NCBI RefSeq assembly: GCF_030546695.1
Contig: NZ_JAUOTP010000005.1
Location: forward strand, 186,001-250,000
Direction: 5' to 3'
Source of the DNA: Sphingomonas natans
GTDB taxonomy: Bacteria > Pseudomonadota > Alphaproteobacteria > Sphingomonadales > Sphingomonadaceae
DNA length: 64,000 nucleotides
Within the stretch, counting starts at the first letter, position 1. Each line of letters opens with the position of its first letter. Below the pieces are notes generated by a model. The model saw only the letters and a program-made list of their open reading frames with translations, was not told where the DNA came from and ran no database searches. The translations under genes were made by a program, and so were the position numbers. Shown one piece after another: positions 1 through 64,000 of the stretch.

Positions 1-1
1 G

Positions 2-202
2 CAAGCGGGCACCGAGGGCGTGACCATCCGGCTGTTCGAACATGAAGATCAGCTTCTCACCGATTTCGCCATCGCGGAACGGGAGACGTTGATCGGGCTG
101 ATCCGCGGATCGAAACCTGGGAGCAGCCACCCGGCAAATAAGAAAGCCGATCACGCTGCTGAGGGCCTTGCTTCGGCGCGTCCGTTTGGTTATTTCTCAT
201 AA
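2..202 (+). CDS. C-terminal part of an unidentified protein (cut by window start)
   Basis: An open frame enters from the left edge and stops at TAA 200-202, giving about 66 visible residues. The stretch LFEHEDQLLTDFAIAERETL followed by LIGLIR is helical and resembles the last helix of MarR-type regulators (a C-terminal dimerisation helix with an ER-T-L--LIR pattern). The last 30 residues are low in hydrophobics and do not look family-like, so the original end may have been altered. A regulator next to pobA would make sense, but this is inference. The DNA-binding part, if any, lies outside the window. Confidence 0.35.
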   Translation, partial: QAGTEGVTIRLFEHEDQLLTDFAIAERETLIGLIRGSKPGSSHPANKKADHAAEGLASARPFGYFS

Positions 203-222
203 CAATAATTGAGGGGACTATC

Positions 223-1555
<1,333 letters not shown>

Positions 1556-2191
1556 CAGGCGTATGAGGTGCGAGTAGCGAAGCCCTCGCTCACGCGCCGC
1601 TTTCTACTTGCCTCTCGCAAGCTCGCTGTCCTCCTGATCAGCATCTATCATCTGAGCCCGCCAAAAAGTGGGCTGTGCTTTGCGGTCGCGCCGGTGATCG
1701 TCGCGGGCACACTGTTCCTGCGCGGGATGTAGCCGCGCCGGCCGGGAGCGGTTGTTCCACTATCCACGCCTGCCTCCTAACGGCGGCGTCGCGCCTGACC
1801 GGGACTTCCGTATGGCCGGGCTGTACGATTTGGGCCTCGTGGGGCCGGTAATGCTCATCGGCAGCGGCATCGCTACTCCGATCATGCTCGCCACCGGACT
1901 GTGCGCAGAGCCGGGTGTCGCCGGCACCGCCTCCAGCATGATCGGCGCAAGCCAGATACTCATCAGGGCCGGACTGTCCACGCCGCTGTTTGAGATCGGC
2001 GCATCATTGCGTGTCACGCTTCTCGCGTGACCGTACCAACCCTTGCTAGCCGACGGCCTGCTCATCGTCGTAGGCCTCACGGACCGGAGGTCAGCCTCCG
2101 GATCCTCAGACATCCTCGAGAACGGGCCTTGAGGCGACGCAATAAATCGCGGAACGCAGCCTTTCACGCGTATCGATCGCTCGCCGCGGAC
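1556..2191. other. Gene-poor, degraded stretch downstream of pobA
   Basis: These 636 bases hold no intact gene. A 54-codon frame from GTG 1568 to TAG 1732 contains hydrophobic segments (KLAVLLISIY and FAVAPVIVAGTLFL) like membrane-protein debris. The clearest remnant is the MFS fragment listed separately at 1752-2030. Nothing recognisable lies between 2031 and 2191. The stretch looks like the scar of deletions between pobA and the minus-strand hydrolase operon. Confidence 0.5.
1752..2030 (+). pseudogene. Fragment of an MFS drug/metabolite exporter (Bcr/CflA-like)
   Basis: The 92-codon frame carries a segment beginning GLVGPVMLIGSGIATPIMLA and continuing with GVAGTASSMIGASQ. This is the pattern of the distal transmembrane helices of Bcr/CflA-type transporters, where a conserved -P----A-----AGTAS- motif joins two helices. 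Only about one fifth of a normal 390-400 residue transporter is present and the N-terminal half is missing. A complete Bcr/CflA-type gene lies at 18304-19482 with the comparable GRAGTAVSIYGALQ segment. I read this as a truncated pseudogene. A short unrelated membrane protein is less likely. Confidence 0.45.
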
Positions 2192-3163
2192 TCAGAAAAT
2201 TCCCTTGCGCTCAACTGTCCAGTGTGAACGCCGGCAAAGTCCGCACTCGGCGCCTGCGAACATCGCTCCGGCTCGGCTGTCACGCTTCAATTGCCAATCG
2301 AGCCAGTTGACCACGACCACGCCATATTCGCCGCCGTGCGGCGCCGTATAGAACGTGCCGCCATGCCCTACCGGCAGCCACGCGAAGAGCGCCGGCACGG
2401 CGGTGATCCGATCGAAATCGTCCTTGGCATTTTCGTAGGCGATGTCCGCCGGCCCGCCATTCACATAGGCGACGGGCCCGTGAATGTCGGCGAGCTGCGC
2501 CTTCGTCACCGAGATCTGGCTCCGGCCCGAACTGGTGCCGCGATTATAGACGCCGCTGCTGAGCACCATGCTCGTCCTCACGCGCGGATCGGCGGCGACG
2601 GCGATCGCCTGCAGCCCGCCGCAGCTATGCCCCATCACCGCGACCGCCTGCGGATCGAGGCGCCCATAGAAAGCGCTCAGCTTGCGGCCATTCTCCGCCA
2701 GCGCCCAATCCAGCCCCTGCACGATCTGCGACGCCTGCGTCTCGTCGGGCAGCTGCCGCGGCGGGACGACGCCCGGTGCGCCGGCGGGCGGCGTAGGCGT
2801 GGTCGAGAAGGCCGGCGCGGGGCGCAACGGTTCCTCGCGCCGCGCATGGCCGGCAGCGACGACGAGGTAGCCGTGCGACGCGACCTCGCGCAGGAAGCCC
2901 GCATAAGCGAGGCCGTTGTCCCGGCACGCGCCATTGCCCCAGAGTACAATCGGCATCTTGGCCCTGGGCAGCGCCTGCGGACGATAGATGGTGTGATCGT
3001 CCAGCGAGGCCGGCACCTCGGCCACCGCCGGATACGCACCGCTGCCGCCCGGCGATCCGATCACGCCCGGCGGCAGCGCGGGGGCGGGGGGCGGCACATC
3101 CTGCGCCTGAGCGACGGCGACGAGCCCGACACCCGCCAGAATGGAGAACAGCATCCTCTTCAT
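2192..3163 (-). CDS. Exported alpha/beta hydrolase
   Basis: A 323-residue protein with a clear signal peptide (MKRMLFSILAGVGLVAVAQA, residues 1-20) and an alpha/beta-hydrolase nucleophile elbow GHSCGG with Ser180. Upstream, VLWGNGAC and HGYLVVAAG fit the oxyanion and early-strand region of dienelactone-hydrolase/chlorophyllase-like enzymes. Later, HGGTF supplies a likely catalytic His, and a Cys-x-x-Cys segment near the C-terminus may form a disulfide. The frame is open further upstream into the neighbouring gene, but the ATG at 3163 gives the signal peptide and lies 14 bases after the preceding stop, so I chose it. It is the last gene of a TonB receptor/CocE/hydrolase operon. It probably cleaves esters in the periplasm; the substrate is unknown. 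Confidence 0.8.
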   Translation of the reverse strand: MKRMLFSILAGVGLVAVAQAQDVPPPAPALPPGVIGSPGGSGAYPAVAEVPASLDDHTIYRPQALPRAKMPIVLWGNGACRDNGLAYAGFLREVASHGYLVVAAGHARREEPLRPAPAFSTTPTPPAGAPGVVPPRQLPDETQASQIVQGLDWALAENGRKLSAFYGRLDPQAVAVMGHSCGGLQAIAVAADPRVRTSMVLSSGVYNRGTSSGRSQISVTKAQLADIHGPVAYVNGGPADIAYENAKDDFDRITAVPALFAWLPVGHGGTFYTAPHGGEYGVVVVNWLDWQLKRDSRAGAMFAGAECGLCRRSHWTVERKGIF

Positions 3164-3177
3164 CGTCACAGTGCCTT

Positions 3178-4926
3178 TCAACGAGGGATGACGGGCAGGT
3201 CGACCGCCGAGGGGTGGGCGGCGTCCGCATAGACGCTGATCGTCTTGGCCAGCCCCGGATCCCGCGCCCGCTGGCGGGGATCCGCGCCGGTGATCGTCAG
3301 CTGGACGCGATGCCCCGCCTTGAAGATGTACGAGGTTGGCATCAGGTCGATGTCCAGCTTGACCGGCTCGCCGGGGGTGAGCGGCGCGGCATCCTCGGCG
3401 AAGGCGCGATGCCACGGCACACCCGTCGGCATCGCCCACGGCGCGGTCGTCGTCGCGCGCAGCGACGCCTTGAGCCGCCCCTCGGTGACGACCACGACCG
3501 TCCCGTCCAGCGCGACATCCTCGAGATAGGCGAACACATCCGCATCGCGCGCGTCGGCGGCCATCCAGACGGTGGCGACCGGATGCCCGGTGACTTCCTT
3601 GTTCGCGCCGAGCACCTTGTCGGCAAAGCTGACGCCCGCGCCCGCATTGTGGCACGGCTGGGCGAACGGCCCGTCATTCTCGGTCGGGCAATGCACGTCA
3701 TAGTTGACCGCAAAGCTGGCGGGCTTGGCGCTGCCGGCCCGTTCCCCGAGCGTCCCCGCCCCGAAGAAGCGCCGCTCGGTCCGCGTGCCGGCCAGCGGCC
3801 AGCTCGTGGTCGTCCGCCACGCCGTCGCGGCGGGCGCCCCGATCGTGAAATAATGGATCGGCGGCTCGCTTGTGAAGCCGGTGTCGATGCCCTTCAGCTC
3901 GGCATCGAAGAAGCGGTGGACCTCCTCGAACAGCGGAAAGTCGTCGTTCGTGCAATGCTGCCACGGGCCGATCAGGATGCGCGCGTCGGGCACGTTCATC
4001 CGCGCGATCAGCCCCTGGTCGCGCAACTCGTCATACCAGCCGCCGAGAATGTAGAGCGCCACGCCCGACCGCCGGATCTGGTCGGCATAATCGGCGGCGC
4101 TGCCTTCCTGCCAGAAGCGGCTGGCGACCAGCGACGAGAAGCTGTCGCGATAGGGCAGCTGCTTCCACATCTCGAGCAGGTTGGTGGAGCGCTGATGCTC
4201 CTCCGCCGCCTGGCGCAGCATCGTTTTGTCCGCATCGCCCTCGACCGGGACCGTATCCATGTCCTGCGCGATCGTCCGCGACGGCCCCGTCCCCCATTGC
4301 GCGAAGATGCCGCCGCGCCGGAACGGATCATATTTGTGCCACGAGAAGCAGCCCGCGAAGACCGCCTTCAGCGCGGGCGGCCGCACCGTGATCGCGTGCA
4401 TCGCCGCGTCGCCCGTATTTGAGCAGCCATAGATGCCGACCTTGCCGTCCGACCAGGGCTGCGCGGCCAGCCACTGCGTGATCTCGTACGCGTCCTGCGC
4501 CTCGTTGCGATCGTGATAGCCGCGCCGCTCGCCGAACGACTGGCCGTTGCCGCGCCGCGCGATCTGCACGACGACATAGCCATATTTGGCGAGGTTCGGC
4601 AGGTCGCGCAGCCCCGGCTCGGTGCCTCGGCGCGTCGGATCCGGCGCGATATTGAGCGCGCCGTGCCAGATCACCGGAAAGCGACCGTCCGCCGCCTTCC
4701 CGCCGCGCGCCGGCCGGTCGATGCGCAGCGCGATCTTCACCCCGTCGCGCATCGGCAGATAGAGGCTGTGCGAGACGATCTCGGGAAAGGCTTCCAGCGG
4801 CGCATAATGCCCGAAGGATGGCGCGGATGTCGTGGCCGGTGGCGGCGCGGACGAGACTGGCTCGGCGCGCGCCGCCGACACGCCCGCGAAGGCCAGCGCC
4901 AGCGCAACCAGCAGTCGGCGCATCAC
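3178..4926 (-). CDS. Exported CocE/NonD-type X-Pro dipeptidyl-peptidase-like serine hydrolase
   Basis: A 582-residue protein of the CocE/NonD (S15-like) family. It has a signal peptide (MMRRLLVALALAFAGVSAARA), an alpha/beta-hydrolase domain over about 50-345 and a C-terminal jelly-roll domain over about 360-580. The likely triad is Ser169 in GCSNTG, Asp299 in GGWYDE and His324 in GPWQHCT, in the order and spacing of cocaine esterase-type enzymes. Known members hydrolyse esters, beta-lactam side chains or X-Pro peptides. The start codon overlaps the stop of the TonB receptor (ATGA, 4923-4926), so the two are translationally coupled. The enzyme probably hydrolyses what the receptor imports into the periplasm. 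Confidence 0.88.
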   Translation of the reverse strand: MMRRLLVALALAFAGVSAARAEPVSSAPPPATTSAPSFGHYAPLEAFPEIVSHSLYLPMRDGVKIALRIDRPARGGKAADGRFPVIWHGALNIAPDPTRRGTEPGLRDLPNLAKYGYVVVQIARRGNGQSFGERRGYHDRNEAQDAYEITQWLAAQPWSDGKVGIYGCSNTGDAAMHAITVRPPALKAVFAGCFSWHKYDPFRRGGIFAQWGTGPSRTIAQDMDTVPVEGDADKTMLRQAAEEHQRSTNLLEMWKQLPYRDSFSSLVASRFWQEGSAADYADQIRRSGVALYILGGWYDELRDQGLIARMNVPDARILIGPWQHCTNDDFPLFEEVHRFFDAELKGIDTGFTSEPPIHYFTIGAPAATAWRTTTSWPLAGTRTERRFFGAGTLGERAGSAKPASFAVNYDVHCPTENDGPFAQPCHNAGAGVSFADKVLGANKEVTGHPVATVWMAADARDADVFAYLEDVALDGTVVVVTEGRLKASLRATTTAPWAMPTGVPWHRAFAEDAAPLTPGEPVKLDIDLMPTSYIFKAGHRVQLTITGADPRQRARDPGLAKTISVYADAAHPSAVDLPVIPR

Positions 4927-7652
4927 CAGGTCTTCCGAACGCTCACCGCCAGCATCCGCCCAACCGGGTTGGCCGCAGTCGCGTCATAGCCGCCGCTGCC
5001 GTTACCCGAGGGCGCGATGTTCACATAAGGCGGGTCGATGTCGAAGAGGTTGCGCACCTCGAAGCCGACCACGAGCTTGCCGCCCGTGAAGCGCTTCGAT
5101 CCGTCGCCGTCGATCGTCCAGCCGACGCTGAAGTCGATCGGCGTATAGCTCTTCACCGACTCCACCGGGGTCACGGCGTTGTTGGTGTAACCGCCGACAT
5201 GCGTCGCGGTCAGCTGCATGCGCACGTCCTTGTAATCCCAGGTAACGCTGCCGCGCGCCTTGAACTTCAACGGGAAGAAGATCGTGTTCTTGCGATCGAT
5301 GAGCGTGCCGTTGGGCGAGATCGCCGCCTCGAACCGGGTCAAATAGGTCGCGTTCGCATTGAGCGTGAAGGTGCCGGCAGTCTGCGTCGGCACGCGCCAA
5401 TTGGCCGTGAAATCGAGGCCTTCGGTATAGGACACGCCGAGATTCTGGTTCCGCCCGTCCACGAACAACGTCACGTTGTTCGGCGATCCACCCGGAAAGG
5501 CACCCGACGAAAGCGTGATGCCCTGCGCCAGCAACTCCAGCACGCGATCGCGCGCCGCCGTACCCCGTAGGATGATGTTCGTGCCCGCAAACTGCGCCTC
5601 GCGCGACAGGATCGCGAGATCGGACAAATAGGTGTCGACCTGGTTGCTATATTTGACGTTGAAGTAGGTCGCGCTGAGGCGAAGCCGCGACGTCACGTCC
5701 CAATCCGCGCCCGTGGACCAGGTCGTCGCCTCTTCAGGCGCAAGGCCGAGGTTCGCACCCGACAAGGCCACGCCGATGATCGGCGCGCCCGCCGGGTTCT
5801 GGTAGGTCTGTACGAACAGATTGTTCGAATTGCCGTAGATCTGCGTGATCAGGGGCGCGCGGAACGATGTGCCGTAGCTGCCGCGCAGCGTGAAGCCGCG
5901 CACCGGCGACCAGTTGACGCCGAACTTCGGGTTGGTCGTCTTACCGACATCGCTATATTTGTCGTAGCGGACGGCGGCGTCGATCTCGAGCCGCTGGAAG
6001 CCCGGTATCGCGTTGCCGGAGCCGAAGATCGGCACGAGCAGTTCGGCATAGCCGGAATTCACTTCGCGATGGAAACGGCGGAAGACGACGGGCGTGCCGA
6101 CTGCGCCCCGGCCATTGCCGAGGTCCGTCTGGATCTTCTGTCCTTCATAGCCCGCTGCCAGTTTAACATCGCCGCCGGGCAGGCTGAGCAACGTGCCGTT
6201 GAGCCGCGCCTCATAGCCGTTGAACTGGTTGAGCGTCGGCGAGAAGGAGACGAAATTGCTGATCGCCGCCAACGTCGCGGCGCTGGTGCGGCCGAGGCCA
6301 TAGGGATCGAACGCCGTCGCCGGATTGTTGCTGGCAAGCGCCGCGTTCAGCGCGGCGTTGTTGAGCCCGCGATAGCTGTTCGACTGGTCGTTGCCGCGCC
6401 CGTAGGTGAAGATGCCCTCCAGCTGCCAGTTCTGCGGCAGTTTGATGCGCACGCCCGGCGTCACCTCCCAATTGCGCGCCCGTCCCGGATTCACGTTGAG
6501 CGGCAGATCGCGCAGGAAATTGTAGCCGAGCGTATAACTCGTGCCGGTAAAGCCCGCCGGGCGGACGAAGAAAGCGTTGGTCTGCGGCACGGTCAGCGTC
6601 GCCGAGGCGGACGCGGGAAGACGCGAGAATTTGCGCCTTGTGTAGAAGCCGTCGGCGAACACCGTCAGCCAGTCGTTCACCTCCTGCGTGAAGGTGAAGT
6701 TGGACGAGATATATTCCTGTTTCGGGAACAGGTCCTGGCCGATCACGTCATCGCACAAATTGGTCGTGCCCGCGACGAGCGAGCCCGCAGTCGCTTGGGT
6801 TACGCCCGCCGTAGGAATGGCATAGTTGATGCCGTTCGCGGTGATCGTCCCCGGATTGCAGCGGTTGACGCGATAGTCGCGGCCACCCGATCCGGTCTGG
6901 TTCGATCGGAAGAAGGTCCGGTCGTCGCCGCTCAGGTTCGACCGGCGGACCCATTCGCCCGCGACCATGAACTGACCGGTGCTCCACACCTTACCGAGCG
7001 CCAGGCCCGTCTGATATTCGGTGAAGTCGCCGCTGTCGGAAATGCCCGCGCGCGCCGACATCTCGCCGCCGTCGAGCGTACGGCGCGGGATGAGATTGAC
7101 CACGCCCGCCACAGCGTCCGAGCCGTAGATGGCGGACGCGCCGTCGGCGACCACCTCGACCCGCTCCAGCCCGAGCGTCGGGATCGCGGAGGGGTCGAAG
7201 GCGCGGCTGTTGTTGACGGCGCGGTGGCCGTCGACGAGGATCAGCGTCGCATAGGGGCCGATGCCGCGCAGGTTGACGCTGTTGCCATAGGTGATGTTGC
7301 CGTTGCCGCCCGATTGGCCGCGCGAATTTTCCGAAACGCCGAGATCGAAGACCTGCGGGATCTGGCGGATCAGGCGATCGGTGGTGACCGCGCCCGAGGC
7401 GACGACGTCGTTGCGGCCGAGCGAGATCACCGACGAGCCGACCGGGGCTGCGCCGCGAAGACGGCTGCCTGTCACGATGATGTCTTCGGCCTGCGTGACC
7501 TGCGTCGGCCCGGCTGCGGGCGCGTCCCCGGCGATCGGCGTCTCGGCCGGCGGCGGCGTGGTCTGCGAAAAGACAGGGGCACCCGCGGCCCCAAGCGCAA
7601 GCGCCAGAACCGAAACCGACATGCGGAAACGCTGCTGAGCCATCCTTATCAT
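4923..7652 (-). CDS. TonB-dependent outer-membrane receptor (first gene of hydrolase operon)
   Basis: A 909-residue receptor with a signal peptide ending near PVFSQ (about residue 30). A plug domain begins with EDIIVTGSRLRG and contains NLRGIGPYATLILVDGHR and GSDAVAGVVNLIPRR. A 22-strand barrel is expected to about the end. The last residue is Trp (SVRKTW), aromatic as required for BAM-dependent assembly although Phe is more usual. It heads an operon with the CocE-type enzyme and alpha/beta hydrolase, which suggests uptake of an organic ester or amide rather than iron. The MarR gene at 7767-8279 ends 115 bases upstream, and a palindrome at 7721-7730 lies between them. Confidence 0.92.
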   Translation of the reverse strand: MIRMAQQRFRMSVSVLALALGAAGAPVFSQTTPPPAETPIAGDAPAAGPTQVTQAEDIIVTGSRLRGAAPVGSSVISLGRNDVVASGAVTTDRLIRQIPQVFDLGVSENSRGQSGGNGNITYGNSVNLRGIGPYATLILVDGHRAVNNSRAFDPSAIPTLGLERVEVVADGASAIYGSDAVAGVVNLIPRRTLDGGEMSARAGISDSGDFTEYQTGLALGKVWSTGQFMVAGEWVRRSNLSGDDRTFFRSNQTGSGGRDYRVNRCNPGTITANGINYAIPTAGVTQATAGSLVAGTTNLCDDVIGQDLFPKQEYISSNFTFTQEVNDWLTVFADGFYTRRKFSRLPASASATLTVPQTNAFFVRPAGFTGTSYTLGYNFLRDLPLNVNPGRARNWEVTPGVRIKLPQNWQLEGIFTYGRGNDQSNSYRGLNNAALNAALASNNPATAFDPYGLGRTSAATLAAISNFVSFSPTLNQFNGYEARLNGTLLSLPGGDVKLAAGYEGQKIQTDLGNGRGAVGTPVVFRRFHREVNSGYAELLVPIFGSGNAIPGFQRLEIDAAVRYDKYSDVGKTTNPKFGVNWSPVRGFTLRGSYGTSFRAPLITQIYGNSNNLFVQTYQNPAGAPIIGVALSGANLGLAPEEATTWSTGADWDVTSRLRLSATYFNVKYSNQVDTYLSDLAILSREAQFAGTNIILRGTAARDRVLELLAQGITLSSGAFPGGSPNNVTLFVDGRNQNLGVSYTEGLDFTANWRVPTQTAGTFTLNANATYLTRFEAAISPNGTLIDRKNTIFFPLKFKARGSVTWDYKDVRMQLTATHVGGYTNNAVTPVESVKSYTPIDFSVGWTIDGDGSKRFTGGKLVVGFEVRNLFDIDPPYVNIAPSGNGSGGYDATAANPVGRMLAVSVRKTW

Positions 7653-7720
7653 CCTCCCGATCGGGCGGAGCTTTTGCTCTCGCCATGCACCGGGCTTTGC
7701 GCCTCGGCATCGTCAATCTG

Positions 7721-7730
7721 GATCTAGATC
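7721..7730. promoter_or_regulatory. Perfect 10-bp palindrome GATCTAGATC upstream of the TonB receptor
   Basis: The sequence GATCTAGATC reads the same on both strands and lies 69 bases upstream of the receptor start. It is a candidate operator or part of the promoter. I cannot tie it to a specific regulator; the adjacent MarR gene is one option. Confidence 0.25.
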
Positions 7731-7766
7731 GTGGTGACTGTCAACCGTTTTTGCGATGCGGCATAA

Positions 7767-8279
7767 CTACTCGAGAGCGAGGCAGATCTCGTACATCCGA
7801 TCCAACAGCCGATTGAGTACGCGCAATTCCTCGCCCGTCAGACGGCTAAGCACACGATCTTCGATCACCGACAGGTGATCGAGCAGCATTGTCAGGAACG
7901 CCTCGCCTTCCGGAGTCGTGAACAAGGCGTGCCGCCGCCGATCGCCTTCGGCCGGCACGCGGCGCGCGAAGCCGCGACGCTCGAGCTCGTTGACGATCAG
8001 CACCGCCGCCGACTTGTCGAGCAGCACCGCCTTCGCCGCTTCGGACTGCGAGATCCCGGGGTTCGCACTGATTAGCGCCAGCGTCGACATCATGCCCGAA
8101 CGCAGCCCTTGCCCCACCATAGCGGTGCCGAAATCGCGTCCGAAGTGCGTCTGGATTCGCCGCAGCCGGAAGCCGACGAGATCGCCGAGCCGCCCCAACT
8201 GGAGCGAGTCGCGCGCGGTACCGGCAGTTTCCGCGTCATTCACCGGCACAGCTTCTTCCGATTCTCTTCGCTTGACCAT
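7767..8279 (-). CDS. MarR-family transcriptional regulator
   Basis: A 170-residue winged-helix regulator. The core NPGISQSEAAKAVLLDKSAA is the HTH region (about residues 75-95), followed by the wing pattern LERRGFARRVPAEGDRRRHA that is diagnostic for MarR, and a C-terminal helix for dimerisation. MarR proteins usually repress an adjacent divergent operon and release DNA on binding a small aromatic or CoA-thioester ligand. This gene is divergent from the TRAP/CoA-transferase operon, with 61 bases between the two starts, so that operon is its most likely target. The TonB receptor behind it (start 7652) is on the same strand and could be a second target. Confidence 0.88.
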   Translation of the reverse strand: MVKRRESEEAVPVNDAETAGTARDSLQLGRLGDLVGFRLRRIQTHFGRDFGTAMVGQGLRSGMMSTLALISANPGISQSEAAKAVLLDKSAAVLIVNELERRGFARRVPAEGDRRRHALFTTPEGEAFLTMLLDHLSVIEDRVLSRLTGEELRVLNRLLDRMYEICLALE

Positions 8280-8284
8280 TGGTT

Positions 8285-8296
8285 GTAGAACTCTAC
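8285..8296. promoter_or_regulatory. Near-perfect 12-bp palindrome in the MarR/TRAP intergenic region
   Basis: GTAGAACTCTAC is symmetric except for its two central bases. It lies 6 bases upstream of the marR start and 45 bases before the TRAP start, the usual position of a MarR autoregulatory operator. The assignment to MarR is inference from position only. Confidence 0.3.
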
Positions 8297-8340
8297 TATT
8301 ATCGACAAATAAAAAACGCCATCACCGAGAGGACCTAGCC

Positions 8341-8835
8341 TTGGGAAAGCCAAATCCCGTCGCGGATCGACCGCCGCCGCCCCAAGGGCCGCTGGCGCGG
8401 GCCGCGTTCCTCGTTGGTGGTGCCGGCCTGCTGATCGCCACCCTTATCGATTCGCTCGCCGTGCTCGGTCGCCATACGGGCTTCGCTTTCCTTGGATCGA
8501 TCGAGATCGTCCAGTCCGCCGTCGTCCTCGCCGCGTCGGGCGCGATCATCGTCGCCACGCTCGCGCGCAGCCACGCCGCCGTCCACATCCTCACCGATCG
8601 CCTGTCGCCCGCCGCCGCCGGCCGCCTCGCCCATATCGCCGCCGCGCTCGCGGCGATCGTCTTCCTGTGCATGGCTATCGGTAGCGGCTGGCTGATGGTC
8701 GAAGGCTGGGGCGGGCACGAACGCACCGAATTGCTTCACATTCCGTTCCGCTGGCTGCGCCTGATCTGGACGCTCGCGGCCGCGCTCGTTGCGGTCCTCT
8801 TCCTGATCCAGCCCTGGCGGAGGCGCGGCGCATGA
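8341..8835 (+). CDS. dctQ: TRAP transporter small membrane subunit (DctQ type)
   Basis: About 164 residues with four predicted transmembrane segments (AAFLVGGAGLLIATLIDSLA, IVQSAVVLAASGAIIVATLA, a third around IAAALAAIVFLCMAIGSGW, a fourth around LIWTLAAALVAVLFLI), as in DctQ subunits. I chose the TTG at 8341 because GAGAGGA at 8326-8332 gives a well-placed ribosome-binding site and no ATG fits. The frame is open further upstream but there overlaps the marR gene. The stop overlaps the start of dctM (ATGA at 8832-8835). DctQ forms the membrane complex with DctM and is powered by a sodium gradient. Substrates of the family are organic acids. Confidence 0.82.
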   Translation: MGKPNPVADRPPPPQGPLARAAFLVGGAGLLIATLIDSLAVLGRHTGFAFLGSIEIVQSAVVLAASGAIIVATLARSHAAVHILTDRLSPAAAGRLAHIAAALAAIVFLCMAIGSGWLMVEGWGGHERTELLHIPFRWLRLIWTLAAALVAVLFLIQPWRRRGA

Positions 8836-10133
8836 GCGGTCTGATCGGCCTCCTCGGCATCTTCTGCCTGCTCGGTTTGCTGACGCTCGGCGTGCCGATC
8901 GGCGCCGCGCTCGGCTTTGTCGGCCTGGGCGGCCTCGCGTTGATGATCTCGCCCGAGGCCGCGATCATCAAGCTCGGCGTAATCTCGTTCGAGACCGTCT
9001 CGCGCTACGAGCTCGGCGTGCTGCCGCTTTTCCTGCTCATGGCGCACCTGTGCTTCGCCGCGGGCGCGAGCCGCGACTTCTTCGATGCCGCCGCGCGCTT
9101 CATCGGCCACAAGCGCGGCGGGCTCGCGCTCGCCTCGATCGGCGGGTGCGCGGGCTTCGGCGCGATCAGCGGGTCCAGCCTCGCCACCGTCGCCACGATC
9201 GGCTCGGTCGCGCTCCCCGAAATGCGCCGCGCTGGCTACAAGCCCGGCTTCGCCGCGGGCGCGCTGGCGGCGGGCGGCACGCTCGGCTCGCTCGTGCCGC
9301 CGTCGGGCGCGCTGATCGTGTTCGGCATCATCGCCGAGCAATCGATCGGCAAGCTCTTCGCCGCCTCGATCATCCCCGGAATCAGCCAGGCGCTCTTCTA
9401 CATGGCGACGATCGCGATCCTGTGCGCCTTCCGCCCCGAATTCGGCCCGCCCGCCGCGCGCGCCACCTGGCCCGAGCGCCGCGCCGCCTTCCGCCGCATC
9501 GTCGACGTGCTGTGCCTGATCCTGTTCGTGATCGGCGGGCTCATGATCGGCTGGTTCACGCCGACCGAAGCCGCCTCCGTCGGCGTGATCTGCGCCACCT
9601 TGCTGTGGATCTTCCGCGGCGGCTTCACGCTCGCCGGCTTCGGCGAGGCGCTCGGCTCGACGTTGCGCACCAGCGGCATGATCTATGTCGTCGTCATCGG
9701 TGCGATCCTGTTCGCCGCCTTCATCAGCGTCACCGGCCTCGCCGACCAAGCCGCCAGGGTCGTGACCGATCTCCACGCCAGCCCCACGCTCGCCATCCTC
9801 GCGATGGCCGTGATCCTGCTCGTGCTCGGCTCGTTCCTCGACGGGCTCGCGCTGATGCTGCTGACGACGCCGATCTTCCTGCCGATCGCCGTCAGCCTGC
9901 ACATGAGTCCCGTGTGGTTCGGCATCTTCATCGTCCGCACGATGGAGATCGGCTTCGTCCACCCCCCGCTCGGGCTCAACGTCTACGTGATCCAGGGCAT
10001 CGCCAAGGACATCTCGCTCGGCACGATCTTCCGGGGCGTCGCGCCCTTCCTCGTCGCCGATTTCCTCCATCTGGGCCTGCTGATCGCCTTCCCCGCGCTC
10101 AGCCTGTGGCTCCCCGGCATGACGGCGGGCTGA
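8832..10133 (+). CDS. dctM: TRAP transporter large permease subunit (DctM type)
   Basis: A 433-residue, strongly hydrophobic protein with about 12 transmembrane segments. It has the DctM hallmarks: SLATVATIGSVALPEMRRAG, the GTLGSLVPPSGALIVFG re-entrant motif and a C-terminal RTMEIGFVHPPLGLNVYVIQ region. It is the sodium-coupled translocating subunit and partners with DctQ (overlapping upstream) and the DctP lipoprotein (starting 4 bases downstream). The operon context with CoA-transferases suggests a carboxylic acid that is activated to its CoA ester after import. Confidence 0.92.
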   Translation: MSGLIGLLGIFCLLGLLTLGVPIGAALGFVGLGGLALMISPEAAIIKLGVISFETVSRYELGVLPLFLLMAHLCFAAGASRDFFDAAARFIGHKRGGLALASIGGCAGFGAISGSSLATVATIGSVALPEMRRAGYKPGFAAGALAAGGTLGSLVPPSGALIVFGIIAEQSIGKLFAASIIPGISQALFYMATIAILCAFRPEFGPPAARATWPERRAAFRRIVDVLCLILFVIGGLMIGWFTPTEAASVGVICATLLWIFRGGFTLAGFGEALGSTLRTSGMIYVVVIGAILFAAFISVTGLADQAARVVTDLHASPTLAILAMAVILLVLGSFLDGLALMLLTTPIFLPIAVSLHMSPVWFGIFIVRTMEIGFVHPPLGLNVYVIQGIAKDISLGTIFRGVAPFLVADFLHLGLLIAFPALSLWLPGMTAG

Positions 10134-10137
10134 GGCG

Positions 10138-11172
10138 ATGCGCATCCTGATCCTCGTTCTGTTCGCCCTACTCGCCGCCTGCCAGCGCACGCCGCCCGGC
10201 GAGCACATGCTCACCTACGCGACCCCCTACCCGCCGAGCCACCCGTTCAGCCGCGCCGACATCACCTGGATGAAGTGGGTCGAGGAGAAGAGCCACGGCC
10301 GCCTGCGCATCCGCCCCTATTGGGCGGGTTCGCTCCTCTCGTCCGACATGAGCATGGCCGAGATCCGTCACGGCGTCGCCGATATCGGCTTGATCACGCC
10401 CATCTACACGCGCGGCAGCGTCCACCTGCTGCGCGTCCAGTCGGGCTTCTACGGCGGCGTGCGCACGATCGACGATCAGGTGAAGATCTACGACTGCCTC
10501 CAGGCCCGCTTCCCCGAGATCGGCCGCGAGATGGACGGGCTCGTCACCCTCGCCGTGCAGGGCGGCAATTTCCCAGGCGTGCTCACCCGCGGCAAGCCGA
10601 TCCGCAGCCTCGAGGATTTCCGTGGCCTGCGCCTGCGCGCGCCGACCGAGAATAACGAGATCCTCCAGGCGCTCGGCACCGATCCGGTCAACATGCCGAT
10701 GGCCGAGGTCTATTCGGCGCTCGCCAAGGGCATCATCGACGGCGTCGTCGCGCCCGCCGACACGATCAAGAGCCTCCACTTCAACGAGGTCGCCAAGAGC
10801 TTCTCGTCGATCCGCTTCAGCCGCGGCGCCTATCCCGCGCGCGCCATCTCGGAAAAGACGTTCAGGCGCCTGCCCCCTGATCTCCAGCGCATCCTGCTGG
10901 CCTCGCGCCGCGTCTGGGAAGCCGCGCTGGAGACCGAGCTCCTGAAGGCCGAGGCTGCCGGCATTGCCTTCGGGCAGGAGAAGGGCATCCAGGTCGCACC
11001 GATGCCGCCCGCCCAGCAGGTCCGCTTCGACGCGCTCTACAACAAGTTCGCGCTCGATCAGGCGCGCCGCCTCAAGTCGCTCGACATCGAGGCCGTCCCC
11101 GTCTTCGACGAGGCCCAGCGCCTCGTCGCCAACCCCGCCTCGGCCGCGCGCTGCGCCGCCGCCTCTCTGTGA
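10138..11172 (+). CDS. dctP: TRAP transporter substrate-binding protein (DctP type), predicted lipoprotein
   Basis: A 344-residue DctP-family solute-binding protein. The N-terminus has a short hydrophobic stretch with lipobox LLAAC (Cys15), so it is predicted to be lipid-anchored rather than free in the periplasm as most DctP proteins are. Family features include HPFSRADITWMKWVEEKSHG, GVADIGLITP, the conserved LRLRAPTENNEI segment containing the carboxylate-binding Arg, and YSALAKGIIDGVVAP. It should bind an organic acid and deliver it to DctQM. The ligand cannot be read from sequence alone. Confidence 0.88.
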   Translation: MRILILVLFALLAACQRTPPGEHMLTYATPYPPSHPFSRADITWMKWVEEKSHGRLRIRPYWAGSLLSSDMSMAEIRHGVADIGLITPIYTRGSVHLLRVQSGFYGGVRTIDDQVKIYDCLQARFPEIGREMDGLVTLAVQGGNFPGVLTRGKPIRSLEDFRGLRLRAPTENNEILQALGTDPVNMPMAEVYSALAKGIIDGVVAPADTIKSLHFNEVAKSFSSIRFSRGAYPARAISEKTFRRLPPDLQRILLASRRVWEAALETELLKAEAAGIAFGQEKGIQVAPMPPAQQVRFDALYNKFALDQARRLKSLDIEAVPVFDEAQRLVANPASAARCAAASL

Positions 11173-11183
11173 CCGGAAACACA

Positions 11184-12431
11184 ATGGACCTCTCCACGCT
11201 CGGCCGCCCACTCGAAGGGCTCCGCGTCATCGATCTCACCCGCGCGCTTGCCGGCCCCTACGCGACCCTCTTGCTCGCCGGCCTCGGCGCGCAGGTGATC
11301 AAGGTCGAGGATCCGCGCGGCGGCGATCTCGCCCGCGAGAACAGCCCGTATGTGGGACGCGACGGCATCGTCGTCGAGCGCAAGCATGACGACGACGTCT
11401 CGATCTCGCACCTCACTCGCGGGCGCGGCAAGCATGGCGTAAGCCTCAATCTGAAAGCCCCCGAAGCGGCCGGCATCTTCGCCGATCTCGTCCGCTCGGC
11501 CGACATCGTCGTCGAGAATTTCAGTGCCGGCACCGCCGATCGCCTCGGCGTCGGCTACGAGGCCGCGAAAGCCGCCAACCCGGCAATCATCTATTGCTCG
11601 CTCTCCGGCTTCGGCGCCGACGCGCCCGAGGGCGGCAAGGCGATGGACGTGATCATCCAGGCCTTGTCCGGCGCGATGTTCGCCAGCGGCGATCATGACG
11701 ATCCGCCTGTCCGCATCGGCGTGCCGATCGCCGACATGCTCGCGCCCGTCTTCTCGGTGATCGGCATCCTCTCGGCGCTCGAACAACGCCACCGCACCGG
11801 TGTCGGCCAGCATATCGACGTCTCGATGCTCGGCGCGCTCACCTCGTTCGTCGCGATCGAGAATTGGTCGGCAATGGCGGCGGCGGGCATGGGCGCCCGC
11901 ACCGGCCTCACCGTCCGCCGCCTCTCCCCCTTCGGCGTGTTCGAATGCGCGGACGGCTATGTCGCGCTCGTCGCCGTGCACGAGAAGATGGCACAGGGCC
12001 TGTTCCGCGCGATGGGGGCGCCAGAGCTGGGCGAAGAACCCCGCTTCGCCAGCCGCGACGCGCGCGTCGCCAATGCGCATGCGCTGGAAGACCGGATCAA
12101 CGCCTGGTCGCGGACATTGCCCGTCGCGGAGGTCGTCCGCTTGCTGGAGGCCGAGGGCGTCCCCACCGCCCCCGTCCGCCACCCGGAAGAAGCGCTGCTC
12201 GATGCCCGCGTCGTCGCGCGCGAGGAGACGATGCCGATCGCGCACCCGTCTTATCCCTCCACCGTCGACCTGCGCACCGCCGGCATCCCGATCCGCTTCT
12301 CGGGCGCGACGACGGGCTTCGATGACGTCCTCCCGGTCAGCATCGGCGAGCATAATGCGGACATCTACCGCGACTTGCTCGGCTACAGCGACGCGGACAT
12401 CGCCGCGCTGCAGGCGAAGGGCGTGATGTGA
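11184..12431 (+). CDS. CaiB/BaiF family CoA-transferase (first of three in operon)
   Basis: About 415 residues of a family III CoA-transferase: opening motif LEGLRVIDLTRALAGPYAT, LGAQVIKVEDPRGGD, the segment AMDVIIQALSG with the Asp expected to form the acyl-anhydride intermediate, and TGVGQHIDVSM. A GTG at 11169 in the same frame overlaps the dctP stop and is an alternative start; ATG 11184 has GGAA eight bases upstream. The enzyme would transfer CoA from a thioester donor to the imported carboxylate. The operon continues directly into the dehydratase-like fusion (overlap at 12428-12431), an arrangement that recalls FldA beside FldBC in phenyllactate dehydration. Confidence 0.9.
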   Translation: MDLSTLGRPLEGLRVIDLTRALAGPYATLLLAGLGAQVIKVEDPRGGDLARENSPYVGRDGIVVERKHDDDVSISHLTRGRGKHGVSLNLKAPEAAGIFADLVRSADIVVENFSAGTADRLGVGYEAAKAANPAIIYCSLSGFGADAPEGGKAMDVIIQALSGAMFASGDHDDPPVRIGVPIADMLAPVFSVIGILSALEQRHRTGVGQHIDVSMLGALTSFVAIENWSAMAAAGMGARTGLTVRRLSPFGVFECADGYVALVAVHEKMAQGLFRAMGAPELGEEPRFASRDARVANAHALEDRINAWSRTLPVAEVVRLLEAEGVPTAPVRHPEEALLDARVVAREETMPIAHPSYPSTVDLRTAGIPIRFSGATTGFDDVLPVSIGEHNADIYRDLLGYSDADIAALQAKGVM

Positions 12432-14827
12432 GCGCGTCGGTCGCGATCGACGCGCTGATCGCCGCCTTCGATCGGCCGGACGAGGTGGCCGCGCGGCTGT
12501 CGGCGACCGGGCACACGGTCGTCCGCACCCTCGGCAGCGACGCCCCGGTGGAGCTGATCCGCGCGACCGGCGCCGTGCCCGTCCGCCTCGTCGCGCCCGA
12601 AAGCGGCACCACCCCACGCGCCGATGCGATCGCGGGCCAAGCGCTGGGCGCGCGCGGCCGGCGGCTGCTCGAACGCCTGCTCGATCCCGACCTCGCCGAA
12701 ATCCCGATCCTGATCACCCATTCCGACGCCGAACAGCCGGCGCTCCACGCCGCGATCCGCGAACTGCGGCGGTTGGGCGAACCCGCCCCGGCGCACGTCT
12801 ACCTCCTCGACCTGCTCCACCTCGATCGCCCCTCTTCCGCCGACTATAACCGCCTCCGGCTGGCGGAATGCGCCGACTGGCTGACCGGCATCGCCGCCGC
12901 GCCCGGCGACATCGCCGGCGAGATCGCGCGTTCCGCCGAGCAAGCGGCCCTGCTCGCAAAGATCGACGCGCTCCGCACCGCCCCCGCACCGCGCCTTACC
13001 GGCGCACAGATGCTCGCCATCGTCGGCACGGCCTCGATCCTCCCGCCGGAAGAGCATATCGCCCACCTCCACACGATTCTCGCAGGCGCGGATGCCCTGC
13101 CGGCGCTCGGGAGCACCACCCGCGTCTATGTGACGGGCACCCCCCACGACAGCGCCGGCCTCTATCGCCGCATTGAAGCCACCGGCCGCCTGATCGTCGG
13201 CGAGGCCTGGCCCTCCCGCGACACGCCGCACGCCAGCACCGATTCTATGATATTGCTCGCCGCGCCCTTGCTCCGCGTCCCGCCGGTCCTGCGCATGCCC
13301 ACCGAAGCCGCACGCATGGCAGTTGAGCAAGCGACCGCAATCGGCGCTTCCGAGATCCTCCATCTCGCGCTGGAAGGCGACGAGCGCGCGCCGTGGGAGC
13401 TCGCCGCGCTTACCAAGGCCGCCCCCACCGCCATTCCCGTCCGCTCGCTCCGCCTCAAGGCGCTCGATACGCCCGATCTCGACGCCCGCCTGCGCGGCGA
13501 TGAACCTGCTCGCCCAGCCAAGCCTAGCCCACCCAAATCAACTGCCCCTGTCCCCGCCGACAAGCGCCAGGCTCGCAGCCGCAAGTCGCTCGCCTCGGTC
13601 GCCACTTTCGGTACCTATCAGCGCGAATGGTTCGGCGAGGTCCGCGCGCGCGTCGCCGCCGGCGAGCCCTTCGCGATGGTCAATGCCAACGCGCCGCAGG
13701 AAATCCTCCGCGCGCTGGATATCCCGTTCGTCGTCAATCAATGGTGGGCGTCGATCGTCGCCGCCAAGCAGCAGTCGCGCCGCTATCTGGACCTGCTGCG
13801 CGAGCGCGGCTTCCCGACCGATGTCGAGGCGTATAGCGCACAGGGGCTCGCCGCGACGTTCGACATCGATCCCGACAACGCCCCCTGGGGCGGCCTCCCC
13901 ACGCCCGATTTCGTCCACGCGGTTGTCTCCAGCGATCCGACCCCCGCTTTGTTCGCGGAGTGGGCCGACGCCGCCGGTGCCGGCTGCTATCTCTACGAGC
14001 GCACCGTCGATCCCCGCCTCACGATCGGCACCGATTGGTGGGACGACCTGCCCGAGCGCTGGGACGAGGTGCTGGAGCCCGCCCGGATCGACCTGCTCGT
14101 CACCGAACTGCGCGACGTGATCGGCAGGCTGGAGCGCGCCACCGGCCGCCTCTTCTCGGCAGAGCGGTTCGAGGCGGTGATGACGCTCGTCAACGAGCAG
14201 GAGGACTATTACCGCCGCACCCGCGACATGATCGCCCGCGCCCGCCCCGCGCCGATCGGCATCGTCGACAGCATGCCCGCGACGATGGTCCCGCAATGGC
14301 ACCGCGGCACCGAATGGGCGCGCGACGCGGCCAAGGCCTTCCACGACGAGGTCGCCGACCGGATCGCGGCCGGCGACGCGGCGGTGCCCAATGAGCGTGT
14401 CCGCCTGATGTTCGTCGGCCGGGGCCTCTGGAGCGACATGGGCTTCTACCAGCGCTGGGAGGAAAGCCACGGCGCCGTGTTCGTCTGGTCGATGTATCTC
14501 GCGCTCGCCGCCGACGGCTATATCCGCAGCACCTCGGGCGGGCGCGATCCGATGCGCGCGCTCGCCGCCCGTTTCCTGACGATGGGCGACGAACTGCGCC
14601 TGCCCGGCTGGGCCGGGCCTTGGCATGTCCACGAGGCGAAGACGCACGGCGTCCACGGCGCGGTCGCGCTCGCCGATGCCGATCCGTTCGTAATTCGCGC
14701 GCTCCGCCACGCCGGCGTTCCGGTGCTCGAACTCGGCACAGACAATTTCAGCGCGAGCGCGGACGAGCAGGCGCAGGTCCACGCCCGCGTCACCGCCTTC
14801 ATCGAGGGGCTGGAGGTGCCCGCATGA
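12428..14827 (+). CDS. Two-domain 2-hydroxyacyl-CoA dehydratase-like protein lacking Fe-S cysteines
   Basis: A 799-residue protein made of two halves of the HgdA/HgdB-FldB/FldC fold joined by a Pro/Lys-rich linker (about 358-385). In the N-half, ELIRATGAVPVRLVAP is the family opening and ILITHSDAEQPALHAAIREL sits where the family normally has a His-Thr-Cys-Asp-type cluster ligand. In the C-half, FAMVNANAPQEILRALDIPF and ERGFPTDVEAYSAQG replace the Cys-containing segments, while EDYYRRTRD and LMFVGRGLWSD are retained. Only two cysteines exist in the whole chain (148 and 520), so a [4Fe-4S] cluster of the classical kind is unlikely. No ATP-dependent activator (HgdC/FldI type) is present nearby. 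The start overlaps the preceding CoA-transferase. It may be a lyase, a CoA-ester-binding partner or a new oxygen-tolerant variant; the reaction is unknown. Confidence 0.78.
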   Translation: MSASVAIDALIAAFDRPDEVAARLSATGHTVVRTLGSDAPVELIRATGAVPVRLVAPESGTTPRADAIAGQALGARGRRLLERLLDPDLAEIPILITHSDAEQPALHAAIRELRRLGEPAPAHVYLLDLLHLDRPSSADYNRLRLAECADWLTGIAAAPGDIAGEIARSAEQAALLAKIDALRTAPAPRLTGAQMLAIVGTASILPPEEHIAHLHTILAGADALPALGSTTRVYVTGTPHDSAGLYRRIEATGRLIVGEAWPSRDTPHASTDSMILLAAPLLRVPPVLRMPTEAARMAVEQATAIGASEILHLALEGDERAPWELAALTKAAPTAIPVRSLRLKALDTPDLDARLRGDEPARPAKPSPPKSTAPVPADKRQARSRKSLASVATFGTYQREWFGEVRARVAAGEPFAMVNANAPQEILRALDIPFVVNQWWASIVAAKQQSRRYLDLLRERGFPTDVEAYSAQGLAATFDIDPDNAPWGGLPTPDFVHAVVSSDPTPALFAEWADAAGAGCYLYERTVDPRLTIGTDWWDDLPERWDEVLEPARIDLLVTELRDVIGRLERATGRLFSAERFEAVMTLVNEQEDYYRRTRDMIARARPAPIGIVDSMPATMVPQWHRGTEWARDAAKAFHDEVADRIAAGDAAVPNERVRLMFVGRGLWSDMGFYQRWEESHGAVFVWSMYLALAADGYIRSTSGGRDPMRALAARFLTMGDELRLPGWAGPWHVHEAKTHGVHGAVALADADPFVIRALRHAGVPVLELGTDNFSASADEQAQVHARVTAFIEGLEVPA

Positions 14828-16011
14828 CCGCGCTGGAAGGCCTGCGCGTCGTCGATTTCTCGCGTTTCCTGCCCGGCGCCTATGCCAGTTGGGTCGCCGC
14901 CGACATGGGCGCCGACGTCGTCCGCATCGAGCATCCGCGCGAACTCGCCAAGCAGGCGGCGATGTTCGGCAAGGGTGCCGACATGGAGGCCGAACGCCGC
15001 CGCCGCGCGCGCCCGTCCTACGTCCGCAACAAGCGCAGCCTGCTGATCAATCCCGGCCACGCTCACGCGCACCGCGTCCTCCACCCGCTGATCGCGCGCG
15101 CGGACGTGCTGATCGAGGATTACCGTCCCGGCATCATGGCCGGCATGGGCCTCGGCTACGCGGCCATGGCGGCAATCAATCCCGGCCTCGTCTACTGCTC
15201 TGTCTCGTTCGCCGGCCAGACCGGCCCCCTCGCCGACCGCGCGGGGCACGATCCCGCCGCGCTCGCGCTCGCCGGCACGCTCTCGCGGCTCAATGGACTC
15301 CCCACGCCGACCCTCCCAAGTCTGCAGGTCGCCGACGTGCTGACCGGCGCGCACACGACGATCGCGATGCTGCTCGCTTTGCAGGCCAAGAGCCGCACCG
15401 GGCGCGGCCAGCATGTCGATGTCGCGATGAGCGATGCGAGTATGTCCCTCCTGCTCGTCAATCTCGGCCGCACCGACGATGCCGATGCCCTGCCCGAACT
15501 CGGCAAGTGGCACCCCAAGGGCGGTGTCTGGGTCTGCGCCGATGGCGGCTATCTGTGCACCACCGACATGGAGCCGCGTTATTGGGCGCGCTTCTGCGAG
15601 GCGATCGGCCGCCCCGATCTTGGCCCGCGCCAGCAGGACACGCCCCACCACCCCGACATGCAGCGCGAGATCGCCGCCGTGATCGCCACCCGCCCCCGCG
15701 ACGAATGGGTCGCCCTCCTCGCCACCGCCGACACGCAGGCGCAGCCCGTATTGTCGATGGCCGAGGCGATCGCCCACCCCCACCACCGCGCGCGCGGCAT
15801 GGTCGTCGACGTGACCCTCCCCGGCGCGGAACCGCTGACCCAGCTCGCTTTGCCGTTCCACCTGCTCGACACCCCCGCCGTCGCGCCCGTCGCCGCCGGC
15901 GATCCCGGCGCGGACACCGACGCGATACTCGCCGAACTGGGCCTCTCCGGCGATGCCGAGGCGCTCCGCGCCGCCGGCCTGTTCGACGACGCCAAGGGAG
16001 CCACAGCATGA
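14824..16011 (+). CDS. CaiB/BaiF family protein, alpha-methylacyl-CoA-racemase-like (second in operon)
   Basis: A 395-residue CaiB/BaiF protein opening with LEGLRVVDFSRFLPGAYASW. The segment TGPLADRAGHDPAALALAG matches the GHD-----L-G region of alpha-methylacyl-CoA racemases more closely than the YD----QA motif of ordinary CoA-transferases; TGRGQHVDVAMSDASM follows as usual. It could epimerise a 2-methylacyl-CoA rather than transfer CoA, but this needs a structure-based alignment. The ATG at 14824 overlaps the stop of the dehydratase-like gene and the stop overlaps the next start (16008-16011). Confidence 0.85.
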   Translation: MTALEGLRVVDFSRFLPGAYASWVAADMGADVVRIEHPRELAKQAAMFGKGADMEAERRRRARPSYVRNKRSLLINPGHAHAHRVLHPLIARADVLIEDYRPGIMAGMGLGYAAMAAINPGLVYCSVSFAGQTGPLADRAGHDPAALALAGTLSRLNGLPTPTLPSLQVADVLTGAHTTIAMLLALQAKSRTGRGQHVDVAMSDASMSLLLVNLGRTDDADALPELGKWHPKGGVWVCADGGYLCTTDMEPRYWARFCEAIGRPDLGPRQQDTPHHPDMQREIAAVIATRPRDEWVALLATADTQAQPVLSMAEAIAHPHHRARGMVVDVTLPGAEPLTQLALPFHLLDTPAVAPVAAGDPGADTDAILAELGLSGDAEALRAAGLFDDAKGATA

Positions 16012-17195
16012 CCCCCCTCGCCGGCATCACGATCCTCGACCTGACCCATGCACTGTCCGGCCCGACCTGCACCCAGATGCTCGCCCAGCTCGGCGCCGAA
16101 GTCATCAAGATCGAGCCCCCCAAGGGTGGCGACGACTTCCGCCATTATACCGAGCATGCCGGGCTCCCCGGCCTCAGCCTCCCCTTCGCCGCCGTCAACG
16201 CCGGCAAGCGCTCGATCGCGCTCGACCTCAAGAGTGAGGCCGGCCGCGCGATCCTGTTCGATCTCGCCGCGCGCTCCGATGTCGTCGTCGAGAATTTCCG
16301 TCCCGGCACGCTCGACCGGCTCGGCATCGGCTTCGACAGGCTGCGCGAGATCAAGCCGGCGCTGATCTGCGCGTCGATCACCGGCTTCGGCCAGTCCGGC
16401 CCGTTCCGCGATTGGGGCGCCTACGATCATATCGCCCAGGCCATGTCCGGCATCGCGATGATGAACCAGACAAGCGAAGGCCCGCTCAAGATCGGCATGC
16501 CGATCATCGACAGCTTCAGCGGCTATCTCGCCGTCATCGCCATCCTCTCGGCGCTGCGCCAGCGCGACCTGACCGGCGAGGGCGCCGTGCTAGACGTGGC
16601 GATGCTCGATGCGGCGCTGAAGCTCAATGCTGTCAACTTAAGCACTTATTTCTACACGGGAAATGTTCCGAAAGGCACCGGCAATCGTGGTTTCCGCCTG
16701 GTCGCCACCGCCGAATATTATCCCACCAGGGAGGGCTGGATCGCCCTCGGCGCCAACCACCAGCCCCAAGTCGAAGCCCTCTTCCGCGCGCTAGGCGCCC
16801 CAGACCTCATCGAAGACCCCCGCTTCCACGACCACCCCGCCCGCGTCGCCCATTATGACGAGCTCAAGGCCTGGCTCACCGAACGCCTCTCGCACCAGAC
16901 CGCCGCCGAATTGGAGACCCTCCTCACCACCGCCCGCATCCCCGCCGCCCGCCTCCGCGACATCGGCGAGATCGCCGAGGACCCTCACATGACCGAACGG
17001 GGCCTCCTCCAACCCGCCACCCTCCCCGGTCGCCACGACCCCATCACCGTCCTCGGCAACGGCTTCGCCCCCGCACCTTCTCACACCCGCCCCACCGTCC
17101 CCGCGCTCGGCGCAGACGGTCGCGCGATCCTCACCGAGCTCGGCCGCTCGCCTCGGGAGATCGATGCGCTGGAAGCAGCCGGCGTCCTCGGATGA
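16008..17195 (+). CDS. CaiB/BaiF family CoA-transferase (third in operon)
   Basis: A 395-residue family III CoA-transferase with LAGITILDLTHALSGPTCTQ, LGAEVIKIEPPKGGDDFRHY, NFRPGTLDRLGIGF, and the catalytic-Asp segment GAYDHIAQAMSGIAMM. It is a typical member, closer to formyl-, succinyl- or cinnamoyl-CoA-transferases than its racemase-like neighbour. Its start overlaps the preceding stop and its end overlaps the CapA-family gene (17192-17195), so five genes in a row are coupled by four-base overlaps. Donor and acceptor are not predictable from sequence. Confidence 0.9.
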   Translation: MTPLAGITILDLTHALSGPTCTQMLAQLGAEVIKIEPPKGGDDFRHYTEHAGLPGLSLPFAAVNAGKRSIALDLKSEAGRAILFDLAARSDVVVENFRPGTLDRLGIGFDRLREIKPALICASITGFGQSGPFRDWGAYDHIAQAMSGIAMMNQTSEGPLKIGMPIIDSFSGYLAVIAILSALRQRDLTGEGAVLDVAMLDAALKLNAVNLSTYFYTGNVPKGTGNRGFRLVATAEYYPTREGWIALGANHQPQVEALFRALGAPDLIEDPRFHDHPARVAHYDELKAWLTERLSHQTAAELETLLTTARIPAARLRDIGEIAEDPHMTERGLLQPATLPGRHDPITVLGNGFAPAPSHTRPTVPALGADGRAILTELGRSPREIDALEAAGVLG

Positions 17196-18301
17196 GCGAC
17201 CCAATCGAGATCCTGCTGCTCGGCGACCTGATTCTCGACGTTCCCGATCCGGATCACTGGCTCGCCGGCATCGCCCCGCTCACACGCGCCGCCGATCTCG
17301 TCATCGGCCATCTGGAGGTGCCCCACACGCGCCGCGGCCAGGAACTGCAAGGCGACGTCCCCGCCCCCGGCGCGGATCCCGATCATCTCGCCGCCCTCGC
17401 CCGCGCCAACATCCGCATGCTTTCGATGGCCGGCAATCACATCGCCGACTGCGGACCGGAGGGCATCGCCGACACGATCGCCGAACTCGCCCGCCTCGGC
17501 ATCGCGCATAACGGTGCCGGCGCCGACATCGTTTCCGCGAAAGCGCCGGCGCGGATACAGGTGAGTGGCCGATCCGTCAGCCTGCTCAGCTACAATTGCG
17601 TCGGCCCGGAGCTATCCTGGGCAGCCGCCGACCGCGCAGGATCCGCTTATGTAAACGTCCTCGCAGCCGACGGCGGCCCCTCCCGCCCCCAGGCCGACCT
17701 GGTCGAAGCCGATCCCGCCTCGGTCGCTTCCATGATCACAGACATCGTCGCGGAGCGCCCTCGCGCCGATCTCCTCGTCGTCGCCCTCCATAAGGGCATC
17801 ACCCATCGCCCCGCCGCGATCGCGCCCTACGAGCGCGCGCTTTCCGATGCCGCAATCGAGGCCGGCGCCGATGTCGTCGTCGGTCATCATGCGCACATCG
17901 CGCGGGGCATCGAATTTCACGACGGCAAGCCGGTCTTCCACGGGCTGGGCAACGGCGTGGTGGTGACTCATGCACTGAGCCCCGGCCAAGGCCACGCTGC
18001 GAGAGCGGAGTGGGTCGAAAGGCGCAAAAGCATGTTCGGGTTCGAGCCCGACCCGGCTTACGCGCTTGCACCTTTTCACCCCGAAGCGGCCAACGGCATG
18101 ATCGGAAAGCTGCTATGGCACGCCAACGGTCGAATAGAAGCGGGCTTCGTCCCGATATGGTTCGAACCGCCTGGGCGCCCCGTCCGGCCTAGCCCGCATC
18201 AGCGCACCGAGATCAAAGATTATATTATTCGGATTTCGATCGAGGCCGGTCTCGCGCCTTTGATCGCCGACGATCAGGGCTCTTGGATCTCGCTAAAATA
18301 G
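17192..18301 (+). CDS. CapA-family metallophosphoesterase-fold protein, cytosolic (paralogue 1)
   Basis: A 369-residue CapA/PgsA-like protein. Metal-site motifs of the calcineurin-like fold are present: LLLGDLILD (Asp), GHLEVP in place of the usual N-L-E, AGNHIAD, ALHKGI and VVGHHAHIARGIEF, then GKPVFHGLGN. No signal peptide or membrane segment is visible, unlike the membrane-bound CapA/PgsA proteins of poly-gamma-glutamate capsules. No capsule ligase genes (CapB/C) accompany it. As the last gene of the TRAP/CoA-transferase operon it probably has a catabolic role, perhaps as a hydrolase. Two paralogues lie at 26885 and 31265. Confidence 0.85.
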   Translation: MSDPIEILLLGDLILDVPDPDHWLAGIAPLTRAADLVIGHLEVPHTRRGQELQGDVPAPGADPDHLAALARANIRMLSMAGNHIADCGPEGIADTIAELARLGIAHNGAGADIVSAKAPARIQVSGRSVSLLSYNCVGPELSWAAADRAGSAYVNVLAADGGPSRPQADLVEADPASVASMITDIVAERPRADLLVVALHKGITHRPAAIAPYERALSDAAIEAGADVVVGHHAHIARGIEFHDGKPVFHGLGNGVVVTHALSPGQGHAARAEWVERRKSMFGFEPDPAYALAPFHPEAANGMIGKLLWHANGRIEAGFVPIWFEPPGRPVRPSPHQRTEIKDYIIRISIEAGLAPLIADDQGSWISLK

Positions 18302-18303
18302 CG

Positions 18304-19482
18304 TCACGGCTGCGCTGCGCGATTGCCGCTCTGCAATGCGACGCCGAGAAGCGCGAGCGCCGCGATGACAGCAGCCGGCGCTACCGGGTTGTGCCAGGGC
18401 AACAGCGCCACGCCGAGCGTGGCGAGCGCGCTTCCCGCCATCTGCAGCGCGCCGTAGATGCTGACGGCCGTTCCTGCCCGGCCGCGCACGGCGGACAGCG
18501 CACACGTTATGGCGTTTGGCGTGACGAGGCCGCCACCAAAGGCATAAGCCACCATCGGTGCAACAAAACAGCCGATCCGGTGCTGCTCCGCCGCCGCAGC
18601 GACGAACAACGCTACAGCAGCGAGCGCCGCAATCGCCGTGCCGCCGGTCATTATCGACCGCGCCGGGCAACGCGCTGCCAGAGCGCTTGCGGTGAGCGCG
18701 CCGCCACCCGCGCCAAGCGCGACAATTCCGTAATAGACACCGAGCCGAACGGGATCGGCCGCATAGAATCCGACGAGTAGGAAAGGCGACGCCGCGAGGA
18801 ACACGTAGAGCCCGCCGCTCAGGGCCGTTCCGATGAGGAGATTGCGCACATAAACCGGGTCGCGTGCCAGCCTTCCCCAAGCCGCTAGAAGCGACGACCC
18901 GTCCGCAGGGTCGACAGCGTGCGTTTCCGCGATCCAAAGCCAGATCGCCAACCCGCATGCCGCGCCGAGCACCGCGAGTATCGCAAAGATCGCGCGCCAG
19001 CCCAGCGTCTGGGCAATTACGCTGCCGATCACCGGCGCTAGCATAGGCGCCAGCATCACGATCGCGGTGAGCAACGCCATGTCGCGCGCACCGCGACCGC
19101 CCTCCTCGTCTCCGACCATGGCGCGCCCGGCAACCAGCCCGCTGGATGCGCCGAGCGCCTGGATCACCCGGCCAACGAGCAAAGCCCCGATCGACCCTGC
19201 CACCCAGCACAATACGGAGCCGGCGACGAACAGGATCGTGCCGCCGATGAGGACGGGTCTGCGCCCCAGCCGATCCGACAGCGGACCGATGACGAGCTGC
19301 CCGACAGCGACGCTTATGAGGTAGAAGGTCAGCGCAAGCTGCACCGCGGAACGATCCGAATGCAGCGCCGCTGCCGCCGCCGGCATCGCGGGTACGAACA
19401 TGTGAATCGCCAGCGATCCTAGCGCGATGATCGCGGCGAGGAGGAATATCCGGGCAACCGGCGATGCTCCGCCGCGTGTCAC
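18304..19482 (-). CDS. MFS multidrug-type transporter, Bcr/CflA family
   Basis: A 392-residue, 12-segment major facilitator. Motif A appears as GPLSDRLGRRPVLIGG after helix 2, and the helix 5 drug/proton-antiport region as LAPMLAPVIGSVIAQTLGWR, both typical of Bcr/CflA (DHA1) exporters. The C-half carries GGGLVTPNAITCALSAVRGR and AGTAVSIYGALQMAGS. It is convergent with the CapA-family gene, with two bases between the stops, and follows the OmpA-like gene after three bases on the same strand. It may belong to the TonB/cytochrome operon or be separate. Probable role: efflux of a toxic intermediate. Confidence 0.87.
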   Translation of the reverse strand: MTRGGASPVARIFLLAAIIALGSLAIHMFVPAMPAAAAALHSDRSAVQLALTFYLISVAVGQLVIGPLSDRLGRRPVLIGGTILFVAGSVLCWVAGSIGALLVGRVIQALGASSGLVAGRAMVGDEEGGRGARDMALLTAIVMLAPMLAPVIGSVIAQTLGWRAIFAILAVLGAACGLAIWLWIAETHAVDPADGSSLLAAWGRLARDPVYVRNLLIGTALSGGLYVFLAASPFLLVGFYAADPVRLGVYYGIVALGAGGGALTASALAARCPARSIMTGGTAIAALAAVALFVAAAAEQHRIGCFVAPMVAYAFGGGLVTPNAITCALSAVRGRAGTAVSIYGALQMAGSALATLGVALLPWHNPVAPAAVIAALALLGVALQSGNRAAQP

Positions 19483-19485
19483 AAG

Positions 19486-20253
19486 CTAGAAGACTGCCGA
19501 TATATCGACGCGCCGGCGCGACGCGTCGGGCAGATCATCCGCTTCCGCCACGGCGACAGGCCCACCGGCGGCGCGCCAGCGAACCTTGATCGTGCGGCGA
19601 TCGATGCCCAGCCGAGCGAGCGCCTCGCCGATTTTTTCCGCCCGGACCCGCGCGATCGCCGGATCCTCTGCGATCATACGGCCGGAAACGTTCGTCGGGA
19701 TCGTCGCGGCATAGCCGGTGACGGTAATCGCGCGCGGCTTGGCCGCGCGCAGCCAGGTAATCGCCTCGTCCAGCAGATAATCATCATATTGGTAGATCAG
19801 GAACGCGGCATCGAAATCGAAGAACAGGTGGAAGCTGCGCGCCGCATAGGGCCCGGGCGGCGTGTCGCGCGGCACCGCTGCCGGACGGACGTTGCGGACC
19901 GGCAGCACGAACTTGCGTCCCGTAAAGCCCTCGGCAGGCAGCATCTGGCGCGTGCACGGCCCCGGCAGCACCGAGGTCCGCACCGCATCTAGGACGACGC
20001 CACCGCACACGTCGCGCGCGCCGGACGAGACGTTGCCCTCGACCAGCACCTCGTGGTTCCAGTCGGGCTTTGAGGGCGAGACGCTGACGTCGTAGCGCAG
20101 CCCCGTGGCGCGATCGTCCGCCAGCCAGCAGCCCGATTTCTTGCCCGAATCCGCGTCGCGATAGATTGGGCAGGTGATGAAGCGCACCGTGGAATCGGGC
20201 GTCGCGGCACCGGCACCGGTAGCCAGCAGCACAAGAGCGGCGGCGGCCCTCAC
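19486..20253 (-). CDS. Exported protein with OmpA-like C-terminal domain
   Basis: A 255-residue protein beginning at GTG 20253, which overlaps the stop of the cytochrome gene (GTGA). A longer reading would run into that gene, and only this start gives a signal peptide (VRAAAALVLLATGAGA). The C-terminal part (about 150-255) has an OmpA-like pattern: FDFDAAFL, AITVTGYAAT, ARVRAEKIGEALARLGIDRR and DASRRRVDI. OmpA domains bind peptidoglycan. Four or more cysteines in the N-half could form disulfides. It probably sits at the cell wall with the receptor and di-haem cytochrome of the same operon; no enzymatic function is evident. Confidence 0.72.
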   Translation of the reverse strand: MRAAAALVLLATGAGAATPDSTVRFITCPIYRDADSGKKSGCWLADDRATGLRYDVSVSPSKPDWNHEVLVEGNVSSGARDVCGGVVLDAVRTSVLPGPCTRQMLPAEGFTGRKFVLPVRNVRPAAVPRDTPPGPYAARSFHLFFDFDAAFLIYQYDDYLLDEAITWLRAAKPRAITVTGYAATIPTNVSGRMIAEDPAIARVRAEKIGEALARLGIDRRTIKVRWRAAGGPVAVAEADDLPDASRRRVDISAVF

Positions 20254-21755
20254 AGCACGCTCATCAGATTGACGAGGTCCTGTTTCTCCTGCTCGGTATA
20301 GCCGATCTTGTAGCGCCGCTCGTAGAAGTCGACGACGCCGCGAAGATCCTTTGCCACGCCGTTGGAAAAATATGGCGCGCGCGCCGAAAGCCCGCGCATC
20401 GACTGGAGCGTGATCTTGCCGACGTCGGCGCACCGCCCCGTCGTCAACGCATAGCCCGGATCGCTCGTGTAGATGACACGCCCATAATGCGGATGCGGCG
20501 GCCCCTTGCAGGTGATGCGGAACAGCGGCAGCCACGGCATCGGATCGGCGAAGGGCTGGTTGGTCGTGCCGAGATCCACCTGTCCCGGCGCGACGTCATT
20601 CCCCATCTGCGTCATGTTGTGACAGAAGACGCACGAGTTGCGCACGGGATTGCCGAAGCCGATCGGCGAATTGATGCCGGCGCTGTCCGAGATCAGGAAG
20701 GTCTTGTCGCGGAACACCTTGGCGCCGCGCGCGACCGAGGCGCGGAACGCCGCCTGCTTGGGCGAGAGCCCGGGCGCGGGCTTCTCCCATGCCTCGAACT
20801 CGCTCCATACCGGCCGACCGATGCTGCCAAGCTGGCCGGCTTCCGAATTCGCGAGCTTGGCCGGGCCGCCCTCGGCGCCGCCCGTGTCGACACGGCTTCC
20901 CGCGGCATCGATCTGCTGCGCGGCGAACACGCGGCTCTCGAAATCGACGATGCGCGCCATGTCGGCTGCGTCCATATGCTTGAGCAAGGCAAGGTGGGTC
21001 GACGAAGCATCGCGCATCTGGGCGTTAAGCGTCCCGGCGCGGCCGTCCGCCATCAGATTGCCCGACATCGGCTTCCCGCTCTCGGGATCGAGCGGCAACG
21101 GCATGCCCTGCTTCGGATCGTAGGCGAAACCGACCGCAAGCAGATATTTGAGGTTCGCGACCGGCCGCGGACGCCGGTAGACCGAAATCTTGCCCTTGTC
21201 CGGCCCGAAGCCGCCCGAATTGCAGGTGGTGGGATCCCGCACGACCTCGATGTCGAAATCGGCCTTGATCGGCTTGCCCGCAACGTCCTGGGCCGGCCAC
21301 GGCCGCTGGATCCGGATCAGGCCGTGATCGAGCAGCAGCGAGTGCGAAGCGCGCTCCGCCTGCGGCAAGGTCGGGCAGTCCGAGCCATCATAGGCCGCGA
21401 ACAGCGGGTCCTTGCCCGCGGTTCGGTCCCAGCGATCCTGCGCACTCTTAGCCGACAGCGACATTGAGTCCGCCGGCTGGTGGCAGGTGACGCAGGCGCG
21501 GCCGCTCGGCCCGACGGCACTGAAGAAGGGATGGCCGCGGGTCTCCATCGGCCCGTCCTTCAGCAGGACGCGAAGAATGCCGCCGGGATTGCCGTAATCC
21601 TTGGACGCCTGGAAAGTCCTGCCGCTGTCGGGCGACCACCAATCGTCGTCTGCCTGCGCGCCGACAGAAACCCCGGCGACCAGCGCCGCCGCCGCAACCG
21701 CGAGGATGATCGACGCCGTGCCGCGATGGCGTCGTGCAACGTCGATCATCCCCAT
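20250..21755 (-). CDS. Periplasmic di-haem cytochrome c, cytochrome-c-peroxidase/MauG-like
   Basis: A 501-residue secreted protein (hydrophobic segment about residues 14-33 ending in VGAQA) with two haem c motifs, CVTCH at 88-92 and CVFCH at 375-379. The second sits in a C-terminal domain that also contains PYFSNGVAKDLRGVVDFYERR, the usual end of bacterial cytochrome c peroxidase-like proteins. At about 500 residues it is longer than classical peroxidases (320-350) and resembles the large subfamily found beside TonB receptors. It may oxidise or reduce the imported compound or scavenge peroxide. It lies 6 bases after the receptor gene and overlaps the OmpA-like gene. Confidence 0.85.
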   Translation of the reverse strand: MGMIDVARRHRGTASIILAVAAAALVAGVSVGAQADDDWWSPDSGRTFQASKDYGNPGGILRVLLKDGPMETRGHPFFSAVGPSGRACVTCHQPADSMSLSAKSAQDRWDRTAGKDPLFAAYDGSDCPTLPQAERASHSLLLDHGLIRIQRPWPAQDVAGKPIKADFDIEVVRDPTTCNSGGFGPDKGKISVYRRPRPVANLKYLLAVGFAYDPKQGMPLPLDPESGKPMSGNLMADGRAGTLNAQMRDASSTHLALLKHMDAADMARIVDFESRVFAAQQIDAAGSRVDTGGAEGGPAKLANSEAGQLGSIGRPVWSEFEAWEKPAPGLSPKQAAFRASVARGAKVFRDKTFLISDSAGINSPIGFGNPVRNSCVFCHNMTQMGNDVAPGQVDLGTTNQPFADPMPWLPLFRITCKGPPHPHYGRVIYTSDPGYALTTGRCADVGKITLQSMRGLSARAPYFSNGVAKDLRGVVDFYERRYKIGYTEQEKQDLVNLMSVL

Positions 21756-21761
21756 GTGGCG

Positions 21762-23993
21762 TTAGAACTTCGCAACGCCGCGGATGCCGTACGTGCGCGG
21801 AGCGCCGTAGATGATGCCGCCATCCGCGCTCGACGAACTTTGCACCTGCGAGGCGATGTACGTCTTGTTAGTGAAGTTCGAGACATAACCTTCGATCTTG
21901 TACTGGCGCGTGATCTGGAACGTCAGGCGCGCATCGAAGACATTGCGCGAGGGCACGATCGTGTTGAAGCTCGGGAACGGTGTCGCGACCTGCTGCGCGA
22001 GGTGCGACCATTGGACGCGCGGCGTGAGCGACTTGCCATCTGGGTTCAGCTCGACCTCATACTGAATGCCGGCATTGATCGTCCACTTTGGCGAAAAGGG
22101 CAGGACGCGACCGTCCGGCACGAGCCGCAGGTTGGCAGGGCAGCCTGGGTCCGTGCCCGCCGAGTTGGTATCGGTGATGCAGGTGGCACCATCAAAGCGA
22201 GCATGAAGATATCCGCCGCCCGCATTGAAGCCGAGCGCACCGAACTGCCCGGTGACTTCAAGCTCCGCACCATACGACTTGCCGGCGGCCGCATTCTGCG
22301 TGACCGGCAGCGTGCCCAGCAGGCTCGACAGCTGGATGTCCTTATACTTCGAATAGAAAACGTCGCCGTTCACGCGCAGGCGATTGTCGAGGAACTGCGT
22401 CTTGAAACCGGTTTCGTAGACGCGGTTGGTCTCGGGTCCGAAATTGGGCGTCCCAATCGTCAGGTTGACGCCGCCCGCCTTGTAGCCCTGCGACGCGGTC
22501 ACGTAGAGCAGGTTGCGATCAAAGTGATAATTGAGGCCGACCTTGCCGGTCACCTTCGTCGAATGCTGGACACCGATCACGCTGGCGCCGGGCGGCACGG
22601 CACCGGCGGGGATCAAGCGATTATAGATCTGCTCGTCGTCCGAATAGCGGGCGCCGGCGATCGCCTCGAGCGCTGGCGTGAAATACCAGTTCACCTGGCC
22701 GAACACCGACTTGGTGGTGTTCTCCGCGCGTGTCTGGAAGGTCGAGGTGGACGACACGAAATCGAGGACATTGTTGTTGTCGCGGCGCGAGAGCGTGTCG
22801 ACGAACTCGTTGAGATAGAAGCCGCCGACGACCCAGTTTAAGTCGCGCTTGCCGGTCGAGAGCAGGTTCACTTCGCCGATGAACGTGTTGATGTCCGTAT
22901 TGACGCGGCTGACGCGGCCGACGGCGTTGGCCGGCGGGCGCGGTCGCGCCGTCGCGGTACGGTCGCCGTCCGTCTGATCGACCGTGTGGAGATCCTGATA
23001 CGAGGTCATCACCCGCAGATCGACGCTCGGCACCACGGCGACGCGCACCTCACCCGACAGCTTCCCGCCATGCTGATTCTGCAGCGACCGCGCATCCTCT
23101 TCGATCACGAACGGATCGGTCGAGACAGTATCGTTCCGCCGCTTGACGGCATTGTTATCCGACTTGGAGTTGAAATAATCGCCACGAATGTTCGCGCGCA
23201 GCACCTCGTTCGGTGACCGCACCGCCAGGTTGAAGCGGGCCGCGTTCAGATCGACGTTGCCGGGCTGGCTCGGGCTCGGGCCGATATTGTCGACGAAGCT
23301 GTCGCGCTTGTCGTGCACCGCCGCGACACGGACCGCAGCCTCGTCGCTGATCGGCACGTTGAGCGCGCCGACGACCTTCAGCGCGTCGTAATTGCCGTAC
23401 GTGGCGTCGAGGTAGCCGGAATACTTTTCGAAATCGGGTTCGGGGGTGCGGACGTAGAGCGCGCCACCGGTGGAGTTTTGACCGGTCAGCGTCCCCTGCG
23501 GGCCGCGCAGAACTTCGATCGTCCCGATGTCGTAGAAGCTCTGGCCGATGAACTGCTCGTGCGGGATCAGCTGGCCGTCGATGTAGAAGGCGACGCCCGG
23601 ATTGGACGTCGGTGCGGACTGCGCGATGCCGACGCCGCGAATGTTGATGAACGTCGATCGATTGAAGGTGTTGATCGTCAGCGACGGCGCGACCTGCTGC
23701 AAGTCGGCGATGTTGTTGACGCCCTTGCGCGACAGATCGGCCGCATTGAGCACGGTCGCCGAGATCGGCACGTCCTGCAGGCTCTGCGAGCGCCGCTCGG
23801 CCGTCACGACAATGTCTTCGAGCCCTTCGCTCGGCGCGGTCGTCGCCGGCGCCAGATCGGCCGGCGTGGCAGAGGGGGAGGAAACCTGGTCCTGCGCCGC
23901 GGCGTTCTGCGCGTTGGCGGATTGTGCGATCAAGAGGGTGAACAGGGCGGCGCCAGCACAGAGCCGGCTGCGGCGTGCCAAAGTCTGAGACAT
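21762..23993 (-). CDS. TonB-dependent receptor heading the cytochrome/OmpA-like operon
   Basis: A 743-residue outer-membrane receptor. It has a signal peptide ending near QSANAQ, a TonB/plug opening EDIVVTAERRSQSLQDVPIS, NIRGVGIAQSAPTSNPGVAF, EVLRGPQGTLTGQNSTGG, and a barrel ending in GIRGVAKF with the expected terminal Phe. The small size and the EVLRGPQGTL motif fit the receptor group common in sphingomonads for organic substrates. The promoter region carries a LacI-type palindrome at 24076-24089, 83 bases before the start, so the operon is probably controlled by the regulator at 29251. Confidence 0.92.
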   Translation of the reverse strand: MSQTLARRSRLCAGAALFTLLIAQSANAQNAAAQDQVSSPSATPADLAPATTAPSEGLEDIVVTAERRSQSLQDVPISATVLNAADLSRKGVNNIADLQQVAPSLTINTFNRSTFINIRGVGIAQSAPTSNPGVAFYIDGQLIPHEQFIGQSFYDIGTIEVLRGPQGTLTGQNSTGGALYVRTPEPDFEKYSGYLDATYGNYDALKVVGALNVPISDEAAVRVAAVHDKRDSFVDNIGPSPSQPGNVDLNAARFNLAVRSPNEVLRANIRGDYFNSKSDNNAVKRRNDTVSTDPFVIEEDARSLQNQHGGKLSGEVRVAVVPSVDLRVMTSYQDLHTVDQTDGDRTATARPRPPANAVGRVSRVNTDINTFIGEVNLLSTGKRDLNWVVGGFYLNEFVDTLSRRDNNNVLDFVSSTSTFQTRAENTTKSVFGQVNWYFTPALEAIAGARYSDDEQIYNRLIPAGAVPPGASVIGVQHSTKVTGKVGLNYHFDRNLLYVTASQGYKAGGVNLTIGTPNFGPETNRVYETGFKTQFLDNRLRVNGDVFYSKYKDIQLSSLLGTLPVTQNAAAGKSYGAELEVTGQFGALGFNAGGGYLHARFDGATCITDTNSAGTDPGCPANLRLVPDGRVLPFSPKWTINAGIQYEVELNPDGKSLTPRVQWSHLAQQVATPFPSFNTIVPSRNVFDARLTFQITRQYKIEGYVSNFTNKTYIASQVQSSSSADGGIIYGAPRTYGIRGVAKF

Positions 23994-24075
23994 CGTATCG
24001 GTCCTCGCCTGTTACCCGGACGGTCTCTCGTCGTCTCGGGCTTCGATCGTGCTTCCTAACAAGTCAGCGGCCGGC

Positions 24076-24089
24076 TGCAAGCGTTTTCA
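24076..24089. promoter_or_regulatory. LacI-type operator A, upstream of TonB receptor operon
   Basis: TGCAAGCGTTTTCA, whose reverse complement TGAAAACGCTTGCA is identical in all 14 bases to site C at 29197-29210. The central CG flanked by A/T-rich arms is the classic shape of LacI/GalR-family operators. It sits 83 bases upstream of the receptor start and is oriented toward the gap before the MmgE/PrpD gene. Confidence 0.7.
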
Positions 24090-24119
24090 TTATGTCGCAT
24101 AACCATTAGTTCGAAGCGC

Positions 24120-25502
24120 TCACAGTTTCAGCGCGATCGCCGCATCGCCCGCTTCATCGATCGACCAGATCGCCGCGGCCAGTTGCTCGGCCTGCGCATC
24201 CGACATTGGGTGCTTCGCGCGGCGCGCACAGTCCCGAAACTTGGCGGTCAGCCGGTCGTCGTCGATCGGCCGATCCGGGCCGCCGAGCGCGTCCTCGATC
24301 GTGTGCTTGTAGCGTACGCCGTCGGCGAGCTGGATCGACAATATTCCCGACGCTGCCTGCGCCATCCCCCAATCCGGCCGAAGCTCGAACCGCACGCGAG
24401 CGGCGAGATCACGCTTCGGCACATCGGCGAGCGAGGCGAGGTCATAACTGTCCAGCGTCACCTCGTCGTCCAGCAGCGCGGCCGCGACGGTGAACGGGAT
24501 CGAGAACTTCGCGTCGATCGCGGTCGTCGGCGCGGCCTTGCGGTCGGCGGGCTCCACCAGCATGCGCTGCACCTCCCCACCAGTAGCGGTGACCGCAAAG
24601 ATCGCAGCCGGATCGATGCTGTGCTGTGCGCGCAGATATTGCGCGGCCTCGATATAGGCATGCGTGCCGCGGCAGGCAGGCCAACGCTTAAAGGTCAGCC
24701 GGTCGATCCAGAAATGCTCGCCCAAGCGGTCGAGCAATCGGCTCGGGTCGTAATGGCCATCGGCATACAACCGAAAGAAGCCGGCCTTGCCCTCGAACGG
24801 CGCGTCGAACCCTCGCACGCCCCGCGCAGCCAACTGGCTCGCCTGGACCGCGGACTGCGCCGGGAAAGCCTCGCGCACCGCGCGGATAACGGTATCCGCG
24901 CTATACTTGATCTCGCCCGGCATCGTCGTCTGGCACAGCAGCAGCGAGAAGGCATCGAGGGTTTGGCGGGTCGACAGCCGCTGGATGCGCGCTGCCGCGG
25001 CCACGGCGCCAAACGCGCCCCGGATCGGCGGCGGATACCAGCCGCCGACCTCCATATCGCGTGTCAGCGCGAGCCCGATTCGGCAAGCAAGATCACACCC
25101 GATCGCGATCGCCGTCAGCAACTCCCGCCCGCTGACCGGCGCCGCCGTTCCCAAAGTCGCGAGCACGGCCGGCAGCAGGGAGGCGTTGGGATGACTCGGT
25201 GCGGCATCGAACGCGTCTTCGAAATCCAGCGCATGCGCCATCGCACCGTTGGCGAAGGCGGCCATTGCCGGCGTGACCCGCACGTCATGTCCCAGGACGG
25301 CCGCATCCCCGTGCCCGCCGCTTATCGCATATTCGACGAACGGCACGACCTCGGAGCTCACCCCGCTCGCGCCGAGCATTACGCCGATCCCATCGAGCAA
25401 GGCGCGCTTTGCGGCGTGGATCGTCGTGTCCGGCAAGGCCGCCGCATCATAGGTCGCGACATGCCGCGCCAGGGTTTCGCTCAGCCCGATCGCATCTCCC
25501 AA
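24120..25502 (-). CDS. MmgE/PrpD family protein (2-methylcitrate dehydratase-like)
   Basis: About 460 residues of the MmgE/PrpD fold: AKRALLDGIGVMLGASGV, NGAMAHALDFEDAFDAAPSH with the conserved D-D/H pattern near the active site, FKRWPACRGTHAYIEAAQYL, and the C-terminal small domain. Relatives include 2-methylcitrate dehydratase and cis-aconitate decarboxylase, so the reaction is a hydro-lyase or decarboxylation on a polycarboxylate. I chose TTG 25502 because GGGGAGAG stands just upstream; the frame is open beyond it but passes through the promoter. Operator B lies 20 bases upstream. Divergent from the MFS gene. Context points to a catabolic role other than propionate metabolism, since prpB and prpC are absent. 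Confidence 0.82.
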   Translation of the reverse strand: MGDAIGLSETLARHVATYDAAALPDTTIHAAKRALLDGIGVMLGASGVSSEVVPFVEYAISGGHGDAAVLGHDVRVTPAMAAFANGAMAHALDFEDAFDAAPSHPNASLLPAVLATLGTAAPVSGRELLTAIAIGCDLACRIGLALTRDMEVGGWYPPPIRGAFGAVAAAARIQRLSTRQTLDAFSLLLCQTTMPGEIKYSADTVIRAVREAFPAQSAVQASQLAARGVRGFDAPFEGKAGFFRLYADGHYDPSRLLDRLGEHFWIDRLTFKRWPACRGTHAYIEAAQYLRAQHSIDPAAIFAVTATGGEVQRMLVEPADRKAAPTTAIDAKFSIPFTVAAALLDDEVTLDSYDLASLADVPKRDLAARVRFELRPDWGMAQAASGILSIQLADGVRYKHTIEDALGGPDRPIDDDRLTAKFRDCARRAKHPMSDAQAEQLAAAIWSIDEAGDAAIALKL

Positions 25503-25521
25503 ATCGTCTCTCCCCTGTCTT

Positions 25522-25535
25522 TGAAAGCGCTTTCG
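25522..25535. promoter_or_regulatory. LacI-type operator B, between MmgE/PrpD gene and MFS gene
   Basis: TGAAAGCGCTTTCG is symmetric except at the outermost pair. It differs from the perfect palindrome at site D (32417-32432) in one base. It lies 20 bases upstream of the PrpD-type start and 69 bases upstream of the MFS start, so one site may control both divergent units. Confidence 0.72.
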
Positions 25536-25604
25536 CTTGCAGCTTACTGCCGCATCGGCAATGGATGCGTCGAGGCAAATAATGCTCGCAGCATGAGGGG
25601 TGGC

Positions 25605-26888
25605 ATGACGAACGCATCGAAGTCGCTGGCCGGAAAGGTCCGCTGGCAGCTCATCATCCCGACCATTCTGTTCATGCTGCTGAGTTCGATCGATCGCGTG
25701 AACGTCAGCTTCGCCGCGCTGCAGATGAATGCCGATCTCGGCTTCAGCCCGAGCCAATATGGCTTCGGCGCGGGCATATTGTTCTTGGGCTTTCTGGCCG
25801 GACAATATCCCAGCGTCCTGCTGCTCCAGCGGATCGGCTTCCACCGCTGGCTCGCCGGCTGTGCCTTGCTGTGGGGCGCTTGTGCCGGCGGCATGGCCTT
25901 CATCGACAGCCGCTGGCAATTCTACGTCCTGCGCGTGCTGCTGGGCTTTGCCGAGGGTGGCCTGGCCCCCGGCATCGTCCTGTACCTGAGCCAATTCGCG
26001 ACCGAGCGCGAGCGCGCGACGACCTTCGCCATGCCTATGCTGGCCATCCCGATCTCGATCGTCGTCGGCGGGCCGCTGTCGGGCTTCCTGCTCGGCATGC
26101 ACCCACCAGTCGGGTTCGCGTCGTGGCGCTGGATGTTCATCGGCGAGGCGCTGCCCACCCTGATCTTCGCGGCGATCGCATGGGTTCATTTCCCCGACCG
26201 CCCCGCCGATGCGACATGGCTGAGCGCGGACGAAAAGCTGTGGCTCTCTCGGAACGCCGCCAACCGCAGCGAGACGGCGCGCAGGAACGACTGGACCATC
26301 CTGAAGCAACCGCTCGTCTGGGCGTCCGCGGCTCTCTGGTTCTGCCTGCTCGCGGGATCGTATGGCATCATCTTCTGGCTGCCGCAGATGGTCAAATCGC
26401 TGACCAGCCTCACCCCGCTGGAGATCGGTCTGGTCAATGCTTTGCCCTGGGCAGGCAATGCGATCGGCATCTACATCGGCGCAACGCATTCGGATCGGAG
26501 CGGCGAGCGCTTCTGGCACATCGCCGTGCCTGCAACCGTCATGGCAATCGCGATCCTGACCGCCGGCACCGCGGGAGCGAGCGTGGTCGGCCTGATCGCC
26601 TTGCTTGTCGCTGGCACCTGCCTCGGCGCGGCGCAAGGCGCATTCTGGGCCCTGCCGACTCGCCTGTTCACACCAGCCACCTTTGCGGTCGGCGCAGTCG
26701 CGATCAACATCACCGGCAGCTCCGGCGGGCTGATCGTGCCCTATCTCGTCGGCATCGTGCGCGAGCGCAGCGGCGGCTTCGGCGCCCCCACGCTGATGGT
26801 CGCGGGCTTCCTGCTTTTGGCCTCCGTAATCGTGCTCGTGCTGCGCGTCGTCATCAAGGACACCCCGCCCCCCGCTTTGCCCGCATGA
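25605..26888 (+). CDS. MFS transporter, anion:cation symporter (ACS) type
   Basis: A 427-residue, 12-segment major facilitator. Its features fit the ACS subfamily (phthalate, tartrate, glucarate and hydroxyphenylacetate permeases): SSIDRVNVSFAALQMNADLG in helix 1 with the family R-N motif, FLGFLAGQYPSVLLLQRIG, and RVLLGFAEGGLAPGIVLYLS. ATG 25605 follows GAGGGG at 25595-25600; ATG 25593 in frame is less well placed. The stop overlaps the start of the CapA-family gene (26885-26888). It should import an organic anion by proton symport, under operator B. Confidence 0.88.
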   Translation: MTNASKSLAGKVRWQLIIPTILFMLLSSIDRVNVSFAALQMNADLGFSPSQYGFGAGILFLGFLAGQYPSVLLLQRIGFHRWLAGCALLWGACAGGMAFIDSRWQFYVLRVLLGFAEGGLAPGIVLYLSQFATERERATTFAMPMLAIPISIVVGGPLSGFLLGMHPPVGFASWRWMFIGEALPTLIFAAIAWVHFPDRPADATWLSADEKLWLSRNAANRSETARRNDWTILKQPLVWASAALWFCLLAGSYGIIFWLPQMVKSLTSLTPLEIGLVNALPWAGNAIGIYIGATHSDRSGERFWHIAVPATVMAIAILTAGTAGASVVGLIALLVAGTCLGAAQGAFWALPTRLFTPATFAVGAVAINITGSSGGLIVPYLVGIVRERSGGFGAPTLMVAGFLLLASVIVLVLRVVIKDTPPPALPA

Positions 26889-28006
26889 CATCGTTCGACA
26901 TCCTGGCGGTCGGGGACGTCGGCGCAAAGCGGGACGATCTGGCGTCGATGTTCGCGCCCGTCCGCGACACGCTCCGAGCGGCGCCGGTCGTGTTCGGGCA
27001 GCTCGAGACGGTCATTTCGGATCGCGGCGCGATCGTTCCAAATGCCAAGCTCGCGATGCGGGCGCCGACGACGCTCGGCCCGGTACTTGCCGACGCCGGC
27101 TTCAGCATGATGTCCTTCGCCGGCAATCACTGCCTGGACTGGGGTTACGACGCATTCGGCGACACACTGAAGACGATGGCGGCCGCGCGCGTCCGACTGG
27201 CCGGCGCCGGCCCAGATCGCGGATCCGCTTTTGCGCCGGTCTACCAGACCGTCGACAATACGACGGTGGCGATGGTCGCGGCCAGCTCCATCCTCCCCGA
27301 GGGCTACGCCGCGACCGCTGACAGCCCGGGTTGCGCGCCGATGCGAGCGCATACTTTCTACGAGCAGATCGAGCATGATCAGCCGGGCACTCCGGCGCGC
27401 ATCCGCAGCCATCCCGACAGGGCTGATCTCGCCGCGCTGACCGCCGCGATCCGCGACGCAAGGGCACATGCCGACGTCGTTCTCGTCTCGCTCCATTGGG
27501 GCATCCACATGGTGCGCGGGAGCATCGCCGAATATCAGATAGAGGTTGCCGAGGCCGCAGTCGAAGCCGGCGCGGACGCGATCCTCGGCCACCACCCTCA
27601 TTTGATGAAGGGCGTAGGCTTCCATCGCGGCAAGCCAATCTTCTTCAGTCTCGGCAATTTCGCGATCGAGCAGCCCCACATCTGGGATCCGGCGATCGTA
27701 CACACCGCAAGCTTCCGTCACCTCGTCAGCCTCAACCCGACGTGGAGTCTGGAGGCGAGCTACATGCTGCCCGAGGAAACGCGGATGACTGCCATCGTCA
27801 GGCTCGTCGTGCGCGACGGTGCGATCGTGGAGACGCGCCTGATCCCGGCGTGGATCGGGGACAATAGCGTGCCTCGGCTGGCGCCGGCCGGTTCGGAAGC
27901 GTTTATCCGCATCCGTGATTACCTGATCGAGGTGACTGCCAGCGAGGGGCTCGCAACAGCGATCAACGAAGATGGCGACGAACTGATCGTCGCGGCGACG
28001 GTCTAG
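26885..28006 (+). CDS. CapA-family metallophosphoesterase-fold protein, cytosolic (paralogue 2)
   Basis: A 373-residue CapA-like protein with AVGDVG, GQLETV, AGNHCLDWG, SLHWGIHM and LGHHPHLMKGVGFHRGKPIF followed by SLGNF, which together provide the expected di-metal ligands. There is no signal peptide. It shares the insert PGCAPMRAHTFYEQIEHDQP almost exactly with paralogue 3 at 31265, so these two are closer to each other than to paralogue 1. It is translationally coupled to the ACS transporter. The gene ends convergently with the P450; the two TAG stops share the bases CTAG at 28003-28006. Confidence 0.86.
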   Translation: MTSFDILAVGDVGAKRDDLASMFAPVRDTLRAAPVVFGQLETVISDRGAIVPNAKLAMRAPTTLGPVLADAGFSMMSFAGNHCLDWGYDAFGDTLKTMAAARVRLAGAGPDRGSAFAPVYQTVDNTTVAMVAASSILPEGYAATADSPGCAPMRAHTFYEQIEHDQPGTPARIRSHPDRADLAALTAAIRDARAHADVVLVSLHWGIHMVRGSIAEYQIEVAEAAVEAGADAILGHHPHLMKGVGFHRGKPIFFSLGNFAIEQPHIWDPAIVHTASFRHLVSLNPTWSLEASYMLPEETRMTAIVRLVVRDGAIVETRLIPAWIGDNSVPRLAPAGSEAFIRIRDYLIEVTASEGLATAINEDGDELIVAATV

Positions 28007-29175
28007 GCGGGAGCGAACGTGAGCGGCACGCGCAGCGCGCCGATCTCGGGAAAACGCGTCGGAACGATGTCGCCCGCCAGATCGAAGGTCGGCAGGCGCG
28101 CCATCATCTCCTCCAGCGCCACCACCAGCTCTAGCCGCGCCAGCGCCGCGCCCACACACATGTGCGTGCCGCGCCCGAAATGCAGCGACTCCTTCATGTT
28201 CGGCCGCCCGAGCTTGAAGGTCGAGCCATCCTCGAACACATCCTCGTCGCGATTGGCCGAGGCGTAGACCAAAGCCACCGCCTCGCCCGCCGGGATCGTA
28301 CGGCCGCGAATCTCGACATCGCGCGTGGGCGTCCGAGCGAAGCCGCGATAGGGCGTATAGAGACGCAGGAATTCGTCCATCGCCGCCGGGATAAGCTCGG
28401 GCTCGGCGCGCAGCTTCGCCTGCAGGGCCTGATCGCGCGACAGATGGACCGCGACCGAGCCGATCAAGACGGTCGGCGCGATGATCCCGACCACCAGCAC
28501 CTGCCGGATCGTGCCGACGATCATCTCGTCGGGAAACGGTTCTCCGTCGACGCGCGTCGCCAGCAGCGCGCTGGTCGCATCTTCCTCTGGGTCGAGCGGC
28601 GCGGCCTTGCGATCAGCCACCAACTGGCGGGCCATCTCGTACAGCAGCAGGCTCGTTTCCTTAGTCGACTCCATGTCGTTCGACTGCACCGCGATATTGT
28701 AGCGCCGGCCGACATCAGAAAGGGATTCTATCTGAGCGGGCGGCAGGTTCATCCAGTGTGCGAACACACGGATCGGCATCCGCGCGGAAAAGTCTTCGCA
28801 TATGTCCCCGCCCCCCTTTGCTACCATCGCGTCGAGCAATTCGCGGCATATGTCGCGGATGATGGGCTCGAACCGCGCGACCTTGCGCTCGGTGAGCAAG
28901 GGGCTGAGCGTGCGGCGATAGGGCGTATGCTCGGGCGGATCGAGGTGGAGCGGCGGGCGCCGGCCGGTGAAAGCGACTGCGGGCACGACATTCTGCTTCG
29001 AGGTTATGAAAGTCCCGCTGTCGGCCGCCGCTGCCGCCACGTCTGAATGCTTCATCAGCGCCCAGAACCCACCCCAAGCGTCGCTGTGCGCGACCGGGCA
29101 TTCGCCGCGCAGGCGCGCATAGTCCGCGGTCGCGCTATCGAATGTTTCGGGAAGAAGAGGGTCGAAGTCTTGCAT
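28003..29175 (-). CDS. Cytochrome P450 with atypical I-helix
   Basis: A 390-residue bacterial class I P450. The haem loop is FGRGTHMCVG (333-342, axial Cys340), the ExxR pair is Glu268/Arg271, and HLDPPEHTPYRR is at 77-88. The I-helix reads VVGIIAPTV (228-236), without the usual acid-alcohol pair (A-G-x-D/E-T) that delivers protons for O2 cleavage. This suggests altered chemistry or substrate-assisted protonation. I chose ATG 29175; an upstream in-frame start at 29211 would overlap operator C. No ferredoxin gene is adjacent; a ferredoxin-reductase-type gene lies at 33954. Operator C, 22 bases upstream, implies LacI control. Confidence 0.9.
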   Translation of the reverse strand: MQDFDPLLPETFDSATADYARLRGECPVAHSDAWGGFWALMKHSDVAAAAADSGTFITSKQNVVPAVAFTGRRPPLHLDPPEHTPYRRTLSPLLTERKVARFEPIIRDICRELLDAMVAKGGGDICEDFSARMPIRVFAHWMNLPPAQIESLSDVGRRYNIAVQSNDMESTKETSLLLYEMARQLVADRKAAPLDPEEDATSALLATRVDGEPFPDEMIVGTIRQVLVVGIIAPTVLIGSVAVHLSRDQALQAKLRAEPELIPAAMDEFLRLYTPYRGFARTPTRDVEIRGRTIPAGEAVALVYASANRDEDVFEDGSTFKLGRPNMKESLHFGRGTHMCVGAALARLELVVALEEMMARLPTFDLAGDIVPTRFPEIGALRVPLTFAPA

Positions 29176-29196
29176 AACACTTGTCGTACGAACTGA

Positions 29197-29210
29197 TGAA
29201 AACGCTTGCA
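29197..29210. promoter_or_regulatory. LacI-type operator C, between P450 and lacI-family gene
   Basis: TGAAAACGCTTGCA, identical to the reverse complement of site A. It lies 22 bases upstream of the P450 start and 41 bases upstream of the LacI-family gene, so it probably mediates both autoregulation and P450 control. Confidence 0.72.
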
Positions 29211-29250
29211 ACCTCTATTCGCAGTCGAATGAGCAGGCTACGCAATTGGC

Positions 29251-30252
29251 ATGTCGGAGCGCCTTCCCCTTCCCAAGATGGGCGACGTCGCGGCGCGCGC
29301 GGGGGTATCGTCCGCCACCGTCTCCAGGTTCTTGAATACGCCGGGCATGGTCGCCGCTGCCACTGCCGAACGGATCCGTCGCGCCGTCGAGGAAACGGGC
29401 TATGTGCCCGATCTCATGGCGGGCGGGCTTGCTTCCAGCAAGAGTCGCCTCGTCGCTGCGCTGGTGCCGGACATGGCACAATCGATCTTCAACGCGACGA
29501 TCGAGGCGATGGTCGACGAACTGTCAATCGATGGGCACATCGTCATGCTCGGGCTTACAGGCATCGACAATGGGCGAATGCCGGCCTTGATCTCCGCGGC
29601 CCTTTCACGACGGGCCGACGCCATCATCCTGACCGGCATTCTTAGCGACCCGGCGACGCGCGATCTGATGCGCAGCCGCGGCGTCACCGTCATCGAGACG
29701 TGGGGACTTCCCGACGATCCAATCGATGTCGCCGTTGGCTTTTCGCATCGTGCTGTTGGCCAGGACATCGCCCACTTCCTGCGCAGCCGCGGCTATGCGA
29801 GGCCGCATCTGCTCTCCGCCGCCGGCACCCGCGCGATGGAACGAAGGCAGGGCTTCGTCGACGACTGGCTCGCCTCGGGAGGCGAACAGCCATCGGAACA
29901 GAGCTTCCCCAGCCAGACCCGCTTCGGCAACGGACGCGCCGCCTTCCGCCAGCTTCGAGAGCTGGACGTCGTCCCCGACGTGGTGGTTTGCAGCTCGGAT
30001 TGGCTTGCGCAGGGCGTTCTCGTCGAAGCCATGGCGGCCGGCGTGAAGGTGCCGGACGAGGTCGCCGTGGTTGGCTTCGGCAATCTCGCCATCGCCGCGG
30101 AGATGCGGCCGACTATCACCACGATCGATATCGACGGCGCACGGATCGGGCGCGAGGCGGTCAACGTCCTGCGCCGCCGCGCCGCCGGCGAAAAGATCCT
30201 CGATCGTCACATCGACGTCGGCTTCCGCCTGATAGCGCGCGAGAGCGCCTAG
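29251..30252 (+). CDS. LacI-family transcriptional regulator
   Basis: A 333-residue LacI/GalR regulator. The N-terminal HTH and hinge are clear: MGDVAARAGVSSATVSRFLN (10-29), then AERIRRAVEETGYVPD. The periplasmic-binding-protein-like effector domain follows (from about 62), ending in VAVVGFGNLAIAAEMRPTIT and TTIDIDGARIGREAV. The family binds palindromes with a central CG, and four such sites exist at 24076, 25522, 29197 and 32417, all in front of gene starts within 12 kb. It should act as a local repressor released by a pathway metabolite. Its TAG stop shares CTAG (30249-30252) with the convergent permease gene. Confidence 0.93.
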   Translation: MSERLPLPKMGDVAARAGVSSATVSRFLNTPGMVAAATAERIRRAVEETGYVPDLMAGGLASSKSRLVAALVPDMAQSIFNATIEAMVDELSIDGHIVMLGLTGIDNGRMPALISAALSRRADAIILTGILSDPATRDLMRSRGVTVIETWGLPDDPIDVAVGFSHRAVGQDIAHFLRSRGYARPHLLSAAGTRAMERRQGFVDDWLASGGEQPSEQSFPSQTRFGNGRAAFRQLRELDVVPDVVVCSSDWLAQGVLVEAMAAGVKVPDEVAVVGFGNLAIAAEMRPTITTIDIDGARIGREAVNVLRRRAAGEKILDRHIDVGFRLIARESA

Positions 30253-31268
30253 GGCGTCTCCGCCAGAGCCTGGCGCTTGCGCGCGAAGCGCGGTGCCAGC
30301 GACAGCAGGACGATTGCCGCCACGAGGATCGCGGCACCAATCGTCTCGGCCGGCGTCGGCGTCTTCAGCGCCCAGATCCAATGCAACAGATACGCCGCCG
30401 CAATCCCCGCAACGAGGCTGGAGGCGCGTTCCATGGGCACGCAATAGCTGTTCTCGCGAGGGTCGAGCAGGATGATCGCGGCGAAGATTGAGATGATCGT
30501 CAGCGTAAAGCCGATCCCGGCGAGCCACCAGATCACGGGATCGCTCCAGACGGCCAGGAAGCCCCAGCCGAGTTCGCCCGCCTGCGCCCCGAGCCCGGAT
30601 GCCGAAACGGCGCCGAGCGCAACCACCGACAAGGGCAGCGCGATCATCTTTTCTTCGACAAAATATTTGCGGATGCTGGCGGACTCGCGGCTCTTCGCCA
30701 CGCGGGTCATGACCGCCAGCCGGATGAAGTAACCGACCGTGTAGAGAATGACCGTGAGGATCGCGAGCGGCGGCATTCCGAACCCGCCGCGCTGCTGGAC
30801 TACGAAGGCGAGCGCGACCGCGATCATCACGAGCGCCGCCCAGCTCCACCAACTGACGCGCCGCCCGAACATCAGATCGACGAGCGGCGCGATGATCAGG
30901 ATGTCGCCGCGCATTAGCAGCTGGATGAACGGGATACTCACCCCCTGGAAGGTGAAGGACAACGGCACGGTGAACAGCACGAGCGCGGTACCAACCCCCG
31001 ACAGGAAGGTCGCTCCGGTTGGGATCGGCACGCGCGTGCCGGCGACCGTGACCGCATTGGCATCGCGGTGCCAGCCGGACAGCCAGATGAAAGCGTAGGT
31101 CAGCACGAGACTCACGATCAGCGACGCGGGCAAGGTCTCCAGCCCGGTCAGCGGGCGCCCAAGCCCAGGATGGACCTTGCTCGTCACGAGTTTCGTGAGG
31201 ATGATATTGGGCAAATAACTGAGGAAATAGAGCAGCACGATGCCTTCGAGGGATATCCGGCGGATCAT
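30249..31268 (-). CDS. Multi-pass membrane permease, DMT/EamA-like
   Basis: A 339-residue protein with about ten hydrophobic segments. The central part, with LMRGDILIIAPLVDLMFGRR and WWSWAALVMIAVALAFVVQQ, resembles the middle of drug/metabolite-transporter (EamA) proteins, though the N-terminus and the long loop after residue 190 are unusual. I cannot assign a substrate. It is encoded after the CapA-family paralogue 3 with a four-base overlap (31265-31268) and is probably controlled from operator D. A metabolite exporter or importer of the same pathway is likely. Confidence 0.65.
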   Translation of the reverse strand: MIRRISLEGIVLLYFLSYLPNIILTKLVTSKVHPGLGRPLTGLETLPASLIVSLVLTYAFIWLSGWHRDANAVTVAGTRVPIPTGATFLSGVGTALVLFTVPLSFTFQGVSIPFIQLLMRGDILIIAPLVDLMFGRRVSWWSWAALVMIAVALAFVVQQRGGFGMPPLAILTVILYTVGYFIRLAVMTRVAKSRESASIRKYFVEEKMIALPLSVVALGAVSASGLGAQAGELGWGFLAVWSDPVIWWLAGIGFTLTIISIFAAIILLDPRENSYCVPMERASSLVAGIAAAYLLHWIWALKTPTPAETIGAAILVAAIVLLSLAPRFARKRQALAETP

Positions 31269-32383
31269 GCCAGTGCCTCCAGCACGACCCGATCACCCTC
31301 GGCGCGGAAACGGCCGTTGAGATCCGCCTCGCGCGTCACCGCCGTCATATATTCGATCACCTCGCCGAAGCGCGGATCCTCCGGCGCAAGGACGCGGGGA
31401 ACCGCATCGCGATCGATCCATAGCGGCAGGAACCCGGCCTCGGTGATCCTGCCCTCCGCGACTTCCAGGCGGGCGATCATCGACATTCGCGCGGCGGCGG
31501 GAAAATTGTACAGACTGTCGAAATCCGGCACCCAATCTTCCGCCAGCGACTGGATCTCCTTGAAGCTCCTGCTGGCGGCATGCGCGGGATCCATGCGCAG
31601 ATCACAGGCGAAGTTGCACAACGAATAGAAGACCGGCTTGCCGTCGATTAGCTCCGCGCCCTTCAGGATATGCGCATGCCCGCCGATGATCGCGTCGGCA
31701 CCCGCCGCGATCGCGGCGCGGGCGACATCCAGTTGATAGTCGGCGATCGTCGCGCGGACGAAGTGAATGCCCCAGTGGTGCGACACCAGCACTATATCCG
31801 CCTGTCGCTTGGCAGCACGGATATCCTCTTCCATCGCCGCCAGATCGTCGCGATGCGGATAGGAATGGACGCGCGGCGGCGTGCCCGGCTGATCATGTTC
31901 GATCTGCTCGTAGATCGTATGCGCCCGCATCGGCGCACAGCCGGGCCGGCGCTCGTCCGCCCAATAGCTCATCGGCAGGATTGACGAATAAGCCAGTATC
32001 GCGACGCGTGTGCCATCGCACAATTGGCGAATCACCGGCTTGCGCGCGGCGGCGATATTTTCGCCTGCGCCGACCACCGCGACACCCGCCGCCTCTAGAC
32101 GCGCTTTCGTCTCGAAGAAGGCCTCGCTGCCCCAGTCGAGTACGTGATTTCCGGCGCATGATATGATGTCGAAGCCGGCCCGTCCCACCGCCGCGGCTCC
32201 CTCGGATGGACATAGCACGGCGTGGCGCGCCTGTGGCAGGCGTGTTCCCCGCTCGGCGAAGCTCGTTTCTAGCTGGCCGAAGACCAGATCGGCGCCATTC
32301 AACAGGTCGCGCGTCGCCGCGAAGCACTCGTCCGGCACATCGCGATCCGGCGCGATATCACCGGTCGCCAATATTGTCGGCAT
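31265..32383 (-). CDS. CapA-family metallophosphoesterase-fold protein, cytosolic (paralogue 3)
   Basis: A 372-residue CapA-like protein with ATGDIAPD, GQLETS, AGNHVLDWG, HHWGIHF and IGGHAHILKGAELIDGKPVF; the usual G-N-F after it is C-N-F. It has no signal peptide. The segment PGCAPMRAHTIYEQIEHDQP is nearly identical to that of paralogue 2, so the pair probably arose by duplication within this regulon. It heads a two-gene operon with the permease, 34 bases downstream of operator D. Poly-gamma-glutamate synthesis is not supported because no ligase genes are present. Confidence 0.86.
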   Translation of the reverse strand: MPTILATGDIAPDRDVPDECFAATRDLLNGADLVFGQLETSFAERGTRLPQARHAVLCPSEGAAAVGRAGFDIISCAGNHVLDWGSEAFFETKARLEAAGVAVVGAGENIAAARKPVIRQLCDGTRVAILAYSSILPMSYWADERRPGCAPMRAHTIYEQIEHDQPGTPPRVHSYPHRDDLAAMEEDIRAAKRQADIVLVSHHWGIHFVRATIADYQLDVARAAIAAGADAIIGGHAHILKGAELIDGKPVFYSLCNFACDLRMDPAHAASRSFKEIQSLAEDWVPDFDSLYNFPAAARMSMIARLEVAEGRITEAGFLPLWIDRDAVPRVLAPEDPRFGEVIEYMTAVTREADLNGRFRAEGDRVVLEALA

Positions 32384-32416
32384 ATGCTGTCCTGCCTTGC
32401 AATTACGAAGAGCCCT

Positions 32417-32432
32417 TTGAAAGCGCTTTCAA
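32417..32432. promoter_or_regulatory. LacI-type operator D, perfect 16-bp palindrome
   Basis: TTGAAAGCGCTTTCAA reads identically on both strands. It is the most symmetric of the four sites and lies 34 bases upstream of the CapA-family paralogue 3 start. It is likely the strongest binding site of the regulator at 29251. Confidence 0.78.
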
Positions 32433-32530
32433 CCTGTACAAGCTGTGCGTGGCTTCATCAATCCGGGAGACTCAGCTCAGATTCGGTAATTACGCACGTG
32501 CTGCTGTGATTAGCTGCCGAGCAGCTGAGC

Positions 32531-32588
<58 letters not shown>

Positions 32589-33105
32589 TCGTCTAATCGC
32601 TTGCCAGCAATCGGCCTTCTGCAAAGCTATCGAGCGGGCTCACGAGGATGGCGAAAAGTTGGCGCCCGTCTCGTCCGCTTCGAATTCACCCCTTGGCCTC
32701 ACCGCGTTGAAGATCTTACTCGGCTCTTCTCGGACCTCGGCAATGACAGGCCCCGACGCGCGGCGTGCGCAAAGGCGGCCATTTCGCGGCACCAGGGCCG
32801 AACGCGGTGCCGGGTTCAGCCTCGATCACGCCAACGATATGTAAACGAGCGCGCGCCTGTGGCAAAATCAGCTCGGTGGCGTGCCGCCAACGATGGAACA
32901 TCGCCGGGAAGCAGGCCGCGCCAACCTCACATCGTGCCGGACGATCGTATTCACGAGCGGCTCGGCATCTCGCGTCAAACGCTGAGCAGACCTCCGCAAG
33001 GCGCTTAGGAAGTTTGCTGCGCAGCGCCCGCTCGTCGGATTAGGGCGCCCGAAGCAGACAGGCCGCTTTCCACCACTCTTGGCCGTAGGGCGACGGCAGC
33101 GGGCG

Positions 33106-33429
33106 CTACCGCTTTGACGGCGATGCCGCGTCAACCAGTTCGTCGAGCTTGGCCCGATCGGCTTCGGAATAGTCCTTCTTCGGCTTACGCATGGCCCTGT
33201 CCACGCTCGTCCGCTTGTCCGCATTCACGTTCGGCTTGCCAGCCGGCTCCAACGACCCTTCCCGACCGAATAAGGTATAACCGGCCCGATCAGGCTGGGC
33301 GGCGATGAAGGCGTAGCGAGCGACCACGGCCAGCAACGCGATTATGATCAGCCAAAGCATCCAGACGAAGATGCCGGATGGTCCTCCACGGCTGGCGCGC
33401 GATGTCCGTTTCGTTGTCGCCTTCGCCAC
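33106..33429 (-). CDS. Small single-span membrane protein, unknown function
   Basis: About 107 residues. A basic N-terminus (AKATTKRTSRASRGG) precedes one strong transmembrane segment, IFVWMLWLIIIALLAVVARY, and then a charged tail with KPKKDYSEADRAKLDELV. I chose GTG 33429 because GGAG lies eight bases upstream; a GTG at 33483 is also in frame but has no ribosome-binding site. No family is recognised. Neighbouring DNA is gene-poor, so the gene stands alone. Confidence 0.5.
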   Translation of the reverse strand: MAKATTKRTSRASRGGPSGIFVWMLWLIIIALLAVVARYAFIAAQPDRAGYTLFGREGSLEPAGKPNVNADKRTSVDRAMRKPKKDYSEADRAKLDELVDAASPSKR

Positions 33430-33953
33430 CGCTTCGTCTCCGCCGTCTCGCCCAACCGCGGGCGTAAACCGCCGCCTCAGCACGATGGCGGGAAGCTCGT
33501 CCAGAGGCTTGTGACGAGCCAGCGTACGATCTTTCTTTTCGCGGGACCGTGGCGTCGGCGCGCATACCGAAAGCGGCCGGGCCGCTCACCACCAGAGATC
33601 ACCGCGAAAACCGCCGTTGTTGCCACTTAGCGATTGTGGATATTTCGCATCGTTCCGGGCCATTGGGATTTTTTCTGGGCTGCGCACACGCTTTTGTAGC
33701 CATTTGCGCTGGTGCCCACCGGACGGGTCCCCTCTTCTCGTGCTCCTTTTTCCAATCCGACGGTCAAATGTCATCGCGTCGCGCAACAACGGCGCCTCTT
33801 AGCCGATGGCTCAAATGCGATCACACGTCCCAAGCGGGCGGAAGATGGGCGTGGCATCGGCACTGGCGGCTGATGTTGGTCTGCGCCCGTTCTAAGCCCC
33901 GGCGTACCTTACCGAGCTGATGATCCAGGCGCTTCAGCGCAGACTATGGCAGT
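33430..33953. other. Gap without recognisable genes
   Basis: About 520 bases with several overlapping short open frames on both strands, none with a plausible start or family motif. A very short minus-strand frame ending in GGFRGDLWW (before TGA near 33588) is protein-like but too small to support. Confidence 0.4.
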
Positions 33954-35186
33954 TTAGGCTACGCGCATCTCTTTGAGTGGGACCGTCGCGTCTCCTAGCA
34001 TGGCCGGATGGACCACAGCACCACCGGTGACCAATGCACGACCCTGAACGTAATCCTTCGTGGCATTGACGCAGTCGAGTGCGATCACGCGGTCGTTTTT
34101 CAAATAGACAAGGCTGAAGCTGCGCGTTGACGGATCGCCGCGCTGCACGACGGCGTCGTAACCGATCGAAAGGCCGACCGTTTGCAGGCGCAAATCATAT
34201 TGGTTCGACCAGAACCACGGCACGGCATCGTAGGTTGCGATTGCGCCGGTGATCGTCTTGGCGACGACATTCGCCTGGTCGTTCGCATTCTGCACGGATT
34301 CGACGCGAATGGCCGCCCCCTCGGCGAAACCGTTGCTGTGCAGCGCACAATCGCCGATTGCGAATATGTCCGGCAGGCTGGTCCGGCACTGCCCGTCGAC
34401 CGCAACGCCATTGCCGCCTGCGGCGCCTGCTGCCGTTAAGGGCTCGATGGCCGGGACGATGCCGATGCCCACAATCACCATCTGGCAGGCGAGCAATTCG
34501 CCATCGACCATACGGACGCCGGTGACCTTGCCCTCCGCGCCTTCCAGATGATCTACGCGGGCACCCAGCCGCACGTCGACGCCGTGCGCCCGGTGCTCGT
34601 GCTCGTAGAAGCGCGACAGTTCTTCGCCGGCCACGCGCGCCAGCACGCGATCGAGTGCCTCGAGCAGCACGACCTGCTTGCCGAACTTGGCGAGCACGGC
34701 CGCCGCCTCCAGCCCGATATAGCCGCCGCCAATCACGACCGCGCGGGTCATGCCATCCAGCTCTCCCATCATGCGATCGGCATCGGCGCGGGTGCGAACC
34801 GTGTGGACGCCAGTCAGATCATTGCCCTGACAGGACAGTCGCCGCGCCGCGCCTCCGGTTGCCCAGATGAGCTGGCCATAGCCGATCGTCTCGCCGCCGT
34901 CGGTGGTGACCGTGTGGGCGTCCGGATCCACGCCCGTGACGCGCTGGCCGAGCAGCATCGCGATGCCGCGCTCGTCCCAGAAGGCCGGCTGGCGGATCAG
35001 GATCCGCTCGAACGTCCGCTCGCGGGCAAGATAGTCCTTTGAGAGAGGCGGGCGCTCGTAAGGGAGTTCGGGCTCTTCGCCGATCATTGCGATCGTGCCG
35101 TCGAACTTGTTCTGCCGCAGCGCGATCGCCGCCTGCGCGCCGCCATGCCCGGCGCCCACGATCACGATGTCAAACTTGCCGCCCAA
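33954..35186 (-). CDS. FAD/NAD-dependent ferredoxin (rubredoxin) reductase-type oxidoreductase
   Basis: About 410 residues of the class that supplies electrons to P450 or dioxygenase ferredoxins (putidaredoxin-reductase-like). Seen motifs: FAD-binding IVGAGHGG (9-16), [13 protein letters not shown] (41-53), ATGG (109-112), NAD-binding [10 protein letters not shown] (151-160) and the second FAD motif DIFAIGDC. The C-terminal reductase domain continues to the end. I chose TTG 35186 since AAGGAG is placed seven bases upstream; a GTG at 35222 in frame is the alternative. No [2Fe-2S] ferredoxin is encoded nearby. It may serve the P450 at 28003. Confidence 0.88.
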
Positions 35187-35703
35187 TTGCTCACTCCTTG
35201 CTTCACCGCATGATGCTGTCACACCAGGTCACCATATTCGTCAGACGGTGGGCCATCGTCGGCGATGACAGACTCTATGCAGAGCAAACCGCTTTTCAGC
35301 AGCTACGACAGCTCATCGTTTATCGATCACGCTGCCGATCTTAAATCTGCAATCCCGACCTCCCGTAGCGCAGCTAGCGCCGACGGCCCGACGGCACACC
35401 CCGCAAACCGGGTGAACTGCGTCGCCGATCCACTTCGCGAGGTTCTTCCGTCTCAAAAGGAGATCGCCGGCAAGCGAAGTCGGACCAGTCGGAGAATCCT
35501 TTGGATACGCGCCGCCTGCCTCAGAAGGATCACTCGCCTTTCAAGAAATGGGCGTAGCGCCCTGCCCCGGCGTGCCGAAGCCGGTCTCGATTGTCTACGC
35601 CGGCCGGATCCAGTGCAAACGGGCGTGTAGGACATCCCGTTCTTGAGGAATTCCGGCATTTGATCGTCAGGCAGATCGTTTAGATCGATCGTCACCCACC
35701 AGC
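35187..35703. other. Gap between reductase and desaturase genes
   Basis: About 517 bases on the 3' side of the sterol-desaturase gene. Apart from the possible coupled short frame at 35453-35707 nothing is recognisable. The reductase promoter should lie just above 35186. Confidence 0.4.
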
Positions 35704-35707
35704 TCAC
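35453..35707 (-). CDS. Possible short coupled gene after the sterol desaturase, unknown
   Basis: GTG 35707 overlaps the desaturase stop (GTGA) and opens an 84-codon frame. The first 33 residues (SWWVTIDLNDLPDDQMPEFL and on to CTGSG) look like real protein, but the rest is Arg-rich and unlike protein. In another frame the following DNA reads DRLRHAGAGRYAHFLKGE and then stops, so a frameshift near 35600 may have broken a gene of about 55-60 codons. I do not recognise the family. Confidence 0.25.
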   Translation of the reverse strand: MSWWVTIDLNDLPDDQMPEFLKNGMSYTPVCTGSGRRRQSRPASARRGRALRPFLERRVILLRQAARIQRILRLVRLRLPAISF

Positions 35708-36756
35708 GCGGCACCCGCCGGCGACGACGGGGGCTTTCGATCGTTGCGCCGCCATGGAAACAGCTTGCCGGTCTCCAAGCGCATCGTACGCAGCGGCTCC
35801 AGATAGAACTCGCGCAGGGTATTGTGCGGATTATGGTCCCCTAATTCGGCGTCGTTCAGCCCCCAGCGCCAGGTTTCGCCTTTCGCCGGGACGTAAAGCG
35901 TTCCGAACAACCAGTCGAAGATATAGCCGGCACCTGCCATGTTCTTGTCCATGTGCTGCGGCTCGGCGCTATGGTGGAGTTGGTGCATCACGGGCGAACC
36001 CAAGACAACGTCCAGCACGCGACCATAGGATACAGGTATGTGGAGATGATCGACCGAGCGGAAGCCGATGAGAACATAGATGATATTGTACCAGAAGATC
36101 GTGGCGGTGGTGGCGGGCAGCAGGTCGCCGGTGGTGACGTAGAGCCCGATGCTGGTTCCCACGGCGGTGCCAAGGACGCGCGTTGCACCGTTGACGAAAT
36201 GCTCGAGCGGATGGCTGCGGAGAAACGCGAAAAGGTTCGCGGATTCGGCGGAATGGTGCGCGCGGTGGAGCGCCCAAAGCAGCGGCACACGGTGCATCGC
36301 GTAATGCCCGCTATATTGGCCGATGCCCTGTCCGAACCAAAAGCCAAAGAATTGGATCGCAACGGCCGCCCACGCGACCGTAACAAGCTGCGGCGCAGGT
36401 CCGAATACGTCCACAAGGGCATCTTTAAAAGTCACGCCCGCTACGAGGCCAACGACAATCACCGCCACCTCAAACAGTGGAATGAAGATCAGGCCATTCG
36501 CCAGCCATACGCCAAAATCGACCCTGCCTGACCGGCTCGTGTACATCTCCTTGGGGAAGAGATAGGTCATCCATATCCTGAAGCCGCGTTCGGGAAGGTG
36601 CGGCCGGACGCAGCCGAAGTAAAAGAGCGACCCGGTGAGCAGGATTCCCGCAAGCACCAGGGGCAAACTTACCAGCAACGCGGAATACGACGCCGCGAAT
36701 GCCGCGAACACCTGATCGACGGCACTTCCATCGCCATTCATAATCCGCATCCTCAT
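35704..36756 (-). CDS. Sterol desaturase / fatty acid hydroxylase family membrane di-iron enzyme
   Basis: A 350-residue integral membrane protein with the histidine boxes of the family: H151--xxxH155 (HYAMH), H164--HH168 (HRAHHSAE), a further HPLEH, and HQLHHSAEPQH (258-268). These bind two non-haem irons for O2-dependent hydroxylation or desaturation of lipids, sterols or carotenoids. Transmembrane segments are at about 27-48, 85-108, 125-142 and 218-232. Two in-frame ATGs (36756 and 36741) could be the start. Electrons may come from the nearby reductase. The substrate is unknown. Confidence 0.87.
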   Translation of the reverse strand: MRMRIMNGDGSAVDQVFAAFAASYSALLVSLPLVLAGILLTGSLFYFGCVRPHLPERGFRIWMTYLFPKEMYTSRSGRVDFGVWLANGLIFIPLFEVAVIVVGLVAGVTFKDALVDVFGPAPQLVTVAWAAVAIQFFGFWFGQGIGQYSGHYAMHRVPLLWALHRAHHSAESANLFAFLRSHPLEHFVNGATRVLGTAVGTSIGLYVTTGDLLPATTATIFWYNIIYVLIGFRSVDHLHIPVSYGRVLDVVLGSPVMHQLHHSAEPQHMDKNMAGAGYIFDWLFGTLYVPAKGETWRWGLNDAELGDHNPHNTLREFYLEPLRTMRLETGKLFPWRRNDRKPPSSPAGAA

Positions 36757-37314
36757 CTCTCAGCGGAACGCGACACTTCGAGCGGCATCGCTTGCCACAA
36801 CCCATTCCGCGACTACACTATGACGTATCCGGGTTTCCGTTGCAGACTAACCAACGCGTTGCGCTTAGTCAAACGATCGAGCCGATGGCCGCACCGGCTT
36901 CCTATCGCTGTGTAGCGACCGGACGAGGCCTCTTCGAAGTGACGCGCGAAACTGGCGGCTCGTTTTCACGGCATTCCACCAGTCCTGGCTTCGGGATGCT
37001 GCGAAAAACGTTTCCGCGACGAAGTCGTACGACCAGCCGATAAAAGTCGTCACTCGTTTGCCGAGCCAACCCTCGGATCGAGCGGAGAGAGCGCCTGCTC
37101 GTCGATCCGGCCGGCGAGCATAGCCTCCTTTTTCCCCGCTGACGGAGCCGTCGGCAAATTCGAAACCTGCCAGAAGGGGAGCTCGGGATCGATCGGCGAG
37201 AGCAGCCATGCGACAATAAACTGGCATATTCACGTTGATTCAGAATAATCCATTTGATATAGGGCAATCTCGCGCTTGTGAATAACACAAGGCGACTTCC
37301 AAGGGGGCGGATAC
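36757..37314. other. Divergent intergenic region before the TonB receptor gene
   Basis: This 558-base stretch separates the desaturase (minus) from the receptor (plus). It contains AT-richer DNA around 37220-37275 that probably holds the receptor promoter, and AAGGGGGCGG just before ATG 37315. A minus-strand frame at 36865-37233 is open but lacks recognisable features. No inverted repeat of the LacI type is present. Confidence 0.4.
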
Positions 37315-40209
37315 ATGGTACGCGGTTTGGCATTCTGCAGCTCTGCAATTGGCGCGCTGGCATTGGCTTCGGCGGCGCAGGCACAAGCGACGAGTTCAAG
37401 TCAAACCTCAGGCACAGGGGATGTCCCTGCCGCGGTCGCCGGAAGCTCCGAGCAAGGCGGTCTTTCAGAGCGGAATGCTGCCGACATCGTCGTGACGGGC
37501 AGCCGCCTGACGACCAACGGAAACAATCTGCCGACCCCAGTGACGATCGTCTCGACCGAAGCGCTCCTCAGAAATACGCCGACAAGCGTACCCGACGCCT
37601 TGAAGAAGCTGCCGGCGTTCGCGCTTTCGCGCGGCACTGCGGTCCAAGGCGATACTACGGACAATGCGACCGGCGCTTATCTCAACTTGCGCGGCATCGG
37701 CATTCAGCGCAACCTCGTGCTGCTGGACGGCCATCGCGTTCCGCCAACCAGCTACACGGGCGCAGTCGACACCAACATACTGCCGCAGATGCTGCTTCAA
37801 CGCGTCGATGTCGTTACCGGCGGCGCTTCGGCAGTCTATGGATCCGACGCGGTTTCGGGGGTCATAAACTTTGTGCTCAACACCAAGTTCGAAGGACTTT
37901 CGGTGCAGGCACAGCGGGGTCTCTCGACCTATGGTGATGCGCCGTCTTGGCGTGCAGGCGCCGCATATGGCATGAATTTCGCCGGCGACCGCGGCCACGT
38001 CATGGCCAGCTTCGAGCACTATGACCAGAACGGCTTCCTCAAGGAGGCACGTAAATCAGGTCGCGCTGTCTATGCGCTAGCCGGAAGCGGGACCACTGCA
38101 GACCCGTATCGATTGATCACAAATGCCCGCAATTCTGCAATCGGATTCAACGGCTCCATATTCTCGGGCCCCTTGGCCGGGCAGCAGTTCGTGGCGCCAG
38201 GCGTCGTCGGACCGTTCCAGCATGGCACTACTCAGGGCGCCGGCCTGGAAAGCGGGGGCGACGGCTTCTACGGCAAGAACAGTTCGGCCGCGGCTGATGT
38301 AACGACAGACCAGGCCTTCGGTCGCGCCGATTATGCGATCACGGATACCATTAACATATATGCCCAGGGGTTCTGGGCTCGTTCCAAGAATTTCAACTAT
38401 TTTTATCCGTTCCTGTTCAATCCGGTAGTGGTCATCGGGAACGACAATGCATTTCTCCCCGCAGCCCTACGCCCGGCGCTCGGAGGTCCATTTGTCTTCT
38501 CGCGCGTATTCGATGACGCCGAACATCGGCTGGCTATCAAGAATGAGACGACCAGCTGGCAGGCCGCAGCGGGCCTGACCGGCTCGGTGGGCGAGTTCAA
38601 ATGGGACGTTTTTTACCAGCACGCGCAAAGCACGTCGCGGAATCAGGGGCTGGGTTTCGGCGTCGCCGCAAACCTCTTCGCCTCGCTGGATGCCGCAGAC
38701 GAAGGCCTGGTCCGATCTGGCGTGGCGAACGGCAACATAGTTTGCCGAGCGAACGTGACCAATCCTGGCTCTCACCCCGGCTGCGTACCGATTAATCCGT
38801 TTGGCACATCCCCGGCGACCCAGGATGCCGCTTTGGATTATATCTACGGCTCGATTTACAATCAGCCCCGGTTTCCGCTCGACAACGTTTCCGCAAGCAT
38901 CAGCGGTACGGCATTCGACAATTGGGCTGGGCCCGTTCGCTTCGCGGTCAGCGGAGAATATCGGCGGCTCGGGATGGACATCACGACCGGAATTCCGGGC
39001 AGCGCCCTGGCCGACTGCACTGGTATACGATTCAACTGCGTACAGGGCACCACGACCTATTATTACGGCGGTGGCGGTATCACGCCTGTCTCTGCTCATC
39101 AGACTGTGAAGGAGGCGGCATTCGAGACTGAAGTGCCTTTGCTCGCCAACAGCGCGATAGGTAATGCAAGCTTGAACGGGGCCGTCCGTTACACGGACTA
39201 TTCTACGTCAGGTAGCGAGGTCACGTGGAAGGTGGGAGGTGACTGGAGTCCTCTCGAGGGACTTCGCTTCCGCGGGACGCGTTCACGCGATATTCGCGCG
39301 CCAAGCCTGTATGACCTGTTTCAACCAGCCACGTTGGCGAACAGCGGCTATCAGGACGTCCATACCGGCTTTAACGGCCTCGTGCAGACCCAGACCGTCG
39401 GCAATTCGAGCCTTACTCCGGAAAAAGCCGACACGACGACGCTTGGCCTGGTTTTTGCGCCAAGCTTCATTCCACGGCTCAGTATCTCGGTCGACTATTT
39501 CCGTATTAAGATGAAGGACGTCATTTCGGCCGTCGACGGACGCACCCAGGTCGTCCAGCGCCTCTGCGAGGCGGCTAACGGAACAGGGCCCTATTGTGAT
39601 CTTTATGATCGTCCCCTCGCCTTCAGCAACCGCTCGCTCGACAATGCTCCTACGCGAGTGCGTTCGACCCAGTTGAATGGCGCCACGCTCAAGACCTGGG
39701 GCATCGACACGGAAATCAACTATTCGGCCCCGATAGGAGCGGATAACAGGCTGACCTTGCGCGGGCTTGCCGGCTATCAACCGCAGCTGACGACAGTTTT
39801 GATCCCAGGCACAGATCCCATTCGGAACGGCGGCGTCGCGTCCATCCAGCAGGGTGGCGGCATCAGCAAGCTGCGTCTGACCGGCTTCGTCTCGTTTGCG
39901 AGCCCGCACTGGTCGGTCGACGTGCAGGAACGGTGGCGCTCAAGCCTGCGCCAGGACGCCAACCGGTCGGTGGTGTACAACATTCCCAAAGTTCCTGCCG
40001 TGGCCTACACAGATATAACGCTGACGGCGTTCCTAGACAGTGACAGGGACAAATCAATCTTCCTGTCCGTTCAAAATGTCTTCAACAAAAACCCGCCGGT
40101 TTACGTCACATCGGCATTTTCCGGAACGCCGGCTTTCCAGTATCCGTCGATCATCGGTGACGATGTGATCGGGCGCTATTTTAGCGTGGGCGCTCGCTTC
40201 AAGTTCTAA
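37315..40209 (+). CDS. TonB-dependent outer-membrane receptor, large
   Basis: A 964-residue receptor. Signal peptide to about SAAQA (residue 23), then a plug with DIVVTGSRLTTNGNNLPTPV, NLRGIGIQRNLVLLDGHR and VDVVTGGASAVYGSDAVSGV followed by INFVLNTKF, and a long barrel ending FSVGARFKF with terminal Phe. The GSRL-type plug and size match sphingomonad receptors for large organic substrates. Two exported carboxylesterases and a GH3 enzyme follow on the same strand, suggesting uptake of glycosylated or esterified plant compounds. The promoter is separate from the next genes because a gap of 556 bases follows. Confidence 0.93.
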   Translation: MVRGLAFCSSAIGALALASAAQAQATSSSQTSGTGDVPAAVAGSSEQGGLSERNAADIVVTGSRLTTNGNNLPTPVTIVSTEALLRNTPTSVPDALKKLPAFALSRGTAVQGDTTDNATGAYLNLRGIGIQRNLVLLDGHRVPPTSYTGAVDTNILPQMLLQRVDVVTGGASAVYGSDAVSGVINFVLNTKFEGLSVQAQRGLSTYGDAPSWRAGAAYGMNFAGDRGHVMASFEHYDQNGFLKEARKSGRAVYALAGSGTTADPYRLITNARNSAIGFNGSIFSGPLAGQQFVAPGVVGPFQHGTTQGAGLESGGDGFYGKNSSAAADVTTDQAFGRADYAITDTINIYAQGFWARSKNFNYFYPFLFNPVVVIGNDNAFLPAALRPALGGPFVFSRVFDDAEHRLAIKNETTSWQAAAGLTGSVGEFKWDVFYQHAQSTSRNQGLGFGVAANLFASLDAADEGLVRSGVANGNIVCRANVTNPGSHPGCVPINPFGTSPATQDAALDYIYGSIYNQPRFPLDNVSASISGTAFDNWAGPVRFAVSGEYRRLGMDITTGIPGSALADCTGIRFNCVQGTTTYYYGGGGITPVSAHQTVKEAAFETEVPLLANSAIGNASLNGAVRYTDYSTSGSEVTWKVGGDWSPLEGLRFRGTRSRDIRAPSLYDLFQPATLANSGYQDVHTGFNGLVQTQTVGNSSLTPEKADTTTLGLVFAPSFIPRLSISVDYFRIKMKDVISAVDGRTQVVQRLCEAANGTGPYCDLYDRPLAFSNRSLDNAPTRVRSTQLNGATLKTWGIDTEINYSAPIGADNRLTLRGLAGYQPQLTTVLIPGTDPIRNGGVASIQQGGGISKLRLTGFVSFASPHWSVDVQERWRSSLRQDANRSVVYNIPKVPAVAYTDITLTAFLDSDRDKSIFLSVQNVFNKNPPVYVTSAFSGTPAFQYPSIIGDDVIGRYFSVGARFKF

Positions 40210-40765
40210 TATCTTTATTGAAATATTTGGAATAACTGCTCAGGCAAAGACCGCTCCTCACCACCATTTCCGTGACCCTGAACGTTCGGGGCTTATGTCG
40301 CATTGTCACGGTGCGGAATGGTTGGTGAGTGCAGGCGCAATATCTCTCCTTTAGTGATGATCGACTTGGAGGAGCGCGTGACGATATTATGTCCTCGACG
40401 GTGTAGACGCGCATGTCGCATCGGCGGCCGCGAGAAGCTCCGTTGAGGTCATACTAATCAGTGCAGACAATCGCTGCCCGTTATGGACGCGTATTCCGTA
40501 TCCCGTGTTTCCGAAATGCTCGTATCTTCGGCAGCTTTCCTGCGCTGAACAAGGTCTCCCTCGCGCCTTTGGCGAGATCTACACGTTTCGCCGCGATCAT
40601 AAAATCGCTTGCTCGACGACACGGGGCGACGCGGGACATTCCAGCTGCGTTCTGCCCGCACCCCAGACGTACATCGTTCCGAACAAGCACAGTGAGCCAC
40701 AACATACAGAATGCAAGCCGTCGGAAGTTCAATTCTTCGATCGCGGATCATGAGGAGGGTACGAG
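40210..40765. other. Gap between TonB receptor and first carboxylesterase
   Basis: This 556-base gap shows only short frames. The first 60 bases are AT-rich, and a ribosome-binding site (GAGGAGG, 40752-40758) lies at the right end. It probably holds the promoter of the esterase gene. No convincing hairpin terminator was seen after the receptor. Confidence 0.4.
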
Positions 40766-42397
40766 GTGGAACTCACGCGACGTGGCCTGATCGGCGCTGC
40801 AGGGCCTATGCTATTGTTGTCCGGTCGGGCGTTGGCAGCCATCGGAGACGCCATCGCCGAAACCGAGGGGGGCAAGATCCGGGGTGCAGTCATCGGCGGC
40901 GTACGCATTTATCGTGGGATCCCCTACGCCGGCAGCGTCTCCGGGGAGAACCGCTTCAAGCCGGCCGGGCGAGTGAAGCCATGGGTGGGCGTGCGTGATG
41001 CAGCGCTGCCGGGCGCCCCTTCCATACAACCGCCCGATGGCACGTTCGGGATTGACGAACCGGCCCCCGCAGAAGACTGCCTCAACCTGACGGTGTGGAC
41101 CCCCGCCAACGACGGCAACCGGCGCCCCGTAATGTTCTACAGCCATGGTGGCGGCTTTTCGAGCGGTTCGAGCGCCTCCGTGCTGCAGGACGGTGCGAAC
41201 CTCGCGCGGCTGTATGATGTGGTCGTCGTCGCTACGAACCATCGCCTAGGCCTGCTGGGCTATCTTTATCTCGATGGCATTGCCGGATCGGATTATGCCG
41301 GCTCGGGCAATTGCGGGATGCTCGACATCATTGCCGCCCTCGGGTGGGTTTCGCGGAATATCGACCGGTTCGGCGGAGATCCGTCGAACGTGATGATCTT
41401 CGGAGAGTCCGGGGGCGGGGCAAAAACATCCTGCCTGTATGCGATGCCGGGCGCCGCACCGCATTTCAACAAGGCCTCGATCGAGAGCGGCCCCGGCATA
41501 CGCATGACGGAAGCCGAAGACGCAACGCGCCTGACCGAGAAAGTCCTGTCGGAGCTCGGCATCGGCACTCGCGACTGGCGGCGCCTCCTGAATGTCCCGG
41601 CCGCCAAACTGCTCGAACTGCAACTCAGGCTATCGGGCATGCCGAACGACGCGACAGCGCGCGGCGGCAATCCGGGCGGCGGGTTGCCCGCGATGCGGTT
41701 CAGCCCGGTCGTGGATGGCAAGGCGTTGCCTGCGCACCCGTTCGGTCCCGCAGCACCCGCGATCTCGCGCAACAAGCCGCTGATCGTCGGCTATAATCGC
41801 GACGAAGCTGCCTTCTTCGCGTTCTTGAGTGGAGACGTTGGAATGTTCAACGTCGACGAGGCGGGGTTGCGCAAACGGCTCAGGCCCCTGTTCACCGACT
41901 ATGAGCAAGTAATCGCGACCTATCGTCGCAGCCGCCCGGCGGCGTCCCCTGCGGACATCCTCATCGCAGTGCAGAGCGCTCGCTTTGCTGGCATTGGGTC
42001 AGTTGCAATTGCGGAGCGCAAGGCGGCCGAACAGTCCGCGCCAGCGTTCGCTTACATCTTCAATTATCCTCTCGAAACGGTGATGCCGGGTGCGAACCGC
42101 CCGTTGGGGCCGATGCACGCTCTCGAAATTCCGTTCAAGTTCAACAATGTCGACGCGAAGATCCACGGTTCGGTGCTCGCGGGCAAACGATCCGAGCGCT
42201 ATGTCGCCGGACATGCAATGAGCGAAATGTGGGCGACCTTCGCGCGCACCGGCGTCCCCGGCGCTGTAGGGCAACCGAAGTGGCCAGCCTACAGCCTCGA
42301 TCGCCGCCCGACGATGATCATTGACGCCGCCTGTCAGGTTAAAGACGATCCTTATGGCGAGGAGCGGCTTTTCTGGCAGAGGCGCGCCAATGCGTGA
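40766..42397 (+). CDS. Exported type-B carboxylesterase with Tat signal (first of two)
   Basis: A 543-residue carboxylesterase/lipase of the cholinesterase-like family. The start GTG 40766 follows GAGGAGG by seven bases and gives a twin-arginine-like leader (LTRRGLIGAAG). The oxyanion hole segment is SHGGGF (126-131), EDCLNLTVW (103-111) is the family block, and the nucleophile is Ser215 in GESGGG. A later HALEIPFKFNN contains the probable catalytic His region. Members cleave carboxylic esters, including aromatic and lactone-type esters. It follows the TonB receptor and precedes a second esterase of only partial similarity. Confidence 0.87.
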   Translation: MELTRRGLIGAAGPMLLLSGRALAAIGDAIAETEGGKIRGAVIGGVRIYRGIPYAGSVSGENRFKPAGRVKPWVGVRDAALPGAPSIQPPDGTFGIDEPAPAEDCLNLTVWTPANDGNRRPVMFYSHGGGFSSGSSASVLQDGANLARLYDVVVVATNHRLGLLGYLYLDGIAGSDYAGSGNCGMLDIIAALGWVSRNIDRFGGDPSNVMIFGESGGGAKTSCLYAMPGAAPHFNKASIESGPGIRMTEAEDATRLTEKVLSELGIGTRDWRRLLNVPAAKLLELQLRLSGMPNDATARGGNPGGGLPAMRFSPVVDGKALPAHPFGPAAPAISRNKPLIVGYNRDEAAFFAFLSGDVGMFNVDEAGLRKRLRPLFTDYEQVIATYRRSRPAASPADILIAVQSARFAGIGSVAIAERKAAEQSAPAFAYIFNYPLETVMPGANRPLGPMHALEIPFKFNNVDAKIHGSVLAGKRSERYVAGHAMSEMWATFARTGVPGAVGQPKWPAYSLDRRPTMIIDAACQVKDDPYGEERLFWQRRANA

Positions 42398-42597
42398 GCT
42401 TCATTATGTGCCTTCAGGGCTCGATCAAGACGTGCATCTGCATGCTCGCGCGTGCCATCGCCGCGCCCATTTCGCGACGAGGCCGCCTGCGCCAACGCAT
42501 GCCCCCTCTTCATCTTTCCAAGTGAATCCCAGCTTCGTGTACGCTGGAGCCATTACCCAAGTCTGCGACTGACCGGCTTGCCCATCCGAGGATCGAT

Positions 42598-44016
42598 ATG
42601 CGCGCTTTTTCATTATCCGCCCTCATTGCCGGCGCCGCATTGGGGATAGCCCGCAGCGGTACGGCAGAGGTGCCGGTCTCCGCCCCGGTGGTGACCGTGG
42701 AAAGCGGCAGCCTGCGTGGGACAGCTGATGCTGCAGTCATAGCTTTCAAGGGCATTCCGTTCGCCGCCGCACCGATCGGACCGTTGCGCTGGCGCTCGCC
42801 GCAGCCAGCGCCCGCCTGGTCGGGCGTTCGCAACGCGAGCGAATATGGCCACGACTGCATGCAGACTCCGTTCCCGAGCGATGCCGCACCGCTCGGTACG
42901 CCGCCAGCCGAAGACTGCCTGTACGCCAATGTCTGGAAGCCGGCCGGGAAGGCGAAGAAGTGGCCCGTGATGGTATGGATCTATGGCGGCGGATTCGTCA
43001 ACGGCGGCGCGTCTCCGCCAACCTATTCGGGCGCCGCGTTGGCCAGGCAGGGCATCCTGGTAGTCAGCTTCAACTATCGCGTCGGCCGTTTCGGCACGTT
43101 CGCGCATCCGCAACTGACCGCCGAAAGGCCGGACGGCGCGCTGCTCGGCAATTATGGATATATGGATCAGTTGGCGATGCTGCGCTGGATCAAACGCAAC
43201 ATTGCGGCGTTCGGCGGCGATCCGGCACAGGTCACGATCGTCGGTGAAAGCGCCGGCGGAATGTCGGTCCATGCGCTGGTCACGTCGCCGCTGACGTCTG
43301 GACTGTTCAGCCGGGCGGTGGCGATGTCGGGCGGCCCGGCGTCGCTCGGCGCAACGACGCTCGCCTCGGCCGAGGTGACGGGGCTGGCCTTCGCCAAGGC
43401 CAACGGCATAGCCGAGAACGATCCGCAGGCCCTGGCTAAATTGCGCGCGCTATCGGCCGAGCAGGTGACCGACGGCCTCAACATGGCCGCCCTGTTCGCG
43501 CCGGCGTCGGGTCCGAAGACCTTCAGCAGCCCGATCCAGGACGGAATACTCGCGATCGATGACCTCGCTGCCTATCGCGCCGGCACGTTCGCCAAGGTGC
43601 CGATGATGGTCGGTGCCACCAGCGCCGATATCGGCGGCCCGGATGGCATGATGCTGGGCGGTGCCCACATGATGGCAGGGCTGCTCGCTCAGCAGCATGT
43701 GCCGACATATTATTATCGCTTCTCCTACGTCGCGACGTCGGAGCGACCCGGGTCCAAGGGCGCTACGCACGCCTCCGATATACCGTTCTTCTTCAACACC
43801 GCGGGCATCCGCTATGGCGCGCAGGCGACCGCGACCGACGCTACTGCGGGAAAAATCGCGAGCGGGTACCTCGTCAATTTTGTGAAGCGGGGCAATCCCA
43901 ACGGACCGGGCCTCCCGCTTTGGCCGGTCTACGCCGGCACTGGAGCTCCCATGCTCGACCTGAACGGCACCGGCGGGGCTGCAGCGGTCGCGGATTCCTT
44001 GGATGCCGCAAGATAA
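42598..44016 (+). CDS. Exported type-B carboxylesterase (second of two)
   Basis: A 472-residue type-B carboxylesterase with a leader MRAFSLSALIAGAALGIARS. The blocks are FKGIPFAAAPIGPLRWRSPQ, EDCLYANVWKP, YGGGF, NYRVGRFG and the nucleophile in GESAGGMSVH; HASDIPFFFNT marks the likely His. It belongs to the same superfamily as the gene at 40766 but is shorter and lacks a twin-arginine motif. The gap of 200 bases before it has no other gene. It probably works outside the cytoplasm on esters taken up by the receptor at 37315. Confidence 0.87.
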   Translation: MRAFSLSALIAGAALGIARSGTAEVPVSAPVVTVESGSLRGTADAAVIAFKGIPFAAAPIGPLRWRSPQPAPAWSGVRNASEYGHDCMQTPFPSDAAPLGTPPAEDCLYANVWKPAGKAKKWPVMVWIYGGGFVNGGASPPTYSGAALARQGILVVSFNYRVGRFGTFAHPQLTAERPDGALLGNYGYMDQLAMLRWIKRNIAAFGGDPAQVTIVGESAGGMSVHALVTSPLTSGLFSRAVAMSGGPASLGATTLASAEVTGLAFAKANGIAENDPQALAKLRALSAEQVTDGLNMAALFAPASGPKTFSSPIQDGILAIDDLAAYRAGTFAKVPMMVGATSADIGGPDGMMLGGAHMMAGLLAQQHVPTYYYRFSYVATSERPGSKGATHASDIPFFFNTAGIRYGAQATATDATAGKIASGYLVNFVKRGNPNGPGLPLWPVYAGTGAPMLDLNGTGGAAAVADSLDAAR

Positions 44017-44404
44017 CGGGATCATCGCCAACGGATCGCTATGCCGATCGATGCGCTCGCCCGCCCAGCTGCGCGCGACGTAAGCGGCGTGGCAATCGGC
44101 CAGCCTGACAAGACGTCACGAATTATCTAGTATCGAACCCGTTGTGGATTTAGGAAATTCCTGCCGGAGATCGGATATCACCAATGATACCGCGGAGAGG
44201 ATCGTCATGGGCTCCATTCGTGCTTGCATCGCCGGGACCACGCGGCACATGCCCGCGAAATGCGCGTGGACCGTCGTGCGCGGCACTCCTCCCCGGTCGG
44301 TCATGCCAGTGCCACGACAGCGCTGATCCGCTTGGAGATAACCAGTTCGCAATAGCATTTTGAGCAGGACCGTGTGGTCCGTCGATAGTTTGAAGGGCGG
44401 AATG
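44017..44404. other. Gap between carboxylesterase and GH3 gene
   Basis: About 388 bases with a few short frames on either strand, none supported. GAAGGGCGG at 44392-44400 is the ribosome-binding site of the GH3 gene. Confidence 0.4.
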
Positions 44405-46600
44405 ATGAAACTTCGCAGCGCCGCATTTGGGCTGGCTTGTGCCGCGATCGCGGTCTCTTCTTCCGCAGCTTCGATGGAAGCCGCCCCTTGGGCGAAGGCG
44501 GTGGCAACCGAGCAGAAGATGAAGCCGGCGGAGCGGGCCACGCTCACGCTCGGGATAATGGCGGTGCCGTATGGCGCGGTGGTCAACCTGCCCGCGGGCG
44601 CCCTCTACGGGGCGGGATTCATTCCCGGCATTCCACGACTTGGCGTCCCCGCCCTGACCGAAACAGACGCAAGTCTTGGCGTTGCCTACGCCAGTGGATT
44701 TCGGAAAGACGGGGGGGCGACGCCGTTGCCATCCGGCGTGGCGCTTGGCGCGACGTGGGATCCCGATCTCGTGCGGCGGGGCGGCGCGATGATCGGCGGG
44801 GAAGCGCGTGCGAAAGGCTTCAACGTCATGTTGGCCGGAGGCGTGAACCTGATGCGTGATCCCCGCAATGGGCGGACCTTCGAGTATATCGGCGAGGATC
44901 CTCTTCATTCGGGAATTTTGGCCGGCGCGCTCATCACAGGTGTCCAGTCCAACCACATCATTTCCACGATCAAGCATTTTGCCCTGAACGGCCAGGAGAC
45001 CGGCCGACATTTCCTGAACTCGCGCATCTCGGACGCCGCCGCGCGCGAGAGCGACCTGCTTGCGTTTCAGATCGCGATCGAAAACGGGCAGCCCGGCGCA
45101 GTCATGTGCGGATATAACAAGGTGAACGGCGCGCAAGCCTGCGGGAACGAGTACCTGCTCAACAAAGTGCTGAAGACCGACTGGCGCTACAAGGGCTTCG
45201 TGATGTCCGACTGGGGCGCGGTCAACGCTATCGATTTTGCCTTGAAGGGATTGGATCAACAGTCGGGCGTCCAGCTCGATCCGAAGCCTTTCTTCGGTGC
45301 GGATCTCCAGAGCCTCGCCGCAACGGACCCGCTCTATCGCGCCCGGCTTGCCGACATGAACCGCCGCATCCTGTATGCTATCTACGCCAACAGGCTCGAT
45401 GCCTTTCCCGTCAAACCGGGCGGCCTGATCGACAAGGCCGCGAATGCGCGCGTTGCCGAACAGGTAGCGCGGGAAAGCATCGTCCTTCTCCGAAATCACG
45501 ACGGCGTTCTGCCTCTCGCCAAGAGCGCCAAGCGGATCGCGGTGATCGGCGGATATGCCGACACCGGTATTCTCTCGGGTGGCGGATCGAGCCAGGTGCA
45601 TCTGGAAGGCGGCGCCAGTGCGGTGGTTTCGCACGGGGGGCTAAGCCCGTTCGCGTCCCTTCTCACGGAGCAGTACCTACGCGCGCTGCCGCCTCTGGAT
45701 GCGATACGCGCCATGGCGCCGGACGCGCAGGTCACGTTTCGCAGCGGCGATTATATCGGCGAGGCGGTCGAGCAAGCGCGAAACGCCGACATCGTCATCG
45801 TGTTCGCCAACCAATGGCAGACCGAAGGCATCGATTTGCCGGACCTGACGCTTCCGCGGGGCCAGGACGCCCTGATCGAGGCGGTCGCGGCTGCCAACCC
45901 GAAGACGATCGTGGTTTTGCAGACGGGAAGCGCCGTGGCGATGCCGTGGCTGGAGCGCACCGCCGCGGTCATCGAAGCCTGGTATCCCGGCGGGCGCGGC
46001 GGTCAGGCAATCGCCTCCGTCCTATTCGGGGATGTCAATCCGAGCGGCCGCCTGCCGATCACCTTCCCCGCAAGCCTCAACCAGCTTCCGCGACCGAAAC
46101 TGGATGGCAGCGACAGCGTCGAACCGAACTTCCTGGGGCTCGGCACCCCCGGACAGACGTTGACGGTCGATTACGACATTGAGGGGTCCGATGTCGGGTA
46201 TCGCTGGAATGCGCGGAAGAACTTCACCTCGCTGTTTCCGCTCGGTTTCGGCCTGAGCTTTACGAGCTTTGAATATTCGGATTTCAAGACGGATGGCGTA
46301 CGCGCCACTTTCACGGTCCGGAACAGCGGCAAACGAGCCGGTGCGACGGTGGCCCAGGTTTATCTGACGCGCCGACCAGACGGCAAAAAGGAAAGGCTTG
46401 TCGCGTTCCAGAAGGTCGAACTCGCCGCTGGAGAACGTCGTCTGGTCACGGTGCCGATCGAACGGCGGGTGATCGCCGATTGGGCGAACTCGAAATGGAA
46501 CGTGCGCCCGGGGGCGTATGCGTTCGCCTTGGGCGAGAATGCCGAGAAGCTCGGCCCGACGCAAACAGTCCGGCTGCCAACTTCAAGCTGGGCCCCATGA
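44405..46600 (+). CDS. Glycoside hydrolase family 3 beta-glycosidase, exported
   Basis: A 731-residue GH3 enzyme. The leader MKLRSAAFGLACAAIAVSSS is a signal peptide. The N-domain includes RNGRTFEYIGEDP (154-166), IKHFALNGQETGR (189-201), and the nucleophile Asp269 in VMSDWGA. The C-domain has PGGRGGQAIASVLFGDVNPS and SGRLPITFPAS, and a fibronectin-like tail ends the protein. It should remove glucosyl or xylosyl groups from beta-glycosides. ATG 44405 has AAGGG seven bases upstream; ATG 44402 directly before it is equally possible. It is followed after 97 bases by an IclR regulator on the same strand. Confidence 0.9.
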   Translation: MKLRSAAFGLACAAIAVSSSAASMEAAPWAKAVATEQKMKPAERATLTLGIMAVPYGAVVNLPAGALYGAGFIPGIPRLGVPALTETDASLGVAYASGFRKDGGATPLPSGVALGATWDPDLVRRGGAMIGGEARAKGFNVMLAGGVNLMRDPRNGRTFEYIGEDPLHSGILAGALITGVQSNHIISTIKHFALNGQETGRHFLNSRISDAAARESDLLAFQIAIENGQPGAVMCGYNKVNGAQACGNEYLLNKVLKTDWRYKGFVMSDWGAVNAIDFALKGLDQQSGVQLDPKPFFGADLQSLAATDPLYRARLADMNRRILYAIYANRLDAFPVKPGGLIDKAANARVAEQVARESIVLLRNHDGVLPLAKSAKRIAVIGGYADTGILSGGGSSQVHLEGGASAVVSHGGLSPFASLLTEQYLRALPPLDAIRAMAPDAQVTFRSGDYIGEAVEQARNADIVIVFANQWQTEGIDLPDLTLPRGQDALIEAVAAANPKTIVVLQTGSAVAMPWLERTAAVIEAWYPGGRGGQAIASVLFGDVNPSGRLPITFPASLNQLPRPKLDGSDSVEPNFLGLGTPGQTLTVDYDIEGSDVGYRWNARKNFTSLFPLGFGLSFTSFEYSDFKTDGVRATFTVRNSGKRAGATVAQVYLTRRPDGKKERLVAFQKVELAAGERRLVTVPIERRVIADWANSKWNVRPGAYAFALGENAEKLGPTQTVRLPTSSWAP

Positions 46601-46697
46601 CGGCAAGTACGACGGTCTTTCGAAGGGTTGCGGTCTGCCGGCACGCATCAGAATAAGGATGTCGCCAGAGCTCCAATTCGGTATAAAGATCGGCCCC

Positions 46698-47486
46698 ATG
46701 AAAAAAGTGACGAGCGAAAAGGTAGTCGAGCGCCGCCGAGGCATCCAATCCGTCGAGATCGGGCTGAACGTCCTGCAGGCGCTTAATGGGTTGGGCGGCC
46801 CGTCGACCTTGACCGCCATCTCGCAGGCCTCCGATATGGCGCCCCCGCAAGCGCACCGGTATCTTCAAAGCCTCATCGCCACCGGCATGGCGCTGCAGGA
46901 CCCGGGTACCGGGCGATATGATCTGGGCCCGGCGGCGATCAAGATCGGGCTCGCCAGCCTGGCGCGGACCGACGCCTTCAAGCTTGTGGATCGCTTCGTC
47001 AGCGCGTTCGTCCTCGAGCGTGGAGAAACCGTGCAGATTGCGGCGCTTGGTCCTCTCGGTCCCACGATTGTCAGATGGTATTCCGGAAGCCCGGGGGTGA
47101 CGACGTCGCTGACCGTGGGGTCGGTCCTGTCGCTGCTGCATTCCGCCACCGGTCGTGTTTTCATGTGCTTCGCCCAAGACACAGAAACCGCATCTTTGGC
47201 TGCGAAGGAGCTTAAGCGCGCTCCGATCAAGAAGTCGGATCTGAAAGCCACGCTGGACGAGGTGCGCAGCCGGGGCAGAGCTACCGTCAGCGGGTCGGTT
47301 ATTCCGGGATTGAACGCGGTGGCGTTTCCGATCTTTAATCTGCAGGGCTCGGTCATCCTCACAGCGACGCTGCTTTGGCCAGCGGAACGGACGGATCCGG
47401 CCCGGAGCGCATCGATAGAGGATCTCGCGCAAGTCTGTCGGGAGGTTAGTTTACAGCTCGGTTGGAGCGATACGCATTCTTCCTGA
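46698..47486 (+). CDS. IclR-family transcriptional regulator (first)
   Basis: A 262-residue IclR-type regulator with an N-terminal winged helix (IGLNVLQALNGLGGPSTLTA then QASDMAPPQAHRYLQSLIAT, about 20-60) and a ligand-binding domain ending in GLNAVAFPIFNLQGSVILTA, the usual IclR effector pocket region. ATG 46698 was chosen because the protein begins with the normal spacing to the helix; an in-frame ATG at 46659 would add 13 residues. It may sense an aromatic acid and control the esterase/GH3 or receptor genes. A similar arrangement with another IclR gene is found at 62692. Confidence 0.88.
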   Translation: MKKVTSEKVVERRRGIQSVEIGLNVLQALNGLGGPSTLTAISQASDMAPPQAHRYLQSLIATGMALQDPGTGRYDLGPAAIKIGLASLARTDAFKLVDRFVSAFVLERGETVQIAALGPLGPTIVRWYSGSPGVTTSLTVGSVLSLLHSATGRVFMCFAQDTETASLAAKELKRAPIKKSDLKATLDEVRSRGRATVSGSVIPGLNAVAFPIFNLQGSVILTATLLWPAERTDPARSASIEDLAQVCREVSLQLGWSDTHSS

Positions 47487-47584
47487 GCCGCATTGTCCGC
47501 CGGTGATCAGGTAGCGTCCGCGGGCCAACCGACCGCGCGCGTTTCTTGCCTTCCCTGCGCATATGGCCCGCCGATCGCTGGGTG

Positions 47585-47599
47585 CCCCCCCCCCCCCCC
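47585..47599. repeat. C15 homopolymer tract
   Basis: Fifteen consecutive C residues. Such a run is prone to slippage and to sequencing error. No supported gene includes it. Confidence 0.9.
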
Positions 47600-47622
47600 G
47601 GGCGGGCAAAAACAATGGCGCG

Positions 47623-47670
47623 GCCGCGCCAACGTCTGAATTTGAAGCCGGCGCGGACAAACCGTTCGAA
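47623..47670 (-). pseudogene. C-terminal remnant of a TonB-dependent receptor
   Basis: On the minus strand this DNA reads FERFVRAGFKF, the typical end of a receptor barrel. Over 47 bases it matches the end of the receptor at 63793-63827 (about 40 identities), but the stop TGA there corresponds to AGA here. No upstream barrel sequence remains. I interpret it as the scar of a deleted receptor gene that once stood opposite the IclR gene, as the intact one does opposite the IclR gene at 62692. Confidence 0.4.
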
Positions 47671-47864
47671 TAAACTGGAAAGCCGGTGTTTGCCCGAACC
47701 GGCGTGGGTCTTGAGATCACCAGCGCCTGGCCTCTCCCCTGCTCGTATACATTCGAGCGGCATATCGTGCGCGCAAACAGATTATGGACATTGGCGACCC
47801 CGGCCAAACGCTGGTGGCAAATATGCGTCGGCATAAGCGGATGCTTTGCTCGACTCTCCGCGTT

Positions 47865-49295
47865 TCAGGAGCATTGGAACTTGACCGCCTTGGCTTCGGT
47901 CAACAGCGTATCGGCGTCGGGCCGCAATAGAACGCCGCGCGCCACGTCGGCGTCGAGCGCTCCGGCAAACTGAGCCACATAATTCCCTTGGCTCATGTAA
48001 CGCTCGCACATCTGCTTTTCGGTGAAGTCCTTGTGCGAGCCAGCCAGCATGCAGAAACCGCCGCCCGTATTCACACCGACATTGATCCCATTCGGCACCG
48101 TGTAAGTCGCCGTACGGATACCGCCGTCGACCAGCCCATTGGCATCGCGCTTGGTCTTGCCATTCGCGTCCATCACCAACCGATCGCGAGCGGGCGGTGC
48201 CTTGCCGGAGGTGAGCCAGTTCTTGATGGCCTCGAATGCAGCCGACAGCACGAAGCCGTTCGGCACGCGGCTCCAGATCGGCATCGACACGCATTGCCCA
48301 GCAACAATAATGTCGGACAGGCTGAGCGGTTTACCATTGGGATCGCGATTGGCGGCGTCTTGCCGGAAACTTAGATCGACATAATCCGCAATTTCGCGAT
48401 ACGAGTTGTGCGATGCCCCGGCGATTTCCCACCAACGGTGGGTCGCGGTATCCGCGGGCGGCGTGCCCTGGAAATTGCTGAAGAATTCGGTCCCCACGGC
48501 AATCGACTTGGTATCGATATCTGTCCGCAGCGGCCCAGCCCGGTCATAAAAAATGAAGGCATCGTATACAGGTTTGAGCGGATGAATGCTGTTATAATAG
48601 GTAGTGAGCTTACCAGCCGACTGGGATTGCCCGCTCGCGATCATCTGTTTGATCTTGAGCCCGCCGAGGATTTTGCCGGCCTTGATCTGCTCTCCCACCT
48701 GCGTCCAGACATCCCAAGACAGGACATCGCCGCCCAGGCTGCCGAAGTTTTCCGGATCGATGATCTTGCCGTCTGTATCCGTATTGGGCGCGTCCAGGCT
48801 GAGACCGGCATAGCGCGGGCCGTTCATCCGGTGAAGCGCCGCTATACCGGTGCGCTGCACCGTGACCCCAACATAGGCATAGCCGTCGCGGAGCAAATAA
48901 TCATGCGCCGGGCCAAATACGAAATCACCGTCCTGTTTGGTCGTGACGTTCAGCCATTCGACAACCACGATCCCGTTGAACTTCGTGGGATCCTTCGGCG
49001 CCCTAACGATAAGGCGGGTCTTGTACGGATGACCCGAATCCATGACGTCCGCATTCGCAAGACTGTTGGCAAAACGATAACGGTTGGCAACGCCAGACAT
49101 GAACAGTTCTTTTTCGGTGTAACCGGCGGTATCGAGCGAGATCGGCGCGGCAAGGAACATCTTGCCGACCGCCGGTGCTCGCGTGACGATCGGCACTTCC
49201 GCCGCGGCGACACCCGACCCCGCCAGTATCAGGAGCGTCGCTGTGACGACGCGCCGCAGGGCGCCGCCCCCAAGAGATGGATCCCGCTTCATCAT
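47865..49295 (-). CDS. Exported alpha/beta hydrolase-domain protein (Abhydrolase_10 type)
   Basis: A 476-residue secreted protein (hydrophobic leader RVVTATLLILAGSGVAAA). It shows the family pattern FNGIVVVEWLNVT, GVTVQRTGI, WDVWTQVG and a nucleophile elbow SGQSQSAGKL (Ser224). WWEIAGASHNSY supplies a likely His. This family of large alpha/beta hydrolase-domain proteins is common next to TonB receptors in sphingomonads but its substrates are unknown. The gene lies directly downstream of the receptor at 49376 (gap of 80 bases) and is probably cotranscribed with it. Confidence 0.82.
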   Translation of the reverse strand: MMKRDPSLGGGALRRVVTATLLILAGSGVAAAEVPIVTRAPAVGKMFLAAPISLDTAGYTEKELFMSGVANRYRFANSLANADVMDSGHPYKTRLIVRAPKDPTKFNGIVVVEWLNVTTKQDGDFVFGPAHDYLLRDGYAYVGVTVQRTGIAALHRMNGPRYAGLSLDAPNTDTDGKIIDPENFGSLGGDVLSWDVWTQVGEQIKAGKILGGLKIKQMIASGQSQSAGKLTTYYNSIHPLKPVYDAFIFYDRAGPLRTDIDTKSIAVGTEFFSNFQGTPPADTATHRWWEIAGASHNSYREIADYVDLSFRQDAANRDPNGKPLSLSDIIVAGQCVSMPIWSRVPNGFVLSAAFEAIKNWLTSGKAPPARDRLVMDANGKTKRDANGLVDGGIRTATYTVPNGINVGVNTGGGFCMLAGSHKDFTEKQMCERYMSQGNYVAQFAGALDADVARGVLLRPDADTLLTEAKAVKFQCS

Positions 49296-49375
49296 GCAAC
49301 ACTCCTGATAAGCGAACCGCCAAGCGGCGGATCATAACCATCGGCAATAAACCGATCGATCTCTAGGCATCCGAT

Positions 49376-51658
49376 CTAGAACTTACGCTCGACGGTCAGA
49401 CCGAAGGTTCGAGGCGGCTGGAACGTCGTGCTGCGGAAATAGCCGGTATAGAGAACGTTGTCGTAATTTTCCTGGGTATTCGAGATGATACGCTTGTTGC
49501 CGATATTGCGGATCCATAGCGTTGAAGACCAGCCGCTGTTCGGACTGGCGAAATGAAGTGATGCGTTTTCGACATTTGCGGCAGGCCGGCTGATGCCGTC
49601 GAGGTTTTCGAAGGCCGTATAGTATATGCGAGACTGATGATTGAACTCCCCGCGCAGATCGGCGGTCCAATCCCCGAGCGGTATTTTAATGTTGGCGCCC
49701 AGGTTCGCCGAAAATGCCGGCGCTCCCGGCAATCTATTCCCCGCCGCGTCGATGTTGAACCCGACGATCCCGAGACCATAGGCCGCCAGGAATTCGAGAT
49801 ATTTGGCGTCCAGATAGGTCGCGTTCCCGTCGACCGAAAACCACGGCGTCAGCCGAAGCGCATAGTCGCCCTCGACGCCGCGAATACGCGCTTTCGCCGC
49901 ATTCGTGACGAGGAGTTGAGGTGTTCCGCCCGCACTCAAGATATTCGTGTTCACCTGCAGGTTCGTATAATCCATCTGGAAAACCGCAGCATTGAAGCGC
50001 ATGCGTCCTCCGGCCAGACTTGCCTTGGCGCCCAACTCGTAATTGTTGACATGCTCTGGCGCGAATCCTTGCGATACGAATGAGCCCGGACTGAAACCGC
50101 CGGATTTGAATCCTCGGGAGGCCGTCGCGTAAACATTCAATTCCGAACTGACCTTCCATTCCAAAGCCGCCTTCGGTGTAAAAGCATTAAAATGGGCTTT
50201 TTTCTCGAAGCTGGAATAGGGCACGAGCGGCGTGATGAATTGCCACTCGGAATCGAAAACGCGTTCCTTGGAATATCGCCCGCCGACGGTCAGCGAAAGA
50301 CGCTCAAGCAGTGGATAGCTGGCTTGGCCATATATGGCGTAGGAGTTCGTCTCATATTTTGGCACCGCAGTCTGAAAGTCCGCCTTGATCGTAGGCAGGC
50401 CCAGCACCGCATCGACCGAGGTGTCCAGCGGTGCCTGATAGTGCGACGTCCGATGGACGTTATAATAGAATAAACCCGTCGTCCATTTGAGCTTGCTCGA
50501 TGCCGCCGAATTCAGGTTGAGCTCCTGCGAGAATTGCTGTTGCTTGAAGTCGTTATACTTGTAATATGCCGCATCGCTCTTCGTGCCGATGAAATCGTTG
50601 CGGTCATGGTTATTCGCGGCGCGATAGCTGGTCGACGACGTAAGGATGGCCCAGTCTGCATCCCAGGTGATCCGCAGCGCGCCGCCTCCCGTGCGGGATT
50701 CGCGATCATTCGGGAGGTTTCGATTTGAGTCGTAACCGAGCGCTTCGCGATACTCGGGCCCAAGGATGGGCGCGAGCAAATTGGTCGTCAATTCGCCGCC
50801 GATCGTGCGACCGCCGCGCACGACCGGTGTGGGAAAGATCGCCGTGAGCTGATCGACGAACGTCGAATAGGTATCCGTGTAATCTCCGGAGAGCAGTACC
50901 TTCAGATTGTTTGACGGCTCCCACGCCAGTTTCGCGCGGATACTGGTCGTTCGCGCGCCGTTGACGCGGCTATTGTTCGATAGGTTGCGGCCATATCCCG
51001 GCAGACTCGTCGTCTTGAACGCGATCCGCCCAAGAAGGTTATCGCCTGCGATGGGTCCACTCACAGCGCCCTGCGCTTCCGCCAATCGATAGTTCCCGAA
51101 CGTCGCTTGCACATCCGCCATCGGCTCGCTCGTTGGATCGTTCGTAATGATGTTGATCGATCCGCCGGTCGCGTTGCGACCATATAAGGTCCCTTGAGGC
51201 CCCCGAAGCACCTCGACCCGAGCCACATCGTAGAACGGGATCGACTGGTCGGGCTTGGACCCGAGATAGGTGCCGTCCAAATGGACCGCGACCCCTGACT
51301 CGACGCCGACGTTGCTGCTGACCCCGCGTATAGCATAGGCGGGTGTTCCCTCGCGATTTGTGGCGAACGCCAGACCCGACACCACCGTCTGCAGAGCCAC
51401 GATGTTTGTCACGCGACTGTCCTGAAGCCGCGATTGATCCAGGGCAACGATCGAGATCGGAATGTCGCGGACGTTTTCGGACCGCTTTTGTGCGGTAACG
51501 ATGATTTCGCCTACCGTCGTATCGGTCGCATCTGCAGCACCAGTTGTTTGGGACACGCTCTCCGACATCGGCCGAGGATCTTGTTGGGCGTGGACAGCGC
51601 TGGGCATTGTCACACAGATGGCCACTCCGCAGAGATACAGCTTCGCCGTACTGCGCAT
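49376..51658 (-). CDS. TonB-dependent receptor paired with Abhydrolase_10-type protein
   Basis: A 760-residue receptor from ATG 51658, preceded by GGGAGAGAAG; a longer frame reaches 51736 but has no signal peptide at its start. The leader ends near SAVHAQ, the plug starts VGEIIVTAQKRSENVRDIPI, and the plug core includes AIRGVSSNVGVESGVAVHLD and VEVLRGPQGTLYGRNATGGS. The barrel ends FGLTVERKF with the expected Phe. It belongs to the same broad receptor group as the one at 21762. With the hydrolase after it and the NTF2-like genes before it on the same strand, it forms a likely uptake and processing unit. Confidence 0.93.
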   Translation of the reverse strand: MRSTAKLYLCGVAICVTMPSAVHAQQDPRPMSESVSQTTGAADATDTTVGEIIVTAQKRSENVRDIPISIVALDQSRLQDSRVTNIVALQTVVSGLAFATNREGTPAYAIRGVSSNVGVESGVAVHLDGTYLGSKPDQSIPFYDVARVEVLRGPQGTLYGRNATGGSINIITNDPTSEPMADVQATFGNYRLAEAQGAVSGPIAGDNLLGRIAFKTTSLPGYGRNLSNNSRVNGARTTSIRAKLAWEPSNNLKVLLSGDYTDTYSTFVDQLTAIFPTPVVRGGRTIGGELTTNLLAPILGPEYREALGYDSNRNLPNDRESRTGGGALRITWDADWAILTSSTSYRAANNHDRNDFIGTKSDAAYYKYNDFKQQQFSQELNLNSAASSKLKWTTGLFYYNVHRTSHYQAPLDTSVDAVLGLPTIKADFQTAVPKYETNSYAIYGQASYPLLERLSLTVGGRYSKERVFDSEWQFITPLVPYSSFEKKAHFNAFTPKAALEWKVSSELNVYATASRGFKSGGFSPGSFVSQGFAPEHVNNYELGAKASLAGGRMRFNAAVFQMDYTNLQVNTNILSAGGTPQLLVTNAAKARIRGVEGDYALRLTPWFSVDGNATYLDAKYLEFLAAYGLGIVGFNIDAAGNRLPGAPAFSANLGANIKIPLGDWTADLRGEFNHQSRIYYTAFENLDGISRPAANVENASLHFASPNSGWSSTLWIRNIGNKRIISNTQENYDNVLYTGYFRSTTFQPPRTFGLTVERKF

Positions 51659-51914
51659 CTCTTCTCTCCCTGTATGCGTGGCCCCGTTCAGGCGCACGTC
51701 TATTATGGCGCGACGTTTCCACAGTGTTGCTGGCACGTCAAGTGAATTACATTATGGGCAATCGATTGCGCGACACGAAACTTTGGGTGGCGCGCTTTAG
51801 GACCCGGGAGCAGAGTTGCTCGCCTAGCTGCGAGCGCTTGTCCGTGGATGCGCGAAACTGCCGGGAACGATGCGGCACTCTATCTCGGGCGCCGCAGCGC
51901 GGAAGGCAAAGAAT

Positions 51915-52400
51915 TTAGTGAGGGCTCAGTGCTTTCGCAGCGTCGCCCAAGGGCGTCGTCTGCCAAGAGACGATGCGCCACGCGCCGGCCTGCTTTGCAT
52001 ACACGCCCGTCGTTCGAACAATGTCGCTCTGCCCGCCGCCGAGCTTGATCATCAAAATAGCGTGCGTGACGGCGGCGTCGTCGTAGATATGAATGACCCG
52101 GTCATGGCTAGTCAGCCCGCTCCAATACGAATTACGCTCAAGATCTCCGATAAAAGCGTCTCTCGTTCGTTCATCGCCATTTTCATAGATTACGATGCTA
52201 TTATCGGCGAGACTGGATCGGGCGCCCGACAAATCCCCGGTGACATGCGACTGCAGGAACCGATCTTCGACACTCAAAATTGCTCTTTCTTCCGTGGCCG
52301 TCGCTGGCTGAGCAGCGCCTGCAATGGGCGGTAGCAGAAGAACGCCCAGCAAGGCGGAGACTAAACATGTGTACGATCGAGCCACCGCGCGCTCCTGCAA
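51915..52400 (-). CDS. Exported NTF2/SnoaL-like protein (third of tandem)
   Basis: A 161-residue protein with a leader (VSALLGVLLLPPIAGAAQ) and a compact NTF2-like fold of the DUF4440 kind: EERAILSVEDRFLQSHVTGD, SSLADNSIVIYENG, DDAAVTHAILMIKL and AGAWRIVSWQTTPL. Proteins of this fold range from scaffold dimers to enzymes such as ketosteroid isomerases, cyclases and dehydratases, so function is open. It shares the IVRTTGVY-----WR-VSWQ signature with the gene at 52425, indicating a tandem duplication. Confidence 0.75.
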   Translation of the reverse strand: MQERAVARSYTCLVSALLGVLLLPPIAGAAQPATATEERAILSVEDRFLQSHVTGDLSGARSSLADNSIVIYENGDERTRDAFIGDLERNSYWSGLTSHDRVIHIYDDAAVTHAILMIKLGGGQSDIVRTTGVYAKQAGAWRIVSWQTTPLGDAAKALSPH

Positions 52401-52424
52401 AAGTCTCGAAAAGTCTTTGACAAA

Positions 52425-52985
52425 CTATTTCCCGGAATTGGCACGATCCTGGCTGCCGGAAAATCGCCCTTCCGACGATTGCCACGAGACTTGCCGCCAC
52501 TTGCCGGAGCGGCTGATATACACCCCTGTCGTCCGCACTGTTTCCGTACGTTTGTCGGTCAAGCGAACGGATAACAGGGAATGCGTCACCGCAAGGTCTC
52601 CATATAGCCGGACCTCCTCTTCGGATTTCGACCAGCTAACCCACGGGCTTCCGACAACCATCTTAAGAACCTCGGCCTTATCTTGAAGCCGCCCACTGCT
52701 GTGCATGTAAGTGCCGTCGTCGCTGAAACCTGCAGTGTGCGCCGAGATGTCCGTACTAACGCGCGCCTGAAGCAGGCTATGCTCAAGGGCGAGTACCACT
52801 CTCTCCTGAGTCGATGCCGACTTGCGAGCCAGACCTTCATCCTGGGATCGCGCGGCCGAGGGGAGGATGAAGATGAGAATTCCCAACATGCCGCCAATGC
52901 GACCACAGACATTTTGCACGGTCGGCCTCCTGCTTCTGATTGTTGTATCGGCTCCGACCATGCATCGAATTTTTGCCGGCCTCAT
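52425..52985 (-). CDS. Exported NTF2/SnoaL-like protein (second of tandem)
   Basis: About 186 residues. A hydrophobic segment GGMLGILIFILPSAARSQ gives export, then an NTF2-like domain with QERVVLALEHSLLQARVSTD, GDLAVTHSLLSVRL, TVRTTGVYISRSGKWRQVSW. It is clearly related to the gene at 51915. ATG 52985 is five bases past the preceding stop; ATGs at 52961 and 52889 are alternatives and the last would give a shorter leader. An exported NTF2-like protein in pairs is unusual. Confidence 0.7.
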   Translation of the reverse strand: MRPAKIRCMVGADTTIRSRRPTVQNVCGRIGGMLGILIFILPSAARSQDEGLARKSASTQERVVLALEHSLLQARVSTDISAHTAGFSDDGTYMHSSGRLQDKAEVLKMVVGSPWVSWSKSEEEVRLYGDLAVTHSLLSVRLTDKRTETVRTTGVYISRSGKWRQVSWQSSEGRFSGSQDRANSGK

Positions 52986-52993
52986 CCATTCGA

Positions 52994-53593
52994 TCAGTCA
53001 TCGCGCAGCAGTGCCAACGCTTCTGGCGACGGCGCGGCGCGGATCGTCCGGCGAGTGATCTGCCACCGCCCCTCACGCCGCGCGAACTCCCAGCGGTTCG
53101 CGGTCATGCGGACCGTAATCAGCGGATGGGCCGCGGGCGAGCCCGCCAATGAGCGTTCGGGGCTCGCGGGATCAGTGACGATGATCTGAATGTACCCGAC
53201 GGCAACCGCCTTATCGCCGCTTATCCGGATGAAGGGCTGCGCCGCTACGTGCGTCATACCGTCGGCCCTCGCCGACTTATGACCATCGTTGACGATCATG
53301 CCCACGACCGCCGCGCGACCGCGCACCGCTCCCCGCTCTCCACCGAGGTCCATAACGGCGTCTTCGGCATACAAATTCGTTTGAAACGCCGTCTCGCCCA
53401 CGTCGGCGCTCCAAGCGCTGCCCGCCAGCAGGTTCTGAATGACCATCAAATCAGCGAGCTGGCTCGAGTCCGGCCCCGTCGCTGATTGAGACTTGCCGGC
53501 CGCTCCTCCCGCAGGCTCCGCGAGCGCCGCATCGACCGCCGCTCCGAGTACAGCCGCCTTTGCGGCCCCGACTAGAACTTGCCTCCTGTCCAT
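52994..53593 (-). CDS. Exported SnoaL-like protein with Tat-type leader (first of tandem)
   Basis: 199 residues from ATG 53593. The leader DRRQVLVGAAKAAVLGAAVD is twin-arginine-like. The folded part matches the SnoaL-like domain group that includes ring-hydroxylating dioxygenase beta-subunit relatives: LADLMVIQNLLAGSAWSADV, YAEDAVMDLGGERGAVRGRA, RREGRWQITRRTIR. It differs from the two following DUF4440-like proteins but shares the fold. All three lie head to tail upstream of the receptor at 49376. Possible roles are isomerisation or dehydration of a periplasmic intermediate. Confidence 0.72.
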   Translation of the reverse strand: MDRRQVLVGAAKAAVLGAAVDAALAEPAGGAAGKSQSATGPDSSQLADLMVIQNLLAGSAWSADVGETAFQTNLYAEDAVMDLGGERGAVRGRAAVVGMIVNDGHKSARADGMTHVAAQPFIRISGDKAVAVGYIQIIVTDPASPERSLAGSPAAHPLITVRMTANRWEFARREGRWQITRRTIRAAPSPEALALLRDD

Positions 53594-53773
53594 ACGCCCC
53601 CGTCCCGCCTCGCGATGCACGCGCCCAGCTTACGCCGGTGCAATACAAAATCCACTGGTGAATGATTGACAGTATCGCGGAAGGCTTACAAGATCGAAAT
53701 TCTGAAGCCGGTCAGCATCGCCGCCGACGATATGCGCGCCATCCGCAAGAGTTGGCGACGGGAGAGTTGACTG

Positions 53774-55111
53774 ATGAGGGATCGATCCTCGACCGAAGAA
53801 TCGGCAATATCTGTTGGCCGGTCGACGATGGCTCGAAGGGCTGCCATCGGCAGTGCAGTCGGCTCCGCGCTCGAATGGCTAGATTTTACGGCTTACGGCG
53901 CTGTTTCAGCGACGGTTCTACCTAGGCTGTTTTTCCCGACCTTGGACGCAAATACTGCCATCCTCGCCTCGTTCGCGACCTTCGGTGTCGGCTTTTGCGC
54001 AAGACCGGCGGGAGGGATCGTATTCGGCCTGCTCGGTGATCGGGTCGGCCGAAAGAACGTACTGCTTGTCACCTTCGCCCTGATGGGCGTCTCTTCGATG
54101 CTTATCGGGTTGATGCCCCCTTATTCTTCCATCGGCATCTGGGCCCCGGCTCTCATCGTCTTGCTGCGCTTCGTGCAAGGCTTTGCCCTCGGCGGCGAAT
54201 CCACGGGCGCCCAGTTGTTCGCAATGGAACATGCCCCTGCAGGCCGGCGCGGTCTCTACGGATCGTTCGTCAATATGGCCGCCCCGGCAAGCCAGGTCCT
54301 GGCCAACGGTATGCTCGTCGCAATCTCTTCGGTGCTGGATGATCGGGCGTTCCTGCAGTTCGGTTGGCGCATCCCGTTTTTGATGAGCGTCCTCCTGATC
54401 CTCCTCGGCCTGTACCTGCGCAGCCGCGTTTCCGAAACGCCGGCATTCGAAGCACTGAAGGCTCGTCAGGTTGAAGTTGCCGGCTCGGCCGTAGGCAAAC
54501 CCAAGGTCCGCGTGCGGGATCATTGGCGCACGATCCTTCGCCTGCTGATATTCTGGGGAGGCCCCGCCTCCTGCTATTATGTCGTCACCGTTTTCTCCAT
54601 CACATTCATCGTGAAGCACGGCCTATTGTCGACTCGAGCGACTTTCCTTTGTTTGATGTCAGCAAGCGTCGTAGCCGTCGGGACAACTATACTGGGTGGA
54701 GCGGCGACGGACCGCTTCGGACGCAAGCCCCCTCTGATCGTCGCATCGATCGTAATGCTGGTGACAAGCTGTCTGTACTTCAGGTTGCTGGAGACCGGCA
54801 GCGTCGTGCTTACTATCGTCGCGATGAGCTTGTTCGCCGGCAGCATTCAGGCGCAAAGCGGCATTTTGCCGTCGTTCTTCTCGGAACAGTTCCCGACGTC
54901 GGCGCGCTACGCAGGCTCCGCATTGGCCTATACGGGCGCGAACCTCCTGTTTGCTAGCCCGACACCGTTCGTCGCCGCATGGGTCACGCAACGGTCCGAA
55001 GGAAGCACGGCAGGCGTGACGGCCATATGCGTCGGGTTGGTTTCAGCCTCGCTCCTGGCATTAATGATCAGCCCGGAGACGCGCTTTGTGGATGTAGACG
55101 CCCCGGAGTGA
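53774..55111 (+). CDS. MFS transporter, metabolite:H+ symporter (MHS) type
   Basis: A 445-residue major facilitator. The features fit the MHS subfamily (shikimate, alpha-ketoglutarate and aromatic acid permeases): GSALEWLDFTAYGAVSATVL in helix 1, RPAGGIVFGLLGDRVGRKNV, LLRFVQGFALGGESTGAQLF, and a C-half GGAATDRFGRKPPLIVASIV. It is divergent from the SnoaL-like genes with 180 bases between starts. It probably imports an organic acid released by the exported hydrolases and esterases. A weak hairpin followed by TATTTTT at 55126-55160 could be a terminator. Confidence 0.9.
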   Translation: MRDRSSTEESAISVGRSTMARRAAIGSAVGSALEWLDFTAYGAVSATVLPRLFFPTLDANTAILASFATFGVGFCARPAGGIVFGLLGDRVGRKNVLLVTFALMGVSSMLIGLMPPYSSIGIWAPALIVLLRFVQGFALGGESTGAQLFAMEHAPAGRRGLYGSFVNMAAPASQVLANGMLVAISSVLDDRAFLQFGWRIPFLMSVLLILLGLYLRSRVSETPAFEALKARQVEVAGSAVGKPKVRVRDHWRTILRLLIFWGGPASCYYVVTVFSITFIVKHGLLSTRATFLCLMSASVVAVGTTILGGAATDRFGRKPPLIVASIVMLVTSCLYFRLLETGSVVLTIVAMSLFAGSIQAQSGILPSFFSEQFPTSARYAGSALAYTGANLLFASPTPFVAAWVTQRSEGSTAGVTAICVGLVSASLLALMISPETRFVDVDAPE

Positions 55112-55641
55112 CCCCTTGAACTAAATATGCTCAACGATGAAGGCGTTTGCTGAGTATTTTTGCTGCTGCCCCAAGGTTTGTTCGTCTAAGGCATTGCACA
55201 TTGTGCAATACGCCTTGACCGTCGCTCCTTCATGTGAAAACATGCTGCGATCGCACAAGCGTTCATAAGTAACGACGACTGGAGAGGGGCGTTCGCGACT
55301 CCACAAACCATCTGCTTATGCAGGCTTGCTGTTGGCGTTCTGGCGCCTTTCTGCATTTCGTTTGCCTAAGAGTTTGTATTGTCGAGGCCCGCGAATGCCT
55401 GCGACTGGCCAAGCTAATATGATTCCGACAATGCTCGACAATGTCCATTGCGCAGGAGCGTGTGCGAACGCCCGGTTGAGCAGCTTCGAGTCCGCGACGA
55501 AACTAGCGCTGCCCTATCGCAGCGACAAATATTGATAGTTCCGAACCTAGTCCGAGCGACCATTAATAATTTCCGCGAGCTGATTGCCGCCGAATGACAA
55601 TCCTTCGCCGCGCGCCACTAAATCAACAATAGGAGAGCGAG
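55112..55641. other. Gap between MHS transporter and beta-helix protein gene
   Basis: 530 bases of comparatively AT-rich DNA. CTCA at 55130 and TGAG at 55151, with ACG/CGT inside, form a weak hairpin before TATTTTT. Short frames are not convincing. The ribosome-binding site of the next gene (AGGAGAG) lies at about 55629-55635. Confidence 0.4.
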
Positions 55642-56829
55642 ATGAACCGCAGAGATTTCATGACAGTGGCATCCGTGGGCGTCGGCGTCGCGACGTTGCC
55701 GGCATTGAGAGCGGAGGCCCAAGGTGTTCAGACATGGCCCAACTTGACGACCCTTTATCTCGACCCGGAAAGTGGCAACGATAGTTATTCCGGAGCGAAG
55801 ACCTCGCCGCTGCGATCGTTGGCCGAAGCGGCGAGGCGCGTGAATATGATCACCGCCCCGGGACCCGTGACGATAATACTCAAGGAGGGAGTTTACGCGA
55901 TCGAGGAAACGGCGCGGCTTCATCCCGAAGGACGCCTGTTTTCCAAGACCGATCGATTGACGATCCGAGCTGAGATCCTCCCGGATGATCCGCAGTGGGA
56001 TATGGGCCGTATGCCGACATTGATTCACACGCTTCCGTTGAAAAAAGTGTGGGACGGCCGATTCGACGGTGCCGGCGGGACTGTCGACGGGATCCTTGTT
56101 GAGATGAGCCATGTCTCTGTCATGGGTTTGCGGTTTCTAGGGCTGCCCGTCGTCGAGACACCGAGAGCTAAGCTATTGCAACGCGTCTACGGCATCAGTC
56201 GGTTCGGCAAGAACCACGAAGATCTCGAGATCGGGCATTGCGTCTTTGCAGGCGACATTGTCACCAGTCCCTTTCACGTATGCATAATCGCTCGCGGCAA
56301 TGAAGTTAATGTGCACCATTGTATCTTCCACGGCGTCAAAATCACGGTGGTGTATTGGCAACCCGAGACCACGGGCCATTCCATGACGAATTGCGTGGTT
56401 AACGGTGCCTATGGCAGCGGGGTTTGGACCTCGTCGATCGACGATCGATATGTCTTCCATAACAACGTTATCGCGAATTCGAACTATGTGTGGACATGGC
56501 AGAACGCGCGTACCGCGACGGGAGACGTCACGCGCGTTCCAACAGGCGCCGGCGCTGCGCCGCCGCCCGCGGCGACCCCGGAAGTCGTGACCAGCCGTTA
56601 CAAGGTCGCTAGCAGCTATTTCGCCGCGAACCGGCATATGGCCGGGTCCGGAACGGGCGCTCGATTGGGTTATATCGACCTTGATCCGGCTTTTCTGCAA
56701 ATGGAAAATACAAAGGTCACGAATATGCCGATTGAATTTGAAACAGATCAGTCAAAACGCGACTACCTGGCACCGGTCGCAGGGTCAGATGCCGCCAAAG
56801 TCGGCGCGGGTTTGTTCGCGCGTCCTTGA
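55642..56829 (+). CDS. Exported right-handed beta-helix protein with Tat leader
   Basis: A 395-residue protein. MNRRDFMTVASVGVGVATLP is a twin-arginine leader (N-R-R-D-F-M). After it, TLYLDPESGNDSYSGAKTSP followed by LRSLAEAARRV matches the DUF1565-like opening of parallel beta-helix proteins that act on carbohydrates. The middle has repeated turns (LEIGHCVFAGD, VNVHHCIFHG, MTNCVVNGAYGSG, YVFHNNVIANS) as in pectate-lyase or sulfatase-associated helices. The catalytic type is not clear. It ends in SDAAKVGAGLFARP. It may be a polysaccharide lyase or a glycan-binding protein. Confidence 0.72.
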   Translation: MNRRDFMTVASVGVGVATLPALRAEAQGVQTWPNLTTLYLDPESGNDSYSGAKTSPLRSLAEAARRVNMITAPGPVTIILKEGVYAIEETARLHPEGRLFSKTDRLTIRAEILPDDPQWDMGRMPTLIHTLPLKKVWDGRFDGAGGTVDGILVEMSHVSVMGLRFLGLPVVETPRAKLLQRVYGISRFGKNHEDLEIGHCVFAGDIVTSPFHVCIIARGNEVNVHHCIFHGVKITVVYWQPETTGHSMTNCVVNGAYGSGVWTSSIDDRYVFHNNVIANSNYVWTWQNARTATGDVTRVPTGAGAAPPPAATPEVVTSRYKVASSYFAANRHMAGSGTGARLGYIDLDPAFLQMENTKVTNMPIEFETDQSKRDYLAPVAGSDAAKVGAGLFARP

Positions 56830-57188
56830 GGCATTTAGGAGGATGGTGCTCGATTAGACGGCCATCCTTCCACAGTCCCGTTGGCATGAAGGAGTTGGCG
56901 TTCTTTCTAAAGGCGACAACACAAAATCGGCAGCAGGTGAGAGCCGCGCACTCCATCGATGCGGACGTCATGTCGGGCACGGGCAGTGCGGGCGATCGCC
57001 ACCACTGCCTGCTGGGATCGCGGCGTCATGAGAGGCTCCGGATCGCCGCTTCGACGGTGCGCGACGACCCTGCGCCATTTTACATATGAACTTGTGGTTT
57101 CAGGAGTTGCCCGCCGATCGGTTGGCGGTTATAGGCACCGCCCGGCAGATGCCCGAAAATCCCGCATTTGATCCGGAGATCGTTTATC
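56830..57188. other. Gap before SDR gene
   Basis: 359 bases. From 57086 a frame reads MNLWFQELPADRLAVIGTAR and PENPAFDPEIVYHA before running into the SDR gene in another frame. It is protein-like and may be the end of a lost gene, but I cannot name it. GGAGA at 57175-57179 is the SDR ribosome-binding site. Confidence 0.35.
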
Positions 57189-57953
57189 ATGCGTCTGGAC
57201 GGGAAAGTCTGCGTTATTGCAGGGGCCGGATCTCCCCGTGGCATTGGCTATGCAACGGCTAAGCTGTTCAGCCAGCATGGCGCGATCGTCGTGTTGACCG
57301 ATATCGTCATGACAGACGGCCTCGTCGACGGCCTGCGAGAGGAGATCGGCGATCCTGCCGCCCCCGCTCCCGTGGGCATTCGCTGCGACATCACCGATTA
57401 TGTCCAGTGCGAGGCGATGATGGATGATGTCGTCGCGCGGTTCGGCCGGTTCGATTGCCTGATCAACAGCGCCGGCATCGTAGACGGACGGCCTTTTCTG
57501 GAAATCGACGATGCCATGTTCGATCGCATGTCGACGGTGAATCTCAAGGGATCATTCAATCTCTGCAAGGCCGCTTTGCGCGTGTTCAACGCAAACCGCA
57601 GCGGCGTCATCGTCAATATTTCTTCAGCCGCCGCGCAGCGCGGCGGCGGCCTGGTCGGCGCCGCGCATTATGCGGCCTCGAAGGGAGGCGTCATCAGCCT
57701 GACGCGCGCGATCGCCAGGGAGTTCGGCCCCCGGGGCATCCGGGCCAACGTGATTTGCCCGGCCATGATCGAGACCGACATGCTCAACGGCGTGAACGAA
57801 GAACAGCAGAAGAGCATTGTCGAGGCCATACCGCTGCGGCGCTTGGGCACGCCGGAGGAACTGGCCGGTACCTGCCTGTTCCTGGCGTCCGATTTTTCAG
57901 GGTTCATCACCGGCGCCACGATCGACGTGAACGGCGGGACGCATATTCACTGA
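57189..57953 (+). CDS. Short-chain dehydrogenase/reductase (FabG-like)
   Basis: A 254-residue classical SDR. The NAD(P) motif is AGAGSPRGIGYATAKLF, the adenine-pocket Asp is in RCDITD, and the catalytic set is Ser in VNISSAAA with Tyr and Lys in HYAASKGG. NSAG is in the right place and the C-terminus ends VNGGTHIH. Such enzymes oxidise secondary alcohols or reduce keto groups. GGAGA precedes ATG 57189 by nine bases. It is convergent with the VOC gene, with a hairpin between them. Confidence 0.9.
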   Translation: MRLDGKVCVIAGAGSPRGIGYATAKLFSQHGAIVVLTDIVMTDGLVDGLREEIGDPAAPAPVGIRCDITDYVQCEAMMDDVVARFGRFDCLINSAGIVDGRPFLEIDDAMFDRMSTVNLKGSFNLCKAALRVFNANRSGVIVNISSAAAQRGGGLVGAAHYAASKGGVISLTRAIAREFGPRGIRANVICPAMIETDMLNGVNEEQQKSIVEAIPLRRLGTPEELAGTCLFLASDFSGFITGATIDVNGGTHIH

Positions 57954-58045
57954 GGGGGCCGGCCATCCGGTGGTGGCGCGCGCAATGCTCGCTGCAGTGA
58001 CGACGCATGTGTCACCATCGAACGCGTGTCCCGGAAAGTATCCCA

Positions 58046-58076
58046 GGGAGAGCGAGCCACGCGGCCCGCTCTTCCC
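58046..58076. terminator. Hairpin between convergent SDR and VOC genes
   Basis: GGGAGAGCGAGCC and GGCCCGCTCTTCCC pair with one bulge and one G-T/A position around the loop ACGC. It lies 93 bases after the SDR stop and 9 bases after the VOC stop on the opposite strand. There is no long U-tract, so it may be a weak bidirectional terminator. Confidence 0.4.
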
Positions 58077-58084
58077 GGTGAGGA

Positions 58085-58507
58085 TCAGAACATGCCGGGC
58101 TGATGCACCTCGATCACATGACCGTCCGGATCCTGCAGAAAGACCTGATACCAGCCGGGGATCGCCCAGCAGCCGTAATCGGAATAGCGAATGCCCAGCT
58201 CGTCGCAGCGACGCATGAAGCCTTTTATGTCGTCGGTGCGGAAGCAAAAATGGCCATGGCCCATCGGATTGACGGCCTGCTTCATCTTGAAGCCAGTATC
58301 CAGATCACGCTCGGCCCAGTGAAACTCGATATCGCCGTCGGTCAGAAAGTCGACCTTGCCGGTATAGGCGCGATCTTCGCGCTGCCGGCTGATCACGGTG
58401 TGCTCGTCATCGGTAATGGCGCCGAGTTCAAAGAGCGATTTATAGAAGTTCGTCAGTCTAGGGAGATTGTCCGAGCATAAATTCATGTGGTGGAACTTGA
58501 ACTTCAT
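58085..58507 (-). CDS. VOC (glyoxalase/extradiol-dioxygenase fold) family protein
   Basis: A 140-residue single-domain VOC protein from ATG 58507, preceded by AAGGAGG. It has FKFHHMNLCSDNLPRLTNFY at the N-terminus (metal His in HHMN), MGHGHFCFRTDDI in the middle, and FLQDPDGHVIEVHQPG, where Glu and His are the usual second-half metal ligands. Possible activities are lyase, isomerase or methylmalonyl-CoA-epimerase type. It is not an obvious ring-cleavage dioxygenase because of its size. Confidence 0.85.
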   Translation of the reverse strand: MKFKFHHMNLCSDNLPRLTNFYKSLFELGAITDDEHTVISRQREDRAYTGKVDFLTDGDIEFHWAERDLDTGFKMKQAVNPMGHGHFCFRTDDIKGFMRRCDELGIRYSDYGCWAIPGWYQVFLQDPDGHVIEVHQPGMF

Positions 58508-58633
58508 ATCGTCCTCCTTCGAAATGTCCGATTTGCTCGCATCAGTACGAGGTCCGCCATAGCCCGCACGGCCGCCACACGCAACTTTCTGAAAGTAACA
58601 ATTCACATGTAAAATACGCGGACGTGATGATTT

Positions 58634-58737
58634 TCACGCGGGAGCGGGCATAAAGTCCTCGTCGGCCTGTTTGGCGCAGCCGTAGAAGAGATCCTCGATC
58701 GCGGCGCGATCAAGCTCGGGATAGCGCGCTTGCAGAG
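58634..58737 (-). pseudogene. N-terminal fragment of a thiolase (beta-ketoadipyl-CoA thiolase-like)
   Basis: On the minus strand the frame reads ARYPELDRAAIEDLFYGCAK and QADED, ending at TGA 58634-58636. The I-D/E-D-x-x-Y-G-C-x-x-Q-x-x-E-D signature is characteristic of the N-terminal part of 3-oxoadipyl-CoA thiolases (PcaF/PaaJ type). The rest of the approximately 400-residue enzyme is absent. It lies just downstream of the 3-hydroxyacyl-CoA dehydrogenase on the same strand, so the operon probably once ended in a thiolase. Confidence 0.55.
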
Positions 58738-58781
58738 AAAATCGTCCATGTCTCGCCGGCCCGATCGCGCGCTTCGGGGGC

Positions 58782-60341
58782 TCAGCCCTCGGCCAGCAGC
58801 GAAAGCCCCAGTTGGGCCCGCCGCCGCAGCCAGGCGCTCGGCCGATAGCGAGGATCCCCCGAAAGCGCGTTGAGCCGCTCCAATAGTCTGAGGATCGTCG
58901 CCGGACCGAGACTGTCGCCCCAGCTCAGCGGCCCCATCGGGTAGCCGAGACCGATCCGCACGGCATCGTCGATGTCGGCCGGGCTCGCGATCCGCTGCTG
59001 CGCGATGTCCGACGCGAGATTGACGACCATCGCCACGACGCGCTGCGCGACGAAGCCCATGCTGTCGCGGATGAGCGTGGCGCCCGCGGCGTCGCCGGAG
59101 AAGAGGGTCAGCGCCGCCGCGGCAAAAGCTGGGTCCGTCGCGGGTGTCGTCATCAGCGTGCGGTGGCGATCGCTCGCTGTGAGCAGATCGATCGCCACGA
59201 CACGCCGCGCGTCGAGCCTCGCGCCGTACGCAACCGTCGTCGCATCGTCGCCCAGCGGCGCGACGAGGATCAGCGACCCTTCCGAACTCGCAGCGCCCTC
59301 ATCGATCCGCCCGCCCAGCGTTTTCACCAGCCGGATCAACGCAGCCGTATCGAAATGCGCGCTACGACCGATCCACACTGGCGGAATTGGCATGGGCGGG
59401 AGCGCGTCCCGAGCCTTCGCCATTGGCGAACCCTGCCCGTAATTGTAAAAGCCCTGCCCTGTCTTGCGGCCCAGCTGGCTGGCGACGACACGCTGCTGGG
59501 CGAGATAGGACGGCCGATAGCGGGGATCGCCGTAGAATTGCTCAAAGATCGCCTCGGTTGCGGGGTGCGACACGTCCAGGCCGGTCAGGTCGAACAGTTC
59601 GAATGGCCCCATCCGGAAGCCGGCGCCCTCTCGCAGGATGCGGTCGATCGCCGCGAAATCGGCGACCCCCTCCTCCACGAGCCGCAACGCTTCGGTGCCG
59701 AAGGCGCGGCCGGCATGGTTGATGATGAAGCCGGGCGTATCCTTCGCAAGAACGCCTCGATGGCCGCAGCGCTCGGCAAGGGAGAGCAGCGCTGTCGTCA
59801 CTTCGGCCGAGGTGTGAAAGCCGGGAATGACCTCGATCACACGCATCAGCGGTACGGGATTGAAGAAGTGGAATCCTGCGAAGCGCTCAGGCTTGCGACA
59901 GGCGCGCGCGATCGCCGTCACCGACAGCGAGGAGGTGTTGGTAGCGAGCACGGCATCGGGGGCAACGATGTTTTCCAGATCGGCGATCAGCTGACGCTTC
60001 GCCGCGAGATCTTCCAGAATGGCTTCGATGACGAGGTCGCAATCGGCCAGATCGGCGATGTCCGTCGCGGGCACCAGCCGCGACAGCGCGTCATCGGCCA
60101 CGCCCTGTTCGATCTTCTGTTTGGCGACAAGCGTCGCGAAGGTCGCTCGCAGCCGCTCCTTGGCGTCCGTCGCTGCGCCATCGCGCGCATCGAACAAGCG
60201 AACCTTCAGGCCCGCGGTCGACGCGATCTGCGCGATCCCGACTCCCATAACGCCCGTCCCGACGATGCCGAGCGTTGCGATGGCGCGCGCCACCTCAGCG
60301 TGCCCGGAAGGGGTATGCGCGCATCGCGCCGCCGTGCCCAT
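58782..60341 (-). CDS. 3-hydroxyacyl-CoA dehydrogenase, two-domain (PaaH/PaaC-like)
   Basis: A 519-residue enzyme of the longer type found in phenylacetate-like pathways. The NAD domain begins LGIVGTGVMGVGIAQIA (24-40), with ATNTSSLSVT and the family block FHFFNPVPLMRVIEV. Two C-terminal helical domains follow, the second with GYPMGPLSWGDSLG. It oxidises (S)-3-hydroxyacyl-CoA to 3-oxoacyl-CoA. The upstream genes encode a CoA-transferase and a MaoC-like hydratase, and a thiolase fragment follows, which together outline a beta-oxidation module. ATG 60341 is 33 bases after the previous stop. Confidence 0.9.
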   Translation of the reverse strand: MGTAARCAHTPSGHAEVARAIATLGIVGTGVMGVGIAQIASTAGLKVRLFDARDGAATDAKERLRATFATLVAKQKIEQGVADDALSRLVPATDIADLADCDLVIEAILEDLAAKRQLIADLENIVAPDAVLATNTSSLSVTAIARACRKPERFAGFHFFNPVPLMRVIEVIPGFHTSAEVTTALLSLAERCGHRGVLAKDTPGFIINHAGRAFGTEALRLVEEGVADFAAIDRILREGAGFRMGPFELFDLTGLDVSHPATEAIFEQFYGDPRYRPSYLAQQRVVASQLGRKTGQGFYNYGQGSPMAKARDALPPMPIPPVWIGRSAHFDTAALIRLVKTLGGRIDEGAASSEGSLILVAPLGDDATTVAYGARLDARRVVAIDLLTASDRHRTLMTTPATDPAFAAAALTLFSGDAAGATLIRDSMGFVAQRVVAMVVNLASDIAQQRIASPADIDDAVRIGLGYPMGPLSWGDSLGPATILRLLERLNALSGDPRYRPSAWLRRRAQLGLSLLAEG

Positions 60342-60374
60342 CGAGAGACGCCCGCTGCCGCACAGCCAGCGCCG

Positions 60375-61574
60375 TCATACCGCCACCACCGCCTTGCCCT
60401 GGATGAGCTCGTCGATCTCACGCTCGCCATAGCCCAGATCGGCGAGGATCGCCTTTGTCTCCCACCCCTTAGGCTGCGCGAACGATTGCAGGTCGAGGGG
60501 CGCGCCGTCGACGCGGAACGCGGAGCGCATCGCGATCGTAGCTCCTTCCGTGGGGTGATCGTCAGGAACGAAGAAGCTGACCGCGTTGAGGTGCGGATCG
60601 TCGACGATCGTCTCCAGCGTGTGACAGGGCTTGCTGGCGATGTCCGCGCGCTGGAAGATGTCGAGCCACTCGGTCGTACTCTTGCTGGTCAGCGGCGCCC
60701 CGCGGATTGCAAACCAACTATCAACATTCATCGCGCGGGTCGCGACGCTGGCGAAGCGAGGATCGTCGAGCAGGTCGTCCCTGCCAACGGCACGCAGGAA
60801 TGCCTTCACCTGCTTGTCGGTGTTGATTGTGAAGGAGATCCAGCCGTCGGCCGTCTCCACCGGCTTGTTGTGCGGGCTCAGCAGGCGTCGGTCGCCGGGC
60901 GGCCCCACGGGCGGGACGAAGCTCTGCTGGGCGAGATGCTCCTGGAGCACGAAGGCGGCCATCGTCTCGAACATCGGCACCTCGATGGATGCGCCTTCGC
61001 CCGACGTCCGCTGCTGCAGGACGGCAGCGAGGATAGCCCCCGCCGTGATCTCCCCCACGACATGATCGCAGATCAGCATCGGCACATAGGCCGGCCGGCC
61101 GTCGCGCGCGAGCGTCAGACCGGTGATGCCGGATACGGCTTGCACAACGCTGTCATAGGTCGGATCGCCGGCATAGGGACCGTCCGTCCCGTAGCCTGAG
61201 ATGAGGCAATAGATCTTGCCGGGCCAGCGGGACCGGATGGAATCGGCGTCGAGCCCAAGCCTTGCGAGCGCCTGCGGGCGCATGTTGGCAACGATAACGT
61301 CGCTTCGTTCGACCAGCTTGTCGATCAGGCGCAGGCTGGCGGCATTCTTGAGATCGCAGCAGATGTTGCGCTTGCCGCGGTTGAGATGGAGGTAGGTGCC
61401 CGAATGTTCCCCAGTCGGCGAAATCCCCCCCAGGCCGCGCATAAGATCGCCCTCGGGGCTCTCAAGTTTTATGACTTCGGCGCCATATTGGGCAAGCCGC
61501 CCGGTGCAAACGGGTCCGACTACGACGCTGGTGAGATCAAGCACGCGCAATCCTGCCAATGGCCTGAATGTCAT
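60375..61574 (-). CDS. CaiB/BaiF family CoA-transferase (beta-oxidation module)
   Basis: A 399-residue family III CoA-transferase from ATG 61574, preceded by GGAGG nine bases upstream and overlapping the hydratase stop (ATGA). It has LAGLRVLDLTSVVVGPVCTG, YGAEVIKLESPEGD, the Asp segment DPTYDSVVQAVSG and TSGEGASIEVPMFET. It should activate a free acid to its CoA ester for the following dehydrogenase and hydratase steps. It is a separate lineage from the three at 11184-17195. Confidence 0.9.
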   Translation of the reverse strand: MTFRPLAGLRVLDLTSVVVGPVCTGRLAQYGAEVIKLESPEGDLMRGLGGISPTGEHSGTYLHLNRGKRNICCDLKNAASLRLIDKLVERSDVIVANMRPQALARLGLDADSIRSRWPGKIYCLISGYGTDGPYAGDPTYDSVVQAVSGITGLTLARDGRPAYVPMLICDHVVGEITAGAILAAVLQQRTSGEGASIEVPMFETMAAFVLQEHLAQQSFVPPVGPPGDRRLLSPHNKPVETADGWISFTINTDKQVKAFLRAVGRDDLLDDPRFASVATRAMNVDSWFAIRGAPLTSKSTTEWLDIFQRADIASKPCHTLETIVDDPHLNAVSFFVPDDHPTEGATIAMRSAFRVDGAPLDLQSFAQPKGWETKAILADLGYGEREIDELIQGKAVVAV

Positions 61575-62398
61575 GAAGCTATCACCTCCGCCGTCGCTGC
61601 TACCTGCCCCAGATCGTCGTGAGCGCGCATTTCCCACACGTCGCCGCTGCGGGAGGCGGCGAAGGTCATCACGCGGTCGCAGAACAGCGGGACCTTATTT
61701 GTCATCGTTAGGCTCTTGAGCGACAGGCCCAGCTTGAGGCGCGCAAACTCGGTCAGGAGCAGCGTCGTCAAACCTCCGTTCACCACAAGATCGGGGAAAC
61801 CCTCGACCTCGCGAGCATATGCCCGGTCGAGATGGATTTTGTGCGAATTGAACGCCAACGCTGAATATTGGAACAGCATGGTGGCATCGGGCACAAGCGT
61901 ATCGACATGCTCCGCAAGCACGGGCGTCGCCAAGCGCTCGACCGACTGGAAGCGACGCGTGCCGGCCAGCATGACGTAGCGCTGCTCCTCGCTCACCGCA
62001 GGCGATGTCTCACCCGCCCGGATGAGGTCGTGGCCGACAGTTACGACGGCGAGAGCTCTTTCCCCGTCGCCCTTCCTGACAATGTCCAGAAGTGTGCTTC
62101 GCCGCTCGACGATATCGCCGACGATCAGATCCTGATGATAGGAAACCGTCCGGCCGCCGAGCATCAGCCTGGGGAGACCGAGATCCGGCATGACGACGCC
62201 GAGCCCTGGAAAACCGTCCGTGCGCAGGTCCGAACGGCGAATGATCGCGGGCATCAACGGAAAATGCCATCCCCGCGGCAGAATTGAGCCGTGAGCGACC
62301 GTCGAGGGATCGATGTCCAGCATAGCAGCAATGCGCTTCACCAGCGAGTGGCCGAGCACTTCCTGACTGACCGTCGCAGGCGCAGCGGCTCCCGTCAT
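61571..62398 (-). CDS. MaoC-like hydratase (mesaconyl-/itaconyl-CoA hydratase type)
   Basis: A 275-residue double hot-dog protein. The N-half resembles the FAS1-like dehydratase domain, and the C-half has TMLFQYSALAFNSHKIHLDR and AYAREVEGFPDLVVNGGLTT, the hydratase 2 pattern with catalytic Asp/Ser replaced by Asn-Ser-His, as in HTD2 and mesaconyl-C4-CoA hydratases. It would hydrate an enoyl-CoA or dehydrate a hydroxyacyl-CoA. It is the first gene of the minus-strand unit and is divergent from the IclR gene at 62692. Confidence 0.85.
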   Translation of the reverse strand: MTGAAAPATVSQEVLGHSLVKRIAAMLDIDPSTVAHGSILPRGWHFPLMPAIIRRSDLRTDGFPGLGVVMPDLGLPRLMLGGRTVSYHQDLIVGDIVERRSTLLDIVRKGDGERALAVVTVGHDLIRAGETSPAVSEEQRYVMLAGTRRFQSVERLATPVLAEHVDTLVPDATMLFQYSALAFNSHKIHLDRAYAREVEGFPDLVVNGGLTTLLLTEFARLKLGLSLKSLTMTNKVPLFCDRVMTFAASRSGDVWEMRAHDDLGQVAATAEVIAS

Positions 62399-62691
62399 GA
62401 CCCTAGCTCGCTTGCACGCCGGATCATGGGAGGCGGGCGCCCATCGGACAGGCGGGACGTGGGGTGCAAATCATTGCCGATCCTCACGGCGCCCTCTTTT
62501 ATCTGCGAATTACGCATTTCATAGACACTCACAACGCGCATTGCCAATGTCTTTCGAACCGCGGCCGTCCAGACTTGCGAATGCGCATGATCCGGTTGGT
62601 TTCATGCGCGCCGCTTGTGCCATTCTCAGTTTTGCATATAAAACGAAGACAGCGCAAAATGGCAAAATGTTCGCGTGTGCAAGACGACGGG

Positions 62692-63492
62692 ATGAACGTG
62701 ATAACCAAGAAGACAGATCCAAAGAGCGTTACAGAGTCTGCCGCTAGCCGGACCTATTCGGCGCCAGCTCTCGACAAGGGGCTCGATATTTTGGAATTGC
62801 TGGCTGAGGTGGAAACCACTCTAAGCCAACGTGAAATCGCGAAGCGCCTTGGTCGAAGTGTCGGCGAGATATATCGCATGCTCGCTCGGTTGGTTGACCG
62901 AAAATATATTTCGCTCGTTAACGAGAATTACCATCTCACCACAAAATTGTTCGAGCTCGCGCATCGAAATCCCCCGACGCAACGCTTGCTGGTGGAAGCA
63001 CGGCCGATCATGCAGGCCTTGTCGACAGCGCTCGGCCAGTCGTGCCATCTCACCGTGTATGGGCAAGGCAAGCAGGTAGTCATTGCGAAGGTAGATGTTC
63101 CTAATGGCATGGGGTTCAGCGTCCGCGTGGGCGCTGAATTGGATCTTATCGTCTCCGTCTCTGGCCGAATATTGCTAGCGTTCCAGGACGGAGCCACGCA
63201 GAAGTTGCGCATCGCCGAAGCCGTTGCCCGTTCTCCCGAGCATGCCAATACGCTGATCGTCACTTTGCTCGACAAGATCAGGGAGCGGGGGTTCGAATCT
63301 GCATCCAGCGTCCAGGTCCGGGGCCTGTACGCCGTCAGCTTCCCGATCATGGATTCGCAAGGCCATGCCGTCGCCGCACTAACGGTTCCTTATGCCGAGA
63401 GGATCGACCTCCCCGACCGCAAGACGATCGCGGACGTCGAAAACACCTTGGGAAAGGCGGCGAAGCATCTGTCGGCTCTCATCGGCGGATAG
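62692..63492 (+). CDS. IclR-family transcriptional regulator (second)
   Basis: A 266-residue IclR regulator. The winged helix is APALDKGLDILELLAEVETT then LSQREIAKRLGRSVGEIYRM; the effector domain includes SCHLTVYGQGKQVVIAKV and GLYAVSFPIMDSQGHAVAAL. ATG 62692 fits the usual N-terminal length; in-frame ATG 62659 is an alternative, and the frame is open further upstream. It is divergent from the hydratase/CoA-transferase/dehydrogenase unit (293 bases between the genes) and probably regulates it. The opposing TonB receptor follows after 300 bases. Confidence 0.88.
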   Translation: MNVITKKTDPKSVTESAASRTYSAPALDKGLDILELLAEVETTLSQREIAKRLGRSVGEIYRMLARLVDRKYISLVNENYHLTTKLFELAHRNPPTQRLLVEARPIMQALSTALGQSCHLTVYGQGKQVVIAKVDVPNGMGFSVRVGAELDLIVSVSGRILLAFQDGATQKLRIAEAVARSPEHANTLIVTLLDKIRERGFESASSVQVRGLYAVSFPIMDSQGHAVAALTVPYAERIDLPDRKTIADVENTLGKAAKHLSALIGG

Positions 63493-63792
63493 GCCCTCCG
63501 CTCGCAGTACCGACGCCGAGTTGCGGCCTTAGGGCAGCCGCGCTCTGGCCGGGACCTACCGCATATCAGGCGCCCCGGTTCCAGCTCAGATCGAGCGTAC
63601 ACGCCTGCGAACGCTGCGACCAACTCTTCTGCACGTTAGCGGTCGCTCGGCACTGCGCATGACGGCTGCACAGGTGCCGTATAACGGAGAGGCGCCGCGC
63701 CTAACCGTGTGTCGCACGGCTAGGCCAACGGCAGCGGTGTGGCGCCGGATCCCACCCGCTCCGGCCAAATCAAGGGTGCAGCCGCGCCGACA
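63493..63792. other. Gap between convergent IclR gene and TonB receptor
   Basis: 300 bases with no supported gene. Short G/C-rich inverted repeats such as GCGG-ATAGGCCCT-CCGC after the IclR stop are too small to call a terminator with confidence. Confidence 0.4.
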
Positions 63793-64000
63793 TCAGAACT
63801 TGAAGCCGGCGCGGACATACCACTCGACTGGACGATTATAGGTTCCGATGATCGCGCCGAACGCCGGAATGGCGCTCCCCGAGATCAAGTAGCGCTTGTT
63901 GGTCAGATTGGTGCCGCCAGCGGAGATCGTGTAATGATCCGAAGGATCTTTCCAAGTAATGCTCGCATTCACAAGCGACACGCTTGGCCGATGCAGCACA
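63793..64000 (-). CDS. C-terminal end of a TonB-dependent receptor (cut by window end)
   Basis: The last 68 residues of a receptor barrel: NASITWKDPSDHYTISAGGT, then NLTNKRYLISGSAIPAFG and the end WYVRAGFKF with terminal Phe. N-L-T-N-K-R-Y is the classic late-barrel motif. The gene continues past the window edge. It is the best match for the short remnant at 47623-47670. Confidence 0.85.
   Translation of the reverse strand, partial: VLHRPSVSLVNASITWKDPSDHYTISAGGTNLTNKRYLISGSAIPAFGAIIGTYNRPVEWYVRAGFKF

Follow-up and report, generated by a model that had tools for sequence, protein, structure and literature searches.

A fused 2-hydroxyacyl-CoA dehydratase-like protein without iron–sulfur cluster ligands, encoded beside CoA-transferases in Sphingomonas natans

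The window, by which we mean the whole 64,000-nucleotide stretch of Sphingomonas natans DNA that was analyzed, carries an open reading frame (12428–14827, + strand) that starts with GTG, stops with TGA, and encodes a 799-residue protein in which an N- and a C-half of the HGD-D family (PF06050) are fused and which, judged from the reading frame, Pfam, and a structural model, is predicted to be cluster-free. The start of this gene overlaps by 4 bases the stop of a gene for a family III CoA-transferase of the CaiB/BaiF type (11169–12431, +), its likely partner, whose upstream homologues in loci L018 and L022 are 76% and 79% identical, respectively. Downstream lie a second and a third family III CoA-transferase (14824–16011 and 16008–17195, both +) and a CapA/PGA_cap family protein (17192–18301, +) that is also encoded at 9 of the 26 two-gene loci from anaerobes; upstream is a TRAP transporter (DctQ, DctM, and DctP; 7918–11172, +). 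All of these assignments come from Pfam. The reverse strand encodes a CocE/NonD-type hydrolase (3178–4926), a TonB-dependent receptor (4923–7652), and a MarR-type regulator (7767–8279). The gene context names no substrate, and a literature search returned nothing relevant on a link to quinate.

The fused protein scores 180.5 bits against PF06050, above the Pfam gathering cutoff of 28.4, and each half matches the family by itself (N-half, residues 39–340, E = 2.9e-16; C-half, E = 6.2e-36). Its AlphaFold2 model (pTM 0.91) resembles HadB, BzdO, and BzdN, and the only 20 PDB matches at E ≤ 0.001 are all HadB/C, BzdN/O, MbdN/O, or DCCP. The halves are joined by a linker (residues 369–388; 13532–13591, +) that is modeled with pLDDT < 50. 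The original prediction of two HgdA/B-like halves in one chain is thus borne out by Pfam, the model, the PDB matches, and profile alignment: two homologous HgdA/HgdB-type units are present, as in component D of 2-hydroxyacyl-CoA dehydratase, and the different fold that would have spoken against the prediction is seen in neither half. A chance frame in GC-rich DNA can be ruled out by the homologues, by the codon-position GC of the gene (0.74/0.53/0.87), and by selection; the same fusion recurs as a single ORF of at least 700 aa in 41 of the best 80 loci described below, which itself argues against a chance frame. Purifying selection acts on both halves in 13/13 pairs and is stronger on the C-half, whose dN/dS of 0.04–0.18 lies below that of the N-half in every pair.

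The translation contains Cys at residues 148 and 520 and nowhere else, as had been noted from the sequence alone. These two residues sit in different halves, neither is at a ligand position, and residue 520 is Cys in only 7 of 42 fused rows. The N-half (residues 1–370; 12428–13537, +) is BzdN/HadC-like by Pfam and profile, degenerate, and fast evolving by dN/dS; a profile that contains it (A3) matches BzdN with E = 4e-49 and HadC with E = 1e-42. None of the six positions that ligate the [8Fe-9S] cluster in BzdN is Cys in the window protein by alignment, and across 71 rows only 1 of 426 such cells is. Gly36 (12533–12535, +) stands at the position of BzdN C36, and Asp100, within the HSDAEQ motif (residues 98–103; 12719–12736, +), at that of C100.

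The C-half (residues 389–799; 13592–14824, +) is HadB/BzdO-like and strongly conserved, as assessed from Pfam, alignment, and dN/dS. All three [4Fe-4S] ligands of the catalytic subunit (C95, C128, and C380 in BzdO) are replaced: Glu467 (13826–13828, +) takes the place of C95, Ser502 of the Ser502-Asp503 pair (13931–13936, +) that of C128, and the loop that holds C380 in BzdO is shortened and followed by Asp750-Ala751-Asp752 (14675–14683, +). Glu467 belongs to the DVEAYS motif (residues 465–470), so that both motifs singled out in the original prediction do fall where relatives carry cluster-ligating Cys, and structure prediction together with alignment to HgdA/B-type proteins places replaced cluster positions in both halves. 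Ser470 (13835–13837, +) is Ser in 45/45 fused rows and Cys in 23 two-gene and 16/18 split rows, and none of the five Cys considered in the C-half occurs in any of the 45 fused rows. The catalytic Glu is likewise gone, with Gln438 of an NQWW motif (13739–13741, +) in place of BzdO E65, which aligns with E55 in HadB numbering; this position is Gln in 91/92 family rows and Glu in 4/4 outgroup rows. H131 of BzdO corresponds to Thr505. What is kept is part of the pocket. Tyr469 (13832–13834, +) and Tyr690 (14495–14497, +), each Tyr in 96/96 rows, are the equivalents of BzdO Y97 and Y298, which contact the CoA-thioester oxygen according to the excerpted account in PMC11971306; a third such contact, BzdO Q274, is Arg665 here.

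The window protein is a member of a clade and not unique. A scan of GTDB contigs yielded 110 confirmed stretches, and of the best 80 that were kept, 41 were used as fused loci and 29 as two-gene loci, with 10 left out for a broken frame (L029), for contig ends (L049, L056, L058, L066, and L068), or because both genes were not picked automatically (L074, L080, L084, and L086); a further fused copy (L094/L005) is absent from the trees. The N+C family is fused or split in Proteobacteria and encoded by two genes in anaerobes. In split Sphingomonadaceae the order is N, CoA-transferase, C. We rejected the idea that some split relatives lack an N subunit, since a shortened or adjacent N gene was found at each of eight loci: it is strongly shortened and encoded further upstream of the C gene in L091, L093, L120, and L121, and adjoins the C gene in L092, L113, L116, and L122. 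A 695-aa CoA-transferase of Novosphingobium sp. ES2-1, considered as an N-subunit fusion, proved to be a tandem CoA-transferase.

Among the 29 two-gene versions, 23 keep the three canonical Cys plus C470 (and 20 of these 23 also C504); in the other six, which form a clade inside the two-gene set, different residues stand at all five positions. That the cluster-free proteins arose only once is rejected by an AU test (p = 1.7e-5, with 18 of the 45 fused rows included and L113, L116, and the outgroup omitted for their long branches), and some anaerobes thus seem to have lost the cluster independently. Four of the five Cys persist in one aerobic split lineage, which has no activator. The host itself had been called apparently aerobic, and two COX1 matches in its genome mark it as respiratory. 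However, the further step of tying the missing cluster to such a host does not hold: because six anaerobic members lost the cluster and one aerobic lineage keeps four Cys, its absence is not simply a matter of aerobic life, and a plain oxygen effect can be set aside.

TIGR00241, the model of the ATP-dependent activator (component A), is above its curated cutoff in 0 of 42 genomes (the host and 41 with fused genes) and in 29/29 two-gene genomes, though there away from the operon. PF01869 has no match in the host genome; it matches in 18 of the 41 fused-gene genomes, 15 of them above cutoff, and none of these reaches TIGR00241, the single weak match scoring 20.9 bits versus 125.4. An activator gene beside orthologues, which would have counted against the original prediction, was found at none of the 68 loci tested. 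What does lie beside the N+C genes is a family III CoA-transferase, detected by tblastn at 67 of these 68 loci. The search proposed at the outset, for similar fusions next to CaiB/BaiF genes, thus finds one at 38 of 39 fused loci (the exception, L046, has none within its 10.5 kb), and the 26 two-gene loci all carry one. The suggested mimicry of the Fld system is accordingly right as far as the adjoining family III CoA-transferase goes, but the likeness ends there.

Database records label the split relatives 2-hydroxyacyl-CoA dehydratase, an automatic label that would predict an anaerobic, activator-dependent reaction; these organisms very probably do not carry it out. The known dehydratases of this kind are oxygen-sensitive and form radicals; in the fused protein the HAD/BCR fold has probably been reused for another reaction on CoA-linked acids. 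Our preferred reading, in which we place about as much belief as doubt and which draws on sequence comparison, is that the fused protein may be a cluster-free acyl-CoA enzyme on the 2-hydroxyacyl-CoA dehydratase/benzoyl-CoA reductase fold, using oxyanion/enolate rather than radical chemistry. The TRAP transporter would import a carboxylic acid, on which the adjacent family III CoA-transferase would put CoA, and the C-half would bind the resulting ester in the old active-site channel. There, Tyr469 and Tyr690, whose roles are assigned by alignment, would stabilize negative charge on the thioester carbonyl while an acid/base residue, with Glu467 on the former ligand site as the leading candidate, would drive a non-redox step via an enolate: isomerization, epimerization, elimination, or C–C/C–O cleavage. 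Such chemistry would proceed without a radical, an electron donor, or an ATP-dependent activator, and the N-half would serve as a structural partner. Residue 467 is Glu or Asp in 45/45 fused rows; in the other cluster-free members it is Asn (six two-gene versions), Pro (L113), or Ala (L116), and since Glu467 is not universal among them, a common base at that place is not supported.

The loss of both the catalytic cluster and the catalytic Glu would also fit a protein that has lost its activity and serves the neighboring family III CoA-transferases as a scaffold or regulator that binds CoA esters, as would the adjoining CoA-transferase gene at nearly every locus and the interleaved N, CoA-transferase, C order in split Sphingomonadaceae. 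We consider this rather unlikely, because conservation of the C-half is far above what a scaffold would lead one to expect, in its dN/dS and in a mean column identity of 70% between anaerobes and Proteobacteria (alignment A2), and because the BzdO pocket residues are among the conserved positions. Unlikely as well, in our estimate, is a metal enzyme of another kind, in which a mononuclear divalent metal held by oxygen ligands at the former ligand sites (Glu467, Ser470, Asp503, and Asp750 or Asp752; in the six two-gene cases Asn467, Asp470, Asp503, and a third Asp) would polarize the CoA ester. The replacements do fall exactly on ligand positions, with an acid at 467, Ser470, and both Asp750 and Asp752 in 45/45 fused rows, Asp or Glu at 503 in 44/45, and an N/D/G/D pattern in the six two-gene rows; however, no His occurs at the proposed positions, and the residue sets of the two cluster-free lineages are unlike. 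Membership by profile (PF06050) and the annotation of the split relatives would suit an ordinary 2-hydroxyacyl-CoA dehydratase with a cluster held by other ligands or by another subunit and with an unrecognized activating ATPase, but this is very improbable given where C148 and C520 lie, the rarity of Cys at 520, the missing activator, and the Gln at the E65 position. Finally, despite the lost catalytic residues, a decaying pseudogene or recent nonfunctional fusion can be dismissed in view of the intact 799-aa frame, the 41 fused loci, and the purifying selection on both halves.

If the fused protein is indeed a cluster-free enzyme, it bears on how far this fold can go. Excerpts of PMC11971306 and PMC11574389 treat the HAD/BCR fold as a system that depends on its cluster and forms radicals, and the former describes its evolution as a stepwise loss of sub-clusters; a clade without the whole cluster that keeps the CoA-ester pocket, is under strong selection, and adjoins a CoA-transferase would complete that series and provide a natural test of the fold's abilities without iron. 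No cluster-free member was found among the literature matches listed from open-licence papers, which is weak evidence of absence. The TonB receptor, ester hydrolases, TRAP transporter, and CoA-transferases together point to an uncharacterized catabolic pathway in sphingomonads, whose acids are probably released from plant esters. A broader proposal, which we regard as quite doubtful, is that cluster, radical, ATP, and activator might all have been dispensed with for a reaction at a hydroxylated acyl-CoA in which an Fe-S cluster serves, or once served, the anaerobic relatives. This oxygen-proof solution would have arisen at least twice, in Proteobacteria on ester-bound plant acids and in gut anaerobes, with carboxylates at the old ligand positions as the new catalytic groups, so that a redox cofactor would have been traded for acid/base chemistry in one active site.

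Several systems stand close to the fused protein. The double-cubane cluster protein DCCP (PDB 6eno and 7yyl) has the same fold, but each of its subunits carries an [8Fe-9S] cluster bound by six Cys, and it has its own reductase, whereas the window protein has two Cys in 799 residues. In the class I benzoyl-CoA reductase BzdNO (PDB 8s02), BzdO resembles the C-half and BzdN the N-half; Y97 and Y298 are kept, whereas C95, C128, C380, E65, and H131 are replaced (E65 and H131 stand next to the cluster water in the excerpted PMC11971306), all six BzdN ligand positions are empty of Cys, and there is no BzdPQ-type activator. HadBC of Clostridioides difficile (PDB 3o3m) likewise pairs two homologous subunits of one fold, HadB aligning with the C-half and HadC with the N-half, and has a CoA-transferase partner; the window protein differs in lacking [4Fe-4S] ligands in either half, in Gln for Glu, in the fusion of its halves, in the lack of an activator gene, and in its aerobic-type host. 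Also close are the two-gene N+C+CaiB operons of anaerobes (L053–L090), for which we found no published name. These differ in their separate genes, in the Cys kept by 23/29, and in the activators of 29/29 genomes, but the L053 C-half is 44–45% identical to four proteobacterial C-halves in A2, and the NQWW motif and the pocket residues are the same as in the window protein.

The fused HGD-D protein (799 aa) is encoded at 12428-14827 (+) by an ORF that shares 4 bases with the end of the CoA-transferase gene before it. When each half was searched alone, PF06050 was found separately in both. Profile searches recovered MbdO, HadB, and BzdO with the C-half, and BzdN (E 4e-49) and HadC (E 1e-42) with the N-half; HadB/C are subunits of 2-hydroxyacyl-CoA dehydratases (HADs), and BzdN/O belong to class I benzoyl-CoA reductase. 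The AlphaFold2 model, computed from 42 fused sequences, has a mean pLDDT of 89.1 and a pTM of 0.91, with low confidence in the linker (369-388). A Foldseek search against the PDB returned 20 matches at E ≤ 0.001, not apportioned to the halves, which are exclusively HadB/C, BzdN/O, MbdN/O, or the double-cubane protein; the next-ranked match lies at E 0.04. Structure prediction and alignment corroborate the original prediction, in that the fold is of the HgdA/B type and the cluster positions are replaced in both halves.

PMC11971306 names C95, C128, and C380 as the BzdO cluster ligands, E65 and H131 as its acid/base residues, Y97, Y298, and Q274 as contacts of the thioester oxygen, and C36, C73, C100, C263, C293, and C327 as the BzdN ligands. 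When aligned with these, the window protein has E467 at C95, S502 at C128, a loop eight residues shorter at C380, Q438 at E65, T505 at H131, and R665 at Q274, while both Tyr are retained (Y97 as Y469, Y298 as Y690). The six BzdN positions are occupied by G36, G74, D100, A260, P286, and D318. Among 71 aligned proteins, Cys fills 1 of the 426 cells at these six positions; a Cys one residue past the C36 position, present in 16 of the proteins, may be a remnant.

Relatives were sought by a GTDB contig scan (best 80 of 110 matches) and by whole-genome searches. The family is patchy, with matches in 7/385 genomes of the host's class and 21/396 of its order (host counted, two at outgroup level only), and none in six other genomes of its genus. 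It takes three forms. Sphingomonads, Caulobacter, Niveispirillum, and a small number of gamma- and betaproteobacteria carry a fused N-C gene. The split form, with N and C genes apart, is found chiefly in Sphingomonadaceae, several loci having a tandem CoA-transferase in between, and adjoining N and C genes are found in anaerobes, chiefly Clostridia. In two loci (L120:9881-11968 and L121:9866-11968), a tandem family III CoA-transferase of about 695-700 aa lies between the C gene and a shortened N gene annotated as a hypothetical protein.

All 45 fused proteins lack Cys at each of five positions, namely 467, 470, 502, 504, and the third canonical ligand. Of 29 two-gene proteins, 23 have Cys at 467, 470, 502, and the third ligand position, with C504 as well in 20 of these; the other six carry N, D, G, V/A, and D. 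These six are the C genes of anaerobe loci L071, L073, L076, L079, L089, and L090; all five Cys are gone at once, their nearest relatives retain them, and their genomes still encode activators. Among 18 split proteins, 15 retain four Cys, minus the third canonical ligand, one retains all five, and L113 and L116 retain no Cys at these positions. The 15, all from Sphingomonadaceae (L091, L093, L099-L105, L107-L112), keep CxxC and CxC in genomes without an activator and could bind Zn or a fully ligated cluster. The canonical three Cys are present in 4/4 outgroup proteins. In a tree built without the Cys and flanking columns, the fused proteins group together (support 100), as do the six (support 100), which are nested among Cys-bearing two-gene proteins; at least three state changes are required when L113 is counted. 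A single group of all cluster-free proteins is rejected by the AU test (log-likelihood 49.8 lower, p 1.7e-5, 63 proteins), from which L113 and L116, on long branches of unsure placement, were left out.

No second HGD-D and, by profile search, no PF01869 match turned up in the genome of the host (4.56 Mb in 13 contigs, completeness 100). PF01869 is broad, taking in kinases such as those for N-acetylglucosamine, and it matches in 18/41 fused-gene genomes, 15 over its cut-off. The specific activator model TIGR00241 (cut-off 125.4 bits; controls positive in 5/14 known genomes) exceeds its cut-off in 0/42 genomes (host plus 41 fused-gene; one weak match, 20.9 bits), 0/18 genomes with split genes (G683, a genome with both split and fused genes, included), and 29/29 two-gene-operon genomes. 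As originally anticipated, no activator gene lies beside the orthologues: three activators used as tblastn queries gave no match in any of 68 loci above 10 kb in length, of which 39 are fused, 26 two-gene, and 3 split. Two COX1 matches show that the host is respiratory, in agreement with the aerobic lifestyle first supposed.

Neighbors were counted in the 68 loci at E < 1e-10. Of these loci, 67/68 (38/39 fused, 26/26 two-gene, 3/3 split) contain a family III CoA-transferase, and TRAP genes lie in 36/39 fused loci, so that similar fusions beside CaiB/BaiF and TRAP genes do recur; a rival reading makes the fused protein a scaffold for this CoA-transferase. Fused loci also contain MarR (35/39), TonB receptor (29/39), and CocE-like hydrolase (22/39) genes, counts that may contain paralogues, and tannase (6/39). 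A CapA-like protein occurs in 25/39 fused and 9/26 two-gene loci; that of the window (CapA/PGA_cap, 17192-18301) accompanies the module in two phyla and weakly matches the NCBIfam lasso-peptide epimerase MslH (86 bits vs a 700-bit cut-off). The split cluster of Novosphingobium sp. ES2-1 is accompanied by a CocE hydrolase, two CapA proteins, a tannase/feruloyl esterase, and TonB receptors, and that of Croceicoccus marinus is followed by genes whose annotations read p-hydroxycinnamoyl-CoA hydratase/lyase, acetate-CoA-ligase-family protein, and aldehyde dehydrogenase. These neighbors suggest that the source compounds are plant phenolic acid esters. Some two-gene loci have a glycyl-radical enzyme, a radical-SAM protein with Fer4 domains, a MatC/CitMHS-type carrier, or URO-D-type methyltransferases nearby (L060:2572-4956, L067:432-1727, L083:6896-7828, L078:13031-14116). 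In the window, the DctQ match of 7918-8832 is restricted to ORF residues 179-301, so the true start of this ORF is probably further downstream, and the ORF at 2192-3655 (-) matches nothing above threshold and, below it, PET-hydrolase-like and PAF acetylhydrolase families.

Pairwise comparison of fused genes (13 pairs) gives a dN/dS of 0.04-0.18 for the C-half and 0.14-0.42 for the N-half (rough in four pairs because N-half dS exceeds 1), with the C-half value smaller in 13/13. The fused protein is in use, with the C-half as its most important part.

According to PMC11574389, alpha-hydroxy elimination requires removal of a weakly acidic beta-proton, which HADs achieve via a cluster-based radical. 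This route is closed to the fused protein because it lacks the ligands, the catalytic Glu, and the activator. By alignment, it retains the fold and the two Tyr that contact the thioester oxygen, which favors chemistry that stabilizes negative charge on the thioester carbonyl; either an enolate would form or the carbonyl would be attacked. A further rival has the fused protein as a mononuclear metal enzyme. In an enolate-type mechanism, E467, at a former ligand position two residues from Y469 and acidic in 45/45 fused proteins, would be the candidate base, judging from sequence. The six cluster-free two-gene proteins have Asn at 467 and an acid at 470, so the solutions of the two lineages would differ. 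The window protein is real and conserved, a new variant within a known fold family, and we infer that it acts on the same kind of molecule as HADs; it does not belong under the label 2-hydroxyacyl-CoA dehydratase, since three features that define that class were tested and it has none of them.
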